A DNA stretch of 64,000 nucleotides from Fibrobacter sp. (GTDB lineage: Bacteria > Fibrobacterota > Fibrobacteria > Fibrobacterales > Fibrobacteraceae): NCBI GenBank assembly GCA_017475045.1, contig JAFVGH010000133.1:1-64000 (forward strand). The letters are read 5' to 3'. Shown in pieces: positions 1-64,000 of the stretch (its first letter is position 1; each line of letters begins with the position of its first letter). The notes under the pieces are model-generated. The model saw only the letters and a list, made by a program, of their open reading frames with translations. It was not told the DNA's origin and made no database searches. The translations under genes and the position numbers were made by a program.

Positions 1-442
1 CCTTATCGACTTCGTACTGCACGAAGTTGTAGAGCATACCGGAGAAGTTCACCGGATGGCCGTGAGAAAGGTGTCCACCGTGGTCGAGCTTGAGGCCGAG
101 GACCTTGTCGCCCGGTTTGAGGACGGCGAAGTACACGGCAGCGTTGGCCGGAGAACCGGACAGCGGCTGGATGTTCACGTGGTCGCAACCAAAGAGCTTC
201 TTGCAACGTTCGATGGCAAGAGCTTCCATCTTGTCGATCACTTCGTTACCACCGTAGTAGCGCTTGCCCACATAGCCTTCACTGTACTTGTTGGTCAGCA
301 CGGAACCCATAGCTTCCATGACGGCCTTGGAGGTGTAGTTTTCGGAAGCGATGAGCTCGATGCCATATTCCTGGCGTTCGGCTTCTTCCTGAATGATGTT
401 ATAGATTTCCGGATCGGTCTGTTGCAGTGTAGATTTAAGCAT
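1..442 (-). CDS. glyA: Serine hydroxymethyltransferase, N-terminal part (runs off the window)
   Basis: PLP enzyme that interconverts serine and glycine while loading tetrahydrofolate with a one-carbon unit, in the cytoplasm. Only the first 147 codons are in the window. They contain the family's N-terminal landmarks [11 protein letters not shown] (substrate and dimer contacts), [17 protein letters not shown] and the [11 protein letters not shown] stretch, with [19 protein letters not shown] near the window edge. The catalytic PLP lysine lies beyond it. The ATG at 442 is preceded by AAGGAGC at a good distance, and a TACATTTG box lies at 467-474. No neighbour on the same strand is close, so the gene appears to start its own transcript. 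Identification is firm from sequence pattern. Confidence 0.95.
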
Positions 443-466
443 TATAGCTCCTTAAGTTGTACGGCG

Positions 467-474
467 CAAATGTA
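467..474 (-). promoter_or_regulatory. Putative -10-like box TACATTTG upstream of glyA
   Basis: TACATTTG followed by CGCCG reads toward glyA, 24 bases before its ATG. It matches a TAnnTTT(G/C) pattern that recurs before at least ten other genes in the window. A promoter role is inferred only from that recurrence and from likeness to the TAnnTTTG box of Bacteroidota. Confidence 0.4.
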
Positions 475-486
475 GTAAAATAGAGC

Positions 487-514
487 CTAGAAACTAGGGG
501 CTAGGAGCTAGTGA
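487..514. repeat. Heptanucleotide tandem array, 4 diverged units
   Basis: Four consecutive 7-bp units: CTAGAAA, CTAGGGG, CTAGGAG, CTAGTGA. The array lies between glyA and the pectin operon. The period is exact while the last three bases of each unit vary. Comparable arrays with other unit sequences lie at 28055-28082, 42894-42921 and 59069-59096. Confidence 0.6.
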
Positions 515-531
515 TGATAACAGAATCATCT

Positions 532-580
532 AGATTCTCGCTGGAGTTTATCCCGCACTTGATGCGGGACGAGAATGACG
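532..580. repeat. Dispersed TCATTCT...AGAATC-type palindromic unit
   Basis: Read on the minus strand, the unit opens with CGTCATTCTCGTCCCGCA and closes with CGAGAATCT, with an inner inverted repeat CCCGCA-CTTGA-TGCGGG. It belongs to the same loose family as the copies at 9473-9514, 17425-17450, 28915-28950, 30070-30105, 32303-32338, 32741-32767 and 56251-56273. This copy is intergenic, between glyA and the acetylesterase stop codon, and could also act as a transcript-end hairpin. Confidence 0.55.
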
Positions 581-611
581 TAAGCAAGGTTCAAAGAGAA
601 GTATTTGATGC

Positions 612-2435
612 TCAACGACTTACAGATTTACGCCTAAGGAACGTCTTTCGGTTCACATCATGACGCCGAGAGTTTTCGCAACGAACCTTTTGGCCAAGAG
701 CATTGAATTTTGCAGAGGGTACACTTATCTGTCCAACCGTCCCTTTATGTCCGATAGAAGTACTCAAAGAATCTGCACGGGGTTCCTTTTTCACGGAATC
801 CGCAGGCTCAGTCTTCTTTGACGAATCCTCCCCATCAACAGAATTGGATTTCGAAGGAACTCCACATCCCGTACGATAAACCCCTTTAATATTGAACGCA
901 ATCATATCAATGTTGGGGCCACCCTTTTCCATTGTCGATTCAATTTTCAGCTTGAAATCCAGGGCATCCAGCCAGACATCATCAATGTAGACCGTATCCC
1001 ACTTAGTCCAGGAACCTGTCGGCGGAAAAGCTACGTCATAGGTTCCGTAATCTATCTTGAACTTCATATCGCGATTTTCCGTTCCATCAAAGGAATACCG
1101 CACCATCACACGTGCGTTGGAGGCCGACTGTTCCGAAGTGATGTTGTAGGTGGCCGTACTGGTTGCGTTATTGGCAATGTTGAAAAATCCCTGGCCCGTA
1201 TAGCCTTCATGGTCCGTATCGGTGGTTCCCTCCCCCTCTTCTGGGCGCGACATGTCTATGGGAGACGGCCAAGCCCCTGTATCGGAGCCTTCCATGCAAA
1301 GCTTGGCATCTATGGAAGCCGAAGATGTCGGAGTACCCGAGCTGGAAGACGTCGGATTCTCATCATACTGATCCTCAGCGCCATGGGCAATCTTCTTGCA
1401 TTCGGAACCACCCTGGAACATGGCGGTATAGGTAATGTCGCGGGCCTTCGTCTTGAAGCCATAATAAATCATGTTCTTGGAGACTTCATTACAATCGTCA
1501 TCCACCCACTTTTCAAAAGTCTGGCCATTGGGCGTCACACGAAGCGTCATGGGAGCCCCAGCCGGGAAATACTGAGTCTGGGTAATAAGGCCGTTGTAGC
1601 TAGATAGGTTCGTCTGAACCTTGATGGTATAGCGTTTCTTGATGGCCGAAACAAGCATCGTAAGGGCCGCTTTCGCATCGGCAGAAAGATTCGTATTGGA
1701 CCGAAGGTTCTCTTCCAGTTCTTCGCAAATCATTTGGGCATGGCCCATAGAGCCCATTTCCTGGAAATGCGTAGTCCCATCATTCACGCCGTCAGGGTAA
1801 TTCGGGTATTCGCCCTTCTGCAGGGACTTGTACAGGTAACGCGTCACATAATCCGGAATGTTCTTGTAAGTCGTATTGTACGTATTGTACGATTTCATGT
1901 TCAAGTCCACAAAGGGAATCTTGTTGTTATAGGCAACGGTCTGCATCATACCGCGAGCATCGTAGTTGTTTTTACCCGTTGAAAAAATGTTTCGCGAGCC
2001 GTTCAGATTCATGGGCGAAATCAGAACCACGTTCATCCCCTTCGCCTTACCCGCATCCACAAATTGCTGGATATAGCCCGGAAAATCCTTTGGATCCACA
2101 TACCGCTCTGGCTTGGAATAATCACGATCGTTATGTCCAAACTGCACAAAAAGATAATCACCCTCCTGAGCGGCATTCATAACGGCATCCAGCCTTCCCT
2201 CCTCAAGGAAAGTCTTGGAGCTTCTGCCCCCAAGCGCATGGTTACTCACCTTTACGCGAGATGCATCAAAGAAGAACTCAAGAACCTGTCCCCAACCCGT
2301 TTGCGGGTAAACGTTATCCTTGTAGGTCATTACCGTTGAATCACCTACAACGAAGATCGTAAGCTTAGGCGAATCGCCCATGGCCATCAATAGAATTGCC
2401 ATCGCAAGGGCGAAAAATTTTAGTAGGGATTTCAT
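612..2435 (-). CDS. Secreted rhamnogalacturonan acetylesterase (SGNH/CE12-like) with C-terminal carbohydrate-binding module
   Basis: Predicted esterase removing acetyl groups from pectin backbones, 607 aa. An N-terminal signal peptide covers roughly residues 1-20. SGNH motifs are visible: GDST with nucleophile Ser33, FGHND at 99-103, and the DGTTH pair Asp219/His223. After residue ~260 comes a small repeat ending ITYTAMFQGG that resembles a divergent InlB-type repeat, then a module at ~375-530 (VRYSFDGTENRD ... IDMIAFNIKGVYR) resembling CBM35/CBM6-type binding domains. The extreme C-terminus is Arg/Lys-rich (SRRHDVNRKTFLRRKSVSR), like the basic terminal domains reported for Fibrobacter enzymes. 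It is last in a three-gene operon, three bases after the stop of the upstream esterase. The polymer specificity is inferred from the neighbouring PL11 lyase. Confidence 0.85.
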   Translation of the reverse strand: MKSLLKFFALAMAILLMAMGDSPKLTIFVVGDSTVMTYKDNVYPQTGWGQVLEFFFDASRVKVSNHALGGRSSKTFLEEGRLDAVMNAAQEGDYLFVQFGHNDRDYSKPERYVDPKDFPGYIQQFVDAGKAKGMNVVLISPMNLNGSRNIFSTGKNNYDARGMMQTVAYNNKIPFVDLNMKSYNTYNTTYKNIPDYVTRYLYKSLQKGEYPNYPDGVNDGTTHFQEMGSMGHAQMICEELEENLRSNTNLSADAKAALTMLVSAIKKRYTIKVQTNLSSYNGLITQTQYFPAGAPMTLRVTPNGQTFEKWVDDDCNEVSKNMIYYGFKTKARDITYTAMFQGGSECKKIAHGAEDQYDENPTSSSSGTPTSSASIDAKLCMEGSDTGAWPSPIDMSRPEEGEGTTDTDHEGYTGQGFFNIANNATSTATYNITSEQSASNARVMVRYSFDGTENRDMKFKIDYGTYDVAFPPTGSWTKWDTVYIDDVWLDALDFKLKIESTMEKGGPNIDMIAFNIKGVYRTGCGVPSKSNSVDGEDSSKKTEPADSVKKEPRADSLSTSIGHKGTVGQISVPSAKFNALGQKVRCENSRRHDVNRKTFLRRKSVSR

Positions 2436-2438
2436 TCT

Positions 2439-4358
2439 CTATTTCACCTTGGCCCAAGTAGTACCGGATTTCACATTCCCCTGTTTCACCACGACCCGAT
2501 AAATTCCCGCATGCTTTACCATAGATGAAAGGGTCATTTGGGAAACATTTGCCACTATCTTGGCTGCAACAAGACGGCCAGTCATGTCGTAAATACTCAC
2601 ATGGAATTGACCCGCGGAAACAAAGTGCAGAACATCCCCATGGACAGTAACCTGCAAGGCATCGGTCTTGTTAGAAAGGTCCTTTGCCAGAGTATCCGTC
2701 TTCAAAGAATCGAGCTTTTTTTCTACGGATTCATTTTCAGCCGTATTCTTTATCTCCGGGCAGCCTTCACTTACACGGCATACACCATCAAGACTAAAAC
2801 CAAAGGCATCTATGTTGGGTCCACCATCTGCCGTAAGCGAAACAAGGCGTAAATCGGCTTCACCACCTGGAACATCCAGTACAACATAGGCCGTATCCCA
2901 AGTATCAAAATCTGCCGTAGGAGGAGCGCTAACATAGTAATCGTGATCAAGGTAGGCATTAAAGAATCGATCTGAGTTTCCGCCATTGGAATAAATAAAG
3001 CCTAAAGTCACCCTGCCCGCAGCAGGAAAGGACATACGGTACACGCCGTAAGAATTCATCTCGTTTGCAAAATTCCAAAAGCCCTCCCCCATAAATCCAG
3101 TGTGGTCATTTTCCGAATAACCAAGACCGGAATCAGGTTTGTACGCATCAAAGAACTTCTTGATCTCCTTATCCACCTTATCCTCTATCTGCTCCGTTCC
3201 TTCCATCGGCGTAAAAGGAACAAAGGTTACATCGTCAAGACTTTTGGGAGTCGTTGTAGGAAACGCTGTCAAGGCCTTACCATCGCCTGTATATTTTTGG
3301 GCAGAACCCCCTTCGTAAACAGCGGTATATTGCGTAGAAGCTTTACCCATAACGAATGTATAGATATAAGGGGATTTTACATTTGACCTGCTGGGTGCTC
3401 CCACTTTATTGCCGTTACCGTCATACCAGCCCAAAAACTTGTTGCCCGACTTGGGAATGGTCTTGAGCATAACAGTCATACCCTGCGGGTAATACGCATT
3501 TATCGAAGTCGCTTCGGCGGCACCTTCCGGACTCACTTTTACATCAATCTGATACATGGGCGCCATGTAGTCGCCTAGCTTTTTTACGACTGGATCTGAA
3601 TGAGCACGCATCTGTTCGGTAATAATACGCCCAAAGGCATTGGCACCGTTCATCTGTAAATGCACCTGATCGGTCACATCCTTACCCAGATTGGAATACT
3701 CCGAGGTTGTCGCGTAATTAAAAATGAACTGTGTTGCATACTGTTCTCCCACAGAAATCATGTAATTCGCTACCATCTCGCTCATATCGATAAACGGGAC
3801 TTCTAAAGATTCCGAAAGAGACTTGTTAAGAGCCGGATAGCCTCGATAGCTATTGTGAATCTGTGTCGGCGAATCATAATACAAGCGGCGAATCGGGCTC
3901 ATAATAATCGGGTACGCTCCCTTTGCGCGAGTCTCGTTCACAAGCTTGGTCATGTTCGACGCAAAAAATTCCTCAGTGCTGTATTTTATATCATTAATAC
4001 CAAATTGTATCACCACATAATCGCCACTTTTGACTTTGTCCGCAATACAGTTTCCCGCAGAACACCCGCTTTTCCAGAACATGTCGTAATACCCGACTGC
4101 CGTATTGCCATTCTTGTCTTTACCGCCACCACCAAGGGACATGCCGCCTTGGCCCCGGTTCACTACGGTCACCTTGGAGGGATCGAACCAGAATTGGAAA
4201 TCCTGGCCCTGCCCCTGCCTTGGATAATAGCCCTCGTCGTAATCCTGCATGGTGGAATCACCCAACATGTATATCGTGACTTGCGACCAAACAAAGGTAA
4301 CTCCAACCAGCGAAGCAATAATGACAGAATGAAGTATTTTGTCAAACAACTTTATCAC
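2439..4358 (-). CDS. Secreted SGNH/CE12-like acetylesterase with binding module and T9SS-like tail
   Basis: Second esterase of the pectin operon, 639 aa, paralogous to the downstream gene. A signal peptide precedes ~residue 26. Catalytic motifs are LGDST (Ser35), FGIND (119-123) and the C-terminal Asp230/His233 pair in DQVHLQ. A repeat ending YTAVYEGG and a CBM35/6-like region (~425-545, ending NIDAFGFSLDGVCR) follow. The last ~70 residues (SIYDMTGRLVAAKIV ... GIYRVVVKQGN) match the pattern of type IX sorting domains, so export by T9SS is likely. The start is GTG, and its GTGA overlaps the TGA of the PL11 gene, which implies translational coupling. An insert with two Cys (SGCSAGNC, 97-104) may form a disulfide. 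Confidence 0.85.
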   Translation of the reverse strand: MIKLFDKILHSVIIASLVGVTFVWSQVTIYMLGDSTMQDYDEGYYPRQGQGQDFQFWFDPSKVTVVNRGQGGMSLGGGGKDKNGNTAVGYYDMFWKSGCSAGNCIADKVKSGDYVVIQFGINDIKYSTEEFFASNMTKLVNETRAKGAYPIIMSPIRRLYYDSPTQIHNSYRGYPALNKSLSESLEVPFIDMSEMVANYMISVGEQYATQFIFNYATTSEYSNLGKDVTDQVHLQMNGANAFGRIITEQMRAHSDPVVKKLGDYMAPMYQIDVKVSPEGAAEATSINAYYPQGMTVMLKTIPKSGNKFLGWYDGNGNKVGAPSRSNVKSPYIYTFVMGKASTQYTAVYEGGSAQKYTGDGKALTAFPTTTPKSLDDVTFVPFTPMEGTEQIEDKVDKEIKKFFDAYKPDSGLGYSENDHTGFMGEGFWNFANEMNSYGVYRMSFPAAGRVTLGFIYSNGGNSDRFFNAYLDHDYYVSAPPTADFDTWDTAYVVLDVPGGEADLRLVSLTADGGPNIDAFGFSLDGVCRVSEGCPEIKNTAENESVEKKLDSLKTDTLAKDLSNKTDALQVTVHGDVLHFVSAGQFHVSIYDMTGRLVAAKIVANVSQMTLSSMVKHAGIYRVVVKQGNVKSGTTWAKVK

Positions 4359-6733
4359 TTTCTAAACATTCCCTTTTGCATCAACTTGCCATCGAGTTTA
4401 ACCTTTACAACGTACACACTGCTGGGCAAAATGCTATAATCGGAAACGATATCGGTATGGCCAGGCGTTACACTCCGAGAAAATCCTACTCGGACATTAC
4501 CTTCTAAATCGTAGAAATAGACCTCGGCAAATCCCCCACGAGAAGTAAACAATGTTCCCGAAGCGTAATGGAAAGATGCAACCGTAGGAAGCTTTGCCTT
4601 AGATATGGAAGATGGAGTCTTGTCAGGCGTCTTATCCTCGTCATTCCCCAAAGAATCATTTGATGACGAGTTCGAAGGATTATTTGTCGTACCGTCCGTC
4701 TGTTTTTGCGTCCCGGAATCAACGTTTGAAATGTCGGGATCTTCCCCGACCATATAGATATCCGGTTTGGTCAGTTTTTTCACCATGTCGGGCAGGTAAT
4801 AGCTCACATGGGGCGGCTGGTTGTAGGCCACATTCTGCCAGGCCACACTCACGCGGTATTGCGGGTCATGCATCAGCGTGTAGAGCCTGTGGGGGCTAGT
4901 TACCGGAGTCGAGAACACGATGATTTTATTCTGGTCGTCGCCGGCACGGGTAATAAATTCCTCCCGCCAATCGCCAAAGATATCTGCCACCAAGCAGGGA
5001 TTCGCCTTGGTATAATTGTTCAAGGAAGACCCTTCAACATTGTAAAAACTAAAATAGCGGTCTACCGTCTTGTTCGAAGAATTCCATTTCTCCAATTTCC
5101 CGCCCACATTGTAGGCGTACGTTCCCGCCTTCGGTGAGCCAGATGCGTCAAGAAGTTCGTCTTGCAGATCGCCGTCGAAATAAATGCGGAAATTTACCGA
5201 AGGAGACGTAGTCGAAAGGGTCGTTCCACTCACCGTGCGGATCCCGCCGCTGGTGCCAGACCACATTTCAAAACCGCGGTTCGTGGAATCGATATCCGCA
5301 GCAAGGCCACGACCATTGTCGCAACCAGAATGCGTATTGCCGTTTTTATCTTTACAGGTCAAAGAAGACTGGAGCGTTCCCCACACCACATTGCCATCTT
5401 TGTCGCGAAATTCTTCGCTATACTTGTTGTCAGTTTCTTCGTGAACGTCGTAAACTTCCAATCCCGGTTTGTCCGGGTCCATGTCGGAAAGGTGCATGGC
5501 ATCGCCATGACCAAAGCCGGTGCGATAAAGAAGGGTTCCGTCATGCTTGAGCGCCGCAGAGCCCATGACAATCTCGTCAAAGCCGTCGCCATCTAAATCG
5601 CCTACAGAGAGATTGTGGTTTCCTTCGCCATAAAGTCCCTGATCAGCCTTGTCGGAACTGTGGAGCCAGCGCTGTTTCAGTTCTTTTCCGTCAAAGTCAT
5701 AGGCAGCCACAAAAAATTCCGTGTAATAACCGCGACTCATAAAGACACTAGGGTGAACACCATCGAGATAGGCAATTCCTGCAAGCATGCGGTTATCGCG
5801 GTTGCCGTAAGAATCGCCCTTGATTTTTCCGCGGGCGGGCCAATAATCAATGGTGTGGATAGCCTCGCCGGTCTTGCCACTGAACACTGTCAGGAACTCG
5901 GGACCCGACATGATGGTTCCCAAGGTGGTCCGGTAATCCTTGGAACCGTCACCAATGACCTTCCCCTTGCCATCTACCGTACCGTCGCTGGTCTTCATGA
6001 CAATTTCGGCGATACCGTCGCCATCCAAATCATAGACCATAAACTGGGTGTAATGGGCGCCAGCGCGGATGTTCTTGCCGAGGTCAATACGCCAAAGCAA
6101 CTCGGCTCTTTCCGCGTTCGCTTCAATCTTATAGGCATCGATTATCACATTGCCTGTATAATAGCCCTCCTTCGCTTCCGAATTATCCCTGGAATTATTC
6201 GGATCCCATTTTACGACAAGTTCATAACGGCCATCGCCATCCAAGTCGCCTACGCTCATATCGTTTGCAGAATAAACGTAATCCGTTCCAGAAGGAGTCG
6301 TTCCACCAGCAGGAGCCGAAAGATTGTACGTCCGGTAAGGGAAGGTGACCTTGCTGGTGCCGTCCTTGTAATTCTTGTCAAAAACAATTTCCGCCGTGGA
6401 TTTGGAACCTTCCTTGCCCGAGACAACGGCTGCAACCTCATACTTGGACGCTGTCGTGCCAGCGGCATCCAGGTAGTTCGTTCCAGCATTCTTGGAAATG
6501 GAAGCAATCTTTGTACCGTCGCGATACAGGTTGAATTCCGTATCGGGGCTTTCGGTTCCCAGCAAGCGCCAACTGACCAACACCCCCGTTCCCACGTTCG
6601 AAACAGCAAGACCACGGGAAAGCTTTTCCATCTGGCGGGTGGCGGCAGAAGCTTCGACGGAAAAAATAGGGGCAAAAAGGAGACACACCGTCAGCGACAG
6701 CATTCCAGAGAAAAATTTCAACTTCATCTTCAT
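4355..6733 (-). CDS. Rhamnogalacturonan lyase, polysaccharide lyase family 11, secreted
   Basis: Cleaves the rhamnogalacturonan I backbone by beta-elimination outside the cell. The product is 792 aa from the chosen ATG. A signal peptide (MKMKLKFFSG ... VEASAA) is followed by an FnIII-like N-terminal domain (LSRGLAVSNVGTGVLVSWR) and the PL11 beta-propeller with Ca-binding SVGDLDGDG, VYDLDGDG and SVGDLDGDG loops. Further landmarks are AGAHYTQFMVYD, YWPARG, GYYTEFF and GFGHGDAMH. A Ser/Asn/Asp-rich linker leads to a T9SS-like tail (VYFYDLEGNVR ... VYVVKVKLDGK). The start at 6733 has GGGGAG 11 bases upstream. ATG 6742 and the longer reading from 6811 are less likely because they put residues ahead of the signal peptide. 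It is first gene of the operon with two acetylesterases. Confidence 0.92.
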   Translation of the reverse strand: MKMKLKFFSGMLSLTVCLLFAPIFSVEASAATRQMEKLSRGLAVSNVGTGVLVSWRLLGTESPDTEFNLYRDGTKIASISKNAGTNYLDAAGTTASKYEVAAVVSGKEGSKSTAEIVFDKNYKDGTSKVTFPYRTYNLSAPAGGTTPSGTDYVYSANDMSVGDLDGDGRYELVVKWDPNNSRDNSEAKEGYYTGNVIIDAYKIEANAERAELLWRIDLGKNIRAGAHYTQFMVYDLDGDGIAEIVMKTSDGTVDGKGKVIGDGSKDYRTTLGTIMSGPEFLTVFSGKTGEAIHTIDYWPARGKIKGDSYGNRDNRMLAGIAYLDGVHPSVFMSRGYYTEFFVAAYDFDGKELKQRWLHSSDKADQGLYGEGNHNLSVGDLDGDGFDEIVMGSAALKHDGTLLYRTGFGHGDAMHLSDMDPDKPGLEVYDVHEETDNKYSEEFRDKDGNVVWGTLQSSLTCKDKNGNTHSGCDNGRGLAADIDSTNRGFEMWSGTSGGIRTVSGTTLSTTSPSVNFRIYFDGDLQDELLDASGSPKAGTYAYNVGGKLEKWNSSNKTVDRYFSFYNVEGSSLNNYTKANPCLVADIFGDWREEFITRAGDDQNKIIVFSTPVTSPHRLYTLMHDPQYRVSVAWQNVAYNQPPHVSYYLPDMVKKLTKPDIYMVGEDPDISNVDSGTQKQTDGTTNNPSNSSSNDSLGNDEDKTPDKTPSSISKAKLPTVASFHYASGTLFTSRGGFAEVYFYDLEGNVRVGFSRSVTPGHTDIVSDYSILPSSVYVVKVKLDGKLMQKGMFRK

Positions 6734-6995
6734 ATCCAACATATCTCCCCAATATGAATATAGACAAAAAGGGGATTTTCCGTGTTTTTGGCAAAACCTT
6801 TCCATTGACAAATTGTCAAGGCGTTAAAACATTTTTACACGCTATTTTTCCCATTTTTTGAAAATTTATCTCTAAATGGCACAAAAAGGTAGTCCAGACA
6901 TGCTTTTTTGTTGTCTCTGGACAACATTAGAGTTGACCCCGAACAGCGCCTGCCATCCCTGTGCAGCCGCATATTTTTCTACATTTTGAGGCGGA
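6734..6995. promoter_or_regulatory. Divergent intergenic region with inverted repeats
   Basis: AT-rich gap between the PL11 operon (minus) and the BrkB gene (plus). TATATTCA on the minus strand at 6755-6762 is a candidate -10 box for PL11. A near-perfect palindrome TTGACAAATTGTCAA (6805-6819) contains TTGACA in both orientations and could be an operator over a -35 element. GTCCAGA (6892-6898) pairs with TCTGGAC (6916-6922), and TTGTC-TCTG-GACAA (6911-6924) lies within it. No credible coding sequence was found here. Regulatory roles are inferred only from symmetry and position. Confidence 0.4.
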
Positions 6996-8000
6996 ATGCC
7001 CAATTGGTGGAAAAATTTCTCGTGGGAAAGACTTTTCGACGCCATTGCCGATCGGTCCCCCACTTTCGTGAAAATCATCGTCGTTACAGGAAAGTCCTTT
7101 CTGTACTACCACGGCATGACCCGTGCGGCGAGCCTCACCTACACCACCCTGGTGGCAGTGGTTCCCCTGCTTATCCTTTTGACGTCTATCACGCTCGCCG
7201 TCGGGCTTGCGAACTTCATGTCGGACTACCTGCCTATCCTGCTGGATATCCTGAACCTGGACTGGCCCACGGAACCCATTATGGCTCTTGTGAAAAACGC
7301 TGAGCACGTTCCCATCGGAAGGCTCGGCTTTATCGGCGCCCTGGGTCTGTTCGTCACCTTCATTCTTGCCTTTGGCAGCCTGGAGACCAACTTCAACGTG
7401 GTCTGGGAAAACAAGATTTCCAGGACGCTGATCCGTCAGATCGAGGTTTATACGCCCTTCCTGGTAATTTTTGCTGGTTTCATCGGCATGTTCGCGGGGT
7501 TCGTGAACCACGTGCAAGATGTGCTGAACATGATCGTGGTGGATGGTTTCCATTTCTCGCCCGAAGTGCTGAAGGTGCTCATTACCGCCTTCTGGTATGC
7601 GGCCTTCCACGGCGCCACCATGCTGCTGATTTTTCTGATGCTCTACGCCCTGCCCTCCAGACCCAAGGGTGTGAGACCCTACTCCCGTAGCCAGCTTTTG
7701 CTCGCCTCGCTTTTATCTACGGCTGTTTCCTGGGTGGCTATCAACATCTACGTGAAGATCCTGATGCTCATCCAGACCGCCATGGTGACCCGCATGTCCA
7801 TTTTCTACGGGTCGCTGGCATTCTTGCCCTTGATGCTGTTCCTGATTTTTGGCGTCTGGTCCATTATCCTTTGCGGCAACAGCCTAGTGTGGACCATCTG
7901 CCACTGGCCCGAAGCCGGTCAGAAGACCTGGAACTGGAAGGCTACGCTGGAAGAAGTCCATAACGGAAAGCAGTCGGGCAGCGAAAATGGGCAAACCTAG
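6996..8000 (+). CDS. YihY/BrkB-family inner-membrane protein
   Basis: Integral membrane protein of the YihY/virulence factor BrkB family (once wrongly called RNase BN), 334 aa. Family hallmarks are GMTRAASLTYTTLVAVVPLL (first membrane segment, ~47-66), FGSLETNFNVVWE and the later helices around 155-175, 205-225, 240-265 and 275-300. The family's substrate or function is not settled. GAGGCGGA directly before the ATG is a plausible ribosome site. The last 14 bases overlap the start of the UvrA paralogue, so the two are likely co-transcribed. The soluble C-terminus (~300-334) is polar. Confidence 0.85.
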   Translation: MPNWWKNFSWERLFDAIADRSPTFVKIIVVTGKSFLYYHGMTRAASLTYTTLVAVVPLLILLTSITLAVGLANFMSDYLPILLDILNLDWPTEPIMALVKNAEHVPIGRLGFIGALGLFVTFILAFGSLETNFNVVWENKISRTLIRQIEVYTPFLVIFAGFIGMFAGFVNHVQDVLNMIVVDGFHFSPEVLKVLITAFWYAAFHGATMLLIFLMLYALPSRPKGVRPYSRSQLLLASLLSTAVSWVAINIYVKILMLIQTAMVTRMSIFYGSLAFLPLMLFLIFGVWSIILCGNSLVWTICHWPEAGQKTWNWKATLEEVHNGKQSGSENGQT

Positions 8001-10371
8001 CTTCATTTCTGTACGCGGTTGCAGGTTGCACAACCTGAAAAACGTGGACGCCCAGTTCCCGCTGGGTAGCGTGACCGTCGTTTGCGGGCCTTCGGGTTGC
8101 GGAAAATCCACCCTGGTGCTGGACACCCTCCACGGGGAATCCAAGAGGCGCTACCTGGAAACCCTCTCCCCCTTTGCAGCGGACCTGTTGGGCGGCTGCA
8201 GGGTGATCCCCCTGGAATCGGCGGAAAATCTTCCGGCAAGTATAGCCATCGAGGCCTGTCACGGGGAAACCACCACCAAGTCGTACGCCCTCTCCCTTTC
8301 GGAATGTGACGCACCGCTGCGCACCCTGTTTGCCCCGCTGGCTACTCCCGCCTGTCCCATCTGCGGAAAGCCCATGGAGATGACCTCTCGGGAACAGATT
8401 ATTCAGAATGTGGCCCAGTTGCCCGTAGGATCCAAAATCCAGTTTCTTGCCACCATGGATACAGACCGGCAGAACCTGGATAAGCTTTCGGCCCTTTTCC
8501 TATCCCAGGGCTACACGCGGGCCATAGCCGATGGAACCACAGTTTCCCTAGGGGATCTGACCGAGGAGCAAAAAAAGGCCAAGCCGAAATCCTTCCAGAT
8601 CGTGGTGGACCGCATCATCGTCAAGGAGAATTCCCGCACAAGAATCGCCGAGGCAGTGGACGCCACCTTGAAGCTGACCCACCACAAGGTTACGCTCCTT
8701 ACCGAAAGCGGGACTCTGGAATACAGCACCATCCCCCACTGCAAAGACGAAAAAGAAAACGTTGAAGCCCCAGTCCTTGTCGAAGGAATGTTCTCCCCGT
8801 ACTCCCGCGAAGGGGCGTGTCCCCACTGCAAGGGCTCGGGCCTGGACGAATCTGGCGAGGCTTGCAATGAATGTGGAGGACTACGGCTCCAGAAGTTCCT
8901 GCTGAATTCGGGAATCGTGGTCGGCACAGTATCTGGGAGCACAAAGTCCGGCAAGTTCGTGTCCTGGAAACAAATTTTGGAGACAACCTTCCAAAATCTG
9001 GGCGACCTTCTCCGCGACACCCTGGGTGGCAAGATTCCAAAGAGCAGGGAAAGCCTTTTGAACGCCCTGCTGGAACGGATTGACGCCATCAACCAGCTAG
9101 GTCTGGGCTACCTGACGCCGGGACGCTCCGGTGCAACGCTTTCGGGCGGCGAAATCCAGCGGTTAAGGCTTTCCAGCCTCTCTACGGGGCTTCTGAACGG
9201 GCTTTTAATCTGCCTAGACGAACCTGCCAGCGGCCTGCACACCGACGACGTACAAAAACTCTGGACTGTGCTGAAGCAGATTCGGGACCGGGGAAACACC
9301 CTGGTGCTCATCGACCACAACCCGGCCCTCATCCAGAAGGCGGACTGGATTATTGAAATGGGGCCCGGCGCCGGCGAAAAAGGCGGAGAGGTTCTGTTCC
9401 AAGGACCTGCGAAAGAAGTTCTGGAGAATCCGAAATCGCCCTCAGGATGCTGGATTAGGGAACTTTCAAACTGTCATCCTGAGCGGAGGTGCAACGCGCC
9501 GAAGTCGAAGGATCTAAAGAAAAACGTCCAAGCTATCACCGTCGAGAACTTCGCCATGTTCGACATGGCTCCTGTAACGGCGCAATTTCCGATACAAAAG
9601 TTCAGCGTCATCACGGGCCAGAGCGGTAGCGGTAAATCTACGCTGTTCTTCAAGAATCTCGCTCCTCGCGCCGAATCCGGCGAATTCCAGAAGCTCGGCA
9701 TCCAGGCCCTATCCGTACTTTCTACGGGAGACTTTCATGGTAGCCGCCGAAGCACCGTAGCCTCGGCCATCGGACTAAACACGCTGCTCAAAGACCTGTT
9801 CGCAAAGCTTCCCGAAAGCAAGGTCCGGGGTTATACGGCATCCAAGTTCGCCACCCATGCCCCCGGGGGCCGCTGCGAGAACTGCAAGGGCGAAGGCGTC
9901 ATCTTCGACCCGGCCGGCTACGAGGAATCGGAATGTCCCGTATGCCTTGGCAGGCGTTTCAAGGATGAGGTTCTGGAAGTCCGATTCAAGACTCTTTCCA
10001 TCGCCGACATCTACGACTTAGAAATTGGTGAAGCCTACAAGCTGTTCACCAACCTAAAGCCCTTCGCCGACAAGCTGAAGCCTCTGGTAGATACGGGTCT
10101 GGATTACCTGAAGCTGGGGCAGACCACAGCCCACCTTTCAGGTGGGGAACGGGCAAGGCTCCGGCTCTCCATTGCCCTTGCCCGTGCGAAGGCGCTGGGC
10201 ACGCTATTCCTTTTTGATGAGCCGGCGCGTGGGCTGCACCAGAACGACATTCGGCACCTGCTTGAACTGATCCGCGGACTTACCGAAGCGGGCCACACCG
10301 TCATCGCCATCGAGCATGCCCAAGACTTTGTAAACGCCGCCGACTACGTGCTGGAACTGAAACGGAAATAG
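7987..10371 (+). CDS. Short UvrA paralogue (UvrA2-like ABC excinuclease subunit)
   Basis: DNA-damage-recognition type ABC ATPase, 794 aa against roughly 940 for housekeeping UvrA. First Walker A is GPSGCGKST (34-42), followed by CPIC, then CPHC/CNEC zinc-finger pairs (~279-299). The first signature LSGGEIQRLRL and Walker B LLICLDEPASGLH follow. The second Walker A GQSGSGKST (~542-550), zinc finger CENC...CPVC, signature LSGGERARLRL and LFLFDEPARGLH complete the second half. Such paralogues are often linked to drug or DNA-adduct tolerance rather than core repair. Residues 495-511 (CHPERRCNAPKSKDLKK) are encoded by a dispersed repeat inserted in frame between the ABC halves. It overlaps the BrkB gene by 14 bases and ends two bases before the methyltransferase. 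Confidence 0.88.
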   Translation: MGKPSFISVRGCRLHNLKNVDAQFPLGSVTVVCGPSGCGKSTLVLDTLHGESKRRYLETLSPFAADLLGGCRVIPLESAENLPASIAIEACHGETTTKSYALSLSECDAPLRTLFAPLATPACPICGKPMEMTSREQIIQNVAQLPVGSKIQFLATMDTDRQNLDKLSALFLSQGYTRAIADGTTVSLGDLTEEQKKAKPKSFQIVVDRIIVKENSRTRIAEAVDATLKLTHHKVTLLTESGTLEYSTIPHCKDEKENVEAPVLVEGMFSPYSREGACPHCKGSGLDESGEACNECGGLRLQKFLLNSGIVVGTVSGSTKSGKFVSWKQILETTFQNLGDLLRDTLGGKIPKSRESLLNALLERIDAINQLGLGYLTPGRSGATLSGGEIQRLRLSSLSTGLLNGLLICLDEPASGLHTDDVQKLWTVLKQIRDRGNTLVLIDHNPALIQKADWIIEMGPGAGEKGGEVLFQGPAKEVLENPKSPSGCWIRELSNCHPERRCNAPKSKDLKKNVQAITVENFAMFDMAPVTAQFPIQKFSVITGQSGSGKSTLFFKNLAPRAESGEFQKLGIQALSVLSTGDFHGSRRSTVASAIGLNTLLKDLFAKLPESKVRGYTASKFATHAPGGRCENCKGEGVIFDPAGYEESECPVCLGRRFKDEVLEVRFKTLSIADIYDLEIGEAYKLFTNLKPFADKLKPLVDTGLDYLKLGQTTAHLSGGERARLRLSIALARAKALGTLFLFDEPARGLHQNDIRHLLELIRGLTEAGHTVIAIEHAQDFVNAADYVLELKRK
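9473..9514 (+). repeat. Dispersed GTCATCCTGAGC...GAAGGATC unit inside a coding region
   Basis: The stretch opens GTCATCCTGAGCGGAGG and closes GAAGTCGAAGGATC, with ends that are inverted copies. Similar units are common between genes in many bacterial genomes and recur in this window. Here it is read through in frame as CHPERRCNAPKSKDL in the linker between the two ATPase modules of the UvrA paralogue. Confidence 0.7.
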
Positions 10372-10373
10372 CC

Positions 10374-11645
10374 ATGTTCTCCGCAAGTCTGCTCACATCT
10401 GCCAAAGTCCAGGAATTTATACGCGATGCCTTCAAGCGCAAGCTAGATGCATTGCAAATTTCTACAGCCTTGAGCAAGGCAGGCTACAGCAACGAAGACC
10501 GGGCCGCCATCATGGACTACATGGCACTAGTCCCGAAAATCATGGATAAGTTCGGTTCTGGAGAACTCCTGTGCGACAAGCTGGCCCTAGAACAGAGTAC
10601 CGCCCAGGACATTGGGCGCTGGAAGGCGAACCTATGGCCAACTGGTACCGAGGGCAACGTAACCGTCCACGACCTCTGTTGCGGCATGGGCGGTGACAGT
10701 TTCTTTATACCAGCCTCTTTCAAAATCGTAGGGGTCGACCTGGACGAGAACCGCCTCGCCATGTACAGCCACAACATGGAGGTTCTAGGCAAACCAGCCT
10801 CTACGCTACGGGCCGATGTGCGAGAAGTGGCTGGAGCCACCTTTTTCACCATCGACCCGGCCCGCCGAGCCCAGGAGGGCGAAAACCAGCGGGACTTGCG
10901 AAACCTCACCCCCACCCTTGAAGAGGTCATCGAAATAAGCAAACACTACCAAGGCGGCATGGTCAAGCTACCCCCGGGATACCCGCCCGCCGAAATTCCC
11001 GATGGCACGGAAATCCTGTACCTGGGCGGACACAGCGACTGCAGGGAATGCCTGGTGCTGTTCGGCACGCTGGCAAAGCACCCCGATACCGTCCGGGCGG
11101 TCATGGTAGACAAGGCCGGGAACGCCCTTGCGCAGTGGTGCCGCCCTCGGGACCGCTCCCAAGAAACCCTGGACAACGAATTTCAAGAAAAGCTGGACCG
11201 AAACGACTCTCTGGAAGGCAAAGACCGCACCTACCGTACCGCTACCAGCCGAAACGACCTGTCCATCGGCGACATTGCAAAATACATTTCTGAACCCGCG
11301 CCCATTCTCATTCGAAGCCACCTGTTCAATATAGCTGCACAGACCCAAGACCCAGAGGCTCACCTCATATCTGAAGGCATCGCCTACGTAGCCAGCGACT
11401 TGCCGCTCCCTACACCTGGATTTACCTGCTACGAGATTGTCGCCCATTCGGAAATCTCCACCGGGGCAGTACGCTCCATGCTCAAGGAACACGACATCGG
11501 AAAGCTGACGCTAAAACTCCGGGGAGTCCACCTGGACCCCGACGCCGAAATCAAGCGCCTAAAGCCCAAGGGCAAGAATTCCGCCATCCTGTTCTACACC
11601 CGCAAGGCCGGGGAAAAGATTGCACTGCTGGGATTTCTATATTAG
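10374..11645 (+). CDS. Class I SAM-dependent methyltransferase with THUMP-like C-terminal domain
   Basis: Predicted nucleic-acid methyltransferase, 423 aa. An N-terminal helical region (1-85) precedes the Rossmann fold: motif I VHDLCCGMGGDSFF (~98-111), the acidic loop VGVDLDENRLAM, and a catalytic-loop-like FFTIDPARR (~157-165). The C-terminal third, from ~340, matches the small THUMP-like domain found in this family (YEIVAHSEIS ... LKEHDIGKLTLKLRG). Substrate is unknown; related proteins are generally thought to act on RNA. It starts two bases after the UvrA paralogue, so it probably belongs to the same transcript. The link between the two functions is unexplained. Confidence 0.8.
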   Translation: MFSASLLTSAKVQEFIRDAFKRKLDALQISTALSKAGYSNEDRAAIMDYMALVPKIMDKFGSGELLCDKLALEQSTAQDIGRWKANLWPTGTEGNVTVHDLCCGMGGDSFFIPASFKIVGVDLDENRLAMYSHNMEVLGKPASTLRADVREVAGATFFTIDPARRAQEGENQRDLRNLTPTLEEVIEISKHYQGGMVKLPPGYPPAEIPDGTEILYLGGHSDCRECLVLFGTLAKHPDTVRAVMVDKAGNALAQWCRPRDRSQETLDNEFQEKLDRNDSLEGKDRTYRTATSRNDLSIGDIAKYISEPAPILIRSHLFNIAAQTQDPEAHLISEGIAYVASDLPLPTPGFTCYEIVAHSEISTGAVRSMLKEHDIGKLTLKLRGVHLDPDAEIKRLKPKGKNSAILFYTRKAGEKIALLGFLY

Positions 11646-11681
11646 TGCATTGGTAGAAAAAAAACAAATTGAGGGAAAAGA

Positions 11682-13040
11682 ATGAAGAAAATCTGGTTAT
11701 TTACCTTATTTGTACTCTTTCTCGCCGCTTGTTCCGAGAATTCAAATTCATCAGAGGTTCAAGACGAGTCAAGTTCCTCGCACGACAATTCAGCGTACTG
11801 CCATGAGGAATACGGCTTTACGAAAGACAATGGTTGGACTAAAGACATTTCCGACAGCAGTTATATCACTGATTACGTTTGCGACCAAATATCGCAACAC
11901 ATGAGCATCATGTTCTCGTTTTATGCAAGGTGCACTTCAGCCAGCTACAACAAATCAATCAACCGCATTGACATGGACATCATCACAGAAGGCGGTTATA
12001 AGCATATATGGGCCGAAGTTTATGGGTGTAAATACAAAATCGGAAGCGACGGGGATTTTAAGGCATGGGTAGCGGGATTAAGCGAATGGTCTCTCGATGA
12101 CTGTCTTTGTAACGAGGAAGATTTCGCAACCTACTACAGAAAGGCATCTCCTAGCCCCGAAGACGGTAGTTCTAGCAGCCATGTTCCCGTTGAAGAAAGT
12201 TCTAGTTCCTTTACACAACCACCACATTCAAGTTCCGGTGGCAAACTCGTCTGTTACGAATCAGAAACCGAATCCGCATGTATTTACGTGTACGATAGCT
12301 CCAGCAGCAATGGTTCTATAAAACCAAGTTCAAGCACTAGCGAAGTAAACACCTCACCCTATACCTATACATACTATGGAACGGGCGACTTACACCAGAG
12401 CCGCCTAACTATCAACATTACAAGCGACTGCGTTAACGCCAAATGTTTTGAAGATTTCGAAAGCTTTGACTTTGAAAACGGTACTATTAACTCTTACAAC
12501 TCAGGAGAATCTGCATACGGCGGTAGCGGACGGTCCATCGACATTGGGAACAATCAATACACAGTGCTCCCTTGGCGGCTAGACAAGGAAATTAAGAACG
12601 GATCACTGGATTTCTTCTTCAAGCCAAATGCAAAATTACTTTCCTCTAACAATAAAACAACAGCCCTTGCAGGGAACGATGGGGCACGCATGTCCGTATT
12701 CATTTATAACGGAGTCCTTTATTTTTACAAAAACATCCCCAACAACCCAATATTCCTTTCAGCCGAAGTTGACCTAAAAAACGAATGGATCCGCATTACC
12801 GCCGAATGGAACGAGGCAAACGGCGTTATAGCTCTGTTTTTAAACGGGGAGTTGATAGCCCAAAAAGACACTTACTACGGACACTACGAACCATCTTCTC
12901 GCGGAGACTACGACAACGTATTCGTCCTAGGTTACAAGAGTTCCTGCTGCATGGGGTCCATCAGCGACGAAATGTTTGCCCAAGGTTCTTTTGACAACGT
13001 GCAAGTAGTCACACACAACATTTTCGAAATAACGGAATAA
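11682..13040 (+). CDS. Lipoprotein with Ser-rich linkers and C-terminal LamG/concanavalin-like domain
   Basis: Exported lipoprotein of 452 aa. The signal peptide MKKIWLFTLFVLFLAAC ends in a lipobox, with Cys17 predicted to be lipidated. Repeated Ser clusters (ESSSS, SSSS, SSSSN) between ~25 and 230 are typical Fibrobacter linkers. Between them lies a Cys-containing region (~40-150). The C-terminal ~200 residues (SLDFFFKPNAK ... WIRITAEWNEANGVIALFLNGELIA) have the look of a LamG jelly-roll domain, which often binds glycans. GAGGGAAAAGA just upstream of the ATG is a good ribosome site. Its stop codon overlaps the thiH start (TAATG). Ligand unknown. Confidence 0.75.
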   Translation: MKKIWLFTLFVLFLAACSENSNSSEVQDESSSSHDNSAYCHEEYGFTKDNGWTKDISDSSYITDYVCDQISQHMSIMFSFYARCTSASYNKSINRIDMDIITEGGYKHIWAEVYGCKYKIGSDGDFKAWVAGLSEWSLDDCLCNEEDFATYYRKASPSPEDGSSSSHVPVEESSSSFTQPPHSSSGGKLVCYESETESACIYVYDSSSSNGSIKPSSSTSEVNTSPYTYTYYGTGDLHQSRLTINITSDCVNAKCFEDFESFDFENGTINSYNSGESAYGGSGRSIDIGNNQYTVLPWRLDKEIKNGSLDFFFKPNAKLLSSNNKTTALAGNDGARMSVFIYNGVLYFYKNIPNNPIFLSAEVDLKNEWIRITAEWNEANGVIALFLNGELIAQKDTYYGHYEPSSRGDYDNVFVLGYKSSCCMGSISDEMFAQGSFDNVQVVTHNIFEITE

Positions 13041-14305
13041 TGGAAAGCGAAAGAAAAGACAATAATTACCTGTTCGATTCCGGGAACCTCTCGGAAGGCG
13101 CTCTCGCAAAAAAGCACCGCATCGAAAACGATCCAACAGCCCGTACCAACATCATGGACTACCTGCCCGGCATGGAAGTTATCCAGTCGGACATCCGCGA
13201 CAAGGTACTAAACGAAGCCGACAACTTTGACTACAGCAAGTACACCGGCAAAGATGTAAAGCGGGCACTGGAACACGAGACCTGCACCCTAAAAGATTTC
13301 AAGGCACTGCTCTCCCCCGCAGCAGCCCCCTACCTGGAACAGATGGCCGCCAAGGCGAAAATCGAGACCAGCAAGCACTTCGGCAACAACGTCTATTTCT
13401 TTACGCCCATCTACATCGCCAACTACTGCGAAAACTATTGCGTCTACTGCGGATTCAACTGCTACAACCATATCAAGCGCATGCAGCTGAATATGGAGCA
13501 GATTGAACACGAGATGAAGGTTATCGCCGACAGCGGCATGGAAGAGATTCTGCTACTCACAGGCGAGAGCCGAGCCAAGAGCAGCGTGGAATACATCGGC
13601 GAGGCCTGCAAGCTGGCCCGCAAGTATTTCCGCATGGTAGGCGTAGAAGTCTACCCGGTGAATACCGACGAGTACCGCTACCTGCATGAATGCGGCGTAG
13701 ACTACGTGACCGTTTTCCAGGAAACCTACGATCGTGAGCGCTACGAGAAGCTCCACCTGCTGGGCCACAAGCGTGTATTCCCCTACCGTTTCGATTCCCA
13801 GGAACGGGCCCTGATGGCAGGCATGCGTGGAGTGGCATTCTCAGCACTACTTGGTCTTTCGGACTTCAGGCGCGACGCCCTAGCAAGTGCGCTCCACGTG
13901 TACTACCTGCAGAAGAAGTACCCCCATGCCGAAATGAGTCTCAGCTGTCCGAGACTCCGCCCCATCATCAACAACGACAAGATTGACCCGCTAGACGTGC
14001 ACGAGAAGGAACTTTGCCAAGTGCTCTGCGCCTACCGCATCTTCTTGCCCTTCGTGGGCATCACCGTCTCCAGCCGTGAAAGCAAGGAATTCCGCAACGG
14101 TATCGTGAAGATTGCCGCCACCAAGGTATCGGCAGGAGTTTCTACTGGAATCGGCGACCACGAAAGCAAGTATAGTGGTCACGACGACGGTGAAGGCGGC
14201 GACGAACAGTTTGAGATTAACGACGGACGGAGCTTCGAGGCCATGTACAGCGACATCTCGGGTGAAGGTTTGCAGCCCGTACTGAATGATTATCTGTACG
14301 TGTAA
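13040..14305 (+). CDS. thiH: 2-iminoacetate synthase, radical SAM, with N-terminal extension
   Basis: Cleaves tyrosine to dehydroglycine for the thiazole ring of thiamine. The radical SAM motif C130-x3-C134-x2-C137 (NYCENYCVYCGFNC) binds the 4Fe-4S cluster. Other family landmarks are LLLTGES, VEVYPVNTDEYRYLHE, TVFQETYDRERYEKLH and LRPI. The C-terminus is the usual ThiH end (SDISGEGLQPVLNDYLYV). At 421 aa it is about 40 longer than usual; the excess is residues 1-38. The ATG at 13040 overlaps the preceding stop as TAATG without an obvious SD. ATG 13154 (MDYLPGM) would give a normal-length protein. The thiE gene lies 2 kb downstream, separated by pseudopilin genes. Confidence 0.9.
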   Translation: MESERKDNNYLFDSGNLSEGALAKKHRIENDPTARTNIMDYLPGMEVIQSDIRDKVLNEADNFDYSKYTGKDVKRALEHETCTLKDFKALLSPAAAPYLEQMAAKAKIETSKHFGNNVYFFTPIYIANYCENYCVYCGFNCYNHIKRMQLNMEQIEHEMKVIADSGMEEILLLTGESRAKSSVEYIGEACKLARKYFRMVGVEVYPVNTDEYRYLHECGVDYVTVFQETYDRERYEKLHLLGHKRVFPYRFDSQERALMAGMRGVAFSALLGLSDFRRDALASALHVYYLQKKYPHAEMSLSCPRLRPIINNDKIDPLDVHEKELCQVLCAYRIFLPFVGITVSSRESKEFRNGIVKIAATKVSAGVSTGIGDHESKYSGHDDGEGGDEQFEINDGRSFEAMYSDISGEGLQPVLNDYLYV

Positions 14306-14308
14306 CGG

Positions 14309-15136
14309 CTAGTAGTTGTAGTCGGCACAGCCTTTTGGCCCATAGGTCGAAAAGCAAACACCATGTTCTGTGAGGAGTGCACCACCTCTTCCGCCTGCTG
14401 TCATCATTTTTGCACCAGCCGGAAGCAACGCAACTTCTACGGAGCGGCCATTGGGATTTCGATCAGTCCATTGGAAACTCATGGTCAAACGGTAGTTTGT
14501 CTTATTAGAACCCTGTGACGTTATGCCATCCAAACCAGAGGATTTTCCATTATTCAACTCTCTGCTGATGAACATGGGTTCCTTGGGATAGGTACGGTAA
14601 TATGTCGAACTACCCGATTTATAAGAAAATGCATAATAGGTATCGCCGTCTTTAGTCAAATCAGATCCGGGAGTATTTCTTGCATTAAGAATGTCCGCAA
14701 CTCCATGAAATCCAGATTCCTTCAAAGCGTCATACCACGTTCCACTACTTCCAACCAACTTGCTCATCTCCGAGCCACTATTGATGCTGGGGTGGTTATT
14801 CTGGACATTGGTCGGAAGGTCTGGGCGCATTTCTATAACAAACAAGTCCACTCCCTTCTCGCTTGCCAGTTTTGTTTTCAATGACGAGAGGTTCTTGTCG
14901 GCGTCCTTCCCAGAAGTTACAAAAGCATTATTGTACAGGGCATCTTCATTTTCCACCAAGGCCCTGTTCAATGCTTCTCTCAAGTAATATAACTTAGTGC
15001 GGTCAATGTTCTCTCTAGACCGTTCAATGACCCCCATGATATTCGGGACGGCAATTCCCGCAAGCACCCCCATGATCACGATGACTATCATGACCTCGAT
15101 AAGGGTAAAGCCTTTTTTATTCTTAAAACGCATCAT
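14309..15136 (-). CDS. Type IV pilin-like / type II pseudopilin protein A
   Basis: Prepilin-type protein, 275 aa from ATG 15136 (ATG 15133 is equally possible). The leader MMRFKNKKG is followed by FTLIEVMIVIVIMGVLAGIAVPN, the N-methylation and membrane helix region, with Glu+5 present. The rest is a soluble domain ending GVCFSTYGPKGCADYNY, where two Cys may pair. It is a paralogue of the upstream gene, with matching blocks such as ISRELN, SQGSN-TNYRLT and SVEVALxPxGAKM. A TATATTTA box at 15155-15162 lies 18 bases before the start, so the gene may have its own promoter. Assembly by T2SS or type IV pilus machinery is the family role; no other such genes are in the window. Confidence 0.8.
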   Translation of the reverse strand: MMRFKNKKGFTLIEVMIVIVIMGVLAGIAVPNIMGVIERSRENIDRTKLYYLREALNRALVENEDALYNNAFVTSGKDADKNLSSLKTKLASEKGVDLFVIEMRPDLPTNVQNNHPSINSGSEMSKLVGSSGTWYDALKESGFHGVADILNARNTPGSDLTKDGDTYYAFSYKSGSSTYYRTYPKEPMFISRELNNGKSSGLDGITSQGSNKTNYRLTMSFQWTDRNPNGRSVEVALLPAGAKMMTAGGRGGALLTEHGVCFSTYGPKGCADYNY

Positions 15137-15154
15137 TAATCCAGAGTTGCTAGG

Positions 15155-15162
15155 TAAATATA
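15155..15162 (-). promoter_or_regulatory. Putative -10-like box TATATTTA
   Basis: TATATTTACC on the minus strand ends 18 bases before the pseudopilin ATG at 15136 and lies between the two pseudopilin genes. Matches the recurring TAnnTTT pattern of the window. Confidence 0.35.
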
Positions 15163-15199
15163 AACAAATCTGGAGCCTCTGGACTGAGCTTAGCAACGG

Positions 15200-16111
15200 T
15201 TAGTACTTGTAATCGGCGCAACCAGCGTCGCCATAGGTGGAAAAGCAGACGCCATGGTCTGTGCGAAGTGCGCCTCCATGTCCACCGTCGTTCATTTTCG
15301 CCCCATTGGGGATTAGCGCCACCTCTACAGAGCGGCTATTCGGATCTCGGTTTGTATACTGAACACTCAGTGTCAAACGATAATTGGTTCTATTAGAACC
15401 CTGTGACGATATCGCCGCCAAGCCCGCCATCTTTCCGTAATTCAACTCTCTGCTGATAAACACGGGGGTCTTGGGGTATGTTCGCCAGTTACTGCCGTCC
15501 TTTGTAGCACTGAAGTTGTCATACTCTTTTACTTTTCCATTTTTCCCATCTCTTTTAAAAAGAGAATCCAACCCTATCTTTACATCTTCCTGTACTTCCT
15601 TTCCATTTTTAACGGATGTTTTAGAGTATGTTTCCTCGGCGTCCCACCTGAGAGCAACAATGTCAGCAACGCCTTCAAAACCAGCCTCCTTCAAGGCATA
15701 ATACCAGGTGCCCCCGTGTTCAACCAATTGGGTCATGTTGGAGTTGTTGTTGGCCTGCCCATGTGAACCCTGAATATTGGCTGGCTGCCCCGGCTTCAGC
15801 TCAAGAACGAATATGTTCACGCCAGAAGGAGCCTTCAAAAACTTTGTTAGGTTATCCCTATTCTTTTTTTGTTCATCGGCATTGCCTTGAGACAAGTAAG
15901 GACTATCGAATAACGCCGTTTCAGTTTCTATCAAGGTCCTGTTCAACGCCTCTCTCAGGTAGAAGAGCTTTAGCTTATCGATATTCTCCCGAACCCTTTC
16001 AATTACGCCAATGGTGTTCGGAACGGCAATAGTAGCAAGAATCCCCATGATAGCAATGACTATCATGACCTCAATAAGGGTAAATCCCTGCTTGTTGTTT
16101 TTTGCGTTCAT
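15200..16111 (-). CDS. Type IV pilin-like / type II pseudopilin protein B
   Basis: 303 aa from ATG 16111, which has GAGGTG upstream; a TTG three bases earlier is less likely. The prepilin leader MNAKNNKQG precedes FTLIEVMIVIAIMGILATIAVPN with Glu+5. After the helix the sequence NIDKLKLFYLREALNRTLIE is nearly the same as in pseudopilin A. The soluble domain is longer by about 28 residues because of an insert near 165-200 (TSVKNGKEVQEDVKIGLDSLF). The C-terminus GVCFSTYGDAGCADYKY is shared. The two genes are tandem duplicates, 63 bases apart. They could be minor pseudopilins or secreted surface pilins; nothing nearby decides. Confidence 0.8.
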   Translation of the reverse strand: MNAKNNKQGFTLIEVMIVIAIMGILATIAVPNTIGVIERVRENIDKLKLFYLREALNRTLIETETALFDSPYLSQGNADEQKKNRDNLTKFLKAPSGVNIFVLELKPGQPANIQGSHGQANNNSNMTQLVEHGGTWYYALKEAGFEGVADIVALRWDAEETYSKTSVKNGKEVQEDVKIGLDSLFKRDGKNGKVKEYDNFSATKDGSNWRTYPKTPVFISRELNYGKMAGLAAISSQGSNRTNYRLTLSVQYTNRDPNSRSVEVALIPNGAKMNDGGHGGALRTDHGVCFSTYGDAGCADYKY

Positions 16112-16281
16112 CAAACCTACACCTCTTTAACTAGCAAAACACCAAAAACACTCTTTATACAACTAATATATATAAAAAAAGGCTTTTTTTCATTTTTTAA
16201 CAAAAAAAAGAGAATCACCGATAGTCCAAATTGAAATATATCATGCTGGATACGGAACATTTTTTATCTTTCTCCGTATAC
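16112..16281. promoter_or_regulatory. Divergent promoter region between pseudopilin B and thiE
   Basis: A very AT-rich 170-base gap with A and T runs. TATCTTTC at 16265-16272 lies 9 bases before the chosen thiE start and fits the recurring TAnnTTT box. No TPP riboswitch elements (CTGAGA and its partner) were found here or before thiH. Confidence 0.4.
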
Positions 16282-16911
16282 ATGAAGCAGCTTGACACCA
16301 CCCTCTATTTCATTACCGACAGCACCAGCGTGCCGCCGGAAAGGTTTTTGCCCGTAGTCGAAGCCGCCTGCAAAGGCGGGGCCACCATCGTCCAGTTGCG
16401 GGAAAAGGACAGGACCACTCGGGAATACATGGACCTGGCCAAGGACGTTCACGAGATTACCGCCCGCTACGGGATTCCGCTGATTATCGACGACCGAGTA
16501 GACGTGGCCCTGGCCATCGGTGCCGAAGGTGTTCATGTGGGACAATCCGACATGCCGGTTAGGCTCGCCCGCTCGCTCATGGGCAACAGCAAGATCGTGG
16601 GTGCCACCACCAAGACCATACCCCAGGCTCTAGAGGCTTACGAACAAGGTGCAGATTATCTGGGCTGTGGAGCCATCTACCCCACAACAACCCATGTGAA
16701 AACAGTCATCACCCCGGTAGAAACGCTGAAGGATGTGGTGAAAGCAGTACCCATTCCGGTGAACGCCATCGGAGGGCTGAACAAAGACAATATCTTTGTG
16801 CTAAAGGGCTCAGGCATCGCCGGTATATGCGCCGTCTCTGCCATCATGAAAGCCGCAGACCCAGAAACTGCGGCCCGGGAACTGAAACAGGCTTTTTTGA
16901 ATTTGGGTTAA
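16282..16911 (+). CDS. thiE: Thiamine-phosphate synthase
   Basis: Joins HMP-pyrophosphate and thiazole phosphate to form thiamine phosphate. TIM-barrel landmarks are YFITDST at the N-terminus, VQLREKDRTTREYMDLA (pyrophosphate and Mg site), LIIDDRVDVALAIGAEGVHVGQSDMP, GATTKT, DYLGCGAIYPTTTHVKT, NAIGGLNKDNI and GIAGICAVSAIM. The chosen ATG at 16282 gives 209 aa, the family's usual length; starts at 16231 or 16243 would add residues ahead of the first strand. The stop overlaps, by four bases, the stop of the convergent acidic-protein gene. Substrate loops look intact, so the enzyme should be active. Confidence 0.93.
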   Translation: MKQLDTTLYFITDSTSVPPERFLPVVEAACKGGATIVQLREKDRTTREYMDLAKDVHEITARYGIPLIIDDRVDVALAIGAEGVHVGQSDMPVRLARSLMGNSKIVGATTKTIPQALEAYEQGADYLGCGAIYPTTTHVKTVITPVETLKDVVKAVPIPVNAIGGLNKDNIFVLKGSGIAGICAVSAIMKAADPETAARELKQAFLNLG

Positions 16912-17321
16912 AACCCTAGTACCGCTTCCGAAATTTCGTTGGCCTCGTCAGAGTAATCGTCTACGCGGTCGGGAATGAACTCGCCCCAGCCTTCGCTGAC
17001 ACCGCAGCCCACGCCTACCTCCATCGTGGACCACTTGAATACGGCAAACACCTTCGGGAACATCTCCAGCAGGCCGTCCAGAATTTCTTCAGGAGGTTCC
17101 TCTTCGATCAGCATGTTGCCGTCCATCGCCAGGAGTTCCGTCTCGGGCAGTTCCTCGAACCGGCACTCGTATTCGTCGGACACGATAGGGTCTACAGAAT
17201 ACCAGTCTCCCGAGTCCTCGCCGGGCAGCTCCGCTTCCGGGAATTTTTCCATAAAGGCCTGCCACAAAAGAGCAAGGTCCGCCTCTTCGCCTATAAACCG
17301 AACCAGTACGCGACAATCCAT
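16908..17321 (-). CDS. Small acidic protein of unknown function
   Basis: 137 aa, not recognised. It begins MDCRVLVRFIGEEADLALLW and is strongly acidic throughout, with Glu/Asp runs such as IEEEPPEEILDGLLEMFP. A Trp/Gly-rich stretch KWSTMEVGVGCGVSEGWGEF lies near residue 100. There is no signal peptide or membrane segment, so it is probably cytoplasmic. GGAGGGAG upstream of the ATG is a strong ribosome site, which supports a real gene. TATATTCT on the minus strand at 17345-17352 is a candidate -10 box. It is convergent with thiE and overlaps its stop. The first strand-helix pattern could fit a small ferredoxin-like fold, but this is only a guess. Confidence 0.65.
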   Translation of the reverse strand: MDCRVLVRFIGEEADLALLWQAFMEKFPEAELPGEDSGDWYSVDPIVSDEYECRFEELPETELLAMDGNMLIEEEPPEEILDGLLEMFPKVFAVFKWSTMEVGVGCGVSEGWGEFIPDRVDDYSDEANEISEAVLGF

Positions 17322-17424
17322 TTCTCCCTCCTTGCTTAATAGTCAGAATATAAATAAAAAGCAAAGGAAACGGTATGCTAGATGGCGGCTCAAGTCCGCC
17401 ACGACATTAGCTATTGCAATTAAA

Positions 17425-17450
17425 CGTCATTCCGGGCTTGACCCGGAATC
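17425..17450. repeat. Dispersed GTCATTCCGG...CCGGAATC palindromic unit
   Basis: CGTCATTCCGGGCTTG followed by ACCCGGAATC forms an inverted repeat with a short loop. This is the intergenic form of the dispersed family seen elsewhere in the window, here between the acidic-protein gene and tRNA-Lys. Confidence 0.6.
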
Positions 17451-17471
17451 GCCATGGTGAATACTGGGTCT

Positions 17472-17512
17472 GAAAAAAAAGAAAAACCGGTTCCGAAATC
17501 GAAACCGGCTTT
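17472..17512 (-). terminator. Rho-independent terminator of tRNA-Lys
   Basis: On the minus strand, AAGCCGGTTTCGATTTCGG pairs back on itself (CCGGTT with AACCGG, plus inner TCG/CGA) and is followed by TTTTTCTTTTTTTT. It begins about four bases past the 3' end of the tRNA. Confidence 0.85.
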
Positions 17513-17516
17513 TCAC

Positions 17517-17589
17517 TGAGCTACGAAGGGCTCGAACCTTCGACCCACGCCTTAAAAGGGCGTTGCTCTACCAACTGAGCTAGTAGCCC
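17517..17589 (-). tRNA. tRNA-Lys (anticodon UUU)
   Basis: The 73-base minus-strand cloverleaf has acceptor GGGCTAC pairing with GTAGCTC (one G-U), D-loop AGCTCAGTTGGTAGAGC, anticodon stem-loop ACGCC-CTTTTAA-GGCGT with UUU, and T arm GAAGG-TTCGAGC-CCTTC. The discriminator is A and CCA is not encoded. A terminator follows immediately. Confidence 0.97.
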
Positions 17590-17638
17590 GAGCGACCCAA
17601 ATATAGAAACTTTTGCCTTTTTGTAAAGGCAAATTTTG

Positions 17639-17647
17639 TAAATTTAC
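17639..17647 (+). promoter_or_regulatory. Putative -10-like box TAAATTTAC
   Basis: TAAATTTAC ends only three bases before the ATG at 17651, in the gap between tRNA-Lys and the barrel gene. If it is a -10 or -7 box, the transcript would start at or within the start codon. Confidence 0.4.
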
Positions 17648-17650
17648 CCT

Positions 17651-18664
17651 ATGCTCAAGAGGATAAACTTCCAAGTAGCCGCCACGCTCCTGCTTGTTGC
17701 CGCTTTCCAGGCACAGGCCTATTTTTCGCAAGGCGATGCAGGCCAGGAAGTTTTCTCATTCATGTCCACCTTCGACAGCCCCCGAAACGCAGCACTTGAA
17801 AAGTCAGCGGCAGCGGCTCCTTCTACCGATCCCAGTATCGCACTGCTGAACCCCGCCGCCCTCCGCATGCCCGATGGCAAGGAACGTACCGTCGGGATGC
17901 ACTGGCAGACCGGTGAATTTGCAGAGAATCAAGGTTCCCTGTATTACACCCGAAATTTCAACCGTTTTCTGTACCAATTTTCGTACAACTGGATAGATTA
18001 CGGAACCATCGAAGGATACGACGAATACGGCAATGAAACAGGAAACGACTACAACCCAATAAGTCAGTTGGTCACCGCTACAGTGGCCTTCCCCATGAAG
18101 CATTTCCAATTCGGCGCCACCCTGAAGTTCGCAAGCGACAGGCTCGCCTATGAAGATGGGGACCGGGCCGCCTTCGGGGCAGCCTTTGACTGGGGTGTAT
18201 CCTGGCAATCTGTCAACAAATTGTGGGGACTGGCACTTGTAGCCCGTGATTTCGGTTGTCTGCTTAGGGATTACGTAGATGACGGCGATGATGAACATTA
18301 TCCCATGTCTCAAACAATCGCTCTTTCGGGATATATGCGCTTGAAGAGCCTTCCGCGTCTGACGGTTTTCGGTGAGACCAACTTCCCGCGCTATGCAGAA
18401 CCCCGCCTGAATATCGGCATGGAATACCTGCTGGGCAAGTACTTTGCCATCCGGGGCGGTTTCACCAGGACCTGGCTCGACCTGAAGCGTGACGCTCTGG
18501 AGCTTATCCAGGACAGAAGCAGGCCCGACGAGTCCAACGAAGCCCGGTTCCTAAGCCTAGGCCTTGGCTACAACATGGGAATGTTCGGACTGGACTACAG
18601 CTTCTCCTACTTGGCCCAGGGGCTCGGGAACGAGCACCGTGTGGGACTTCGGCTGAACTTCTAA
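17651..18664 (+). CDS. PorV/PorQ-like outer-membrane beta-barrel protein
   Basis: 337 aa with signal peptide MLKRINFQVAATLLLVAAFQAQA. After it comes FMSTFDSPRNAALEKSAAA and DPSIALLNPAALR, the motif pattern of the PorQ/PorV branch of FadL-like barrels, in which an early conserved segment lists LNPA. The rest shows alternating beta-strand patterns (FLYQFSYNWIDYGTIEGYDEYG, FQFGATLKFAS) and ends in RVGLRLNF with a terminal Phe, as usual for barrels. PorV and PorQ work with the type IX secretion system, and this window encodes proteins with T9SS-like tails. The link is inferred; only the barrel type is well supported. The following gene starts 12 bases after the stop. Confidence 0.7.
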   Translation: MLKRINFQVAATLLLVAAFQAQAYFSQGDAGQEVFSFMSTFDSPRNAALEKSAAAAPSTDPSIALLNPAALRMPDGKERTVGMHWQTGEFAENQGSLYYTRNFNRFLYQFSYNWIDYGTIEGYDEYGNETGNDYNPISQLVTATVAFPMKHFQFGATLKFASDRLAYEDGDRAAFGAAFDWGVSWQSVNKLWGLALVARDFGCLLRDYVDDGDDEHYPMSQTIALSGYMRLKSLPRLTVFGETNFPRYAEPRLNIGMEYLLGKYFAIRGGFTRTWLDLKRDALELIQDRSRPDESNEARFLSLGLGYNMGMFGLDYSFSYLAQGLGNEHRVGLRLNF

Positions 18665-18676
18665 GGCGAATCGGCT

Positions 18677-19429
18677 ATGCGGCAGTTCGACGTCTTTGTC
18701 TGGGGTGAACCGCAAGAGTTTAGCGATGCCGACCGACAGCCCCCTTTCACCGACCAGGCCCTAGGCTGGTTCTTCACAAACAACTTCAACGACAAGCTGA
18801 ACGAAAGCGATGCGGAATGGATCGTCTTTGCATACCGCTCCGTGAAAATCGACAGGGAATTCCTGAACAGCCTAGCCGAGAACATTTCTGCGTTTCCCAT
18901 GGTGGACGCCTTTGCTCCAAGACTTAGGTATACCATCGAGGAAAGCGAAGGCAAGAAGTCCGCAAAATTCATCGGCGGGTTCAAGCTCCACAAGTCCAAA
19001 GGTATCGAGCCTATCGAAGAGGATGCTCCCCTTAGGTACGTGGCAAGCCCTAGACCCGAAATCGCCGTCTTTTCTAGGCGGATCGTACAGCGGACCGGGG
19101 CCTTCGACACAAGCCTGTCCATACCCGCGCAGATTCTCGACTACGCCTTAAGGATGCTCCACGCCGGGGGGCGGTGCTTTTCGGTGCCGTACCTGGTGGC
19201 CGAACTGCAGGGGCACCCGATGGACTTTTCCAGCGAGAACAAGGAAGCTCTCCCCCACATCGGCTGTGCCCTTTCCAAGTCTCTGGGAATCAAGACCGCA
19301 CGGTTCATTTTAGCGCACCCTGACCTAGTCGGCACCCTCTGGAAAAACCGCAAGAGCCTACAAGAAAAAAGGGACAAGGCTACCCTCTTAAGTAAGCTTG
19401 TCCCGGAATTATTAAAAGAACTGTACTAA
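18677..19429 (+). CDS. Hypothetical protein, possibly a degenerate GT-A glycosyltransferase
   Basis: 250 aa, cytoplasmic by appearance. It resembles a family 2 glycosyltransferase in layout: an early acidic segment (LNESDAEWIVFAYRSVKIDREFL) in the place of the DDxS region, then GAFDTSLSIPAQILDYALRMLHAGGRCFSVPYLV, which is close to the GGFDE...DwdlwlR...G pattern. The canonical DxD is not obvious, so it may be inactive or a distant relative. It lies 12 bases after the PorQ-like gene on the same strand and is probably co-transcribed. A role in modifying secreted proteins or lipopolysaccharide is possible but unsupported. Confidence 0.5.
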   Translation: MRQFDVFVWGEPQEFSDADRQPPFTDQALGWFFTNNFNDKLNESDAEWIVFAYRSVKIDREFLNSLAENISAFPMVDAFAPRLRYTIEESEGKKSAKFIGGFKLHKSKGIEPIEEDAPLRYVASPRPEIAVFSRRIVQRTGAFDTSLSIPAQILDYALRMLHAGGRCFSVPYLVAELQGHPMDFSSENKEALPHIGCALSKSLGIKTARFILAHPDLVGTLWKNRKSLQEKRDKATLLSKLVPELLKELY

Positions 19430-19450
19430 GGCGAGCCTAAAACGCGCGAC

Positions 19451-20677
19451 CTACACCTTCTTGAAGATGAGCGACGTATTGATTCCGCCAAAGGCGAAGT
19501 TGTTGCTCATCACGTATTCCACATCCATCTCCCGACCGTCGCCGACGATGTAGTCCAGCGGAGCGCATTCGGGGTCCACGTTTTTCAGGTTCAGGTTGGG
19601 GCTGAACCAGCCGCGGTTCATCATGTGGATAGACGTCCAGGCCTCGATACCGCCACAGGCACCCAGGGTATGGCCGATGTAGCTCTTAAGGCTGCTGATG
19701 GGGGCGCTACGGCCCTTCAGGGCGTTGTAGGTGGCCCAACTTTCGGCCCGGTCGCCGTGCTTGGTGGCGGTTCCGTGACCGTTCACGTAGCCGATGGCAT
19801 CGGGACTGATTCCCGCGTCTTCAAGGGCCAGTTCCAGCGCCTGCTGCATGGTTTCCTGCTTGGGCTGGGTCAGGTGGTCACCGTCGGTATTGTTGCCGAA
19901 ACCCACCAGTTCCGCATAAATCTTGGCACCGCGGGCGCGAGCGTGTTCGTATTCCTCAAGAATCAGCGTGCCGCTACCTTCGCCGATGACCAGACCGTCG
20001 CGGTCCTTATCGTAGCTGGCGGGAGTGAGCTTAGGCGTGTCGTTCTTGACGGAAGTTGCAAAAAGCGTATCGAAGACGGCGGATTCCGTAGGATCCAGCT
20101 CGTCGGCGCCACCTGCCACCATGGCGTCCTGCTTGCCGTACTTGATGGCCTCGTAGGCGTTGCCGATGGCAAGGCTACCTGAAGTACAGGCCGTGTTAGT
20201 GGTAATCATGCGGCCTGTAAGTCCGAAGGTCACGCCGATGTTCACGGCACAGGTCTGGGGCATGGACTTGATGTAGGTGGTAGCCGTAATTTTCGAGCTG
20301 TCGTTGGTGACGATCATGGAGAAGAAATCCACCAGAGGCATCACGGAACCCATAGAAGATCCGTAGGCCACGCCGACACGGCCGGAATGCAAGAATTCCT
20401 GGTCTTCCAAGAGACCAGAGCATTCCAGGGCCTTCTGGGCGCCCACCGTTGCAAGCAGGGCCACACGGCCCATACCGCGAACCTTACGGCGGGGCATGTC
20501 AGGGAACTGGTAGTTCACGGGAACGGCCAAGCGGGTGTTCATCTGAACGTACTTGTCCCACTCGTCCATGCGGACAACCTTGTTCTCTTTCTTCTTCAGG
20601 TTCTCAAAAATCTCGTCCATCTCGGAACCGAGGGCCGAAATGCAGGAACCTCCGGTAACAACAACCCTACGGGTCAT
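19451..20677 (-). CDS. Beta-ketoacyl-ACP synthase (FabF-like, aryl-polyene ApeR type)
   Basis: Condensing enzyme, 408 aa, with an intact catalytic triad: Cys164 in NTACTSGSLA, His301 in NGHGTATKHGD, and His336 in LKSYIGHTLGACGG. The C-terminal NNFAFGGINTSL motif is also present. The early YGSSMGSVMPLVDFFSM region and overall layout resemble the ketosynthases at the end of aryl-polyene clusters rather than housekeeping FabF. It is the last of four minus-strand genes (LolA-like, MMPL exporter, ketoreductase, ketosynthase). Its ATG overlaps the ketoreductase stop (ATGA). Precise chain step is inferred; ordinary fatty-acid elongation cannot be excluded. Confidence 0.88.
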   Translation of the reverse strand: MTRRVVVTGGSCISALGSEMDEIFENLKKKENKVVRMDEWDKYVQMNTRLAVPVNYQFPDMPRRKVRGMGRVALLATVGAQKALECSGLLEDQEFLHSGRVGVAYGSSMGSVMPLVDFFSMIVTNDSSKITATTYIKSMPQTCAVNIGVTFGLTGRMITTNTACTSGSLAIGNAYEAIKYGKQDAMVAGGADELDPTESAVFDTLFATSVKNDTPKLTPASYDKDRDGLVIGEGSGTLILEEYEHARARGAKIYAELVGFGNNTDGDHLTQPKQETMQQALELALEDAGISPDAIGYVNGHGTATKHGDRAESWATYNALKGRSAPISSLKSYIGHTLGACGGIEAWTSIHMMNRGWFSPNLNLKNVDPECAPLDYIVGDGREMDVEYVMSNNFAFGGINTSLIFKKV

Positions 20678-21402
20678 GCGAGACCTCCGTTTACAGAAAT
20701 CACCTGGCGGGTAATGTAGGCGGCTCCTTCCGAAAGCAGGAACACCGCGGTGGCGGCCACTTCAGAGGGTTTACCCACGCGCTTCATGGGAACAGCCTGC
20801 AGAATAATATCCAAAGGAGCGTCCTTGATCATTTCGGTCTCGATAACTCCCGGCGCAATGCTGTTCACCGTGATGTTACGGCTGGCTAGTTCGGTGGCCA
20901 GAGCCTTGGTGGCCCCGATAATGCCGGACTTGGAAGCACTGTAGTTCACCTGGCCGCGGTTCCCGATAACGCCGGAAACCGAGGAGATGGTGATAATGCG
21001 GCCCATACGCTTGCGGCACATGGGCATCACCAGGGGCTGCACCACGTTGTAGAAGCCACCCAGGTTCGTATTGACCACCTTGTCCCAGGAGTCACCGCTC
21101 ATGCCCGCAAAGGTCATGTCGGCACAGACACCCGCATTGAGGACCACACCGTAATAGGTTCCGTTCTCCTCGATATCCTTGGTCAGGACTTCCTTGCACT
21201 GTTCACGATCGGTAATGTCGAACTGAAGCGTGCGGATTTCACCACCGGCAGCCTGTACCCTCTGCACCAGTTCATCGGCCTTGGCCTTACCCCTGTTGTA
21301 GTTGGCAACCACGGCATATCCTGCCAGGGCAACGGCTTCAGCTATGGCAGACCCAATCCCGCCACTAGCTCCGGTCACAAGAACCTGCTTCTTATCGCTC
21401 AT
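20674..21402 (-). CDS. 3-oxoacyl-ACP reductase (FabG-like SDR)
   Basis: Reduces beta-ketoacyl-ACP with NADPH. SDR motifs are all present: TGASGGIG (cofactor), LNAGV, SSVSG (catalytic Ser) and YSASK (catalytic Tyr and Lys), followed by NSIAPGVIETEM. The ATG at 21402 has AGGAG five bases upstream; a GTG six bases earlier would add two residues. The product is 242 aa, the family norm. It starts nine bases after the exporter's stop and overlaps the ketosynthase by four bases, so the three form one operon. Pairing with a dedicated ketosynthase and exporter suggests a secondary lipid pathway rather than bulk fatty-acid synthesis. Confidence 0.9.
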   Translation of the reverse strand: MSDKKQVLVTGASGGIGSAIAEAVALAGYAVVANYNRGKAKADELVQRVQAAGGEIRTLQFDITDREQCKEVLTKDIEENGTYYGVVLNAGVCADMTFAGMSGDSWDKVVNTNLGGFYNVVQPLVMPMCRKRMGRIITISSVSGVIGNRGQVNYSASKSGIIGATKALATELASRNITVNSIAPGVIETEMIKDAPLDIILQAVPMKRVGKPSEVAATAVFLLSEGAAYITRQVISVNGGLA

Positions 21403-21410
21403 GGACACTC

Positions 21411-23819
21411 CTAAGCATTTTCAAATTTAACGGCACATATATAGAAAAAATCGGACTGACCTATTTCCCTTTTTTGACCAGCAAAAGGGGAAAAAAGGAA
21501 ATTAAAAAGGATTCCTAGGAAAACGGAAAGCCCGAAAGTGGATACCGGCGCAAAACTACTGAAGGAAAGGCTCCCAAAAGAGAGAATTGTCGTCAAGGCA
21601 GAAAGGGCAATGGCCAACACCGTCACGGCACTCCCACGGCCTTCCCTAAAGAACAAGGAATAGTCAATGCCTATACCAAGAGTCAAGATGATTCCCACCG
21701 TGGCAAAGAAATTGAAGGGAATACCCAAAAAGCCAAACACAGCCACCACCAGCAGGGAAGCGAAAACAGGAATCCGCATAATAGAAACCGCACCGGAAAA
21801 TCCGTAAATAAACAGCAGCACCGCAAACACCAGCGCAAAGGCAAACCCTACAAGCACAAGGGCCGTCAAAGAAAGCCTTGTCAGGTTCTCGTTAATCTGG
21901 TTGATCTTGTCCATAAAGTAGACGCCGTCGCCTGCCACGCGGGAAAGGTCAGCACCCTTGCGCACATGGAGCGGCATCACCGCACTGTAGTAGGAATCCC
22001 CCACCTTACCAATCCAGAGGGAATTCAGAAGCTTCTCGAAGTTGGCTGGCAACTTGCTTTCGGGGTCAAGAATCTTCTGGTCCGTCAGAAGAGAGGCCCG
22101 GAATGCCGAATCAGACGGCAAACCCAGTTCCTTGAACATCTCCGCAACTGTGGACGAATCCATGGCTGCCGAGAGGGCCTCGAAATTTTCCTGCTGGATT
22201 GAACGTGGCGGAATAAAACGACTAATCGCCAGGTAATTCTGCAAAACGCCATCGGTGCGTTCCTGCTCCAAGCGCTTACAGAAAGCGGCCTCCCGCTCCA
22301 GCACCTGCTGGACCGAATGCCCCTTGATCAAGAAATAACTGCCCGAAGAACCGAAATCCAGAAGTTCCATGGAAAGTTTTTCAGAGGCAAGCCTTTTTGC
22401 CGACACTGTATAAAGTGAACGAAGGTCCGTACCCCACTGGGCACGAGAAATTCCTATAGCAACAAACGCCACCAAAACAAAGACAACCGCAAGCAACGCC
22501 CACTTCTTTGCCCGGAGAACCGCAAAGAACTTTCCGTAACCGTCCAGAACCTTGGAAATAGAAGCCATGGCCAATTCAGCCTTGGCGCGAGACTTCGTAA
22601 CAGGCAGGGCAGCAAACAGAAGCGTAATGGTCAAGAAGGAACTTGCAAGCCCCGCCATGGAGAAAACCGCCATCTGGCGGAGCAGCGGGAACGGTGCAAA
22701 GGTCAACGCCAGGTACGAAAGCTCCGTGGTCATAAATCCGAGAGCAAGGCCCTTCAGAATCAGGCCCCGGACTCCCCTGCCGTCTAGCCGTTCTTCACGG
22801 ACCTTCCAGCCCGTAAAGAAGTGGATGGCGTAGTCGATACTCACACCGATAACGCTGGTACCGAACACGAAGGTGAAAATATGGATAGAACCGAAAAGCG
22901 TCCAAGAGACCGACAGGGCCGAGACGATGGCGACACCGATGGAAAAAAGCGTCAAAAGCAGAGGAACCGCCGACCTGTAAGTCGAAAGAATCAGCAGCAG
23001 AAGCAGCACAATGGACACGCCCGAAATGACGGCCACTTCCAGTTGCGCCCGAGAAGAACTTTCGTAACTGTGGAAAGGCACTCCCGTAGAGGCAATCACC
23101 AGGCCGGAATCCAACCCTTTCAGTTCCGAAACTTTTTGCTCCATAGTCCAGAGGGCGCTACCGTTCTCACCGAAGGTAGAAGCGCCCGGTGCAAGGCTTG
23201 CGGTCCACATGACGTAGGTTCTTAGGGAGTCCCGCAACACGAGACGTTCGTCCCGAAGCTCCACGTTTCGGCTCATAAAGGAGAGATTCCCGAGAACATC
23301 ATCGAAAGCCTGGGCCGAAAGCAGGAACGGGTCCTCGTCCAAGTTTTCGAGGCTTGCCATGGAGAATCCGCCATAAATCTTTTCAAGGGCGTTCTGCTTC
23401 AGGAATGCCCCGCCCCCATTGCGGACCCGGTCCATGAAGGACTCGCTCTGTAAGGCATAGCGGTATTCCTTTGCAAAGGCGCGGGCCTCGTCCATGGAAC
23501 TGTCCGACACCAAGTAGCCAATCTTTTCAAGCTGGGGGTGTTCCTGCAAGGCCCTGTGGAACGAGTCTGCAGCCGCCTTGGCCTTCTCGAAATCGCTGTG
23601 GCCAATAAGCACCGTCATCTGGCCCATGGTCCTGCGGGAAAGCTCGGCATCGGCATCACTCAGCCCCGCCGACATCTGCGAAGGCGGCAAAACGGAGAAC
23701 AGGTTGGAATCGATATTCCAGGGGGCCGCACTTAAGCCTAGCGCGATGATAACAACATGTAGAATTCCCCAGAGGAGAATTCCCCACTTGTTCATCCGTT
23801 TTTTTTCGGGCTTATCCAT
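21411..23819 (-). CDS. MMPL/RND-family exporter (aryl-polyene ApeM type)
   Basis: Large inner-membrane exporter, 802 aa. The layout is one helix (~12-30), a periplasmic loop (~35-255), a five-helix block (~258-420), a second helix (~440-460), a second loop (~465-655) and a second helix block (~665-790). Each helix block carries the family's acidic membrane motif: SVIGVSIDYAIHFF and LTLGIGIDYSLFF. Such MMPL pumps carry lipids or polyenes across the inner membrane and occur with a LolA-like carrier in aryl-polyene clusters. It begins 18 bases after the LolA-like gene's stop. The polar C-terminus after 785 is short. Substrate unproven. Confidence 0.85.
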   Translation of the reverse strand: MDKPEKKRMNKWGILLWGILHVVIIALGLSAAPWNIDSNLFSVLPPSQMSAGLSDADAELSRRTMGQMTVLIGHSDFEKAKAAADSFHRALQEHPQLEKIGYLVSDSSMDEARAFAKEYRYALQSESFMDRVRNGGGAFLKQNALEKIYGGFSMASLENLDEDPFLLSAQAFDDVLGNLSFMSRNVELRDERLVLRDSLRTYVMWTASLAPGASTFGENGSALWTMEQKVSELKGLDSGLVIASTGVPFHSYESSSRAQLEVAVISGVSIVLLLLLILSTYRSAVPLLLTLFSIGVAIVSALSVSWTLFGSIHIFTFVFGTSVIGVSIDYAIHFFTGWKVREERLDGRGVRGLILKGLALGFMTTELSYLALTFAPFPLLRQMAVFSMAGLASSFLTITLLFAALPVTKSRAKAELAMASISKVLDGYGKFFAVLRAKKWALLAVVFVLVAFVAIGISRAQWGTDLRSLYTVSAKRLASEKLSMELLDFGSSGSYFLIKGHSVQQVLEREAAFCKRLEQERTDGVLQNYLAISRFIPPRSIQQENFEALSAAMDSSTVAEMFKELGLPSDSAFRASLLTDQKILDPESKLPANFEKLLNSLWIGKVGDSYYSAVMPLHVRKGADLSRVAGDGVYFMDKINQINENLTRLSLTALVLVGFAFALVFAVLLFIYGFSGAVSIMRIPVFASLLVVAVFGFLGIPFNFFATVGIILTLGIGIDYSLFFREGRGSAVTVLAIALSALTTILSFGSLSFSSFAPVSTFGLSVFLGILFNFLFSPFAGQKREIGQSDFFYICAVKFENA

Positions 23820-23837
23820 GGGTTTGTGAAACTCCCG

Positions 23838-24476
23838 TCAACGCAACAGGGCGGATTCTTCGGGAGTGAGGGTGATACCGCCCGCCACCTCCGAAAACTC
23901 GTAGAGGATAGGGTTCCCGTCGCCATCGGTAAGGGTCACCTTCTCGAGCCACTTGTGACCCGAGAGCACCACCGATGAAATCTGCTTCTTGATGACGTTT
24001 TCCTTGGGCACAAGGCCTATGGTCCAGATGCCACCCTTGCCCATCTCGAAGAAAATCTGGAATCGCTCTTCCAGCATCTGCTTGTTTCCCGAGAAGATCC
24101 CCTGGATGGTCTGAGATACCTGGCTGAACACCACGTTGTCCTTCATGTCCATCTTGGAAACCGCTCCGGAGGCATTTTTCTGGAGCATCTTGTCGCGGGC
24201 AATGGCGGTAAGGTTCGGGAAAGGCTTTTCCATGTTCCAGAGAATGCCCAGAGTGTCCGCTATGGTAAAGGCACCAGTAGAGACAAAGTCACGATTGATT
24301 TTCTTGACGGTGCGCACCTGCTTGAACTTGCCCCGCACATACTTCTGGGACTGCATGGCCGAAAGCACCTGGGTCAGGTCCTTGGAGCCCTCGGCCGTCA
24401 GGGGACTTGCAAAGACATCGGCAAAGGCCGTAGATGCCAGCGCAAGACAGAGGAACATTGCCAAAAACAGTTTCAT
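23838..24476 (-). CDS. LolA-like periplasmic lipid/lipoprotein carrier
   Basis: 212 aa from ATG 24476; an upstream TTG would add three residues. Signal peptide MKLFLAMFLCLALASTAFA. The mature part follows the LolA pattern: an early helix with MQSQKYVRGKFKQVRTV, then STGAFTIADTLGILWNMEKPFP (the outer-membrane lipoprotein carrier motif), then strands through DNVVFSQVSQTIQGIFSGN to LTDGDGNPILYEFSEV. It heads an operon with the MMPL exporter. That pairing is the LolA/exporter pair of aryl-polyene clusters, so the cargo is probably a lipid or polyene rather than bulk lipoproteins. The putative -10 box lies just six bases before the ATG. Confidence 0.82.
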   Translation of the reverse strand: MKLFLAMFLCLALASTAFADVFASPLTAEGSKDLTQVLSAMQSQKYVRGKFKQVRTVKKINRDFVSTGAFTIADTLGILWNMEKPFPNLTAIARDKMLQKNASGAVSKMDMKDNVVFSQVSQTIQGIFSGNKQMLEERFQIFFEMGKGGIWTIGLVPKENVIKKQISSVVLSGHKWLEKVTLTDGDGNPILYEFSEVAGGITLTPEESALLR

Positions 24477-24482
24477 ATGGCT

Positions 24483-24490
24483 CAAATATA
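24483..24490 (-). promoter_or_regulatory. Putative -10-like box TATATTTG for the LolA-like operon
   Basis: TATATTTG followed by AGCCAT and then the ATG at 24476. The six-base distance would place the transcription start at the start codon. It is the closest match in the window to the Bacteroidota TAnnTTTG box. Confidence 0.45.
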
Positions 24491-24511
24491 GCTTGTTTAC
24501 CCAATTTTTTT

Positions 24512-24519
24512 TATCTTTC
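24512..24519 (+). promoter_or_regulatory. Putative -10-like box TATCTTTC for the acyltransferase operon
   Basis: TATCTTTC, preceded by a T run, lies 28 bases before the ATG at 24548. It is back to back with the box at 24483-24490, so the 71-base gap appears to hold two divergent promoters. Confidence 0.4.
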
Positions 24520-24547
24520 CGAATAGAAACACTACATCGTGAGAGAC

Positions 24548-25384
24548 ATGACTTTTTTCCAACGAATAGCCTACGCCTGGCGAACCTACGTAAAGTTACA
24601 GACCTTCTTCTTTTTCGGATTGGGTAGTCTTATCCAGGCCTCCGTGGTGTTTCCGACCCTGTTCCTTTTTTCCGGTTTTTCGAGAAAGCGTTTCAGCCGC
24701 ATGGCACGCTACGCCATCCACATCGGGCTCAAGATTCTCATCTGGCAGCTGGTGACCCTCAGGGGTTCCAAATTCAAGGTGGAGCACCGTGAACGCCTCA
24801 AGGGACTCCGCTCCAAGATCATTATCGCAAACCACCCTTCCCTGCTAGACGTGGTGTTGCTGTTTTCCATCATCCCCAACGCCGACTGCATCGTGAAGGG
24901 GGCTCTCGGCAAGAACCGCTTTGTCTCCGGAATCGTGAACTCCATCTACATTCTCAATTCTGAATCCTTCGACCAACAGATGATGGAAGTGAAACGCACC
25001 ACAGACCAGGGCAACAACCTCATCATATTCCCCGAGGGCACCCGCTCCGAACCGGGCAAGCCCTGGTTTTTCAAGAAGGGAGCGGCCAGGTTCGCCATCG
25101 GATGCAAGCGGGACATCGTGCCCATCTACTTTGGCGGAAACGAGATTATCGGGCTTCGCAAGCACGACAAGCTGGTAAGCTACCACCCCAGAGAACAGTA
25201 CCATTTCTACCTGGACGTGCTGGAAACCATTTCCGTAGAGCCCTACCTGGAAGGCCACCAGGGCGCACAGGTGGCGGCCCTCACCAAAGAGATGCAGCGC
25301 CGCCTGGAAGAACGCAGAGAACTGGACCCTGAATACCCCCAGAGACTTTTGGACCAGCAGGCAGAATTAAAGGACAAGGCATGA
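24548..25384 (+). CDS. Lysophospholipid / 1-acylglycerol-3-phosphate acyltransferase
   Basis: Membrane-associated PlsC-type acyltransferase, 278 aa. A hydrophobic N-terminal segment spans ~20-60. Block I is IIIANHPSLLDVV with the catalytic His and Asp, block III is IFPEGTRS, and VPIYFGG matches block IV. It transfers an acyl chain to a lysolipid acceptor. The ATG at 24548 has a weak GAGAG upstream; a GTG three codons earlier is possible. It is transcribed divergently from the LolA/exporter operon and overlaps ruvA by four bases. It may be the housekeeping enzyme or serve the adjacent polyene-like system; the sequence does not decide. Confidence 0.88.
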   Translation: MTFFQRIAYAWRTYVKLQTFFFFGLGSLIQASVVFPTLFLFSGFSRKRFSRMARYAIHIGLKILIWQLVTLRGSKFKVEHRERLKGLRSKIIIANHPSLLDVVLLFSIIPNADCIVKGALGKNRFVSGIVNSIYILNSESFDQQMMEVKRTTDQGNNLIIFPEGTRSEPGKPWFFKKGAARFAIGCKRDIVPIYFGGNEIIGLRKHDKLVSYHPREQYHFYLDVLETISVEPYLEGHQGAQVAALTKEMQRRLEERRELDPEYPQRLLDQQAELKDKA

Positions 25385-25989
25385 TTGAGCAGATTCGTGG
25401 AAAGTTGATTCAGAAAAGCCCCACCTTCGCGGTGGTGGACGTATCGGGCATCGGCTACGGGGTGAACATCTCCGCACGCACGGGCGGAATGCTACCCGAA
25501 GAGAACGCTGAGGTGCTCCTATACACGAACCTGGTGGTCCGTGAAGATTCCATGACCCTCTTCGGATTTGCGGACCAGGCCGAAAAGGATTTGTTCCTGA
25601 TGCTCCTGGACGTGAACGGTGTGGGCCCCAAGATGGCCCAGCGGATTCTGAGCGGGGTTGCCCCTGCCGACCTCTTGAACATGATTGCCAGCGACAACAA
25701 GTCCGCCCTAGGGAAAATCAAGGGACTGGGCAAGAAGACCACCGAGCAGATGGTGCTCACCCTCAAGGACCGTGCGGCCACCATGCTGCAGGCTCTCGGA
25801 AACGTAGAAGGTTCCGGCGTCACGGGCATGGGAGTGCTTACCGGCGCCAAGATGGAAGCGGTGCTGGCTCTGCACACCCTGGGAGTAAAAGCCCCGGCTG
25901 CAGAAAAGGCGGTGGCCAAGGCCTACGAAAACCTGGGCGACAGTGCCGACGCGGCAGCCCTTATCCCCGAAGCCCTCAAGTACCTTTAA
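25381..25989 (+). CDS. ruvA: Holliday junction DNA helicase subunit RuvA
   Basis: Tetrameric junction-binding subunit that loads RuvB for branch migration. 202 aa, the usual length. Domain I is the OB fold (MIEQIRGKLIQKSPTFAVVD ... YTNLVVREDSMTLFGF). Domain II holds two helix-hairpin-helix motifs (LLDVNGVGPKMAQRIL and ALGKIKGLGKKTTEQMVL). A flexible linker (~140-155) leads to the small C-terminal RuvB-binding domain (EAVLALHTLGVKAPAAEKAVAKAY). The start overlaps the acyltransferase stop (ATGA). ruvB and ruvC are not in the window. Confidence 0.97.
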   Translation: MIEQIRGKLIQKSPTFAVVDVSGIGYGVNISARTGGMLPEENAEVLLYTNLVVREDSMTLFGFADQAEKDLFLMLLDVNGVGPKMAQRILSGVAPADLLNMIASDNKSALGKIKGLGKKTTEQMVLTLKDRAATMLQALGNVEGSGVTGMGVLTGAKMEAVLALHTLGVKAPAAEKAVAKAYENLGDSADAAALIPEALKYL

Positions 25990-26001
25990 TCAGAATCAAA
26001 A

Positions 26002-27042
26002 ATGTCCCGCATTACAGAAGCCGAAGCCCTGGACCTGTTCAAGAACGCTCCCCTGAAGGAGCTGTGCGCCATGGCCTGCGCCGAAAAAGAACGCCGCCAC
26101 GGAAAGAACGTCTACTGGGTCAACAACAGACAAATTAACTACACCAACGTCTGCGTTCTGCATTGCAAATTCTGTGCCTTCTCCAAAATCAAGAAGGACA
26201 GCCCCACCGCCTATGACTGGAACTATGATACCATCAGGGCAAAGGCCGCAGAAGCCATCGCCAGCGGGGCGCGGGAACTCCATATTGTAGGCGGGCTCCA
26301 CCCCGACCACCCTTTCGATTACTACATCGACATGCTCGCAAAACTCCGGGCAGAATTCCCGAAGGTGAACCTGAAGGCCTTTACCGCCGTAGAGATCTGC
26401 CACTTCTCAAAAATTTCGGGACAGAGCCCTGAGCAGATCATGGCCACGCTGAAAAATGCGGGCCTGGACGCCCTCCCCGGCGGGGGCGCTGAAATTTTGG
26501 TGCAGAGCGTGCGGGACCAGATCTGCCCCGGCAAGGAAACCGGCGAGGAATGGCTGGACGTTCACAGGGCGGCCCATAGGCTTGGCATTCCCACCAACGC
26601 CACCATGCTTTTCGGGCATATCGAAAAGCCCGAAGACCGTATCGCCCACATGAAAATGCTCCGTGACCTGCAAGACGAAGCCCCCGGATTCTTCGCCTTC
26701 ATCCCGCTGGTTTACCACCCCGAACACAACGCGCTCCACAAGATTGTCCCGAACATCACCAGCGAAGAAGACATCTTGCGTACGGTGGCCGTAGCGCGCC
26801 TGTTTCTGGACAATTTCCCCCATATCAAGGCCTACTGGATACAGATGGGAATCAACACCGCCATGAAGGCCTTACACGCAGGCGCCTCCGACTTGGACGG
26901 CACCATCATGGAAGAAAAGATCACCCACGCCGCCGGAGCGAAAGTCCCCGTGAGAATGAGCCCTTCACGCATGCGGGAACTGATTTTGGGCGAAGGCCTC
27001 ACCCCCGTCGAACGCGACGCCAAGTACGAGACTTACGGGTAG
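26002..27042 (+). CDS. mqnE: Aminofutalosine synthase (radical SAM), futalosine menaquinone pathway
   Basis: Joins SAM to the enolpyruvyl-benzoate intermediate in menaquinone synthesis. The radical SAM motif C51-x3-C55-x2-C58 lies in NVCVLHCKFCAF. MqnE landmarks are HIVGGLHPDHPFDYY, KAFTAVEICHFSKISG, AGLDALPGGGAEIL, TNATMLFGHIE and FAFIPLVYHPEHN. The product is 346 aa, typical for the family. It starts 12 bases after ruvA, so it may share that transcript. A bidirectional hairpin terminator follows the stop. Its presence implies menaquinone by the futalosine route rather than the Men route. Confidence 0.94.
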   Translation: MSRITEAEALDLFKNAPLKELCAMACAEKERRHGKNVYWVNNRQINYTNVCVLHCKFCAFSKIKKDSPTAYDWNYDTIRAKAAEAIASGARELHIVGGLHPDHPFDYYIDMLAKLRAEFPKVNLKAFTAVEICHFSKISGQSPEQIMATLKNAGLDALPGGGAEILVQSVRDQICPGKETGEEWLDVHRAAHRLGIPTNATMLFGHIEKPEDRIAHMKMLRDLQDEAPGFFAFIPLVYHPEHNALHKIVPNITSEEDILRTVAVARLFLDNFPHIKAYWIQMGINTAMKALHAGASDLDGTIMEEKITHAAGAKVPVRMSPSRMRELILGEGLTPVERDAKYETYG

Positions 27043-27056
27043 ATGACACTAGAAAA

Positions 27057-27082
27057 CCCCGTGCAGAATTGCACGGGGCTTT
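27057..27082. terminator. Bidirectional rho-independent terminator
   Basis: CCCCGTGCA (27057-27065), loop GAAT, TGCACGGGG (27070-27078), then CTTTC. The opposite strand ends in TTTTC. It serves the mqnE end and the convergent lipoprotein gene. Confidence 0.85.
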
Positions 27083-27111
27083 CGTCGTTCTTAAGGAATA
27101 ATTCTTTTAGA

Positions 27112-27744
27112 TTACTTCTTCTGGAGCGGAGTATCCTTCAGGATTTCCTCGACCAGGTTCTTCATGTTTTCTTCCCAGTCGCCCTTGCCCATGGTGAAGC
27201 CGAGATGGACGCGAGCCTTGAGCGTGCCGCTCGCCACAACGGTCTTGCTGTCGGCGTTGGCAATGGAGTATTCGCCGGAGAACTGGAGGTAGCTCTTGGT
27301 TTCGGCACTCATGGTGAGCGGGTTCATCTTGGTTTCGGAGAGGCGGGAAACTTCGAGGTTGCTCATAGAGATGATGAGACCAGAAACGCCGTCGAGAGCG
27401 TCAAACTTCGGGGAGGGAACGAGATAGTCCTTCTTGCCGAACTTGGCCGGGGTCATGGTGTAGTCGGTCACTTCCTTAGCGGAGAAGTTGGCGGCGATGT
27501 CGGCCTGGCTCTTCAGTTCGCTGCCCATCTGCTGGGTGAACCAGCCGGAGAAGTTGCTGGAGAAGTCCGGAAGGTCGTCGGCAACGTCGTCCTGGTTCTT
27601 GACGACAGGTTCGGTGTAGAAGACGGTCACTGCCGTTGCCGGCTCAGTCCAACTTGGGTCGATGTTCTTGAGACCGGCCTTGCCCCCGCAACCGATGAGA
27701 GAAAGTGAGACTGCACAGAGAAGAAGTGCAGCAAATTTTTTCAT
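27112..27744 (-). CDS. Lipoprotein of unknown function
   Basis: 210 aa. The ATG at 27744 has AGGAGGA at an ideal distance. Signal peptide MKKFAALLLCAVSLSLIGC ends in a lipobox (LIGC), Cys19 predicted lipidated. The mature protein (NIDPSWTEPATAVTVFYTEP ... LVEEILKDTPLQKK) contains mixed strands and a segment KARVHLGFTMGKGDWEENMK. No family recognised. It stands alone between convergent mqnE and a repeat-rich gap. A TATATTGT box lies ~60 bases upstream. The conserved SD and signal make it a confident gene, but the function is open. Confidence 0.75.
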   Translation of the reverse strand: MKKFAALLLCAVSLSLIGCGGKAGLKNIDPSWTEPATAVTVFYTEPVVKNQDDVADDLPDFSSNFSGWFTQQMGSELKSQADIAANFSAKEVTDYTMTPAKFGKKDYLVPSPKFDALDGVSGLIISMSNLEVSRLSETKMNPLTMSAETKSYLQFSGEYSIANADSKTVVASGTLKARVHLGFTMGKGDWEENMKNLVEEILKDTPLQKK

Positions 27745-28101
27745 GATATTATCCTCCTGATGGAAAATTTCCAGAAAAACGACACTGTTTTCCTGACGGG
27801 ACAATATAGGAAAAATTTGTTCCAAAAAAGAGATTTTCGTGCAATAAAAAAATTTTTTTTTAGATTTTCCGTCAAAAAATTTCTATATGACTCAATCTGA
27901 GACATATAGGAATTTTCCAAGATTTCATGACAGGAAAGCATTGGGCGTTCCCCGGCACGGGGCCGGGTCGGGTGCTGCTCGCCGAGCACGCTCGGCTCAT
28001 CGAGTCGCTTGCGCGTCTCGCCACAAAGGTGCGACGCCCCCTAACGTGATTCCAGTGTGAAATGTGAAGTGTGGGGTGTGGAATGATTGTTTATCGGCGG
28101 G
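27745..28101. other. 357-base intergenic region with AT-rich promoter, GC-rich inverted repeats and a heptamer array
   Basis: The right part (27745-27930) is AT-rich and includes the ribosome site and TATATT box of the lipoprotein. The left part (27945-28050) is abruptly GC-rich, with CCGAGC-AC-GCTCGG and other short inverted repeats, then the 7-bp array at 28055-28082. No coding sequence was found. The shift in composition suggests repetitive or foreign DNA between the two lipoprotein loci. Confidence 0.5.
28055..28082. repeat. Heptanucleotide tandem array, 4 diverged units
   Basis: Units are GTGTGAA, ATGTGAA, GTGTGGG, GTGTGGA. It lies just past the stop of the last tandem paralogous-domain lipoprotein. 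The units closely match those at 59069-59096. Confidence 0.6.
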
Positions 28102-29109
28102 TTAATCGGAGTCCTTGAGACAACGGACGGAGAAACCATGGTCCTTGCTGTAATCGTGATATAGCCACGCAGATTTGAGGAAGTAAAGGTACGCATAGTA
28201 GGCGTAGTCTTTACTGAACTGCGAGGCACTCCAGAAATAGGCATTGCGGCCGACACGGGCAAAGGAGCCCTCGTAGTACGCGATGCCTGCAGGAAGCGCA
28301 GAAAAACCGTAGTCATCCGTGCCGTTACTTTCTTCACCTATCCAGCCCGTCTTGGTCTTGAGTTTCAAGCCCGCCGTGGCCCAAGTTGTTCCACCCACTG
28401 CACCAAACAGTTCCTCCCATTCACTCTGCGCGGGAACATGCCAGCCGTTGGGGCACACGCCCTGCACGTTGCCCGTACCCAGGGTGGAACAATCGTGGTA
28501 GCAGCCGCACTCGTCCTCGGACTTGCCCATGGCGGCGGCCCAGGTGTAGAGCCGCCCGTAGATGGCGCAATCGCCTTCCTCCATCGTTTGGTGTCTTCCG
28601 CCACCGCACCAACTTTTCTCCGTCTGGTAATTTAAATTCTGAGCCATCCACACTTGGTCTCCGATTTTCACCATCTTGTATGTCTGACCATCACGAGCGT
28701 CTTTAAAGCAGTTCTCGTCTGTTTCAACTTCACACTGTCCACTTCCATATACAGAACTCGAGGACTTCGCAGAACTGTTGCTTGACTTTGCGTCATTTCC
28801 AGATGTATTCGAATTGCTGGACTTGGTCGATGTTCCTGCCGAAGAAGGATTGTCCTTGCTGTCGCTGGAGTCGTCGGTCACTTCGGCGGGATCGTTGGAC
28901 TTGCTATCGCTACTGGAGATTGCTTCGTCCTTACAGTCCTCGCAATGACGAAAAGAACTAGAACTTCCGTACTCTTCAGCGCAGCTCAGGGCGCTTGTTT
29001 CGGTTTCATCGCCACCCGCCGACGAAGAGTCATCACAGGCGGTCAGGGCGAAACCGAGCACCCCCGCAAGAGCGCAGACCGTGAACTTTTTCGCGAATGT
29101 GTTTTTCAT
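28102..29109 (-). CDS. Paralogous-domain lipoprotein 1 (TIGR02145), last of four tandem genes
   Basis: 335 aa. Signal peptide MKNTFAKKFTVCALAGVLGF with lipobox LTAC (Cys25). A Ser/Asp/Asn-rich linker (~26-120) contains RHCEDCKDEAISS, which is encoded by a dispersed repeat at 28915-28950. From ~130 the Fib_succ_major domain follows its usual order: DARDGQTYKMVKIGDQVWMA, AQNLNYQTE, GRLYTWAAAMG, GVCPNGWHVPAQSEWEEL, KLKTKTGW, YGFSALPAG and the C-terminal FSVRCLKD. Function of the domain is not known; these proteins are abundant in Fibrobacter and probably outer-membrane exposed. Eighteen bases separate it from the preceding paralogue. Confidence 0.85.
   Translation of the reverse strand: MKNTFAKKFTVCALAGVLGFALTACDDSSSAGGDETETSALSCAEEYGSSSSFRHCEDCKDEAISSSDSKSNDPAEVTDDSSDSKDNPSSAGTSTKSSNSNTSGNDAKSSNSSAKSSSSVYGSGQCEVETDENCFKDARDGQTYKMVKIGDQVWMAQNLNYQTEKSWCGGGRHQTMEEGDCAIYGRLYTWAAAMGKSEDECGCYHDCSTLGTGNVQGVCPNGWHVPAQSEWEELFGAVGGTTWATAGLKLKTKTGWIGEESNGTDDYGFSALPAGIAYYEGSFARVGRNAYFWSASQFSKDYAYYAYLYFLKSAWLYHDYSKDHGFSVRCLKDSD
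28915..28950 (-). repeat. Dispersed TCATTGCGAGG...GAAGCAATCTCC unit inside lipoprotein 1
   Basis: On the minus strand it opens CGTCATTGCGAGGACTG and closes GACGAAGCAATCTCC. Read in frame it encodes RHCEDCKDEAIS in the Ser-rich linker. An identical segment lies at 30070-30105. Confidence 0.6.
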
Positions 29110-29127
29110 AGGGAAACCTTTTGGAAA

Positions 29128-30258
29128 TTACTCAGAGTCCTTGACGCAACGGACGGAGTAGGCATTGTTTTTGGCGGGGAAATTCAGATTCGCATCGTCG
29201 CTGCTGAAGTCCAGGCTTTCATCGTAGGCATAGTAGTTATCGTTCCATGAGGCACTCCAGAAAGAGGCGCTGTAGCCAACACCATAGAAGAGTCCACCAC
29301 TGTGCCTGTAGCCAGCAGGGAGTGCAGAGAAACCGTAGGCATCCTCGTTGATAATGACGCCGCCGCTATAGGCTGCCCAGCCAGCCTGAGTCTTGAGTTT
29401 CTGACCCGCCATGAAATCCCCGCCCACAGCAGCGGCGAGGTCTATCAATTCGTGGTATATGGGAACGTGCCAGCCGTCGGGGCATATGCCCTGAACGCTT
29501 ACGCTCGGAAAAGGCCCCGTGTCCGGGTTGGTACAGTTATAGCCATAGCCGCACTCGTCTTCGGACTCGCCTATGGCGGCGACCCAGGTATAGAGACGAC
29601 CATACACGGAGCAGTCGCCCGCCGTCCTTGTTCCGTGGATTCCCCCACCACACCAGCTGTTTTCCGTCTGATAGTTCAAGTTCTGCGCCATCCATACCTC
29701 GGAATAGTCCTTAGCAGGAACGCCAATGGAAATGGTCTTATAAACCTGACCATCTCTCTCATCGAGAATTTCTCCATACTTACCCGCTTCAAGGAATTCC
29801 TGGTTCAGGTATTCTGTCGTAACGCACTTATACTTCGTGCAATCGTATGTTCCCGACGGCATGACCTTTGCTTCGGCGTAACTTTTCGGAACTTCGTCTG
29901 AACTTGAAGAAGATTCAACCTTGCTCGCAGAACTGTTGCTTGACTTTGCGTCATTTCCAGATGTATTCGAATTGCTGGATTTGGTCGATGTTCCTGCCGA
30001 AGAAGGTTTGCCCTTGCTGTCGCTGGAGTCGTCGGTCACTTCGGCGGGATCGTTGGACTTGCTATCGCTGGAGATTGCTTCGTCCTTACAGTCCTCGCAA
30101 TGACGAGATGACGATGACATTTCGGCACTGCAGCTCAGGGCACTTGTTTCGTTATTATCACCACCCGCCGACGAAGAGTCGTCACAGGCGGAAAACGCGA
30201 AACCAAGCACCCCCGCAAGGGCGCAGACCGTAAACTTTTTCGCGAATGTGTTTTTCAT
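29128..30258 (-). CDS. Paralogous-domain lipoprotein 2 (TIGR02145)
   Basis: 376 aa. The first 34 residues are nearly identical to lipoprotein 1 (MKNTFAKKFTVCALAGVLGF ... CDDSSSAGG), lipobox FSAC. About 190 bases of the linker DNA match lipoprotein 1 almost exactly, including the RHCEDCKDEAIS repeat segment. It then has a unique insert (PKSYAEAKVMPSGTYDCTKY, KCVTTEYLNQEFLEAGKYGE) before the domain (DERDGQVYKTISIG ... VWMAQNLNYQTE ... GICPDGWHVP ... YGFSALPAG ... YSVRCVKDSE). Mature surface domains differ more than the leader and linker, a sign of recent duplication with diversification. Eighteen bases before the next gene. Confidence 0.85.
   Translation of the reverse strand: MKNTFAKKFTVCALAGVLGFAFSACDDSSSAGGDNNETSALSCSAEMSSSSRHCEDCKDEAISSDSKSNDPAEVTDDSSDSKGKPSSAGTSTKSSNSNTSGNDAKSSNSSASKVESSSSSDEVPKSYAEAKVMPSGTYDCTKYKCVTTEYLNQEFLEAGKYGEILDERDGQVYKTISIGVPAKDYSEVWMAQNLNYQTENSWCGGGIHGTRTAGDCSVYGRLYTWVAAIGESEDECGYGYNCTNPDTGPFPSVSVQGICPDGWHVPIYHELIDLAAAVGGDFMAGQKLKTQAGWAAYSGGVIINEDAYGFSALPAGYRHSGGLFYGVGYSASFWSASWNDNYYAYDESLDFSSDDANLNFPAKNNAYSVRCVKDSE
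30070..30105 (-). repeat. Dispersed TCATTGCGAGG...GAAGCAATCTCC unit inside lipoprotein 2
   Basis: Same 36-base segment as at 28915-28950, in the same place in the linker, encoding RHCEDCKDEAIS in frame. Confidence 0.6.
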
Positions 30259-30276
30259 AGAGAAACCTTTGGGGAT

Positions 30277-31416
30277 TTAGTCAGAGTCCTTGACGCAACG
30301 GACGGAAAAAGCCTCTCTCTTGAACCTAAGTCTTTCGTTGCCGCGGTGGGAGTCGTTACGCAATTCCATGCTGTAAGCGTTTTTGCTATCATCCTCCAGT
30401 GTAGACCAGAATAAGGTGTAGAAGCCAGCAAAGGCGAAACTGGATTCACCCATAAAGATGCTTCTTTCGCCAGCAGGCAAGGCGGAAAACCCGTAGCCAT
30501 CCTTATTTGGATAATCCGTCCAGCCTGTCGTAGACTTGAGCCATTGACCTGTCGTTTCATTGCCCCATCCACCTGCCGTTTCAATGCCCCCGGTAAACCA
30601 TCGCCATTCCGTTTCGCTGGGCAGGTGCCAGCCCTCCGGGCAAATACCCTGCTGCACACCGGTAGGGCTGCAGGTATTGCCGTAGCCACATTTCGCATTA
30701 TTCATGGCAACTTCCCAAGTGTACAGGCGACCATACTTGGCACAGGAGTCAGCTTCGTCGTTGTAGCAGCCACTCCATGCATAGTTTCCCATACTGGACA
30801 CATCACCCGGATCGTAGTTCAGGTTCTGTGCCATCCAAATTCGACCATTAACCATTTCGATGGTCTTGTATACCTGGCCGTCACGGGTGTCTAGCATTTC
30901 GCCATATTTGCCAGCTGCAAGCATCTCCTGATTCAGGTATTCAAGCGACGAGGTCGCATCCTTGCAGATCTGATCCGCAGGGCAGTTTTTTGCATAGTAG
31001 CCGGATGGTTTCACCCCCTCTGGCCAACTGTTTGGCGTCGTTCCCGAGGAACTGAATGAATAGCCATTCTTGCTGTCGGAGGAATAATCGTCGTCATTGC
31101 GGGAGTCGTTGGATTCTGTAGAGAAGTCGCAGTCCATCTTCTCGATGAGAGTTCCGATGACCCAGCCGTTGTCGCCATCGCAAACAGCCATGTCATGGTA
31201 TTCCGTCAGGTAGGTGGCAACGCACTTCTGACTCTTGCCGCAGTCGTAATCCGACAGTTCCATGAATGTCTCGACGGTGTCAGGAATTCCACCACGATTG
31301 CTGCCGCTACCATTATCACCCCCCGCCGACGACGAGTCATCGCAGGCGGAAAGGGCGAAACCGAGCACCCCCGCAAGGGCGCAGACCGTGAACTTTTTCG
31401 CGAATGTGTTTTTCAT
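30277..31416 (-). CDS. Paralogous-domain lipoprotein 3 (TIGR02145)
   Basis: 379 aa. Shares the leader MKNTFAKKFTVCALAGVLGF and lipobox LSAC with paralogues 1 and 2, but its linker differs and lacks the repeat-derived segment. Two Cys-containing stretches follow (DYDCGKSQKCVATYLTEYHD and KNCPADQICKDATSSLEYLN). The domain begins DTRDGQVYKTIEMVNGRIWMA and runs through GRLYTWEVAMN, GICPEGWHLPSETEW, YGFSALPAG and FSVRCVKDSD. The SD-like AAAGGTTT in front of the ATG is conserved among the tandem copies. It lies 18 bases after the stop of paralogue 4. Surface binding is a common guess for the family; nothing here proves it. Confidence 0.85.
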   Translation of the reverse strand: MKNTFAKKFTVCALAGVLGFALSACDDSSSAGGDNGSGSNRGGIPDTVETFMELSDYDCGKSQKCVATYLTEYHDMAVCDGDNGWVIGTLIEKMDCDFSTESNDSRNDDDYSSDSKNGYSFSSSGTTPNSWPEGVKPSGYYAKNCPADQICKDATSSLEYLNQEMLAAGKYGEMLDTRDGQVYKTIEMVNGRIWMAQNLNYDPGDVSSMGNYAWSGCYNDEADSCAKYGRLYTWEVAMNNAKCGYGNTCSPTGVQQGICPEGWHLPSETEWRWFTGGIETAGGWGNETTGQWLKSTTGWTDYPNKDGYGFSALPAGERSIFMGESSFAFAGFYTLFWSTLEDDSKNAYSMELRNDSHRGNERLRFKREAFSVRCVKDSD

Positions 31417-31434
31417 AGCAAAACCTTTTGAGAT

Positions 31435-32454
31435 TTAGTCCGAGTCCTTGAGACAACGAACGGAGTGCCCGTAGACCTTATCGTTGACGTACTTGCCCGC
31501 ATAGTCGTTGCGGTAGTCCAAACCCATGACGTACGCGTCGTAGGAGATGGTTTCCTCAGTAGAACTCCAGAAGTACGTGCCATAGCCCTTGTAGCCGTAA
31601 TTCCCAATGGGGTAGTACCTGGTGCCGGCAGGAAGCGCCGAGAACCCGAAGGCATCCTCGTTGGTGATGCCGCTGTACGACGTCCAGCCAGTCGCGGACT
31701 TGAGCTTGGTACCCGCCGTATTTGAAGACGTATATTCCGTAATGGAACCGTCAACGGCCACAATCAGGGCTTCCCATTCGCTTTGACTGGGCAAATGCCA
31801 GCCCTTGGGGCATGCACCACGAATATCTCCCTCACCAAGGTTGCATGCATGATCAATACCACACTCGTCCTCCGCCCTGCCCACTGCAGCAGCCCAGGTA
31901 TAAAGACGACCGTACTTGGCACAGTTGGCAGGGTTGTCGCCGTAGCACCAGCTGTTTTCCGTCTCAAAGTTCAGATTCTCGGCCATCCACACCTCGGAAT
32001 AGTTCTTTGACGGGATGTCAATGGTGGTGGTCTTGTAAACCTGACCGTCGCGCAGGTCCTTCAGGGTGTTCTTGTCGGCGTCATAAACGCTGGCGTCGCT
32101 GCCGCCGCCGGGGACGCTTGCGGAAGAGCCTTCCACGCCTTCGGAGCCGCTGGAGTCCGGCTCTTTGGAAGCGCTGGATTTGGTCGACGTTCCTGCCGAA
32201 GAAGGGCTATCCTTGCTGTCGCTGGACTTGGCGTCGCTATCCTTATCAGTGACCTTGCCGCTGCTGGAGATTGCTTCGTCCTTATCGTTGGAACGAGAAT
32301 CACTGGATTCTTCGCGGCTATCGCCGCTCAGAATGACGTTATTGTCATCGTCACCCGCCGACGAAGAATCATCACAGGCGGAAAACGCGAAGAAAGTTAA
32401 ACCGGCTGCACCTATTAAGAAAATTTTCTTGACATACTTCAATTTACTCTTCAC
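31435..32454 (-). CDS. Paralogous-domain lipoprotein 4 (TIGR02145), first of four tandem genes
   Basis: 339 aa. The leader differs from the other three (MKSKLKYVKKIFLIGAAGLT), but the lipobox FSAC and the following CDDSSSAGDD match. The linker carries two dispersed-repeat segments: NNVILSGDSREESSDS (repeat 32303-32338) and DKDEAISSS (partial repeat 32266-32284). The domain runs from DLRDGQVYKTTTIDIPSKNY through VWMAENLNFETE, GRLYTWAAAVG, GACPKGWHLPSQSEWEAL, FGFSALPAG and HSVRCLKD. It is the promoter-proximal gene of the tandem set. Its 5' end abuts an apparent gene remnant on the other strand. Confidence 0.85.
   Translation of the reverse strand: MKSKLKYVKKIFLIGAAGLTFFAFSACDDSSSAGDDDNNVILSGDSREESSDSRSNDKDEAISSSGKVTDKDSDAKSSDSKDSPSSAGTSTKSSASKEPDSSGSEGVEGSSASVPGGGSDASVYDADKNTLKDLRDGQVYKTTTIDIPSKNYSEVWMAENLNFETENSWCYGDNPANCAKYGRLYTWAAAVGRAEDECGIDHACNLGEGDIRGACPKGWHLPSQSEWEALIVAVDGSITEYTSSNTAGTKLKSATGWTSYSGITNEDAFGFSALPAGTRYYPIGNYGYKGYGTYFWSSTEETISYDAYVMGLDYRNDYAGKYVNDKVYGHSVRCLKDSD
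32266..32284 (-). repeat. Partial dispersed GACGAAGCAATCTCC unit inside lipoprotein 4
   Basis: AAGGACGAAGCAATCTCCA matches the distal half of the units at 28915-28950 and 30070-30105. It encodes KDEAISS in frame; the proximal TCATTGCGAGG half is missing. Confidence 0.5.
32303..32338 (-). repeat. Dispersed CGTCATTCTGAGC...GAAGAATCCAG unit inside lipoprotein 4
   Basis: On the minus strand it opens CGTCATTCTGAGCGGCG and closes CGCGAAGAATCCAG, with inverted GGCGATAGCC in the middle. It encodes VILSGDSREESS in frame. Confidence 0.6.
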
Positions 32455-32456
32455 GA

Positions 32457-32687
32457 ATCACGCCCGAATTCAAAGCCGCTGCAGACTTACACAAAAAGCA
32501 GTATCCCGGACTGGAACTGAAGACCATGCGCACGGTCCACGACCGGTTCTTGCTCATCGATGACACCGTGTATCACTTTGGTGCAAGTTTCAAGGACATG
32601 GGAAACGAGATGACGGCATACAGCGTGCTGAATTTCGTGACACCCGAGGAGGTCATTGAGAAGGTAAGCGAAAGCACGAAGGGGTGA
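32457..32687 (+). pseudogene. Remnant of a gene for an HDRF-motif protein (C-terminal end only)
   Basis: An open frame without a start codon of its own encodes 76 residues ending in TGA at 32685. Visible are ITPEFKAAADLHKKQYPGLE, then VHDRFLLIDDTVYHFGASFKD and a tail FVTPEEVIEKV. The HDRFLLID-GASFKD pattern is the C-terminal, phospholipase-D-like region found in some ORF6N-type accessory proteins. The N-terminal part is absent; upstream DNA belongs to lipoprotein 4 on the other strand. This looks like the stump of an accessory gene cut off by rearrangement. The family name is from memory of the pattern and is uncertain. Confidence 0.5.
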
Positions 32688-32740
32688 AAAGGGAGAGGGG
32701 GTAGCGGATGATGCATGAAGGCCCTCGCCAAGATGATAGT

Positions 32741-32767
32741 GGATCCTCGCCTTCGTGAGGATGACGA
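32741..32767. repeat. Dispersed TCATCCTC...GAGGATCC unit
   Basis: On the minus strand CTCGTCATCCTCACGAAGG closes with CGAGGATCC. An intergenic member of the dispersed family. Confidence 0.55.
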
Positions 32768-32801
32768 GAAAGGTCGTGAGGACGACATGCAGCAGAAGCG
32801 A

Positions 32802-32817
32802 GGGGGAGGCCTCCCCC
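32802..32817. repeat. Perfect 16-bp palindrome GGGGGAGGCCTCCCCC
   Basis: Self-complementary 16-mer between the gene remnant and the activase gene. There is no T run directly after it, so a terminator role is uncertain. It may belong to a repeat or act as a protein site. Confidence 0.5.
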
Positions 32818-32902
32818 ACCATTTTAGTGACACCTAGTCCTGTTTTTAGGCTGTCCCGTCGTTTTTCCTGGCCAAAAGTTCATGGCTTTTGGCCCATTTT
32901 TC

Positions 32903-32910
32903 TATCTTTT
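32903..32910 (+). promoter_or_regulatory. Putative -10-like box TATCTTTT
   Basis: TATCTTTT followed by CGCCCACT and then the ATG at 32919, an eight-base gap. Same TAnnTTT pattern as before other genes; the CGCC after the box recurs too. Confidence 0.4.
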
Positions 32911-32918
32911 CGCCCACT

Positions 32919-35900
32919 ATGAACAATTCTGTGAACGATTTATGGGTCGGCGTGGACGTGGGTTCTACCACGGTGAAAATCGCAGTCGTCGATCCCGCTA
33001 CTTCCAAGCTTTTGCACTACACCTACCAGCGCCACAACGCCATGCAGGCCCAGAAGGTCTTCGAGGTGCTGCGGGAGGCCCACGGGCTGTTCCCGGGAAA
33101 GAATTTCAGGGTCGCCTTTTGCGGTAGCGGCGGTCAGCCCTTCGCAGACGCCACCCGCGCGTTTTTCGTTCAAGAAGTCGTAGCCAACGCCCTTGCGGTA
33201 CGTGCCACCTACCCCGATACCCGAGTGGCTATCGAATTGGGCGGCCAGGACGCCAAGGTGGTGTTCTTCGAGAAGGACCGCACCACGGGCAAGCTTATCG
33301 CCTCTGACATGCGCATGAACGGCGTGTGTGCCGGCGGTACGGGTGCCTTTATCGACCAGGTGGCCGAACTTCTGCGTATCAAGACCGAGGCTTTCGAGGG
33401 TTACGCGAAGCGTGGCCAGAAGGTCTACGAGATCTCGGGCCGTTGCGGCGTTTTCGCCAAGACCGACATCCAGCCCATGCTGAACAACGGCGTTGCCAAG
33501 GAAGACATCGCCCTTTCCAGTTTCCACGCCATCGCCAAGCAGACCATCGGCGGTCTTGCCCAGGGCATGGAAATCAAGCCCCCTGTGATTTTCGAGGGTG
33601 GCCCCCTGACCTTTAACCCGACCCTGGTGCGCGCCTTCAAGGAACGCCTGGGCATTAGCGACGAACAGGCCATTGTGCCGGAACATTCCGAGGTGCTGGT
33701 GGCCATGGGTGCGGCCCTTTCGTTGGGCTCCATGTTCGCCGAGCAGGAATGCCAGTACCGCATGGAAGGCTCCCTGGACGCCCTTGTCCACTTTAACGAG
33801 ACCCGCCAGGCCGAAAACAAGGCCAAAGCCGCAGCCGATCTTTTCTTCAAGAACGACATGGAATACAAGATGTTCCTGGAAGAGCACAAGATGGCGGGCA
33901 ACAACTACCCCCAGCCGGCGTCGGGCTCTACCCTGAACGTGTACCTAGGTATCGACGCGGGTTCTACCACCACGAAGTTCGTGCTCATGGACGAGCAGGA
34001 AAACGTGGTGGACGGCTTTTACGCCAGCAACAACGGCGAACCCCTGCAGGTGCTGAAGAATGCCCTGAACGAACTTTCGGACCGCTACGAGGAATACGGT
34101 TGCACCCTGAACATTCTGGGTGTGGGTACCACAGGCTATGGCGAGCAGTTGTTCGCCAAGGCAGTCCACGCCGACTACCATACGGTGGAAACGGTGGCCC
34201 ATGCCAACGCCGCCCAGAAGATCTGCCCCGACGTAAGCTTCATCTTGGACATCGGTGGTCAGGACATGAAGGCCATCTCCGTGCAGGACGGCGTGGTCAC
34301 AGGTATCATCTTGAACGAGGCCTGCTCCTCGGGTTGCGGCTCCTTTATCGAGACTTACGCCCGCAGCCTGGGCATTCCCATGGAAAAGATTGCCGAGATG
34401 GCATTCAACGCCAAGAGCCCTTCCCAGCTGGGTAGCCGCTGCACCGTGTTCATGAACAGTTCCATTATTACGGAACAGCGCGACGGCAAGCAGCCCGAAG
34501 ACATTATCGCGGGCATCTGCCGCTCCATCATCAACAACGTCTTTACGAAGGTGATCCGTATCCGCAACCTGAACACCCTGGGTCAGAAGGTGGTGGTGCA
34601 GGGAGGTACCTTCAAGAACAACGCCGTTCTTCGCGCTTTCGAGCAGTACACCGGCCTTAAGCCCATCCGTCCTGAACGTCCGGGCGAAATGGGCGCTATC
34701 GGTATCGCGCTCCTCACCAAGAAGTTCATGGAAGAGAAGCGGAAGACCGAACCGGAACTCAAGAGCCGCTTTATCGGCCTTGACGCCATGAAGACCTTCA
34801 GCTGGCACAACCAGCCGGGCCAGCTCTGCCAGTACTGCACCAACCATTGCTCCCGTACCATCGTGACCTTTAGCGACGGCCAGAGCTTTGTGACGGGCAA
34901 CCGCTGCGAGCGCGGCGAAGTGACCGCCGACCCCAACGACCCGAAGACCAAGGCCCTCATTGCCGAAATCAACAAGAAGATGCTGTCCGTGCCCGACATG
35001 ATCAAGCGCACGAACCAGCTCCTTGTGAAGGACTACGCTCCCGCAAAGCTTGTGGAGAACAACGGCAAGACCATCGGTATCCCCCGCGTGCTGGAATTCT
35101 GGGCAAGCCTCCCCTTCTGGAAGGCATTCTTCACCAGCCTGGGCTACACCGTGGTGGTGAGTCGCCAGAGCGACTACAAGATGTTCGAGGAAGGCCTCCA
35201 CAGCGTGCCCTCCGACACCGTGTGCTTCCCCGCCAAGCTGGTCCACGGCCACGTGCTCAGCCTTATCGAGAAGAAGGTGGACCGTATCTTCTTCCCCATG
35301 ATGGTGGCTGTGCCCAGCGACCATACCAAATTTACCGCCACTTCCGTGTGCCCCGTGGTGCAGGCCTACCCCAACGTCTGCAAGAACACCGACGAGCCCG
35401 AGAAGAACTACGGCATCCCCATGGACCAGCCCATTTTCCACTGGTTCAACGCCAAGCTCCGTCGTAACCAGACCGTGGAATGGTTCCACGAGAACTGGAA
35501 ACTGGACAAGAAGCTTTTGAACAAGGCCGTAGACGAAGGCGAAAAGGCCCTCCAAAGCTACCGCGCCACCCTCCTGGAAGAGGGTCAGAAGGTGCTGGAC
35601 GACGTGCGGGCCAAGAACAGCTTTGCCGTGGTGATTGCTGGCCGCCCCTACCATGCGGACATGCTCATCAACCACAACATCGCAAGCCATTTTACCGCCA
35701 TGGGAATCCCGGTGCTCACCACCGAATCGCTCCCGGGCGTGTACGACCAGGATGTGCCCAGCCACACCCGTATCGAAATCAAGAACACCTTCCACCTGCG
35801 CATGATCGGCGCCACCATGATTGCGGCCAAGGACCCCAACGTGGAACTGGCCCAGATCGTTTCTTTCGGCTGCGGTCACGACTCCATTCTGACCGACGAA

Positions 35901-36266
35901 ATGATGCGCATGATGCACCAGGATTCCAACAAGGAAATGCTGATGCTCAAGCTGGACGAAGGCGACGCCCGTGGCCCCGTGGGAATCCGCATCAAGAGCT
36001 TTATCGAGACCGTGAAGGCCCGCCGTGCGGCAAACCTGCCCGACAAACCCGAAAGTCACGAACCGCTGTTCCACACGCCCTTCATGCCCGAAGACAAGCA
36101 GCGCCGCCGCATTCTGACGCCGAACCTGTCTCCCGCATTTACGGTGCTGGCCAGCGTCTACATGAAACGTGAAGGCTACACCGCCGAATACCTGCCGGTG
36201 GCCGACAAGGAAGCCATCGAGCTTGGCAAGAAGTACATAACGACATCTGCTTCCCCTGCCAGGTGA
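32919..36266 (+). CDS. Acyl-CoA dehydratase activase-related protein, N-terminal part of a frameshifted gene
   Basis: 1115 residues before a premature stop. It has two BcrAD/BadFG-type ATPase domains in a row: GVDVGSTTVK with Cys in NGVCAGGTGAFID (first), and GIDAGSTTTK with Cys in NEACSSGCGSFIE (second). The activase family uses these to hold ATP and a shared 4Fe-4S cluster. A cysteine-rich stretch (CQYCTNHCSRT) and a DUF2229-type domain follow. The reading frame ends KKYITTSASPAR, whereas the other frame continues HNDICFPCQVNIGEA without a break. One C seems to be missing at ~36236, and restoring it gives a protein of about 1476 aa, the size of intact relatives. ATG 32919 is preferred over the TTG at 32889. 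Confidence 0.85.
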   Translation: MNNSVNDLWVGVDVGSTTVKIAVVDPATSKLLHYTYQRHNAMQAQKVFEVLREAHGLFPGKNFRVAFCGSGGQPFADATRAFFVQEVVANALAVRATYPDTRVAIELGGQDAKVVFFEKDRTTGKLIASDMRMNGVCAGGTGAFIDQVAELLRIKTEAFEGYAKRGQKVYEISGRCGVFAKTDIQPMLNNGVAKEDIALSSFHAIAKQTIGGLAQGMEIKPPVIFEGGPLTFNPTLVRAFKERLGISDEQAIVPEHSEVLVAMGAALSLGSMFAEQECQYRMEGSLDALVHFNETRQAENKAKAAADLFFKNDMEYKMFLEEHKMAGNNYPQPASGSTLNVYLGIDAGSTTTKFVLMDEQENVVDGFYASNNGEPLQVLKNALNELSDRYEEYGCTLNILGVGTTGYGEQLFAKAVHADYHTVETVAHANAAQKICPDVSFILDIGGQDMKAISVQDGVVTGIILNEACSSGCGSFIETYARSLGIPMEKIAEMAFNAKSPSQLGSRCTVFMNSSIITEQRDGKQPEDIIAGICRSIINNVFTKVIRIRNLNTLGQKVVVQGGTFKNNAVLRAFEQYTGLKPIRPERPGEMGAIGIALLTKKFMEEKRKTEPELKSRFIGLDAMKTFSWHNQPGQLCQYCTNHCSRTIVTFSDGQSFVTGNRCERGEVTADPNDPKTKALIAEINKKMLSVPDMIKRTNQLLVKDYAPAKLVENNGKTIGIPRVLEFWASLPFWKAFFTSLGYTVVVSRQSDYKMFEEGLHSVPSDTVCFPAKLVHGHVLSLIEKKVDRIFFPMMVAVPSDHTKFTATSVCPVVQAYPNVCKNTDEPEKNYGIPMDQPIFHWFNAKLRRNQTVEWFHENWKLDKKLLNKAVDEGEKALQSYRATLLEEGQKVLDDVRAKNSFAVVIAGRPYHADMLINHNIASHFTAMGIPVLTTESLPGVYDQDVPSHTRIEIKNTFHLRMIGATMIAAKDPNVELAQIVSFGCGHDSILTDEMMRMMHQDSNKEMLMLKLDEGDARGPVGIRIKSFIETVKARRAANLPDKPESHEPLFHTPFMPEDKQRRRILTPNLSPAFTVLASVYMKREGYTAEYLPVADKEAIELGKKYITTSASPAR

Positions 36267-37348
36267 ACATCGGCGAGGCCCTCAAGTGGCTCGTCAACCA
36301 CCCCGAGGTTCCCCAGAACCAGGTTTCCATGTGCCTTGCCAAGAACTGCGAGAACTGCCGCGCCGTGCAGTATGCGGTACTAGCCCGCAAGGCCCTGGAC
36401 GAGGCCGGTTTCAAGGACGTGACCATCATTACCACCGGCGTAGACTACAAGGGAATGCACCCCGGATTCCAGCTGGGTCTGGATTTCCGCCTCCACATGC
36501 TGTGGGGCCTTGTGACCATGGACGCCATCGAGATCATGTACCGCGCCGTGCGGCCCTACGAAGTTCACGAAGGCGACACCCAGAAGATTTACGACGAATG
36601 GATGCCCAAGGTAATCGGCGTGGCAGGCAACCTGACCACCGCACAGCTGGTGCGACCCTCCAAGCTTCTGGAAGTGTTCGACCAGTGTATCGAGGCCTTC
36701 AACTCCATCGAGATTACCGAAGACCGCAAGAAGGGAATCCGCAAGCCCCGCGTGGCCGTGCTTGGCGAAATCCTGATGAATTACCACCCCAGCGCCAACG
36801 GCTTCATCGAAAATTACCTGATGAACAACGGCATGGAAGTGTACCTGCCCGGCATGACGGACTTCTTCCGCGTAGACGAGGTGGTCCGCGCCGAAAAGCT
36901 GAAGCGCGGCTTCTCCGCCAACCCGCTGAAGGACCGCATCGAAGGCGGCGTCACAGCCAAGGTCTATACCCACGCCGTAGAGACCGCCCGCAAGGCCATG
37001 CACAAGTTCAAGCTGTACGAACACCATGCAGACTGCGTGGAACTGAAGGACTACGTATCCGACATCATCGACCCCACCTACAATACCGGCGAGGGTTGGC
37101 TGATTCCGGGCGAAATTCTGTACAACTCCCAGCATGGCATCAACAGCCACATCATCTTGCAGCCCTTCGCCTGCCTGGCCAACCACATCTCCGGACGTGG
37201 ACTTACCAAGGCCGTAAAGGAACGTTGCCCTCATATTCAGATTCTCAGTCTGGACTATGACCCGGACACCAGTTTTGCTAACATCGAAAACCGCCTGCAG
37301 ATGTTGATCATCAACGCCCGAGAGCTTGAAAAGGCGAACCAGGCTTAA
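36263..37348 (+). CDS. Acyl-CoA dehydratase activase-related protein, C-terminal part of the frameshifted gene
   Basis: C-terminal continuation in the other frame, coding sense from ~36237 (HNDICFPCQVNIGEALKWL). The GTG at 36263 is the formal start but is an internal Val codon in the presumed ancestor. The segment has CLAKNCENCRAVQ with several Cys, MNYHPSANGFIENYLMNNGM, GMTDFFRVDE and LQPFACLANH, resembling the 2-hydroxyacyl-CoA dehydratase subunit fold. Without frame repair, it would lack a ribosome site and the Cys-x2-Cys of ICFPCQ. Either the gene is broken or one base is missing from the sequence. The role in this organism is not known; family members activate or perform radical dehydration of 2-hydroxyacyl-CoA. 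Confidence 0.8.
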   Translation: MNIGEALKWLVNHPEVPQNQVSMCLAKNCENCRAVQYAVLARKALDEAGFKDVTIITTGVDYKGMHPGFQLGLDFRLHMLWGLVTMDAIEIMYRAVRPYEVHEGDTQKIYDEWMPKVIGVAGNLTTAQLVRPSKLLEVFDQCIEAFNSIEITEDRKKGIRKPRVAVLGEILMNYHPSANGFIENYLMNNGMEVYLPGMTDFFRVDEVVRAEKLKRGFSANPLKDRIEGGVTAKVYTHAVETARKAMHKFKLYEHHADCVELKDYVSDIIDPTYNTGEGWLIPGEILYNSQHGINSHIILQPFACLANHISGRGLTKAVKERCPHIQILSLDYDPDTSFANIENRLQMLIINARELEKANQA

Positions 37349-37387
37349 ACAATCAAGGGCATTTTCTAAAGACCGGCGACCAGTTCA

Positions 37388-38470
37388 ATGTTTCAGATGA
37401 ACATCTCCAGAGTGGTTGCCGCGGCTTTTCTTGTCTTGATGTCTGCCGCTTTCGGAAACACGAACAACTCCGACGGGGAGTCCTTTCAGCGCTATTCCTT
37501 AGTACCCGTACTCGGCTACACCGAAGAGACGGAGTTCCAGATTGGGGCTATGGCCCTGTTCTTTCTGAAACCGGATTTTGCAGGCGGCAAGGTTCCAGAA
37601 ATCGGCCTCACGGCCTACGGCTCTACACGGGAGCAGCTGCAGCTGGTGCTGGAACCCTACTTCTATTTTTTCCACGACCAGGTTACCCTCTGGAGTCTGG
37701 TCAAGTACCAGGACTGGGTCGCCAGCTATTTCGGGAGAGGCAACGACCCGGACATAGACAAATTCGTCAACTACGACCGAAAAAAAATACAGCTGGGCAC
37801 AAGAGTCGAATCCAGGATAGGACTGCCCCAGAGCCTCAAGTACGGCATCGAAATCCACGTAGAGCGTTCGGACATAGACTTTGAGGAAAGCGAGACCATC
37901 AAGACCCCAGATACCCATTCGGGCTGGCGAAACGGCGCCGGTTACCTGTTTGGGCTCGACACGCGGGACAACACCAACTGGACCCGCCACGGTTTTCTTA
38001 TGGAGTGGAAACAGCTGTTTTACAGCGATAGGCTCGGCGACTACACCTTCGATACGGAATCCCTGGACTTACGGGGCTATACCGAAACACCCCTGCAAAC
38101 TTCCCTGGCTCTCGGTTTTCTCTGGATGCGTTCCGACGGCGACGTCCCCTTCGACATGCTGGCGGGCCCAGACGGAATATGCCGTTTCCGTGGAGTGGAA
38201 AGTCTCTATTTTGGCGACAACCAGGCGGTCATCCTTCAGGCCGAAATCCGGCGCTTTTTGTTCTGGCGTTTCGGGAGTCATGTCTTTTTCGAAGGAGGCA
38301 AGTCCGGTAGCTATTTCAGCGATCTGGTCCGCAACGAATGGCACAAGTCCGTCGGGATTGGCGCACTGCTCGGCCTGAACCTGAAAGAAAACCTGTTTGC
38401 CCGCGCAGATTTCTCGTGGGTAGATTTCGACCACCTGGGACTTTCGTTCTATGTCCGCCAAGCGTTTTAA
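37388..38470 (+). CDS. Omp85/bacterial surface antigen-like outer-membrane barrel
   Basis: 360 aa with signal peptide MFQMNISRVVAAAFLVLMSAAFG. The mature part is made of amphipathic strands (LVPVLGYTEETEFQIGAMALFF, IGLTAYGSTREQLQLVLEPYFYF). Later motifs GAGYLFGLDTRDNTNWTRHG and FRGVESLYFGDNQAVILQAEIRRFLFWRFG match the barrel of the BamA/TamA surface-antigen family, and the last residues FYVRQAF end in Phe. No POTRA domains are present, so it is a barrel-only relative. It sits between the activase and the thioesterase, 39 bases after the former. Possibly a lipid or protein port for the downstream pathway; that is a guess. Confidence 0.7.
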   Translation: MFQMNISRVVAAAFLVLMSAAFGNTNNSDGESFQRYSLVPVLGYTEETEFQIGAMALFFLKPDFAGGKVPEIGLTAYGSTREQLQLVLEPYFYFFHDQVTLWSLVKYQDWVASYFGRGNDPDIDKFVNYDRKKIQLGTRVESRIGLPQSLKYGIEIHVERSDIDFEESETIKTPDTHSGWRNGAGYLFGLDTRDNTNWTRHGFLMEWKQLFYSDRLGDYTFDTESLDLRGYTETPLQTSLALGFLWMRSDGDVPFDMLAGPDGICRFRGVESLYFGDNQAVILQAEIRRFLFWRFGSHVFFEGGKSGSYFSDLVRNEWHKSVGIGALLGLNLKENLFARADFSWVDFDHLGLSFYVRQAF

Positions 38471-38496
38471 CATTTGAAACCACTAGTCACTTTACT

Positions 38497-38901
38497 ATGC
38501 AAACCAACAATCACATACACACCACCCGAATCGAAGTCCGCTACGCCGAAACCGACCAGATGGGGGTTGTTCACCATGCAGTTTACCCCGTATGGTTCGA
38601 ACTGGCCCGTACCGATTATTTCCGCTCCCTGGGCGCTAGCTACGTGGAAATAGAAAAAGAGGGGTTTGTAAGCCCGGTTCTCAAGCTAGAAGTCCAATAC
38701 AAGCGCCCCACCCACTATGGGGAATTTGTGGATATCGAAACCACCCTGACCCGCAAAGGGTCGCTCCACTTCGTATTCGACTACAAGGTTTTTGTCGATG
38801 GAGCGCTCTGCTCTACAGGCTCATCCGTGCACTGTTTCCTGAAAAACGGACAGCCCACGCGAGAACTGCCCAAGCAAGTCAAAAAAATATTCCCGGATTA
38901 A
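38497..38901 (+). CDS. Acyl-CoA/acyl-ACP thioesterase, 4HBT (YbgC) family
   Basis: Hot-dog-fold thioesterase, 134 aa. Starts MQTNNHIHTTRIEVRYAETD; the family motif YAETDQMGVVHHAVYPVWFE contains the catalytic Asp in the YbgC/FadM position. LKLEVQYKRPTHYGEFVDIET follows. A longer reading from 38338 would overlap the barrel gene and lacks homology. The role would be to release or edit the acyl chain made by the downstream ACP and ketosynthase, as ApeK-type thioesterases do. It is separated from the ACP by 126 AT-rich bases that may contain a promoter. Confidence 0.88.
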   Translation: MQTNNHIHTTRIEVRYAETDQMGVVHHAVYPVWFELARTDYFRSLGASYVEIEKEGFVSPVLKLEVQYKRPTHYGEFVDIETTLTRKGSLHFVFDYKVFVDGALCSTGSSVHCFLKNGQPTRELPKQVKKIFPD

Positions 38902-38979
38902 ACATTTTTACGCTCTTTTCGTCCTGCATATCGGGCGGTATATCGGGAAAAACAGGCTTTTTAACGAGAAAATCCGATA

Positions 38980-39023
38980 TTTTTCTATTTTTACTCTATT
39001 ATATATCTAATATTTTCGAGGTA
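38980..39023 (+). promoter_or_regulatory. AT-rich promoter and ribosome site before the ACP gene
   Basis: A dense AT stretch with TTTTTCTATTTTTAC and TATATATCTAATATTTTC (TATTTTT and TAATATTTT boxes) leads to CGAGGT six bases before the ATG at 39028. Upstream, ATATCGGG occurs twice, 12 bases apart. This is the likely main promoter of the ACP-to-lipoprotein run. Confidence 0.45.
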
Positions 39024-39027
39024 AAAA

Positions 39028-39273
39028 ATGGATCAAGAAGAAGTCAAAAGCAAACTGAAAGCGTTTTTCATGTCGGATCTTGGCGTAGATGGCGACGTTC
39101 TCCAGTACGACACCGAGCTTTTCGGCGAAGAAATCGGCCTGGATTCCGTGGATTCCCTGGAAATCATCTCCTTCGTGGACAGCAACTTCAACGTGTCCAT
39201 GACCGGCGTCGGCAAGGAACATTTCCAGTCCATCAACACGATTGCCGCCTACATCGAAGCTCACAAAGCATAA
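39028..39273 (+). CDS. Acyl carrier protein
   Basis: 81 aa, acidic and helical. The phosphopantetheine site is GLDSVDSLE, with Ser in DSVD (residue ~40). The layout is a four-helix ACP with the usual spacing (FFMSDLGVDGDVL before, FNVSM after). It carries the growing chain for the ketosynthase encoded 15 bases downstream. A dedicated ACP beside a KS/CLF-type protein is normal for type II polyketide and aryl-polyene systems. The ribosome site CGAGGT precedes the ATG. Confidence 0.93.
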   Translation: MDQEEVKSKLKAFFMSDLGVDGDVLQYDTELFGEEIGLDSVDSLEIISFVDSNFNVSMTGVGKEHFQSINTIAAYIEAHKA

Positions 39274-39288
39274 CCTAATCTACATCTT

Positions 39289-41685
39289 ATGACTCCTGAC
39301 GAACGCCGCTGTGTAGTTACTGGCCTTGGCGTTATTTGCGCCGTCGGTAACAATGTTGAAGAAACCTGGAAAAGCGCCCTGAATTCTGTTTCGGGAATCC
39401 ACAAGACCACCTCGGTGGATACCAATAAATGTTATGCGGACTTGGCTGCCGAAGTCAAGTGCGACACCCTAGACGAAATCGACGCACCAAAAGAAAAAGA
39501 CCGAGTTTCCAAACTTTGTATCAAGGCCACAAAAGACGCACTGGCCGATGCCGGCCTTACAAACTTTAACGACGACCAGCGCGTAAGCGTGGTTATCGGC
39601 AGTTGCGTAGGCGGGGTCCTCTCTATTGAACAATACCACCAACACGGTCGCGATGTTTCTGAGATTGCCAAGATGCCCATTGCGGCAATCGCCTCCCAGG
39701 TAGCCGAAACCTGCGGAGCAGGCGGAATCGTTACCAACGTGGCCAACGCCTGTGCGGCGGGCACTATTTCCATTGCCGTCGCCTGTGACCTGATTCGTGC
39801 TGGCAAGGCAGACGTGGTCATCGCAGGCGGAGCCGATTCCTTTGCAGCAGTTCCCTATTCCGGATTCCTTTCGCTCCACGCCCTGGACGAAAACGGCTGC
39901 TCCCCCTTCAACCGCTGTAACGGCATTACCCTAGGCGAGGGTGCGGGTATCGTCATCGTGGAATCCTACGAACATGCCCAGAAGCGTTCCGCAAGGCAGT
40001 ACTGCGAAATACTGGGCTCAGGCGTTACCAGTGACGCAAACCACATCACCGCCCCTAGAGAAGATGGAGTGTGCCTGATGGAAGCCATCAGCCGCGCCGT
40101 CAAGAATTCCGGCATCGACAAATCCGATATCGGCTACGTGAACGCCCACGGCACAGGAACAGGCAAAAACGACAATGCCGAAATTACCGCCTTCAAAAAT
40201 TTCTTCGGTGAAGACAATGCCAATATCTCCGTGAGCTCCACAAAGGTTCTCACAGGGCACTGCCTTGGAGCGGCCGGCGCTATCGAAGCCGTATTCAGCA
40301 TCAAGGCGCTTACGACCGATACGGTGCTCCCGACCTTCCCCTACACCGAAGAACAGTCCGCCGCCCTCAAGGAAAAAGTCGGAAAACTGGATTTTGTGCA
40401 GAACAAGGCACGCCACAAGAAACTCAAGTGCGTCTTGAGCAACAACGTGGCCTTCGGCGGCACCAATGCAGCCATCGTATTCTCGAAAATTCCGGGCGAA
40501 GTTTCCGCCCAGTCTGCCGCAGGCAAAAAGATTGCCGTGACGGGTCTTGGAATTGTCTCTCCGCTAGGGAACAGCAAGGCTGCCTACCTGGAAGCGGTCA
40601 AAGCCGACAAGAAACCAGAATCCGCTTCGGTCCATTCCACAATCGCCCTGGAAGACTACAAGGAACTCGGGGTCAAGATGGCCTTCTACCGCAAACTGGA
40701 TAACCTGGGGCAACTCCAGACGGTGTCCGGCATGCGGGCCCTCCAGGATGCAAATTTTACGGTGACCGACGACAACGCCAAGGAAATCGGCATCATCGTG
40801 GGTACCAGCGAAGGCGGTCTCGGCGCCACCTACGATTTCGAGGAGCTGATTGCACGGGAAGGCAACTCTCAGGGTTCGGCCTTCAAGTTCCCCCATACGG
40901 TCTATAACGCTGCGGGCGGCTACCTCTCCATTTGTTCCGGCATCAAAGGCTACGGCGTCACCATAACCACGGGCCCCCTTTCGGGACTCGACAGTATCGG
41001 CTACTCCATGAACGTGATTCACGACGGTCAGGAAAAGGCAATGATGGCCACCGGTACGGACGAAAACTTGCCGATTATTACGGAATTCGCCCAAAAACTG
41101 GGCGTAGCGGCAAACAACGTGGTCGCACCCTATGCCGAAAATGACGGCTTTGTGGTGGGAGACGGCTCCGTGTCTATCATGCTCGAAGACGATTCTTATG
41201 CCAAGTCCCGGGGTGCCAGGGTTTACTGCTATGCGCTGGGCTTCGGCCACGGCCGCAAGAACGTGAAGTTCGGAAAACTTGCCGGTTCCGAAGAAGCCCT
41301 CGACAAGGCCATTGCAGAAGCCCTGACCGATGCAGGTGTTTCTGTAAATGACATCGATGCGGTTTGCGGGTTCGCCAACGGTTGCAAGCGGATTGACGAC
41401 ATCGAAAAGGGTTCACTCAAACGCATGTTTGGCGAAAAACTGGGGTCGTTGCCGCTCTTTGAAGTCAAGGAACGTACCGGTGAAGGCCGTGCGGGGTCTG
41501 CCGCCCTGGCCGCCGCCGAAGCAGCACTGCTCCTGAGTGGCGAACTGGTCAACGACAACGCTTACTTTGTGGCGGCAGATGGTTCAGTTTCGGCAAAAAA
41601 GACAGAATCAGCAAAACTCAAGAAAATTCTGGTCATTTCATATGCGGCGGGTGGATCTTACAGCGCCGTCGTGTTCGGGAAATAG
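39289..41685 (+). CDS. Fused beta-ketoacyl-ACP synthase and chain-length-factor-like protein
   Basis: 798 aa made of two ketosynthase folds. The first (1-~405) has the full triad: Cys155 in NACAAGTIS, His287 in NAHGTGTGKND, His324 in KVLTGHCLGAAGA, then NNVAFGGTNA. The second (~413-798, from KIAVTGLGIVSPLGN) keeps the fold but has Pro563 in place of Cys (TGPLSGLDS), Asn697 in place of the first His (GFANGCKR) and Glu732 in place of the second (RTGEGRAGSAA). Loss of all three residues is what chain-length factors show. In aryl-polyene and aromatic type II systems the KS and CLF are usually separate proteins. Here they form one chain. It lies between the ACP and a ketoreductase. Confidence 0.92.
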   Translation: MTPDERRCVVTGLGVICAVGNNVEETWKSALNSVSGIHKTTSVDTNKCYADLAAEVKCDTLDEIDAPKEKDRVSKLCIKATKDALADAGLTNFNDDQRVSVVIGSCVGGVLSIEQYHQHGRDVSEIAKMPIAAIASQVAETCGAGGIVTNVANACAAGTISIAVACDLIRAGKADVVIAGGADSFAAVPYSGFLSLHALDENGCSPFNRCNGITLGEGAGIVIVESYEHAQKRSARQYCEILGSGVTSDANHITAPREDGVCLMEAISRAVKNSGIDKSDIGYVNAHGTGTGKNDNAEITAFKNFFGEDNANISVSSTKVLTGHCLGAAGAIEAVFSIKALTTDTVLPTFPYTEEQSAALKEKVGKLDFVQNKARHKKLKCVLSNNVAFGGTNAAIVFSKIPGEVSAQSAAGKKIAVTGLGIVSPLGNSKAAYLEAVKADKKPESASVHSTIALEDYKELGVKMAFYRKLDNLGQLQTVSGMRALQDANFTVTDDNAKEIGIIVGTSEGGLGATYDFEELIAREGNSQGSAFKFPHTVYNAAGGYLSICSGIKGYGVTITTGPLSGLDSIGYSMNVIHDGQEKAMMATGTDENLPIITEFAQKLGVAANNVVAPYAENDGFVVGDGSVSIMLEDDSYAKSRGARVYCYALGFGHGRKNVKFGKLAGSEEALDKAIAEALTDAGVSVNDIDAVCGFANGCKRIDDIEKGSLKRMFGEKLGSLPLFEVKERTGEGRAGSAALAAAEAALLLSGELVNDNAYFVAADGSVSAKKTESAKLKKILVISYAAGGSYSAVVFGK

Positions 41686-41709
41686 AGTTTAGGAAAAAGG
41701 AGCTTGAAA

Positions 41710-42441
41710 ATGAAAGTAGCTTTAGTAACAGGAGCTTCGAAAGGTATCGGCAAGGCCTGCGCCTTGCGCCTTGCCCGCGACGGTTATACCGTCGTAGTGA
41801 ACTACTCCAGTTCCGATGAGGCAGCAAACGCCACGCTCGACCAGATCAAGGCCGAAGGTGGTGACGGCATGGTTTACAAGGCCGACGTTTCCAAGCTAGA
41901 CGAAGTCAAAGTCATGGTTCGCGAGGTTTTCAAGACCTACGGGCGCATTGACGTGCTGGTGAACAACGCAGGCATCGTTCGCGACGAATACCTGATGATG
42001 ATGAACCCCGCAACCTTGGACAAGTGTTTCGACCTGAACGTGAAGGGCTACTTCTACTGCGCCCAGCAGGTGGCCGTGAAAATGTACAAGCAGAAATCCG
42101 GCGTGATTATCAACATGAGTTCCGTGTCTTCGAAATTCGCATTGGCGGGTCAGGCCGTATACAGCGCCACCAAGGGGGCGGTAAATTCCCTTACCCAGAC
42201 CCTAGCCAAGGAACTGGGCGGTTTTGGCATTCGCGTGAACGCCGTGGCTCCGGGCTTTATCGCTACCGAGATGATCGAGGCCATTCCCGAAGAAACCCGC
42301 AAGGGCTACCTCGAAAAGATACCCTTAAAACGTTTCGGCTCTGCCGACGAAGTGGCAAACATCGTGTCTGCATTGGCCTCTGACCAGTTCGCCTATGTGA
42401 CCGGCCAGGTGTTCGTGCTGGACGGAGGACTTTCCCTATGA
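41710..42441 (+). CDS. 3-oxoacyl-ACP reductase (FabG-like SDR)
   Basis: 243 aa with SDR motifs TGASKGIG, NNAGIV, MSSVSS (catalytic Ser) and YSATKGA (catalytic Tyr and Lys), then NAVAPGFIATEM. The ATG at 41710 is preceded by AAGGAG seven bases away; a TTG two codons earlier is less likely. It reduces the ketoacyl chain made by the KS/CLF fusion. Its last four bases overlap the dehydratase start. This is the window's second ketoreductase; it is closer in sequence to classical FabG than the one at 20674-21402. Confidence 0.92.
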   Translation: MKVALVTGASKGIGKACALRLARDGYTVVVNYSSSDEAANATLDQIKAEGGDGMVYKADVSKLDEVKVMVREVFKTYGRIDVLVNNAGIVRDEYLMMMNPATLDKCFDLNVKGYFYCAQQVAVKMYKQKSGVIINMSSVSSKFALAGQAVYSATKGAVNSLTQTLAKELGGFGIRVNAVAPGFIATEMIEAIPEETRKGYLEKIPLKRFGSADEVANIVSALASDQFAYVTGQVFVLDGGLSL

Positions 42442-42884
42442 TGAACATCTACGAAATCAGCGAAAAGATTGCACAGCGTCCGCCGTTCCAGATGGTCGAA
42501 CGCGTCACGGAACTTGTACCCAACGAATCTGCCGTGGGCATCAAGAACGTAAGCGTGAATGAGCCCTACTTTATGGGGCATTTCCCCGGCACTCCGATTA
42601 TGCCGGGCGTGCTCATTGTGGAAAGTTGCGCCCAGCTTTGTTCCCTAGTGATAGAAAAGCCCGCCGAAGACCTGGAAAAGAACCTGTATGTTCTTTTGAA
42701 AATTGACGGATTCAAGTTCGTGAAGCCGGTAATCCCCGGCGACCAGCTTGAAATTTCTGTCAAGAAGACCAAGGAAGGCGGCGTACTGGTGGGCTTTGAC
42801 TGCATTGTGAAAGTGAACGGCAATATCCACGCGAAGGGAGCTCTCACCTTTACAAGCATTCCAAAGGAATCCTTAGGGAAATAG
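42438..42884 (+). CDS. 3-hydroxyacyl-ACP dehydratase (FabZ/ApeI-like)
   Basis: Hot-dog dehydratase, 148 aa. Core motif YFMGHFPGTPIMPGVLIVES includes the catalytic His and the downstream Glu in VLIVE. The N-terminal QRPPFQMVERV takes the place of the FabZ HRYPFLLVDRV. It introduces trans double bonds after ketoreduction, which repeated cycles turn into a polyene if no enoyl reductase acts. No enoyl reductase is encoded nearby. Starts by ATGA overlap with the ketoreductase. Confidence 0.88.
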   Translation: MMNIYEISEKIAQRPPFQMVERVTELVPNESAVGIKNVSVNEPYFMGHFPGTPIMPGVLIVESCAQLCSLVIEKPAEDLEKNLYVLLKIDGFKFVKPVIPGDQLEISVKKTKEGGVLVGFDCIVKVNGNIHAKGALTFTSIPKESLGK

Positions 42885-42893
42885 AAATCCGTG

Positions 42894-42921
42894 GTCAGTG
42901 GTTAGTGGTTAGTGGCTAGGA
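42894..42921. repeat. Heptanucleotide tandem array, 4 diverged units
   Basis: Units GTCAGTG, GTTAGTG, GTTAGTG, GCTAGGA. It fills the gap between the dehydratase and the acyltransferase, and the acyltransferase's formal GTG start lies inside the third unit. Confidence 0.6.
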
Positions 42922-43619
42922 ACTCAAAGAAAAACCCGCTGGTGGAATGCATCATGCATCTCGTTGTCATCGTGGTGATATACACGGTGCGCGTCTTTAT
43001 GTTTGCCTGGTTCCGCCCGAAGGTCGTCTTTACAGGTGAATCGGTCAAGTCCACTCATCTTAGAACTCCATCGGTGATTATCGCCAACCATACCAGCATG
43101 CTCGACCCGATCATGATGCTTGCCGTATTTTTTTCACACAAGAGCATCGTGGTGGCCAAGGACCAGATTGAAGATCCCCATTTCCGTTGGGCCCTCACCC
43201 GCGCCAAGTGCGTGATTCCCTGTGACCGTTTCAACATGGACACCGAATGGGCTCTGCTTGCCAGGCGGGAACTGGAAAAGGGGAACAACGTCATCATTTT
43301 CCCCGAAGGCAAGTGCCGTTACGACGGGCTGCTGAACGAATTCAAGACCGGATTTGCTTTCCTTGCGCGCAGTACCGGAGCGCCGGTTCTTTCCGTGGGG
43401 CTTGACGGAATCTACAAATTTGGACACCGTACCCGTATCGTGGTAGGAGATGCCGAAAAAATTGAACGGGTGAAGGGAATCACCTCTTCTAAGCACTTGG
43501 CAGAACGGAGCGAATATTTCAGGCAGAAAATCTGGCAGCTCAAGCAGCAGGCCCTTGGCATAGCAGACCCAAAGGTTTTGCCCGTTGCCGCAGAGACCCC
43601 AGAAGAGGTACTGGCATGA
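42912..43619 (+). CDS. PlsC-type acyltransferase
   Basis: 235 aa if begun at GTG 42912, 221 aa if begun at ATG 42954. Motifs are IIANHTSMLDPIM (catalytic His/Asp), FPEGKCRYDG and a hydrophobic anchor HLVVIVVIYTVRVFMFAWF. It transfers an acyl group, probably from ACP or CoA, to a lipid acceptor, like ApeD-type acyltransferases. The ATG at 42954 follows GGTGG eight bases upstream and does not depend on repeat DNA, so it is my preferred start. Its stop overlaps the patatin start (ATGA). Confidence 0.85.
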   Translation: MARNSKKNPLVECIMHLVVIVVIYTVRVFMFAWFRPKVVFTGESVKSTHLRTPSVIIANHTSMLDPIMMLAVFFSHKSIVVAKDQIEDPHFRWALTRAKCVIPCDRFNMDTEWALLARRELEKGNNVIIFPEGKCRYDGLLNEFKTGFAFLARSTGAPVLSVGLDGIYKFGHRTRIVVGDAEKIERVKGITSSKHLAERSEYFRQKIWQLKQQALGIADPKVLPVAAETPEEVLA

Positions 43620-44461
43620 AAACGGGCCTTGTACTAGAAGGAGGCTCTCGCCAGACCATGTTCAGCGCAGGCGTGCTGGACACCTTTATGGACGAAAATA
43701 TTCCCTTCGACTACATCGCGGGCGTTTCTGCCGGGGCACACGCGGCCATCAACTACATTACCCGCCAACAGGGGCGTCTCCGCTTTATCGTCTTGCCCAC
43801 CCGACTCCAAAAGGGGAAGAAATGGGCAAGCAAGTACATCGGCATCCAGAAGGAATTTCACGCCCTGAACTACCTGTCTGCCGACGGCGAAATGCCCTTG
43901 GACTTTGAAGCCTACGCAAATTCCAGAGTCGAATGCGAAATCGGACTCACCTGCTGTGAAACGGGTCGTGCCGAATTCAAATCCGAAAAGCAAGACAAGA
44001 AGCGGCTTCTGGACCTGATTAGCGCCAGTTGCGCCCTGCCCATGCTGTTCCCTATGGCAAAGCTAGATGACAGGCATTACGCCGACGGGTGCATTACCGA
44101 GCCCATTCCATACGAACGGGCCTTCGAAAAAGGATGCGACAAGGTTGTGGCCATATCCACCCACTATCCGGGCGAAGCGGTGACGGATTTTCGCAAGTAC
44201 CGGGCCATCTTGAACCCGCTGTACAAAAACAAGTACCCCAACCTCTTTCGGGCATTGATGGTACGGCTCAAACGGTACGAAAAGAAGTTTAGCCAGATGG
44301 AATCCCTGGAAAAAAAAGGGAAACTGTTCTTGATTCGCCCACTTATTGACCTTTGCGACCAGTTCGATACCGACATGGATAAGATGAACGAATCCTATGA
44401 GCACGGCGTCGAGATGGCAAAACAGCGTATGGAAGACCTGAAGGCATTCCTGGAAATCTAA
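43616..44461 (+). CDS. Patatin-like phospholipase
   Basis: 281 aa, cytoplasmic. The oxyanion-hole loop LVLEGGSRQTMF (5-16) is followed by GVSAGAH with nucleophile Ser38. The catalytic Asp156 is in HYADGCITEP, replacing the usual DGG/DGA. The segment SASCALPMLFP is the usual patatin substrate region, and the Lys-rich C-terminal third (KRYEKKFSQMESLEKKGKLF) could contact membranes. The enzyme would release fatty acids from lipids. Its place inside a polyketide/lipid-transfer operon suggests it edits the acceptor lipid or recycles product. It overlaps the acyltransferase by four bases. Confidence 0.85.
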   Translation: MKTGLVLEGGSRQTMFSAGVLDTFMDENIPFDYIAGVSAGAHAAINYITRQQGRLRFIVLPTRLQKGKKWASKYIGIQKEFHALNYLSADGEMPLDFEAYANSRVECEIGLTCCETGRAEFKSEKQDKKRLLDLISASCALPMLFPMAKLDDRHYADGCITEPIPYERAFEKGCDKVVAISTHYPGEAVTDFRKYRAILNPLYKNKYPNLFRALMVRLKRYEKKFSQMESLEKKGKLFLIRPLIDLCDQFDTDMDKMNESYEHGVEMAKQRMEDLKAFLEI

Positions 44462-44484
44462 CTTAGTGGAATTAGGACCGTCGA

Positions 44485-45240
44485 ATGGCAGAAACAAAGA
44501 AAATCCTCGTAATGGTAGCAAGCCCCAAGAACGAACGGAGCGGCACTCTGATTCCTACCAAGGCCTTTGTCCAGGGCCTTGAAGAAAACGGAAATTTTGA
44601 AACTGAATATATCTTCATCGACAAGATGAACATCAAGCCCTGTCGTGGTTGCCTCAGTTGCTGGGGCCGGCCCGATGGCAGTTGTTTCATCAAGGACGAC
44701 GACGTCCCCGCCATACGTGAAAAGTTAACCAACGCCGACATTGTCATCTGGAGTTTCCCGCTGTTCCTGTTCAGCATTCCCGGGCAGATGAAGGTGTTGA
44801 TGGATCGTATCGTGGGAATGGTCCACCCCTACATGGGCCAAAAACTTCAAGAAGGCGCAAACGCATCCAATTCCAACCTTCATGGGCTTCAGTTCCAAAA
44901 AGAAGGCCAGAAAATCATCTTGCTGTCTAGCTGCGCCTGGTGCGATCTGGACGTGGTTTACGAGCCCATCGTAAAACAGTTCGACATTATCCTAGGGCAC
45001 AAGGGCTACCAGCTTGTGGCCTGCCCCCAGATGCGTGCCCTGCACCACCGGGGTGGGGAACGCAGACTAAACATCTTGCGCAAACGGTACTGGCAGGGCG
45101 GTGCGGAACTCGCAAAGACAGGCAAACTGTCCAAAGAGGCGATAGACCTCATGCAAAAGACTATCTTTAGCGACGAAGCCTACGAGAAACTGGTCGTGGA
45201 ATTCGTGACCCACATGTTCGACCGGGATGACAATTTCTAG
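44485..45240 (+). CDS. Flavodoxin-fold NAD(P)H-dependent oxidoreductase
   Basis: 251 aa. The FMN phosphate loop is MVASPKNERSGT, and a Cys-rich motif KPCRGCLSCW...GSCFIKDDD follows at ~52-75, typical of iron-sulfur-flavoprotein-like FMN reductases. PLFLFSIPGQMKVLMDRI is the second FMN contact. The C-terminal half carries CAWCDLDVVYEPIV. It may reduce a quinone or polyene bond, or supply electrons. It begins 23 bases after the patatin gene. Function in this operon is unknown. Confidence 0.8.
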   Translation: MAETKKILVMVASPKNERSGTLIPTKAFVQGLEENGNFETEYIFIDKMNIKPCRGCLSCWGRPDGSCFIKDDDVPAIREKLTNADIVIWSFPLFLFSIPGQMKVLMDRIVGMVHPYMGQKLQEGANASNSNLHGLQFQKEGQKIILLSSCAWCDLDVVYEPIVKQFDIILGHKGYQLVACPQMRALHHRGGERRLNILRKRYWQGGAELAKTGKLSKEAIDLMQKTIFSDEAYEKLVVEFVTHMFDRDDNF

Positions 45241-45266
45241 TTGTTCCACCAGGCAAGATTTTCCAA

Positions 45267-46334
45267 ATGACCTCGATTGCAGAAACCATAAGACTCCCCT
45301 CTCGGCTGACCGCAGCCAACAGCAGGAATCTTCTGCACAAATGCAAGAATTGCCTCCGCAGGGGCGACCTCTGCCTTGACGGGACAATGCTTGCCCAGAT
45401 GGACTATAGCGGTGACGCTTTTTTTTCCCTGCTAGCCGACCTGTCCGAAAAAACGGGGCACAAGCTAACCCTCGCCCATTTCTGTGACGACATAAAGACT
45501 CACCTAAAAAACCTAAAAAGACAAAAAGTCCCGGCAAGGGAAAAAACCAAGCGGCATTTTCTTGAAATTCTTGGAGAAAAAGGGATAAGGGCAGCCAAGG
45601 GCACTGCCGAAGTTTTCGTGCTGCTGAACATGTCCATCTACTGGAGCCTGCTGGGGCCATTCGACAAGGGAAAAATCAAGTTTCGCGGGACTGCCAAACA
45701 AATTTTTGCACTGGGCAGCGAAGCCATGGGCATCTGTTTTCTGATGGTGGCCCTGATTTGCTTTACCATGGCCCTGCAAAGTTCCTTTATGCTTAAGGCC
45801 GTAGGCGGCGGCTCCTACCTGGCCTCCGGTCTCGGATTCCTGATTTTTGCAGAAATCGGACCGCTTCTGACCACTATCATTCTGGCGGGCCGCTCCGGCA
45901 GTTCCATTGCGGCAGAAATCGCCAATATGTCCGTATGCGAAGAAGTCAAGGCCATCAAGACCATGGCCATTCCGCCTGTTCAATACCTGGTAGTGCCCCG
46001 CTTTATCGCCATGAGCATTTGCACGCCAATCCTTTCTTTCTGCGCATCAATCTGCGGATGCTTCGCCGGATTCCTGATAGCCTTCTTTTTCTTTGACATC
46101 ACCTTTACCAACTATTTCAATTCTATCCGCGAAGGCATCGAGCCGATTCTTTTCTTAAAGAGTTCCATCAAGGCCCTTGTTTTCGGATGGTTGGTCACCC
46201 TTATATCTTGCAACAAGGGGTTGAACGCCACCGGCGGTGCCGAGGCGGTTGGCCTCGCCACAACTTCCAGCGTGGTAACTTCCATTTCTGCAATCATCGT
46301 TGCCGACACCTGCTTCGGCTTCATATTCTACTGA
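45267..46334 (+). CDS. MlaE-type ABC permease with N-terminal STAS-like domain
   Basis: 355 aa. Residues ~30-85 (LCLDGTMLAQMDYSGDAFF ... ADLSEKTGHKLTL) resemble a STAS domain, which some MlaE-type permeases carry. After a basic linker, four to five hydrophobic helices begin at ~145. EIGPLLTTIILAGRSGSSIAAEIANM is the conserved MlaE segment that contacts the ATPase, followed by EEVKAIKTMAIPPVQYLVVPRF. It is the membrane subunit of an MCE lipid transporter with the next three genes. The direction of transport is not fixed by sequence. Confidence 0.9.
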   Translation: MTSIAETIRLPSRLTAANSRNLLHKCKNCLRRGDLCLDGTMLAQMDYSGDAFFSLLADLSEKTGHKLTLAHFCDDIKTHLKNLKRQKVPAREKTKRHFLEILGEKGIRAAKGTAEVFVLLNMSIYWSLLGPFDKGKIKFRGTAKQIFALGSEAMGICFLMVALICFTMALQSSFMLKAVGGGSYLASGLGFLIFAEIGPLLTTIILAGRSGSSIAAEIANMSVCEEVKAIKTMAIPPVQYLVVPRFIAMSICTPILSFCASICGCFAGFLIAFFFFDITFTNYFNSIREGIEPILFLKSSIKALVFGWLVTLISCNKGLNATGGAEAVGLATTSSVVTSISAIIVADTCFGFIFY

Positions 46335-46341
46335 GGACAAA

Positions 46342-47139
46342 ATGGAAGTTCAATCAAAAAATACAATTCTCCGGGTAGATCACCTGAAAGCAGGTTACGG
46401 TGGCAAAACCGTTTTAAACGACATTTCTTTCGATGTGAAAAAAGGCGAGATCCGTATGATTCTGGGGAGCTCCGGCTGCGGAAAATCGACTCTGCTGAAC
46501 AACATCCTAAAACTGATTAAATCCCAAAGCGGAACCATCACCTATTTCGGAAAAACCTTCGGAGCCAAAGAAGGACTGGACAGCGAGACCCGCATGCGTA
46601 CCGGCGTTCTTTTCCAAAACGGAGCCCTGCTTTCGGACCTGACCGTAGCAGAAAACGCCATGCTCCCCCTGATTCGCAGCATGCCCTACATGCCCAAAAG
46701 CCAGATGGAAGCCATCGTTGCCGACAGGTTGGAAAAAGTCCACCTGCTGGACGCGTTCCACAAGTATCCTTCGGAATTGTCTGGGGGCATGAAAAAGCGG
46801 GCTGCCCTCGCCCGTGCCATCGCCCTCAAGCCAGAACTGCTGTTCTGCGACGAACCGTCCACTGGACTGGACCCGGTTACCGCCCGCTCTTTGGACGAAC
46901 TCCTGCTGGAACTTAGGGACACCCTTGGAGTTTCCATGGTTATTGTATCTCACGAGCTAGAAAGCATCAAGATTATATGCGACAGGTTCGTATATTTGCA
47001 GGACGGATACGTACTCATGGACGGAACACTGCAACAAGGACTAGATAGCGAGAACCCTACCCTCTGGAATTTTTTCCGCCGGGAATGCCCCCCTGAAAAA
47101 GACAACAATGAATATTACCATTTCGATTTTCTAGACTAA
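46342..47139 (+). CDS. MlaF-type ABC transporter ATPase
   Basis: 265 aa from ATG 46342, which has GAGGAC at a good distance; a longer reading would start inside the permease gene. Walker A is GSSGCGKST, signature LSGGMKKR, Walker B LLFCDEPSTGLDP, and the switch His is in VIVSHE. It powers the MCE transporter with the upstream permease, seven bases away. The layout matches MlaF. Confidence 0.93.
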   Translation: MEVQSKNTILRVDHLKAGYGGKTVLNDISFDVKKGEIRMILGSSGCGKSTLLNNILKLIKSQSGTITYFGKTFGAKEGLDSETRMRTGVLFQNGALLSDLTVAENAMLPLIRSMPYMPKSQMEAIVADRLEKVHLLDAFHKYPSELSGGMKKRAALARAIALKPELLFCDEPSTGLDPVTARSLDELLLELRDTLGVSMVIVSHELESIKIICDRFVYLQDGYVLMDGTLQQGLDSENPTLWNFFRRECPPEKDNNEYYHFDFLD

Positions 47140-47149
47140 AGAGCGAAAG

Positions 47150-48076
47150 ATGGAAACCACACGCTCCGAAAGAATAAAGATTGGCGCTTTCATGCTCTTT
47201 TGCGGAATACTCATCCTGGTATTCCTGGGCTATGTCCTGTCCCGCTACTTGAACAAGGAATATGACTACTACTACACCATATTCAGCGATTCTGTCATTG
47301 GCCTGTATAACGAAGCCCAGGTCAAACTCAACGGAATTGATGTGGGCAATGTGGTAAGGATTCAAATCGACTCCACGGACTTGAACCAGGTTGTGGTAAT
47401 ATTCCGAGTAAACAGGGGTACTCCAATCAAGCAGGGAACCAGGGCAAGTATGACCCATGGGATTTCCCTTACTGGCGAAAAGCAAATAGTCCTTTCTGGC
47501 GGACGGTTTGACGAACCCAATGTGGAAAGGAATGGTTATGTCCCCGCAGCAGAAAATTCATTTGACAAGTTCGCAAACCAGGCCGGCGACATCGTTGGAA
47601 ATGTAGATGCCCTGGTCGGAAACCTGAACCGCATTTTTTCCAAGGAAAACATAAACAACATAAGCAGCGCCCTGAAAAACCTGGAAAGTGCGACCAGGAA
47701 TTTGGACCAGTTGACACAGAACATATCTTCCCCTATCGAGAATTTCTCTGCTGCAGCCAATTCCATGAAAACCATTCTGGGAGAAATCGAGGAAGCCAAA
47801 ATCGCGGCAAAGGCGGGAACCGATCTGGACCTGATCAAGGAGAAACTGGAAGCCATCGATACCAGGACCATGAACGACAACCTGCAACAGACGCTAGAAT
47901 CCGTAAGGCAGTTGACCGCCCGCCTGGACCAGACCGTCTATAAGAATCAGGACCAAGTAGAAAATGTCATTACCGAACTAAACGCGGTACTTTCCAACAT
48001 GGAAGAATTCTCTCAAAAGATCAAGAACAATCCCTCGGCACTTATCCATTCAGAAGCCAAGGAGAGACGCAAATGA
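47150..48076 (+). CDS. MCE-domain lipid transporter subunit (MlaD-type)
   Basis: 308 aa. An N-terminal membrane helix (IGAFMLFCGILILVFLGYVL) anchors the protein. The MCE domain spans ~40-130, with GLYNEAQVKLNGIDVGNVVRI and ASMTHGISLTGEKQIVLSGG. The rest is coiled-coil-like (SALKNLESATRNLDQLTQNI ... LDQTVYKNQDQVENVITELN), as in MlaD/PqiB relatives that bridge the periplasm. It lies 10 bases after the ATPase and overlaps the lipoprotein gene by four bases. Confidence 0.92.
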   Translation: METTRSERIKIGAFMLFCGILILVFLGYVLSRYLNKEYDYYYTIFSDSVIGLYNEAQVKLNGIDVGNVVRIQIDSTDLNQVVVIFRVNRGTPIKQGTRASMTHGISLTGEKQIVLSGGRFDEPNVERNGYVPAAENSFDKFANQAGDIVGNVDALVGNLNRIFSKENINNISSALKNLESATRNLDQLTQNISSPIENFSAAANSMKTILGEIEEAKIAAKAGTDLDLIKEKLEAIDTRTMNDNLQQTLESVRQLTARLDQTVYKNQDQVENVITELNAVLSNMEEFSQKIKNNPSALIHSEAKERRK

Positions 48077-48696
48077 TTCGATACACGTCATTCTGGGCTG
48101 CGACCCGGAATCTAGCGGCGCTTTTTTTGCTTTCCCTTACCCTGACAGGCTGCTTTGGCGGCGGGACCTCTGAGCCCACCCGCTACTACACTCTCGCCGT
48201 AGAAAACATTTCTGCACCCAAGGCAAGCGGAACTTTTGCAGGCAAGAGCGTAGCCGTAAAGAAATTTACCATCGACCCCGCCTACCAGCGTTCAAATATT
48301 GTCTATCGGGAATCCGCCTACGACTTCATGTTCTATGATTTAGACCTCTGGGCAAGCCGTCCGGAACACATGATTACACGGGTCGTCACGGAATATGTTG
48401 AAAAGAGCAAATTGTTCGAGTCTGTTATTGCGGCAGGCGGCATCATGCCGGATTACGAACTCTCTGGCCACGTCGGGGCAATCGAGGAGGTTGACGAAGG
48501 CAGTTCCCAGTCAGCACACCTGACTATTGGCCTCACATTCAAGAACGTCCAGTCGAGCGCTATCTTGTGGGAGGGCAAATGCGACAAAAGTAGGTCCACC
48601 ACTAGCAGGGAACCGAGAGTTACGGCGGAAGCCCTGTCCAAACTACTGGGCGAATGCTTGGAAGAAAGCCTGAAGGGGATTTCTTCTATAGAATAA
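48073..48696 (+). CDS. ABC transport auxiliary lipoprotein (PqiC-like)
   Basis: 207 aa. A signal sequence ends in a lipobox (LTGC), followed by GGGTSEPTRYYTLAV, the start motif of the PqiC/ABC_trans_aux family. The rest (GKSVAVKKFTIDPAYQRSNIVYRES ... VTEYVEKSKLFESVI ... LTIGLTFKNVQSSAILWEG) follows the family's order. Such proteins sit in the outer membrane and receive lipids from the MCE subunit. It overlaps the MCE gene by four bases and is the last of the lipid-transfer set. Confidence 0.88.
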   Translation: MIRYTSFWAATRNLAALFLLSLTLTGCFGGGTSEPTRYYTLAVENISAPKASGTFAGKSVAVKKFTIDPAYQRSNIVYRESAYDFMFYDLDLWASRPEHMITRVVTEYVEKSKLFESVIAAGGIMPDYELSGHVGAIEEVDEGSSQSAHLTIGLTFKNVQSSAILWEGKCDKSRSTTSREPRVTAEALSKLLGECLEESLKGISSIE

Positions 48697-48724
48697 TTTG
48701 CTAGATTGTCTTGCACCTTTTTTT

Positions 48725-49975
48725 ATGGCGACAGCAAGCATGAGCGAACAACCGAAACTTCTAAAAAATCCGCCGGACCTGAACAAGATTGCAAGGCCCA
48801 ATTGGATTGAAATCAACCTGGATGCCCTCTGCAACAACATCAAGTTCATCCGCAGCCAGATTCCCGCAAACACCAAGATTCTCTTACCCGTAAAGGCCGA
48901 CTCCTACGGGCATGGCAGCCTCGCCTGCTCCTTTGCCGCCAAGTTCGGCGGTGCAGACTACCTGGGAGTGGCCCACATCAGCGAAGGCATGTTACTCCGT
49001 CAGTATGGCATGGACCTGCCCATCTTGGTGCTTGGCCCCTGTACCCCCTCTGACTTTGCCTACTTCGTAGAATTCCAGCTGACGGCGGCCATCACGGATA
49101 TCCGTACCGCCATGGCTTTTGACCAATTCCTGAAAGAGACGGGCACGACTTGCAAGGCCCACCTGGCCGTTGATACGGGCATGAACCGTTACGGTTTTGA
49201 CGCCGAGGACTTCAACAACATTCGTGCGGCCCTCTCCCTCAAGAATTTGTATTTTGAAGGGATGTTCACCCACCTGGCCACCGCCGATATGCCGGGGAAC
49301 CCCAAGACCGACATCCAGATCCAACGCTTTACCCGACTTGTAGATGTGCTGGAAGCGGAAGGTCTCCGCCCTGCCATCTGCCATTGCAGCAGTTCCGCAG
49401 GCACCCTGACCCGCCCCGAGAGCCACTTTGACATGGTGCGCCCGGGTCTGGCCCTTTACGGTTACAACTGCATGGGAGCCGCCCCTTCACCGTGGCCCAT
49501 TAAGCCCGTAATGCGTATCAAGTCTACCATCCGCCACATTCACGACGTGAAGCCCGGTGAGACAGTAAGCTATGGCGGTTACTGGATGGCTCAGCAGCCC
49601 ACCCGTATCGCCACCGTGGCCATCGGTTACGGTGACGGCTACCTCCGCGGTGGCTACAACAAGGGGTTCCTGTTTATCCGTGGGCAGCTCTGCCCGATTC
49701 TCGGCCGCGTGTGCATGGACGCCACTATGGTGGACGTGAGCCACATTCCCGATGTTCAGGTTGGCGAAACCGTCGACGTGGTGAACGGCGAACTGGACCA
49801 CCGCATTTCTATGGAAAGCGTGGCCGACGACCACCACACCATTCCCTACGAATTCACTAGCCGTGTGGCCCGCCGCTTGTACCGCAAATACTACTGGAAA
49901 AACCGCCTGGTACGCTGGGACTACCTACGCCAAGAATTCGGTGTGAAAGACTACAGGGAATTCCCGCTGCGGTAA
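48725..49975 (+). CDS. alr: Alanine racemase
   Basis: Makes D-alanine for peptidoglycan. The PLP Lys57 lies in LPVKADSYGHG. Other landmarks are NWIEINLDAL, VDTGMNRYGF, HCSSSAGTL, VRPGLALYGYN, VSYGGYWMA (with the catalytic Tyr) and GRVCMDATMVDVSHI. 416 aa from ATG 48725; ATG 48740 is a close alternative. The C-terminal tail with RRLYRKYYWKNRLVRWDYL is ~40 residues longer than minimal Alr. It begins 28 bases after the lipid-transporter lipoprotein on the same strand, so it may share the transcript or have a promoter at 48700-48725. A strong terminator follows. Confidence 0.94.
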   Translation: MATASMSEQPKLLKNPPDLNKIARPNWIEINLDALCNNIKFIRSQIPANTKILLPVKADSYGHGSLACSFAAKFGGADYLGVAHISEGMLLRQYGMDLPILVLGPCTPSDFAYFVEFQLTAAITDIRTAMAFDQFLKETGTTCKAHLAVDTGMNRYGFDAEDFNNIRAALSLKNLYFEGMFTHLATADMPGNPKTDIQIQRFTRLVDVLEAEGLRPAICHCSSSAGTLTRPESHFDMVRPGLALYGYNCMGAAPSPWPIKPVMRIKSTIRHIHDVKPGETVSYGGYWMAQQPTRIATVAIGYGDGYLRGGYNKGFLFIRGQLCPILGRVCMDATMVDVSHIPDVQVGETVDVVNGELDHRISMESVADDHHTIPYEFTSRVARRLYRKYYWKNRLVRWDYLRQEFGVKDYREFPLR

Positions 49976-49991
49976 ATAACGATTAATCTTC

Positions 49992-50023
49992 GGCAAGCAC
50001 AGCTTGCCTCGCGCATACGCGAG
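49992..50023. repeat. Two adjacent short inverted repeats
   Basis: GGCAAGC-ACA-GCTTGCC (49992-50008) and CTCGCG-CATA-CGCGAG (50008-50023). Two stem-loops side by side after alr, just upstream of the terminator. They could be a repeat element or RNA-stabilising hairpins. Confidence 0.5.
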
Positions 50024-50036
50024 CACCTATCAATGT

Positions 50037-50070
50037 AAAAAAAAGAGGCCTAAACAGGCCTCTTTTTTTT
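50037..50070. terminator. Bidirectional rho-independent terminator
   Basis: AAAAGAGGCCT, loop AAAC, AGGCCTCTTTTTTTT. Runs of A and T on both sides make it work for alr and the convergent lipoprotein. Confidence 0.92.
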
Positions 50071-50074
50071 GAAC

Positions 50075-52489
50075 TTAATCCTTTACACAACGAACAGGAT
50101 AACCGTATGTTTTGTCCAAATTAGCAGAGGCTATATATCCATAAAACGTGAAGGCTGCACCTTTTACATAGCCATCGTCTTCTGTAGCACTCCATAAATA
50201 CGCATAGTAAAACCCTTCATGACCACTGGCATCATCATATGAATAATCCCCTGACGGTTCTCTAATTCCTCCAGGAAGTAATGTAAAGCCATATTCATCC
50301 GTTGCGTCGGCTCTATGATAATATTCATCATCTTCCCAGCCCGTTTGTGACATGAGCGGGGCGCCGCCTCCTTCGCAGTAATCGTCGGTAACACAGTCAC
50401 TTCCATAGACGAATTTGGTCAACGTTGCCCATTCTGCTATTGTCGGCAAATGCCAACCGCTCGGGCAAGCTTCATTTGCACCAGTCCAGTCATAGAAGCG
50501 CCCCGTTATATTACACTGAGGGTCTTTTTTGTAGCACCAACTCCCTTCATCCGTTTCATAGTTCATGTTTTCCGCCAGCCATGTTTGAGTACCGATGACC
50601 ACCGTCTTGTAGACTTTCTTATCGCGGTCATCCGTCAAATTACCATATGGTATACTCAAATTGAAACGAGCTTCCTTCGGCACATTCCAACTCCATCCCG
50701 AGGGAACAAGGACCCAGCCTTTTGATGTACAATAATACTTGTTGGTCAGTTCCTTACCCAATATAACAGCACCTATATTATCATCACCACAAAGATTTCC
50801 CTGGGTATCGTAATCCTCTTCGGTGGCTTTAGACCATTTCATATTCTTACACACGTAATAATCATTATCTATTGGACTTTTTTCAATAGTTCCCAAACGT
50901 TTCTTAGTACATCCAAGCAAGTTGAGGGAAACATCATACTCATCTGCAGATATCCACGTTCCTTGAAGTTCATCGTACTTGTAATTTTTAGCGGTAAAAG
51001 TTCCCTTTTTGATTTCGCCATCTGTGCCATCCGCCCACTGATACGTATCTTTTTCAAGGTCATTTGCTTCACGCCAACTTTTATTGTCGCAGGTGTAATA
51101 AACAGTCTCGCTAACCCGCTCTACATGGCCCTGCTTCTGCTCCGTGCAGCCCTGCAATTCCAGAAGGCAGCTTTTGCCATCAGCCGGAATCCAAGATTCA
51201 CCTTCATAGACATAACAGGCTTCCTTATTAACGGAGCCGTACTTTACGTCCCCATCGTGCCCATCGGCCCACTGATAGGTGTCCTTTTCTATATCCGATG
51301 CTTCGACCCACGCTCCGTCTTTGCAGATAAAGCGGATTTTCTTACCAGAATTTGCACTAAGCTCGTTATTTATAGCAAGAACATTGCCATACTTATTTTT
51401 TGTACATTCTCCCAAACCATAATTTATATACCAGAAGTTCCGCACATACTTCTCAAACTCAGGAACCTTCCCCAAGTTCCATTTTTCAATATTAGTCCGA
51501 ATCTTGGCAAGGCCACCAGAAATGTCCTGAGCACTTGCCCAGTCGGCAATTTCAGCCTTGTATTTTGCGGACTCAGCTTCGTCCCACTTACCATCCTCCT
51601 CAATATCGGAGGCAAAGGCAGTCAACAACTCCGTAAGGTCTGCCACTTCTTCAAAGTCGTGCTGCATAAGAACGCTTATTGCCAGCAGGGCAGCATTGCC
51701 GTCTCCAGTGCTGAAAATATCAAGGTCTTCGGAACTAGCAAAATCGCCCTTAATTCCAAAGGCCGTTAGAATTTCATTCTTAGCCTTTTCCTTGGCCTCG
51801 TCCATTCTCATATTATCGTGTTTGACAAGGTAGCGAACGCGATAATATTCCAGGTGAGTCAGCAAATTGATATTCACCACCCCACCTTCACGCATCATCA
51901 CGTCGGTCAGCGCATAAAGGGTCAGCGACGCATTGGACTTTTTACCCGTTACTTCATTTCGATAAAAGCCCTCCGCCTGTAGTTCAATGTACTGGCTTAC
52001 CATGGAGCGGGCGTTCAGCGTAAATTTACCGTCGTTTTCCTGAATGGTGGATATAAAGGTGCTACCTGTCTGGTCGAGACTGCGACCACTCTTCAGTTCC
52101 AAGACCGTCACCTTGGAGCCTTTGACAAAAGGTCCCTTCTGAGTCACGCCCTTGATGGTCCTGTCTGTCGGAGTGACCGATGACGAACTAGCGTCATCTC
52201 CGGTTTTATTATCTGCTGCGGCGGAACTGCTGGATCCGGTAATAATCCTCAGGGAATCCACATTCGTCCACTCGCCATCTACACAGATATAGTCCGACTT
52301 AACGTCCTTTACAAAGACCGTGTCGCCCTCGAAGTCATCCGTACAATCCGGCAGTTTTTCGAAGGTCGAAACAATGGCCACCTTCGCATGAGCATCGTCA
52401 CCGCTGGAACTATCACCACCACAGGCGGAAAAAGCAAAAAGAGCAAAAACAGCCAAGCTAAAATAAAGTGAAAATTTCCTAAAAAGCAT
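50075..52489 (-). CDS. Large modular lipoprotein with repeats and C-terminal TIGR02145 domain
   Basis: 804 aa. Signal peptide MLFRKFSLYFSLAVFALFAF with lipobox SAC. Residues ~110-340 form a domain also seen in other Fibrobacter lipoproteins: IKGVTQKGPFVKGSKVTVLE, then NLLTHLEYYRVRYLVKHD. From ~350 a repeat unit of ~95 residues recurs (EKDTYQWADG-DG...LGCT-G-YYVC--W), two full copies and a partial third. The last ~175 residues are the Fib_succ_major domain: DDRDKKVYKTVVIGTQTWLA, ENMNYETDEGSWC, CPSGWHLPTIAEWATL, YGFTLLPGG and YPVRCVKD. It is probably on the outer-membrane surface; ligand unknown. Confidence 0.85.
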   Translation of the reverse strand: MLFRKFSLYFSLAVFALFAFSACGGDSSSGDDAHAKVAIVSTFEKLPDCTDDFEGDTVFVKDVKSDYICVDGEWTNVDSLRIITGSSSSAAADNKTGDDASSSSVTPTDRTIKGVTQKGPFVKGSKVTVLELKSGRSLDQTGSTFISTIQENDGKFTLNARSMVSQYIELQAEGFYRNEVTGKKSNASLTLYALTDVMMREGGVVNINLLTHLEYYRVRYLVKHDNMRMDEAKEKAKNEILTAFGIKGDFASSEDLDIFSTGDGNAALLAISVLMQHDFEEVADLTELLTAFASDIEEDGKWDEAESAKYKAEIADWASAQDISGGLAKIRTNIEKWNLGKVPEFEKYVRNFWYINYGLGECTKNKYGNVLAINNELSANSGKKIRFICKDGAWVEASDIEKDTYQWADGHDGDVKYGSVNKEACYVYEGESWIPADGKSCLLELQGCTEQKQGHVERVSETVYYTCDNKSWREANDLEKDTYQWADGTDGEIKKGTFTAKNYKYDELQGTWISADEYDVSLNLLGCTKKRLGTIEKSPIDNDYYVCKNMKWSKATEEDYDTQGNLCGDDNIGAVILGKELTNKYYCTSKGWVLVPSGWSWNVPKEARFNLSIPYGNLTDDRDKKVYKTVVIGTQTWLAENMNYETDEGSWCYKKDPQCNITGRFYDWTGANEACPSGWHLPTIAEWATLTKFVYGSDCVTDDYCEGGGAPLMSQTGWEDDEYYHRADATDEYGFTLLPGGIREPSGDYSYDDASGHEGFYYAYLWSATEDDGYVKGAAFTFYGYIASANLDKTYGYPVRCVKD

Positions 52490-52626
52490 TCAAAATCCCC
52501 TTCAATTCATTCCGTGCACAAATTTAAAAAATCTTATAAATCCAAGCCCTATACGTCAGCAGAAACAGGTGCGTTATAATAAGGATCAATATCGTGATGA
52601 ACACCTTGAAAACAAAGCATTTTTCT

Positions 52627-52634
52627 ATATTTTT
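52627..52634 (+). promoter_or_regulatory. Putative -10-like box TATATTTT upstream of pheT
   Basis: TTTTTCTATATTTTTCGCCG matches the recurring TAnnTTT pattern with a CGCC after it. It lies 29 bases before the pheT ATG. Confidence 0.4.
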
Positions 52635-52663
52635 CGCCGAAAAATTTAAAAAGGCGTATTAAG

Positions 52664-55099
52664 ATGAAAGTTTCTTTGAATTGGCTCAGACGTCACGTTG
52701 ATCTTCCGGAAAATGCGGAAGAAGTTGCAAAGGCCCTCACCTCCATCGGTCTCGAAGTCGAAGGCACCGAGGAACCGGGCAAGGTCTACGAGAAGCTCGT
52801 GGTGGCGAAGGTCCTCACCTGCGACCCCCACCCGGACAGCGACCACCTGCACATCACCACCGTGAACGACGGCAAGGAAACGCTCCAGGTCGTGTGCGGC
52901 GCCCCGAACGTAGCCGCAGGCCAGACCGTGGTTCTCGCCCCCATTGGCGCTGAACTCCCGCTCCCCGACGGCGGCACGCTCAAGATGAAGAAGTCCAAGA
53001 TCCGCGGCGTGGAAAGTTTCGGCATGATTTGCGCCGAAGACGAAATCGGCCTTTCCGACGACCATGCGGGCATCATGGTTCTCGACGACAGCATTCCGGC
53101 TGGCACCCCGTTCGTGAGCCTCGGCCTCTACGACGTCTGCTTCGAGCTGAACGTGACCCCGAACCGTCCGGACGCCCTGAGCCACCGCGGTGTCGCCCGC
53201 GAACTCGCCGCCAAGTTCGGCCGTCCGCTCAAGCCCCTCGCCTACGAGCTCAAGGAAGATTCCGAAGCCGCCAGTTCTGCCATCAGCCTCGAAGTGGTGA
53301 CCGGTTGCGGCTGCTCCCGCTACGTGGGCCGCGTCATCAAGGACGTGAAGGTCGAAAAGTCCCCCGCCTGGCTCGCGAAGCTCCTCCACGCCGTGGGCAT
53401 GAACAGCATCAACAATGTCGTCGACATCACGAACTTCATCTTGATGGACGTGGGTCAGCCGCTCCACAGCTTTGACATGGACCAGCTGCACGGCAACAAG
53501 ATCAAGGTGCGCCGCGCCGTGAAGGGCGAAAAGATTGAAACCATCGACCACACCGCTCACGAACTGCTGGAAAGCGACCTCGTGATTTGCGACGGCGACC
53601 GTCCGGCCTGCGTTGCCGGCGTGATGGGCGGCGTGGAATCCGAAATCGTCGATGCCACCAAGAACGTGTTCCTCGAGAGCGCCTGGTTCAACCCGACGGT
53701 GGTCCGCAAGCAGGCCAAGCGCCTCTGCATCTCCACCGACTCGAGCTACCGCTTTGAACGCGAAATCGACTTCGCCACCCAGGACGAATACAGCAAGTAC
53801 GCTTGCGCCCTCATCCAGGAAGTCGCGGGTGGCCGCATTCTCAAGGGCAGCGTCGAATACACCGGCGACGACCACAAGAAGGAATGCAACGTGGTCACGC
53901 TCCGCATCGCCCAGGCCGAACGCGTTATCGGCATGAAGCTCGACATGGCCCAGGTCGAAAAGTTCCTCACGGGCATCGCCCTCGAAGTCGTTTCCAAAAC
54001 AGCGGACTCCATCACGTTCAAGATTCCAAGCTTCCGCCCCGACCTGGAACGCGAAGTGGACCTCATCGAAGAAGTCGCCCGCCTCATCGGGTTCGACAAC
54101 ATCCCGTACACGCTGCCGTCCTTCAAGATGCAGCCCAACGAGCTCCCGCCCATTGAAGTCTTGAACCGCAAGATCCGCAAGACCCTCTCCGCCATGGGCC
54201 TGCACGAATGCCTCTCCCTCCGTTTCACGAGCAAGGCACGCACCGAGGCCCTCTTTGGCCCCGAAAGCGACGACCGCCGCAGCAAGCCCGCACTGCTTCT
54301 GAACCCGCTTTCCGAAGAGCTGGGCGCAGTCCCGACCAGCCTCCTCCCCAACCTCCTCAAGAGCGTTGTCGAGAACGAGAAGAACCGTCCGGGTTCCGTG
54401 CGCCTGTTCGAAGTGGCCAAGGGCCAGTTCAAGCGCGACCGCAAGGACGTCCGCGATCCGGGCTTCGACGAATCGAACCTGGTCGCCCTCACCATTGCAG
54501 GCAACTTCGATACAAACCCGCTCAACGACAAGCCCGCCCAGATTGACTTTGCCTCCTTCAAGGGATTCGTGCAGAGCTTCCTCAAGCGCGTCGGCCTCGT
54601 TGTGGAATTCCGCGTGCCGGCCAAGGCAGAAATCTTCCTGCACCCGGGCAAGCAGACCGAAATCCTCGCTGACGGCGTGGTGCTCGGCACCATGGGCGAA
54701 CTCCACCCCTCCGTGATGGCCGCCAATGACATCAGCTACACCACCTACGTGATGGAGCTGGACATGGACAAGATGGAACACGCCACCCACAAGAAGATCG
54801 TGTTCGAAGCCTTCAGCCGCCAGGTGCCTTCTACCCGCGACATCTCGCTGGAAGTGGCAAAGTCCATGACCCACGAAGACATCGTCGCCCGAATCAAGGG
54901 ACTGAACCCGAAGAACCTCGCGAAGATTACCCTCAAGAGCATCTACGAAGGCGACAAGATCGAAGCGGGCAAAAAGAACATGGTCTACAGCCTCACCTAC
55001 CAGGCCATGGACCGCACGCTTACCGACGACGAAGTCAACAAGGCCCACAACAAGCTGCGTGACAAGCTCGTCGCCAACGGCGACATCGTGTTGAGATAG
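52664..55099 (+). CDS. pheT: Phenylalanine-tRNA ligase beta subunit
   Basis: 811 aa, normal length. Domain order is N-terminal MKVSLNWLRRHVDLPENAEEV, tRNA-binding OB fold (~39-148; CDPHPDSDHLHIT, SKIRGVESFGMICAEDEIGLS), B3/B4 editing domain (~195-375; NVVDITNFILMDVGQPLHSFD, CVAGVMGG), B5 (~395-470), catalytic-like core, and C-terminal FDX-ACB domain from ~718 (FSRQVPSTRDISLEVAKSMTHEDIV ... GDIVLR). It pairs with PheS to charge tRNA-Phe and edits mischarged Tyr. pheS is not upstream; the neighbour on that side is a divergent lipoprotein. Codon use is strongly biased. Confidence 0.97.
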   Translation: MKVSLNWLRRHVDLPENAEEVAKALTSIGLEVEGTEEPGKVYEKLVVAKVLTCDPHPDSDHLHITTVNDGKETLQVVCGAPNVAAGQTVVLAPIGAELPLPDGGTLKMKKSKIRGVESFGMICAEDEIGLSDDHAGIMVLDDSIPAGTPFVSLGLYDVCFELNVTPNRPDALSHRGVARELAAKFGRPLKPLAYELKEDSEAASSAISLEVVTGCGCSRYVGRVIKDVKVEKSPAWLAKLLHAVGMNSINNVVDITNFILMDVGQPLHSFDMDQLHGNKIKVRRAVKGEKIETIDHTAHELLESDLVICDGDRPACVAGVMGGVESEIVDATKNVFLESAWFNPTVVRKQAKRLCISTDSSYRFEREIDFATQDEYSKYACALIQEVAGGRILKGSVEYTGDDHKKECNVVTLRIAQAERVIGMKLDMAQVEKFLTGIALEVVSKTADSITFKIPSFRPDLEREVDLIEEVARLIGFDNIPYTLPSFKMQPNELPPIEVLNRKIRKTLSAMGLHECLSLRFTSKARTEALFGPESDDRRSKPALLLNPLSEELGAVPTSLLPNLLKSVVENEKNRPGSVRLFEVAKGQFKRDRKDVRDPGFDESNLVALTIAGNFDTNPLNDKPAQIDFASFKGFVQSFLKRVGLVVEFRVPAKAEIFLHPGKQTEILADGVVLGTMGELHPSVMAANDISYTTYVMELDMDKMEHATHKKIVFEAFSRQVPSTRDISLEVAKSMTHEDIVARIKGLNPKNLAKITLKSIYEGDKIEAGKKNMVYSLTYQAMDRTLTDDEVNKAHNKLRDKLVANGDIVLR

Positions 55100-55136
55100 C
55101 CAGCAAGGCGAGAATTTTTCTAAGTTATTCGGCAAC

Positions 55137-55604
55137 ATGAAGTTTGCCTGTTTAAAATTTTTTCCCTTTGCGATAGCACTCTGTGGGCTTGTGGCCTGTT
55201 CTACTGACCCCGAGCCGGAAGACTTTTCCGCTGAAGAACTCAGGGACATGACCCCCATCATGCAGTTCAAGGGAAACCCCATTCCCGAGGATTGCTATTC
55301 CGAAGAACATGTCACCACCGACGTCACCGAACGCATGAAGCCCGGTGAATATTCGTACTCAGGCCCCTTTTGGCGGATGGAATGCTACTTCTACTATGAA
55401 AAATATCAGGAATTTTACCAGGCCATTGAAGACATGGGCTGGAAATACGATTCAGACGAAGGCAACCAGGGTGATTGTGGTCCTAAACATGAATACACAA
55501 AAACCGTCAACCACCGCAAATTACACCTATACGTGAAAACTTGCGATGGCAGCAACTGGTATGTATCTAAAGACCGCTTCCTATTCCACGTGGAGTATAA
55601 CTGA
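55137..55604 (+). CDS. Small lipoprotein of unknown function
   Basis: 155 aa. Signal peptide MKFACLKFFPFAIALCGLVAC with lipobox (VAC). The mature protein is rich in acidic and aromatic residues (FWRMECYFYYEKYQEFYQAIE) with several Cys (ECYFYY, GDCGP, TCDGSN). TAAGTTAT at 55121-55128, eight bases before the ATG, resembles the window's recurring -10-like box. It starts 37 bases after pheT but probably has its own promoter. No family recognised. Confidence 0.7.
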   Translation: MKFACLKFFPFAIALCGLVACSTDPEPEDFSAEELRDMTPIMQFKGNPIPEDCYSEEHVTTDVTERMKPGEYSYSGPFWRMECYFYYEKYQEFYQAIEDMGWKYDSDEGNQGDCGPKHEYTKTVNHRKLHLYVKTCDGSNWYVSKDRFLFHVEYN

Positions 55605-55636
55605 TTTAAGTCGGCAAATAAGCCGTGCTTCCCGTA

Positions 55637-56215
55637 TCAATAATCTTTAAGACAGCGGACAGAGTACATGTTTCCGCTGTAATCGAATTCCATGGAAAAG
55701 TCGCCCGGAGGTGTCAAATGCCAACCGTAGGCGTCACCGTCTTCGCTGGTGGAGCTCCAGAAATGGGCGGACACTCCTAGTTCCACAAATTCGTCGGTTG
55801 CCTTGCCCGCAGGCACCACATCAAAGCCGTAGCGGTCAGAACCGTCCCACTTGTCCCTTGACTTGAGGCTCACCCAGGCGGCCTCCTTGCCGTCACTGTC
55901 TTCGATGACCGTGCGGAAACGTTTCCATTCGTCGTTTTCCGGCAGGTGCCAACCAGCGGGGCACGCCTGCTTAGCCATCTCGAAATTATAGAGGCGGCCG
56001 TACTTTGCGCAATTTTCTGGATTGTTGTCGTAGCAGGCGCTCCCTTTCACGTTAAACGCAAGGTTTTCGGCCATCCAAACGCGGGTCCCAATAACAACCG
56101 TCCTGTAGGTGTGTCCGTCGCGAGCATCGCGGAATGTTCCCGTCTGCGGAAGGGCAAAAGAAAGCGTCGCCAGAGCAAGGGGCAAGAAAGCAAAATTCTT
56201 CTTCGAAAAAAACAT
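55637..56215 (-). CDS. Small exported protein made of one TIGR02145 domain
   Basis: 192 aa. Signal peptide MFFSKKNFAFLPLALATLSFA, no lipobox, so it is probably secreted or periplasmic. The rest is a single Fib_succ_major domain without a linker: TFRDARDGHTYRTVVIGTRVWMA, ENLAFN, GRLYNFEMA, CPAGWHLPENDEWKRF, YGFDVVPAG, SAHFWSSTSEDGD and YSVRCLKD. The minimal architecture makes it a good test case for the domain. A TATTTTCA box sits four bases before the ATG. It is convergent with the upstream small lipoprotein. Confidence 0.85.
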   Translation of the reverse strand: MFFSKKNFAFLPLALATLSFALPQTGTFRDARDGHTYRTVVIGTRVWMAENLAFNVKGSACYDNNPENCAKYGRLYNFEMAKQACPAGWHLPENDEWKRFRTVIEDSDGKEAAWVSLKSRDKWDGSDRYGFDVVPAGKATDEFVELGVSAHFWSSTSEDGDAYGWHLTPPGDFSMEFDYSGNMYSVRCLKDY

Positions 56216-56250
56216 GGGATGAAAATAGAAAATGCGTAGGTAAAAAGAGA

Positions 56251-56273
56251 CCCCGGATCAAGTCCGGGGTGAC
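56251..56273. repeat. Dispersed CCCCGGATC...GGGGTGAC unit
   Basis: CCCCGGA-TCAAG-TCCGGGG followed by TGACATCC. On the minus strand this is GTCACCCCGGACTTGATCC, the intergenic form of the dispersed family. It could also terminate purB. Confidence 0.6.
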
Positions 56274-56301
56274 ATCCTAGATAATTCGGCTTAGAGGCAA
56301 A

Positions 56302-57744
56302 TTAGACCTTGAGCTCTCCAGCATCAATATTGCTCCAATCCGGAACCTTTTCGATAGCCGGGCGGACTTCTTCGGTCACAAACTTCACGACCTGGCCCGG
56401 AGCGCGGCCCACGAACTTGCGGAGGTCGAGGATTTCCTTGAGCTTGGCTTCAGTAATACCGAGCTTCTGGAACTTCTCGTTCTTCAGCACGCGTTCGAGC
56501 AAGTCATTGTCCTTGCCCTGTTCCTTCACGACCTTGCCCGCTTCCATGGACATCACGCGGATTTCTTCGTGGAGTTCCTGACGGTCGCCGCCGTTCTTGA
56601 CGCCTTCCATGATGATGTTTTCGGTAGCCATGAACGGGAGTTCGGCCATGATACGCTTTTCGATAACCTTCGGATAAACGACGAGGCCGTTAGTGACGTT
56701 CTCGGCGATGATGAGCATGGCATCCATGGCGAGGAAGGCTTCCGGAATAGCGAGGCGCTTGTTGGCGCTATCGTCGAGAGTACGTTCGAACCACTGCGTG
56801 GCCTGCGTGAAGGCGGTGCTGTTCACCTGGGCCATCACGAAACGAGCGAGGGAGCAAATGCGTTCGCTGCGCATCGGGTTACGCTTGTAAGCCATGGCGC
56901 TGGAGCCGATCTGTGTCTTTTCGAAGGGTTCTTCCACTTCCTTGACACCCTGCATGAGGCGCATGTCGGTAGCAAACTTGTGCAGAGACTGAGCGATGGA
57001 GCTGAGCACCTGGTTCACGCGGTTATCCCACTTACGGGTGTAGGTCTGACCGGTGATGGTGAGCACGCGCTTGAAGCCAGCCTTGGCGGTCACGCGGCGG
57101 TCCAGTTCCATAATCTTTTCTTCGTCGCCGTTGAACAGGTCCATGAAGCTAGCCTGCGTACCGGTCGTGCCCTTCACGCCGCGGAACGGAAGCACTTCGA
57201 TGAGGAAGTTCAATTCTTCGAGGTCGATGAGCATGTCCTGGAGCCAGAGGCAAGCGCGCTTACCCACAGTCGTAAGCTGGGCCGCCTGGAAATGCGTGGC
57301 ACCGAGCTGGGCCATGTCCTTGTATTCCATGGCAAACTTGGAAAGCTTGTCCATCACGCGGCAAAGGCGCTTGCGCACGAGAATCATGGCCTGCTGCATC
57401 TGGATAAGGTCGGTGTTGTCACCCACGAAGGCAGACGTTGCACCCAGGTGGATGATGCCCTTGGCCTTCGGGCACTGCACGCCGTAAGCGTAGACGTGGC
57501 TCATCACATCGTGACGGCGACGCTTTTCTTCTTCTTCGGCGACTTCGAAGTTGATGTCCTTTTCGTGGGCCTTCAGTTCGTCCACCTGTTCTTGCGTAAT
57601 GGGGAGGCCGAGTTCCATTTCAGATTCGGCGAGGTAAATCCAGAGCTTGCGCCAAGTCTGGAACTTGTACTGCGGGCTGAAGATGAAACTCATTTCCTTG
57701 CTGGCGTAACGCTTGATAAGCGGGCTTTCGAATTGATCACGCAT
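56302..57744 (-). CDS. purB: Adenylosuccinate lyase
   Basis: Catalyses two fumarate-releasing steps of purine synthesis. 480 aa. The family signature [15 protein letters not shown] (~285-299) is intact; other landmarks are [63 protein letters not shown] and [20 protein letters not shown] precedes the ATG. No other purine gene is in the window. The protein is highly charged with strong codon bias. No oddities were seen. Confidence 0.96.
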
Positions 57745-57778
57745 GATTCTATCCTTTGTTTGATTTTAAAACTTGCAT

Positions 57779-59056
57779 TTAAAGTAAGTCCGGATCTATG
57801 GTTGGTTCATAACCGGGCTGAACAAAATCTTCGGGAGCGACCCCGCGACGGCGGGCGGCCTTCTCTTGCTTGATACGCTTGCGCTCAGCGGCCTTGGCCC
57901 TACGGTTCGCAGCGTTAGCCGCCTTTTCGGCGTGGCGTTGGGCACGGGTCTTCCTTTCTTTCAGTTCCGGGAAAACACATTCATCGAACTTGTCCAACAT
58001 TCCTTCGTCAATTTCATCTTCATAGCCTTCGTCAAAGCGGATATCCGCATCAAAGTCGTGGAATCCTTCATCTTCATCGAAGGTTGGAGCGTCGGCAGGG
58101 CATTCCTTCTTCAAAAGCTTCAGCACCTGCTCGAAAGGCTTTTCCAGCGGCACCTTGAACTTCATCTTCTTGCCCGTGGTGGGGTGGATCAGTTCAATCT
58201 TTACCGCCTGCAAGAGCTGGGCCGGCGCAATTTCCAAAACCTTAGCCGCGAACTCCTTCATCAGGGGCGACACGCGATTCAGGCAGCCGTCACGACCGTC
58301 ATAAAGCGGGTCCCCTACCACGGGGTGGCCCATGTAGCGGCTATGTACGCGAATCTGGTGGGTACGTCCCGATTCCAGCTGCAGTTCCAGCAAGGTGGCA
58401 AAGGCAAAGAATTTCTTCGCCACATAATGGGTACGGCTAGGCTTGCCATCCTTCACCACCGCCATCTTCAGGCGGTTCTTGGGGTTCCTGCCGATGGGAG
58501 CGTCGATAGTCCCTTCCAAGTCACGGACATGACCCCACACGAGGGCGTTATAGGTACGGTGGAGCGTCCGAGTTTCAAGTTGGTGGGCCAAGTGCCTGTG
58601 GGCGGCATCGTTCTTTGCCACCACCATAAGCCCCGGCGTATCCTTGTCCAACCTGTGTACAATGCCCGGGCGAAGCGGTCCGTTTACCGCCGAAAGGTTT
58701 TCCTTGAAATGATACAAAAGTCCTGCCGCCAAGGTTCCGTTCTGTACGCCATTGCCCGGGTGCACCACCAGGTTGCGGGGCTTGTTCAGCACTACGATAT
58801 CGTCGTCTTCGTAGACAATGTCCAGCGGAATGTCTTCGGGTTCCAGGGTGCTGGATTCCTTCTCAGGAACTTTCTCCACCACCACAACCATGCCCGCCTC
58901 TACGCGGAAATTCTTGGATGCTGGGGCCCCGCCCACCTTGACTTCGCCGGCGGCAATCAGTTTCTGGATGTCTGTTCGGGACACATTGTCCATGACACCC
59001 ACAAGAAACTTGTCGATACGCTCACCGGAATGCTGCTCTTGGACGATGTAGTTCAT
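57779..59056 (-). CDS. Ribosomal large-subunit pseudouridine synthase (RluD/RluC type) with C-terminal extension
   Basis: Makes pseudouridine in 23S rRNA. N-terminal S4 domain (~1-60; GERIDKFLVGV ... SRTDIQKLIAAGEVKVGG). Catalytic motif HRLDKDTPGL at 134-143 with Asp137, then RTYNALVWG, LLELQLESGRTHQIRVH and HPVVGDPLYDGR. The known fold ends near 325. The last 100 residues are an extension: an acidic stretch (FDEDEGFHDFDADIRFDEGY) then a Lys/Arg/Ala-rich helix (RAQRHAEKAANAANRRAKAA). It sits downstream of lspA on the same strand. S4 plus length point to RluD, but the target base cannot be set by eye. Confidence 0.9.
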   Translation of the reverse strand: MNYIVQEQHSGERIDKFLVGVMDNVSRTDIQKLIAAGEVKVGGAPASKNFRVEAGMVVVVEKVPEKESSTLEPEDIPLDIVYEDDDIVVLNKPRNLVVHPGNGVQNGTLAAGLLYHFKENLSAVNGPLRPGIVHRLDKDTPGLMVVAKNDAAHRHLAHQLETRTLHRTYNALVWGHVRDLEGTIDAPIGRNPKNRLKMAVVKDGKPSRTHYVAKKFFAFATLLELQLESGRTHQIRVHSRYMGHPVVGDPLYDGRDGCLNRVSPLMKEFAAKVLEIAPAQLLQAVKIELIHPTTGKKMKFKVPLEKPFEQVLKLLKKECPADAPTFDEDEGFHDFDADIRFDEGYEDEIDEGMLDKFDECVFPELKERKTRAQRHAEKAANAANRRAKAAERKRIKQEKAARRRGVAPEDFVQPGYEPTIDPDLL

Positions 59057-59068
59057 AAAAAGTACGAG

Positions 59069-59096
59069 GTGTGAAGTGTGAGGTGTGAAATGTGTG
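59069..59096. repeat. Heptanucleotide tandem array, 4 diverged units
   Basis: Units GTGTGAA, GTGTGAG, GTGTGAA, ATGTGTG, between the pseudouridine synthase and lspA. The motif is reprised nearby on the other strand as TTTCACACTCGTC. Confidence 0.6.
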
Positions 59097-59108
59097 GTTT
59101 AATATTTG

Positions 59109-59690
59109 TCATTTCACACTCGTCATTTGTTTTTCAGTCTCTTTTTCAGCCTTAATTTCTTTGTGCACTTTTTTCAAAATCACCGGCGAAAGAACCACGA
59201 TGGCCACGCCCACGGTCACAAAAGAATCTGCCACGTTAAAGGTCGGGAACCGCGTCATGATAAAGTCGGGCAAGTCGCAGTCGATAAAGTCCACCACCAT
59301 AGAGAGCCGCATACGGTCGATAAAGTTTCCAACGGCTCCACCGAGAATCATCACCACGCCCAGTCGGCTCATCCAGTCCCGCTTATCGATAGACCTGTAG
59401 AACCAGAGCAATACGATTGTCGCTACAATAGAGATCAGCAAAAAGAAAAGCCAGGGAGGCAGGAACGGCATCAGGTCTTGAGGGCGGCTACTGAAAGCGG
59501 CACCCTTGTTGAACACCAGCTGGAACCGGATCCATTCCCCAATCACGTTAATCACGTCATGGTTTGGCGCACCGGTCTCGTTGGTAAAGCGCACCAACGC
59601 CCACAATTTGGTCAATTGGTCAGAGACAATGCTAAAAACGATGACGCCCAGGTGGAACTGCCACTTATTCACGATATCAACTAATTTCAA
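59109..59690 (-). CDS. lspA: Lipoprotein signal peptidase (signal peptidase II)
   Basis: Cleaves lipoprotein signal peptides after Cys is lipidated; four membrane helices. 193 aa. Motifs are SDQLTK, FNKGAAFS, ILGGAVGNFIDR, VVDFID and FNVADSF with the catalytic Asp residues. The start is TTG, overlapping the squalene synthase stop as TTGA; a GTG six codons later is the alternative. The window's many lipoproteins depend on this enzyme. The C-terminal tail is Lys/Glu-rich. Confidence 0.94.
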   Translation of the reverse strand: MKLVDIVNKWQFHLGVIVFSIVSDQLTKLWALVRFTNETGAPNHDVINVIGEWIRFQLVFNKGAAFSSRPQDLMPFLPPWLFFLLISIVATIVLLWFYRSIDKRDWMSRLGVVMILGGAVGNFIDRMRLSMVVDFIDCDLPDFIMTRFPTFNVADSFVTVGVAIVVLSPVILKKVHKEIKAEKETEKQMTSVK

Positions 59691-60796
59691 ATTCCTGCTT
59701 CCTTCTTCAATTTCGCGTAGGTCTTGTCAATCCACTTGTCGGAATAGAAATGCACCATGGTAGACTTGATAATCCGCTTCACCGTATCCCGGGTGATTTT
59801 CACCTTCTGGTCCGATGCGAAAATACTGGAACCGTCGCCGATAATCTTCATGTTCTCTGCCGCCATGAACAGGGGCCACAGACAGAACAGGCGGGTCCGC
59901 ATTTTCACGTTAGGCAAGAGCTTGGTGTAGGCGATAGCGTCGTCCAAGTGACTCCAAGCCTTTCTCACCAGTTCTTCCATGACCTGGGCGCGGCGTTTGT
60001 TATAGTCTTCCATGTCGCCCATGGGCGGTCCAAACATCTCGTAAGAATGGCTGAACCCATGACGGCGGCAGATTTCTTCGGGCACAAAGCACACCCGACG
60101 GGTCGAATCCTCTACGCAGTCCTTCACGATGTTCGCCACCTGGAGTGCAAGCCCAAAGCTCACGTCCAGCTTCTGCAGTTCCGCCTTGCGGGCATCGCTA
60201 ATCAGTTTCGTGTCGGCGGCAAAAAGATTGGTGAGCAGCTTGCCCACAATTCCCGCCACATAGTAGCAGTACTCGTCCAGATCCTGAACCCGTTCCAGCG
60301 TAAACCAGCCGGAGCTAAGGGCAGCCTCTTGCCTAAGGGCAAACTTGGCCATGCCCTGGCACATTTCCACAGTCACCGCCCGCACCGGAGCAGCAAACTT
60401 TTCCGGAAGTTCCTTCAGCAAGGGCACCACCACGTGAGTATGGAGGCACAGATCCATATAAGGGTGATCCGAACGGTGCCAACTTTCAGGCAAGGCCTTC
60501 TCGAAAGCCGCAATCGCCTCGTCAGACAGGTCGGGCGACTTAAAGATGGCCGAAAACAGTCCCAGCACAATGTTCTTGCGGGTGGCCGTCATCTCGGGGT
60601 CGTCTTCTACAGTATCGGCAATGCGCAGGTACAGGTAGGCAAGCAAGATACTCTTGTGCAAGCGACCCTTGAGCACGTTAATGTTCAGCGCAAACGTCCT
60701 AGAAACCTTCAGCAGGATATCCTCGGCGTACTTCCAAGCCGCACGCCCATCCAGGACGTTCTCACCTACACCTATGGAATCTAAAATATTGGACAT
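59687..60796 (-). CDS. Squalene synthase-like protein (eukaryote type)
   Basis: Condenses two farnesyl diphosphates head to head, 369 aa, longer than bacterial HpnC/HpnD (~280). First Asp-rich motif LYLRIADTVEDD (D61, E64, D65) and second NIVKDCVED (~223-230), plus SRTFALNI and YCYYVAGIVG, follow the pattern of eukaryotic squalene synthase (LVLR-LDTVEDD, YC-YVAG-VG). There is no clear C-terminal membrane anchor, unlike the eukaryotic enzyme. It overlaps lspA and starts two bases after the small membrane protein, so they form a transcript. A squalene cyclase is not in the window. Diapophytoene or another product is possible. Confidence 0.85.
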   Translation of the reverse strand: MSNILDSIGVGENVLDGRAAWKYAEDILLKVSRTFALNINVLKGRLHKSILLAYLYLRIADTVEDDPEMTATRKNIVLGLFSAIFKSPDLSDEAIAAFEKALPESWHRSDHPYMDLCLHTHVVVPLLKELPEKFAAPVRAVTVEMCQGMAKFALRQEAALSSGWFTLERVQDLDEYCYYVAGIVGKLLTNLFAADTKLISDARKAELQKLDVSFGLALQVANIVKDCVEDSTRRVCFVPEEICRRHGFSHSYEMFGPPMGDMEDYNKRRAQVMEELVRKAWSHLDDAIAYTKLLPNVKMRTRLFCLWPLFMAAENMKIIGDGSSIFASDQKVKITRDTVKRIIKSTMVHFYSDKWIDKTYAKLKKEAGI

Positions 60797-60798
60797 GG

Positions 60799-61374
60799 CT
60801 AGTAAACTTCCGCAAGGATATCAGGGGGAATCTTCTTGGTCTTGGCCATGGCGTTCACATACTTCCACAGCCGCCCGTGAGATTCCGCATTTCTAAGCTT
60901 CTTCGTAAAACTCCAGATGGCACGGTTATGGATATCCGCCTCGCTCTGCATCTTGCCCTTCACATCGGATTCGTAATGGGCGCGACGGTATTCCAGAAAA
61001 TAGGCCGACTGAAAAATCACAGCCACCTTGCCCACTGCCAATCGGTACAGGACAATGACAAGTACCAAGAAAACAGCTACCGACGCAAAGCCATAAACTG
61101 CAGGAACCTGGGTAAACTTGTTCAACGCCCAGGCCACACTGACAGAACACCCCGACGCCAGCACCAGCGAAAAGAGCAGGTTCAGGGCACGGGTCACCGC
61201 AAACCTGGGAGAGTTACTGCCGAATTTTTCGGGCATGAAAGCCCATTTTTTTCCTTTCTTCACCATCTTCTTGAAAAAGAGTGGGTACGAACAGCGCATA
61301 AACCAGAAAAACAGAGGAACCCATAAAACCAGGGGAATCCAGAACACGTAATCGAGACGAGCGAGAAACTGCAT
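60799..61374 (-). CDS. Integral membrane protein of unknown function
   Basis: 191 aa from ATG 61374, which has a TACATTTG box seven bases upstream; a longer reading to 61422 would cross that box. Hydrophobic segments are ~11-26, ~65-84 and ~90-110. Between the first two is a basic stretch (PLFFKKMVKKGKKWAFMPEKFG). The C-terminal half is soluble and charged (YRRAHYESDVKGKMQSEADIHNR). It starts the run that goes through squalene synthase, lspA and the pseudouridine synthase. No family recognised. Confidence 0.65.
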   Translation of the reverse strand: MQFLARLDYVFWIPLVLWVPLFFWFMRCSYPLFFKKMVKKGKKWAFMPEKFGSNSPRFAVTRALNLLFSLVLASGCSVSVAWALNKFTQVPAVYGFASVAVFLVLVIVLYRLAVGKVAVIFQSAYFLEYRRAHYESDVKGKMQSEADIHNRAIWSFTKKLRNAESHGRLWKYVNAMAKTKKIPPDILAEVY

Positions 61375-61381
61375 ACTAGGC

Positions 61382-61389
61382 CAAATGTA
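61382..61389 (-). promoter_or_regulatory. Putative -10-like box TACATTTG
   Basis: TACATTTG, then GCCTAGT, then ATG at 61374. Only seven bases separate box and start codon. Closely parallels the LolA-like operon (TATATTTG, AGCCAT, ATG). Confidence 0.45.
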
Positions 61390-61421
61390 GTTATTTTGGC
61401 GAAATTTAAAGAATTCCGCCA

Positions 61422-61645
61422 CTTATTCGAGGGCTTTTAAGCGGCCTCATATTACAAACAAACTAACAAAAACATTTTTAATCTTTTGCCAATCAAGGAC
61501 TTACGATGCCGGTCCGGGGTCATTTTTGCCCCTTTTTTGGGGCCCTCCCCCTTGAACTTATCAACAATCAAGGCTATTTTTCTAGATTATAAGGCCTACC
61601 TGTTGATAGATTTGTGAACCCGGTCCACCGGTCAAGGATAGACGT
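61422..61645. promoter_or_regulatory. dnaA upstream region with DnaA-box-like sites
   Basis: A 224-base gap. TTATCAACA (61558-61566) and, inverted, TGTTGATAG (61611-61619) differ by one and two bases from the DnaA box TTATCCACA. GCCCC-TTTTTT-GGGGC (61528-61543) is a hairpin. TAGATTAT (61583-61590) is a candidate -10 box. AAGGAT precedes the dnaA ATG. The sites could autoregulate dnaA; too few boxes are seen to call an origin. Confidence 0.4.
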
Positions 61646-62971
61646 ATGGCAATTGAATGGGAAAGAAGTTTGAACTACCTCCGCGGAATGCTTTCTGATT
61701 CCGTGTTCAAAACCTATTTCGCTCAGACTAAGCTGATTAGCCAGACCACAGGACACGCCACTATTTCCATTCCTCCCGGACTGGACACTTCTGTCTATTC
61801 GGCCTACAAGGAACTCATCCGCCTGGCCTGGAAAGAAACCAACCATGACGACGTGGCCATGGAATTCGAATTCCAGCCACAAGAAATTGTTCCCCAGGCT
61901 GCCAAGAGCGAGAACGAATCCTTCAAGGATTTCATCAAGCCTAGCGTTCCTCTTTCCAGCAGCTACCGCTTCGAAAACTTTGTGCCCGGTGACAAGGCCC
62001 AGTTGGCCTTCAACGCAGCACTGGCCGTAGCCCGCAACCCTAACGGCACCCAGTACAACCCGCTGTTCATCTACGGTTCTTCTGGACTGGGCAAGACCCA
62101 CTTGCTGCAGGCCATCGGTAACTACATACTGGAAGAGAATCCGGCAAAGCGGGTGTGCTACCTGACCTCTGAAGATTTCTCCCAGCAGTACATGAAGAGC
62201 CTGCGTGAAGGTCGTGTCACCGAGATGAGCGACTTCTACCGCAACGAAGTAGATATACTGCTCATCGATGACATCCAGAACTGGACCGGCAAGTACGAAA
62301 CCCAGAACGAGTTCTTCTTGATATTCAACGCCTTGCATCAGGCAGGCAAGCAGATCGTGCTGACATCAGACGCTCCCGCCGCCGAAGTCAAGAACCTTTC
62401 CGACCGTCTGGTAAGCCGATTCGCCTGGGGCCTCACTGTGGACATTCAGCCCCCCGAGGTGGAAACTCGCGAAGCCATCTTGCACAAGAAGGCCGAAGAG
62501 CGCCATCTTGAAATCAGCGACGAAGTTTTGCATTACCTGGCCGAAAATATCGCAAGCAACGTCCGTTGCCTGGAAAGCGCCATCATCAAGCTGACACTTC
62601 AGTCCAGCCTGTTGAATCACGATATCGACATGAGCATCGCCCAGCGTGTGGTGACCGAAATCGCCCCCACGCTTCGCCGCCGTGTGAGCCTGGACTCCGT
62701 ACTCCATACGGTGTCTGCTCACTACGAGGTTCCCGAGGCAAAGCTGGTGGAATCCGGACGTGGCACCAAGGAAGTTTCCAAGGCCCGTCAGGTAGCCATG
62801 TACCTGATGCGCGAACTCTCCCCCATCAGCCTCCAGAGCATCGGTTCCCGCTTTGGCGGAAAAGACCACTCCACCGTGGTCCATGCCATCAATTCCGTAA
62901 AGAAAGAAATGGCCTCTGACCCGAGCTTCGCCCGCCTTATCGAAAGCCTCAAGAATTCCATACACGACTAG
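61646..62971 (+). CDS. dnaA: Chromosomal replication initiator protein DnaA
   Basis: Initiates replication by melting the origin. 441 aa. Domain I at the N-terminus is followed by a linker (~85-105). The AAA+ ATPase has Walker A YGSSGLGKTHLL (143-154), Walker B ILLIDDIQ (204-211) and sensor DRLVSRFAWGL. Domain IV carries the DNA-binding signature GGKDHSTVVHAINSV. dnaN is not next to it; typA follows after a terminator. Otherwise standard. Confidence 0.97.
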   Translation: MAIEWERSLNYLRGMLSDSVFKTYFAQTKLISQTTGHATISIPPGLDTSVYSAYKELIRLAWKETNHDDVAMEFEFQPQEIVPQAAKSENESFKDFIKPSVPLSSSYRFENFVPGDKAQLAFNAALAVARNPNGTQYNPLFIYGSSGLGKTHLLQAIGNYILEENPAKRVCYLTSEDFSQQYMKSLREGRVTEMSDFYRNEVDILLIDDIQNWTGKYETQNEFFLIFNALHQAGKQIVLTSDAPAAEVKNLSDRLVSRFAWGLTVDIQPPEVETREAILHKKAEERHLEISDEVLHYLAENIASNVRCLESAIIKLTLQSSLLNHDIDMSIAQRVVTEIAPTLRRRVSLDSVLHTVSAHYEVPEAKLVESGRGTKEVSKARQVAMYLMRELSPISLQSIGSRFGGKDHSTVVHAINSVKKEMASDPSFARLIESLKNSIHD

Positions 62972-63002
62972 GGGTCTGCAAAAGCCTTCAAGCGTATTTT
63001 AG

Positions 63003-63029
63003 CGTGTTGCAAATTGCAGCACGTTTTTC
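63003..63029 (+). terminator. Rho-independent terminator of dnaA
   Basis: CGTGTTGC, loop AAATT, GCAGCACG (one G-U pair), then TTTTTC. The T run merges into the putative TAAATTTG box of typA. Confidence 0.8.
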
Positions 63030-63037
63030 TAAATTTG
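63030..63037 (+). promoter_or_regulatory. Putative -10-like box TAAATTTG upstream of typA
   Basis: TTTTTCTAAATTTGGGCCC lies 34 bases before the typA ATG. Matches TAnnTTTG followed by GCC, as before other genes. Confidence 0.45.
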
Positions 63038-63071
63038 GGCCCAAAATAAACAAGAATCAAAAGAGCCCTCT

Positions 63072-64000
63072 ATGGATCAATCTAAAATCAGAAACGTCGC
63101 CATTATCGCCCACGTTGACCACGGTAAAACTACCCTGGTGGACCAGCTCCTCAAGCAGTGCGGAACCTTCCACGAAGGTGAAGAAGTCAACGAACGCGTG
63201 ATGGACAGCGACAACCTGGAACGGGAACGCGGCATCACCATCCTTTCCAAAAACACCAGCGTCATGTACAAGGGCTACCGCGTGAACATCGTAGATACCC
63301 CGGGGCACGCCGACTTTGGCGGCCAGGTGGAACGCGTGCTGGGTACCGTGGACGGTGTGTTGCTGGTGGTGGACGCCTTCGAAGGCCCCATGGCCCAGAC
63401 CCGTTTCGTGACCCAGAAGGCTCTTGAACTCGGCCTTATTCCCATCGTGGTGGTGAACAAGATCGACCGCGACGGTTGTAACCCCCACGGCGCTCTGGAC
63501 AAGGTGTTTGACCTGTTCTGCGAACTGGACGCCAACGAAGAACAGCTGGACTTCGACAAGGTATTCGGCTCTGGCCGTAAGGGCATCTGCAAGGCCGAAA
63601 TGGAAGATCCGGATGGCGACTTCAGCATCCTCATGGACAAGATTATCGAGCGCATCCCGGCCCCGAAGGGCGACCCCGCCGCCGAACCGCTCCTGCAGAT
63701 TGCATCCCTCGAATACTCCACCTTCCTCGGCCGCTTGGCCGTGGGCCGTGTGCAGCAGGGCGTGCTCAAGCCGAACCAGACCTACGCACAGGCCTTTACC
63801 GACGGCACCGTGAAGACCATCCGCCCCCAGAAAATCCTGCGCTACGAGGGCCTCACCCCGAAGCCGGTGGACGAAGCAGGTCCGGGCGAAATCGTGCTCA
63901 TTGCAGGGCTTGACACCTTCGACATCGGCGATACCATCAGCGCTGCGAACAATCCGAAGCACCTGCCCCGCATCCATATCGACCCGCCCACCATCTCCAT
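63072..64000 (+). CDS. typA: Ribosome-associated GTPase TypA/BipA, N-terminal part (runs off the window)
   Basis: Translational GTPase linked to stress and ribosome assembly. The first 309 codons are present. G1 is AHVDHGKTT (13-21), the switch/G2 region RERGITI follows, G3 is [10 protein letters not shown], and G4 is NKIDRDG. Domain II begins near 205 ([22 protein letters not shown]). [21 protein letters not shown] is typical of TypA rather than EF-G or LepA. The frame is open to the window end. Confidence 0.95.

Follow-up and report, generated by a model that had tools for sequence, protein, structure and literature searches.

The window analysed here, the whole of a 64,000-nucleotide stretch of a Fibrobacter sp. 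contig, contains a single uninterrupted open reading frame that encodes a ketosynthase (KS) half and a chain-length factor (CLF) half in one chain (Table 1). An acyl carrier protein (ACP) gene lies directly upstream of this fusion in Fibrobacter, Treponema, Lachnospiraceae and Lachnospira eligens, and a ketoreductase (KR) gene lies directly downstream in all lineages; wherever the contig is long enough, the order ACP–KS-CLF–KR–FabZ is contiguous in each of them. In many loci a PlsC-type acyltransferase and a flavoprotein are encoded close by, and the cysteine motif of the flavoprotein is kept in every full-length copy found in these loci. The Lachnospiraceae clusters add genes for a FabD malonyltransferase and for ACCase carboxyltransferase subunits, and the L. 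eligens cluster adds PlsX. The KS, KR, FabZ, ACP and acyltransferase are identified, and shown to be intact, by family match or motif.

Table 1. Positions in the window of the KS-CLF gene and its neighbours
Feature	Position	Strand	Matches and remarks
Outer-membrane beta-barrel-like protein, accessory	37388..38470	+	Weak Omp85 match NF047779
4HBT/YbgC-type thioesterase, accessory	38497..38901	+	PF13279, TIGR00051; ORF of 38338 with its start re-set to MQTNNH
Dedicated acyl carrier protein, 81 aa	39028..39273	+	PF00550; phosphopantetheine site GLDSVDSLE
Single-chain KS-CLF, 798 aa	39289..41685	+	KS 1-~403, linker ~404-413, CLF ~414-798
FabG-type ketoreductase, 245 aa	41704..42441	+	TIGR01830, 271 bits; YSATK (YxxxK)
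FabZ-type dehydratase, 148 aa	42438..42884	+	NF000582 above cut-off; kept in all lineages
PlsC-type lysophospholipid acyltransferase	42912..43619	+	PF01553; HTSMLD
Patatin-like phospholipase, accessory	43616..44461	+	PF01734; also in other Fibrobacter loci and Treponema L066
Flavodoxin-fold/FMN-reductase-like protein	44485..45240	+	PF03358/PF02525; CX2CX2CX7C, iron-sulfur-flavoprotein-like
MlaE-MlaF-MlaD-lipoprotein ABC lipid transporter genes	45267..48696	+	Neighbours, outside the conserved core

The Mla, thioesterase, patatin and beta-barrel genes are local accessories. The thioesterase gene occurs in several Fibrobacter loci, not all, and the beta-barrel gene lies upstream of the ACP gene in several; the Mla transporter was rejected as a core component, being syntenic in a close relative (L037) and missing from most other loci. 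A plasmalogen-linked role was likewise set aside, as adjacency to the PlsA-like neighbour that begins at 32889 is not conserved. This neighbour, a BcrAD/DUF2229 protein which we take to resemble the plasmalogen enzyme PlsA, occupies 32889-37348 in two overlapping frames of 1125 and 361 aa; in L037 the same protein is one ORF of 1487 aa, and a frameshift in the gene of this assembly or strain is possible. Further afield, four tandem Fibrobacter succinogenes major domain (PF09603) proteins are encoded on the minus strand at 28105-32454, and another PF09603 protein at 50078-52489.

A Pfam search of the fused protein returned two stretches each for ketoacyl-synt and Ketoacyl-synt_C. The KS half scored 484 bits against the FabF profile TIGR03150 and matched Bacillus subtilis FabF at 1e-77; the best PDB sequence for the CLF half was Escherichia coli FabF (1.7e-35), indicative of a diverged ketosynthase fold. 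The initial annotation had read an intact ketosynthase with Cys155, His287 and His324 in the first half, and an alignment of 34 homologues confirms all three; they lie in the motifs NACAAG, NAHGTGT and TGHCLG, respectively, and together with Lys319 are invariant. In the second half it had placed Pro563, Asn697 and Glu732 opposite these residues. The first and last are right, but Asn697 is two columns off: in an ungapped alignment to FabF it pairs with the Thr of HGT, and Phe695 occupies the column of the first His. Neither Phe695 nor Glu732 varies among the 34 homologues. The Cys column has Pro in the Fibrobacter and Treponema proteins and Ala in those of rumen Lachnospiraceae and L. eligens; Lys727, opposite the KS Lys, becomes Arg in rumen Lachnospiraceae. 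The initial annotation had also remarked that this Pro is not the Gln often seen in CLFs of aromatic systems; the Streptomyces CLF has Gln in the column that here holds Pro or Ala. In all sampled homologues the triad is intact in the KS half and the Cys and both His are lost from the CLF half; a ketosynthase with the active Cys-His-His set is thus joined to a ketosynthase-homologous partner without the active Cys. The FabF gate position is acidic in the CLF half, being Glu508 here and Asp in rumen Lachnospiraceae. Asp113 of Iga11 releases chains after each condensation (PMC8358021), but the comparison is by analogy only, because Iga11 Asp113 sits in the KS and Glu508 in the CLF half.

Although the top BLAST and HMM matches of the CLF half are FabFs, FabF is not its nearest relative. 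In maximum-likelihood trees, which contain few CLF references and have long branches, this half joins a clade of the Streptomyces CLF, the Priestia CLF and unfused Fibrobacterota CLFs, with support of 97/94 in the first tree and 96/93 in a second from which Sclav_KS (an ill-chosen ORF) and Sclav_CLF (which turned out to be an active KS) were left out. The KS half groups with other KSs, outside the ApeO and ApeR clades. Constraining the KS and CLF halves of the fusion family together was 41 log-likelihood units worse (p-AU 0.0003), and a recent internal duplication as the origin of the CLF half is therefore rejected. Within the fusion family the branching order is broadly alike for both halves, which therefore appear to have travelled as a unit. 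A thiolase origin, which the initial annotation had named as fatal to its reading, does not fit either: the alignment to FabF spans most of the CLF half, and thiolases match it only weakly and over part of the sequence.

An AlphaFold model built from the 34 homologues (pLDDT 82, pTM 0.88; low-confidence loops at 108-120, 189-200 and 527-542) had as its top PDB match 6riw, the crystallised PfaC KS-CLF didomain (Santin et al., 2020, as cited in PMC12895367), with the whole chain aligned (TMq 0.75, E 4.5e-45). The FabFs among the PDB matches listed cover one half only, at a TMq of about 0.44. The whole-chain match to PfaC is consistent with an intramolecular KS:CLF dyad, in which the halves are predicted to pack as a heterodimer, and gives the covalent arrangement a precedent in the PUFA synthases. 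Trees and model alike thus support the original reading of a KS fused to a chain-length factor, and we conclude that the protein is a KS-CLF.

First noted on this contig, the fusion recurs in other Fibrobacter genomes, a sister genus, Treponema, Lachnospiraceae and L. eligens. Of 80 Fibrobacter genomes, 51 carry it at full length and one more has it divided between two contigs; all six genomes of the sister genus have it. The Fibrobacter and sister-genus copies show 76–96% identity, those of rumen Treponema 73–75% and those of rumen Lachnospiraceae 50–52%; a further copy lies on the complete megaplasmid of the human commensal L. eligens ATCC 27750. Other Fibrobacterota families include examples of KS and CLF as unfused genes in tandem, as would be expected if two ordinarily separate genes had been joined here by a sequencing or assembly error, a worry raised with the first reading. 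Nevertheless, dozens of genomes spanning three phyla have the same junction, dozens of independent genomes share one identical architecture, which the complete plasmid record of L. eligens also shows, and the active-site columns are conserved in both halves; we give practically no credence to such an error, or to a pseudogene. Within the genus Fibrobacter occurrence is patchy, and the fusion is absent even from some near-complete genomes. Between Fibrobacter and Treponema the KS halves are 78% identical, as compared with 58% for housekeeping FabF, which suggests, short of proof, horizontal transfer between the two.

Two of the neighbouring genes are co-inherited with the fusion. The flavoprotein gene is present in all 52 fusion-positive Fibrobacter genomes but in only two of the 28 fusion-negative ones, and the PlsC-type acyltransferase gene in 51 of 52 and one of 28, respectively (Fisher p about 5e-19 across the 80 genomes, a value inflated by shared ancestry). 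In 13 of the 20 genomes with positions compared, the flavoprotein gene is unlinked to the fusion, so that the association is more than adjacency. Since the partner genes are defined by co-inheritance, the product might be traced by deletion or reconstitution.

An aryl-polyene system is encoded in the same genome, and the initial annotation had set the fusion beside such systems. In the window, ApeR (55% identical to that of E. coli), ApeQ, ApeM, ApeL and ApeD lie at 19451-25381, 14–20 kb from the fusion, and a KS-CLF, a KR and a dehydratase (DH) are common to both systems; the fusion might on these grounds be a fused form of the aryl-polyene KS:chain-length factor. However, ApeE to ApeK, ApeN and ApeO are found on another contig of the genome (C126), the Ape system being split in two, and this ApeO groups with E. 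coli ApeO at 100/100, whereas the fused KS falls outside both the ApeO and ApeR clades. ApeC, which was not found by tblastn in the genome, is a half-size protein, whereas the CLF of the fusion is full-size, and the fusion occurs in Lachnospiraceae, which have no outer membrane. Since ApeO and ApeR are encoded separately from the fusion in this genome, we reject aryl-polyene membership for it, and a fused aryl-polyene enzyme is highly improbable.

On balance we favour the view that the single-chain KS-CLF is the condensing enzyme of a discrete type II lipid-tail pathway whose chain keeps double bonds. The N-terminal KS would condense malonyl-ACP onto the growing chain by means of Cys155, His287 and His324, and the catalytically dead C-terminal half would pack on it as an intramolecular CLF, setting a 1:1 pairing and shaping the acyl cavity and chain length. 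The discrete ACP, ketoreductase and FabZ would serve the fusion as an iterative type II system, carrying the chain through reduction and dehydration. Enoyl reductase (ER) genes were found in none of the fusion clusters examined, which with their discrete ACP, KS-CLF, KR and DH have the composition of a highly reducing type II polyketide synthase (PKS). From this gene set we infer that the chain would retain its double bonds, as a polyene or otherwise unsaturated acyl; a polyene acyl chain is the probable product. The PlsC-type acyltransferase (PlsX in L. eligens) would then put the chain on a glycerolipid. Transfer of an unreduced chain in this way is the leading reading, and the gene set common to Fibrobacter, rumen Treponema and Lachnospiraceae probably builds a lipid tail. 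The Cys-motif flavoprotein may carry out a redox step on the chain; it could itself be an enoyl reductase, which is a point against this explanation.

Rhizobial AcpXL systems borrow Fab enzymes, and the clusters described here might likewise borrow the housekeeping FabV, in which case membrane lipids would receive a specialised fatty acid that is saturated, very long or otherwise fully reduced. FabV is present elsewhere in the Fibrobacter and Treponema genomes (in genome G000, on contig C164), and in a related type II system, that of cispentacin (AmcF-AmcG), FabD/FabI crosstalk with the housekeeping enoyl reductase is established (PMC10698177); the lack of a clustered reductase is for these reasons no proof of a polyene. 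The acyltransferase, PlsX and ACCase neighbours also suit membrane lipid synthesis. Nevertheless, the clusters examined are uniformly without a reductase, and the system is kept in two Lachnospiraceae metagenome-assembled genomes (MAGs), G168 and G170, in which FabK, FabV and FabI were not recognisable. We regard a saturated product as possible but doubtful.

In four rumen Lachnospiraceae MAGs (G168, G170, G174 and G175, with loci L081, L073, L074 and L079) there is no FabF besides the fusion, and the L081 cluster carries FabD and ACCase subunit genes. This raises the alternative that the fusion is the housekeeping elongating synthase in some Lachnospiraceae and a fatty-acid synthase duplicate elsewhere. 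However, G168 and G170, which as MAGs may be incomplete, have no recognisable FabH either, and would therefore make no ordinary saturated fatty acids from recognisable enzymes; if they are representative, and barring the flavoprotein or another enzyme, the chain could not be fully reduced there. Furthermore, G169 keeps FabH, FabF and FabK beside the fusion, G176 keeps a separate FabF, and Fibrobacter has two FabF-like KSs in addition to the fusion. A housekeeping role is thus improbable, and a dedicated lipid-tail pathway remains the reading we prefer. With the TIGR00747 profile, FabH was not detected in the Fibrobacter genomes G000, G105 and G144, so that chain initiation there must use something else.

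These findings point to an acyl-chain pathway that cellulolytic bacteria of the rumen share with rumen spirochaetes and with Lachnospiraceae of the human gut. A bolder proposal, which we think unlikely, is that in this horizontally shared gut-anaerobe pathway the stand-alone KS-CLF and the Fe-S-type flavoprotein, the latter acting on a polyene bound to ACP or lipid in a new kind of redox step, would give rise, without oxygen, to polyunsaturated membrane lipids of a new class, and that the fusion would be the sole acyl-chain synthase in one Lachnospiraceae clade.

The initial annotation had considered a covalent KS-CLF unusual, CLFs being as a rule separate partners. The pairing is indeed covalent here, but such chains were already known from PfaC and HglC (PMC3098273, PMC12895367). 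In PfaC, of PUFA synthases, and HglC (KS-CLF-AT), the KS likewise precedes the CLF in one chain, and the acyl chains are bound for lipids. PfaC, however, belongs to a type I megasynthase (KS-CLF-DH-DH) and its partners are multidomain, whereas the Fibrobacter chain stops after the CLF and all partners are separate proteins; with no fused DH, and with discrete ACP, KR and FabZ as neighbours, the fusion is not a PfaC. The ishigamide Iga11-Iga12 and aryl-polyene ApeO-ApeC systems also combine a KS and an inactive partner with discrete ACP, KR and DH and no dedicated ER, and their polyene logic is presumably common to the fusion system and highly reducing type II PKSs. Unlike the fusion, each pair consists of two polypeptides; ApeC is roughly half-size, and identity between the fused KS and ApeO is about 29%. 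In the actinorhodin-type aromatic type II PKS (1tqy), whose Streptomyces CLF clade the CLF half joins, KS and CLF are not one chain, and, unlike in such systems, cyclase or aromatase genes were not found at the fusion locus.

Single-chain KS-CLFs are found in other discrete systems as well. One of 809 aa is encoded on a Priestia megaterium plasmid (L119); its CLF half is sister to that of the Fibrobacter family (97/94), the KS halves are not sisters, and the gene set differs (GCV_T barrel, PPTase, MFS), with cispentacin AmcF-AmcG compared alongside. The Priestia cluster contains the KS-CLF with FabD, FabG, ACP, FabZ, PPTase, thioesterase and GCV_T barrel protein genes. In other Fibrobacterota (L109-L113, L115), adjacent KS and CLF genes, some with ACP, FabZ and KR, share Glu for the second His but are unfused, with an identity to the fusion of 22% (CLF) and 38% (KS). 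Three further Fibrobacterota loci (L114, L116, L117) encode KS-CLF proteins of ~1250 aa, with a B12-binding and radical-SAM start shown in L114, and in two of the three a second KS-CLF of 770 aa adjoins; the L114 locus, which also has GCV_T, ACP, MAT and KR genes, is a separate biosynthetic gene cluster. Given the single-chain KS-CLFs of Priestia and other Fibrobacterota, KS and CLF probably became fused more than once. As far as our incomplete coverage of the literature extends, PUFA synthases are the only setting in which KS-CLF didomains were found, and a single-chain KS-CLF that stands alone in a discrete system of gut anaerobes looks like a new form. It places a KS-CLF pair in one chain outside the PUFA megasynthases, and offers a simple case, encoded by one gene, in which to ask how CLFs determine chain length at a fixed 1:1 stoichiometry.
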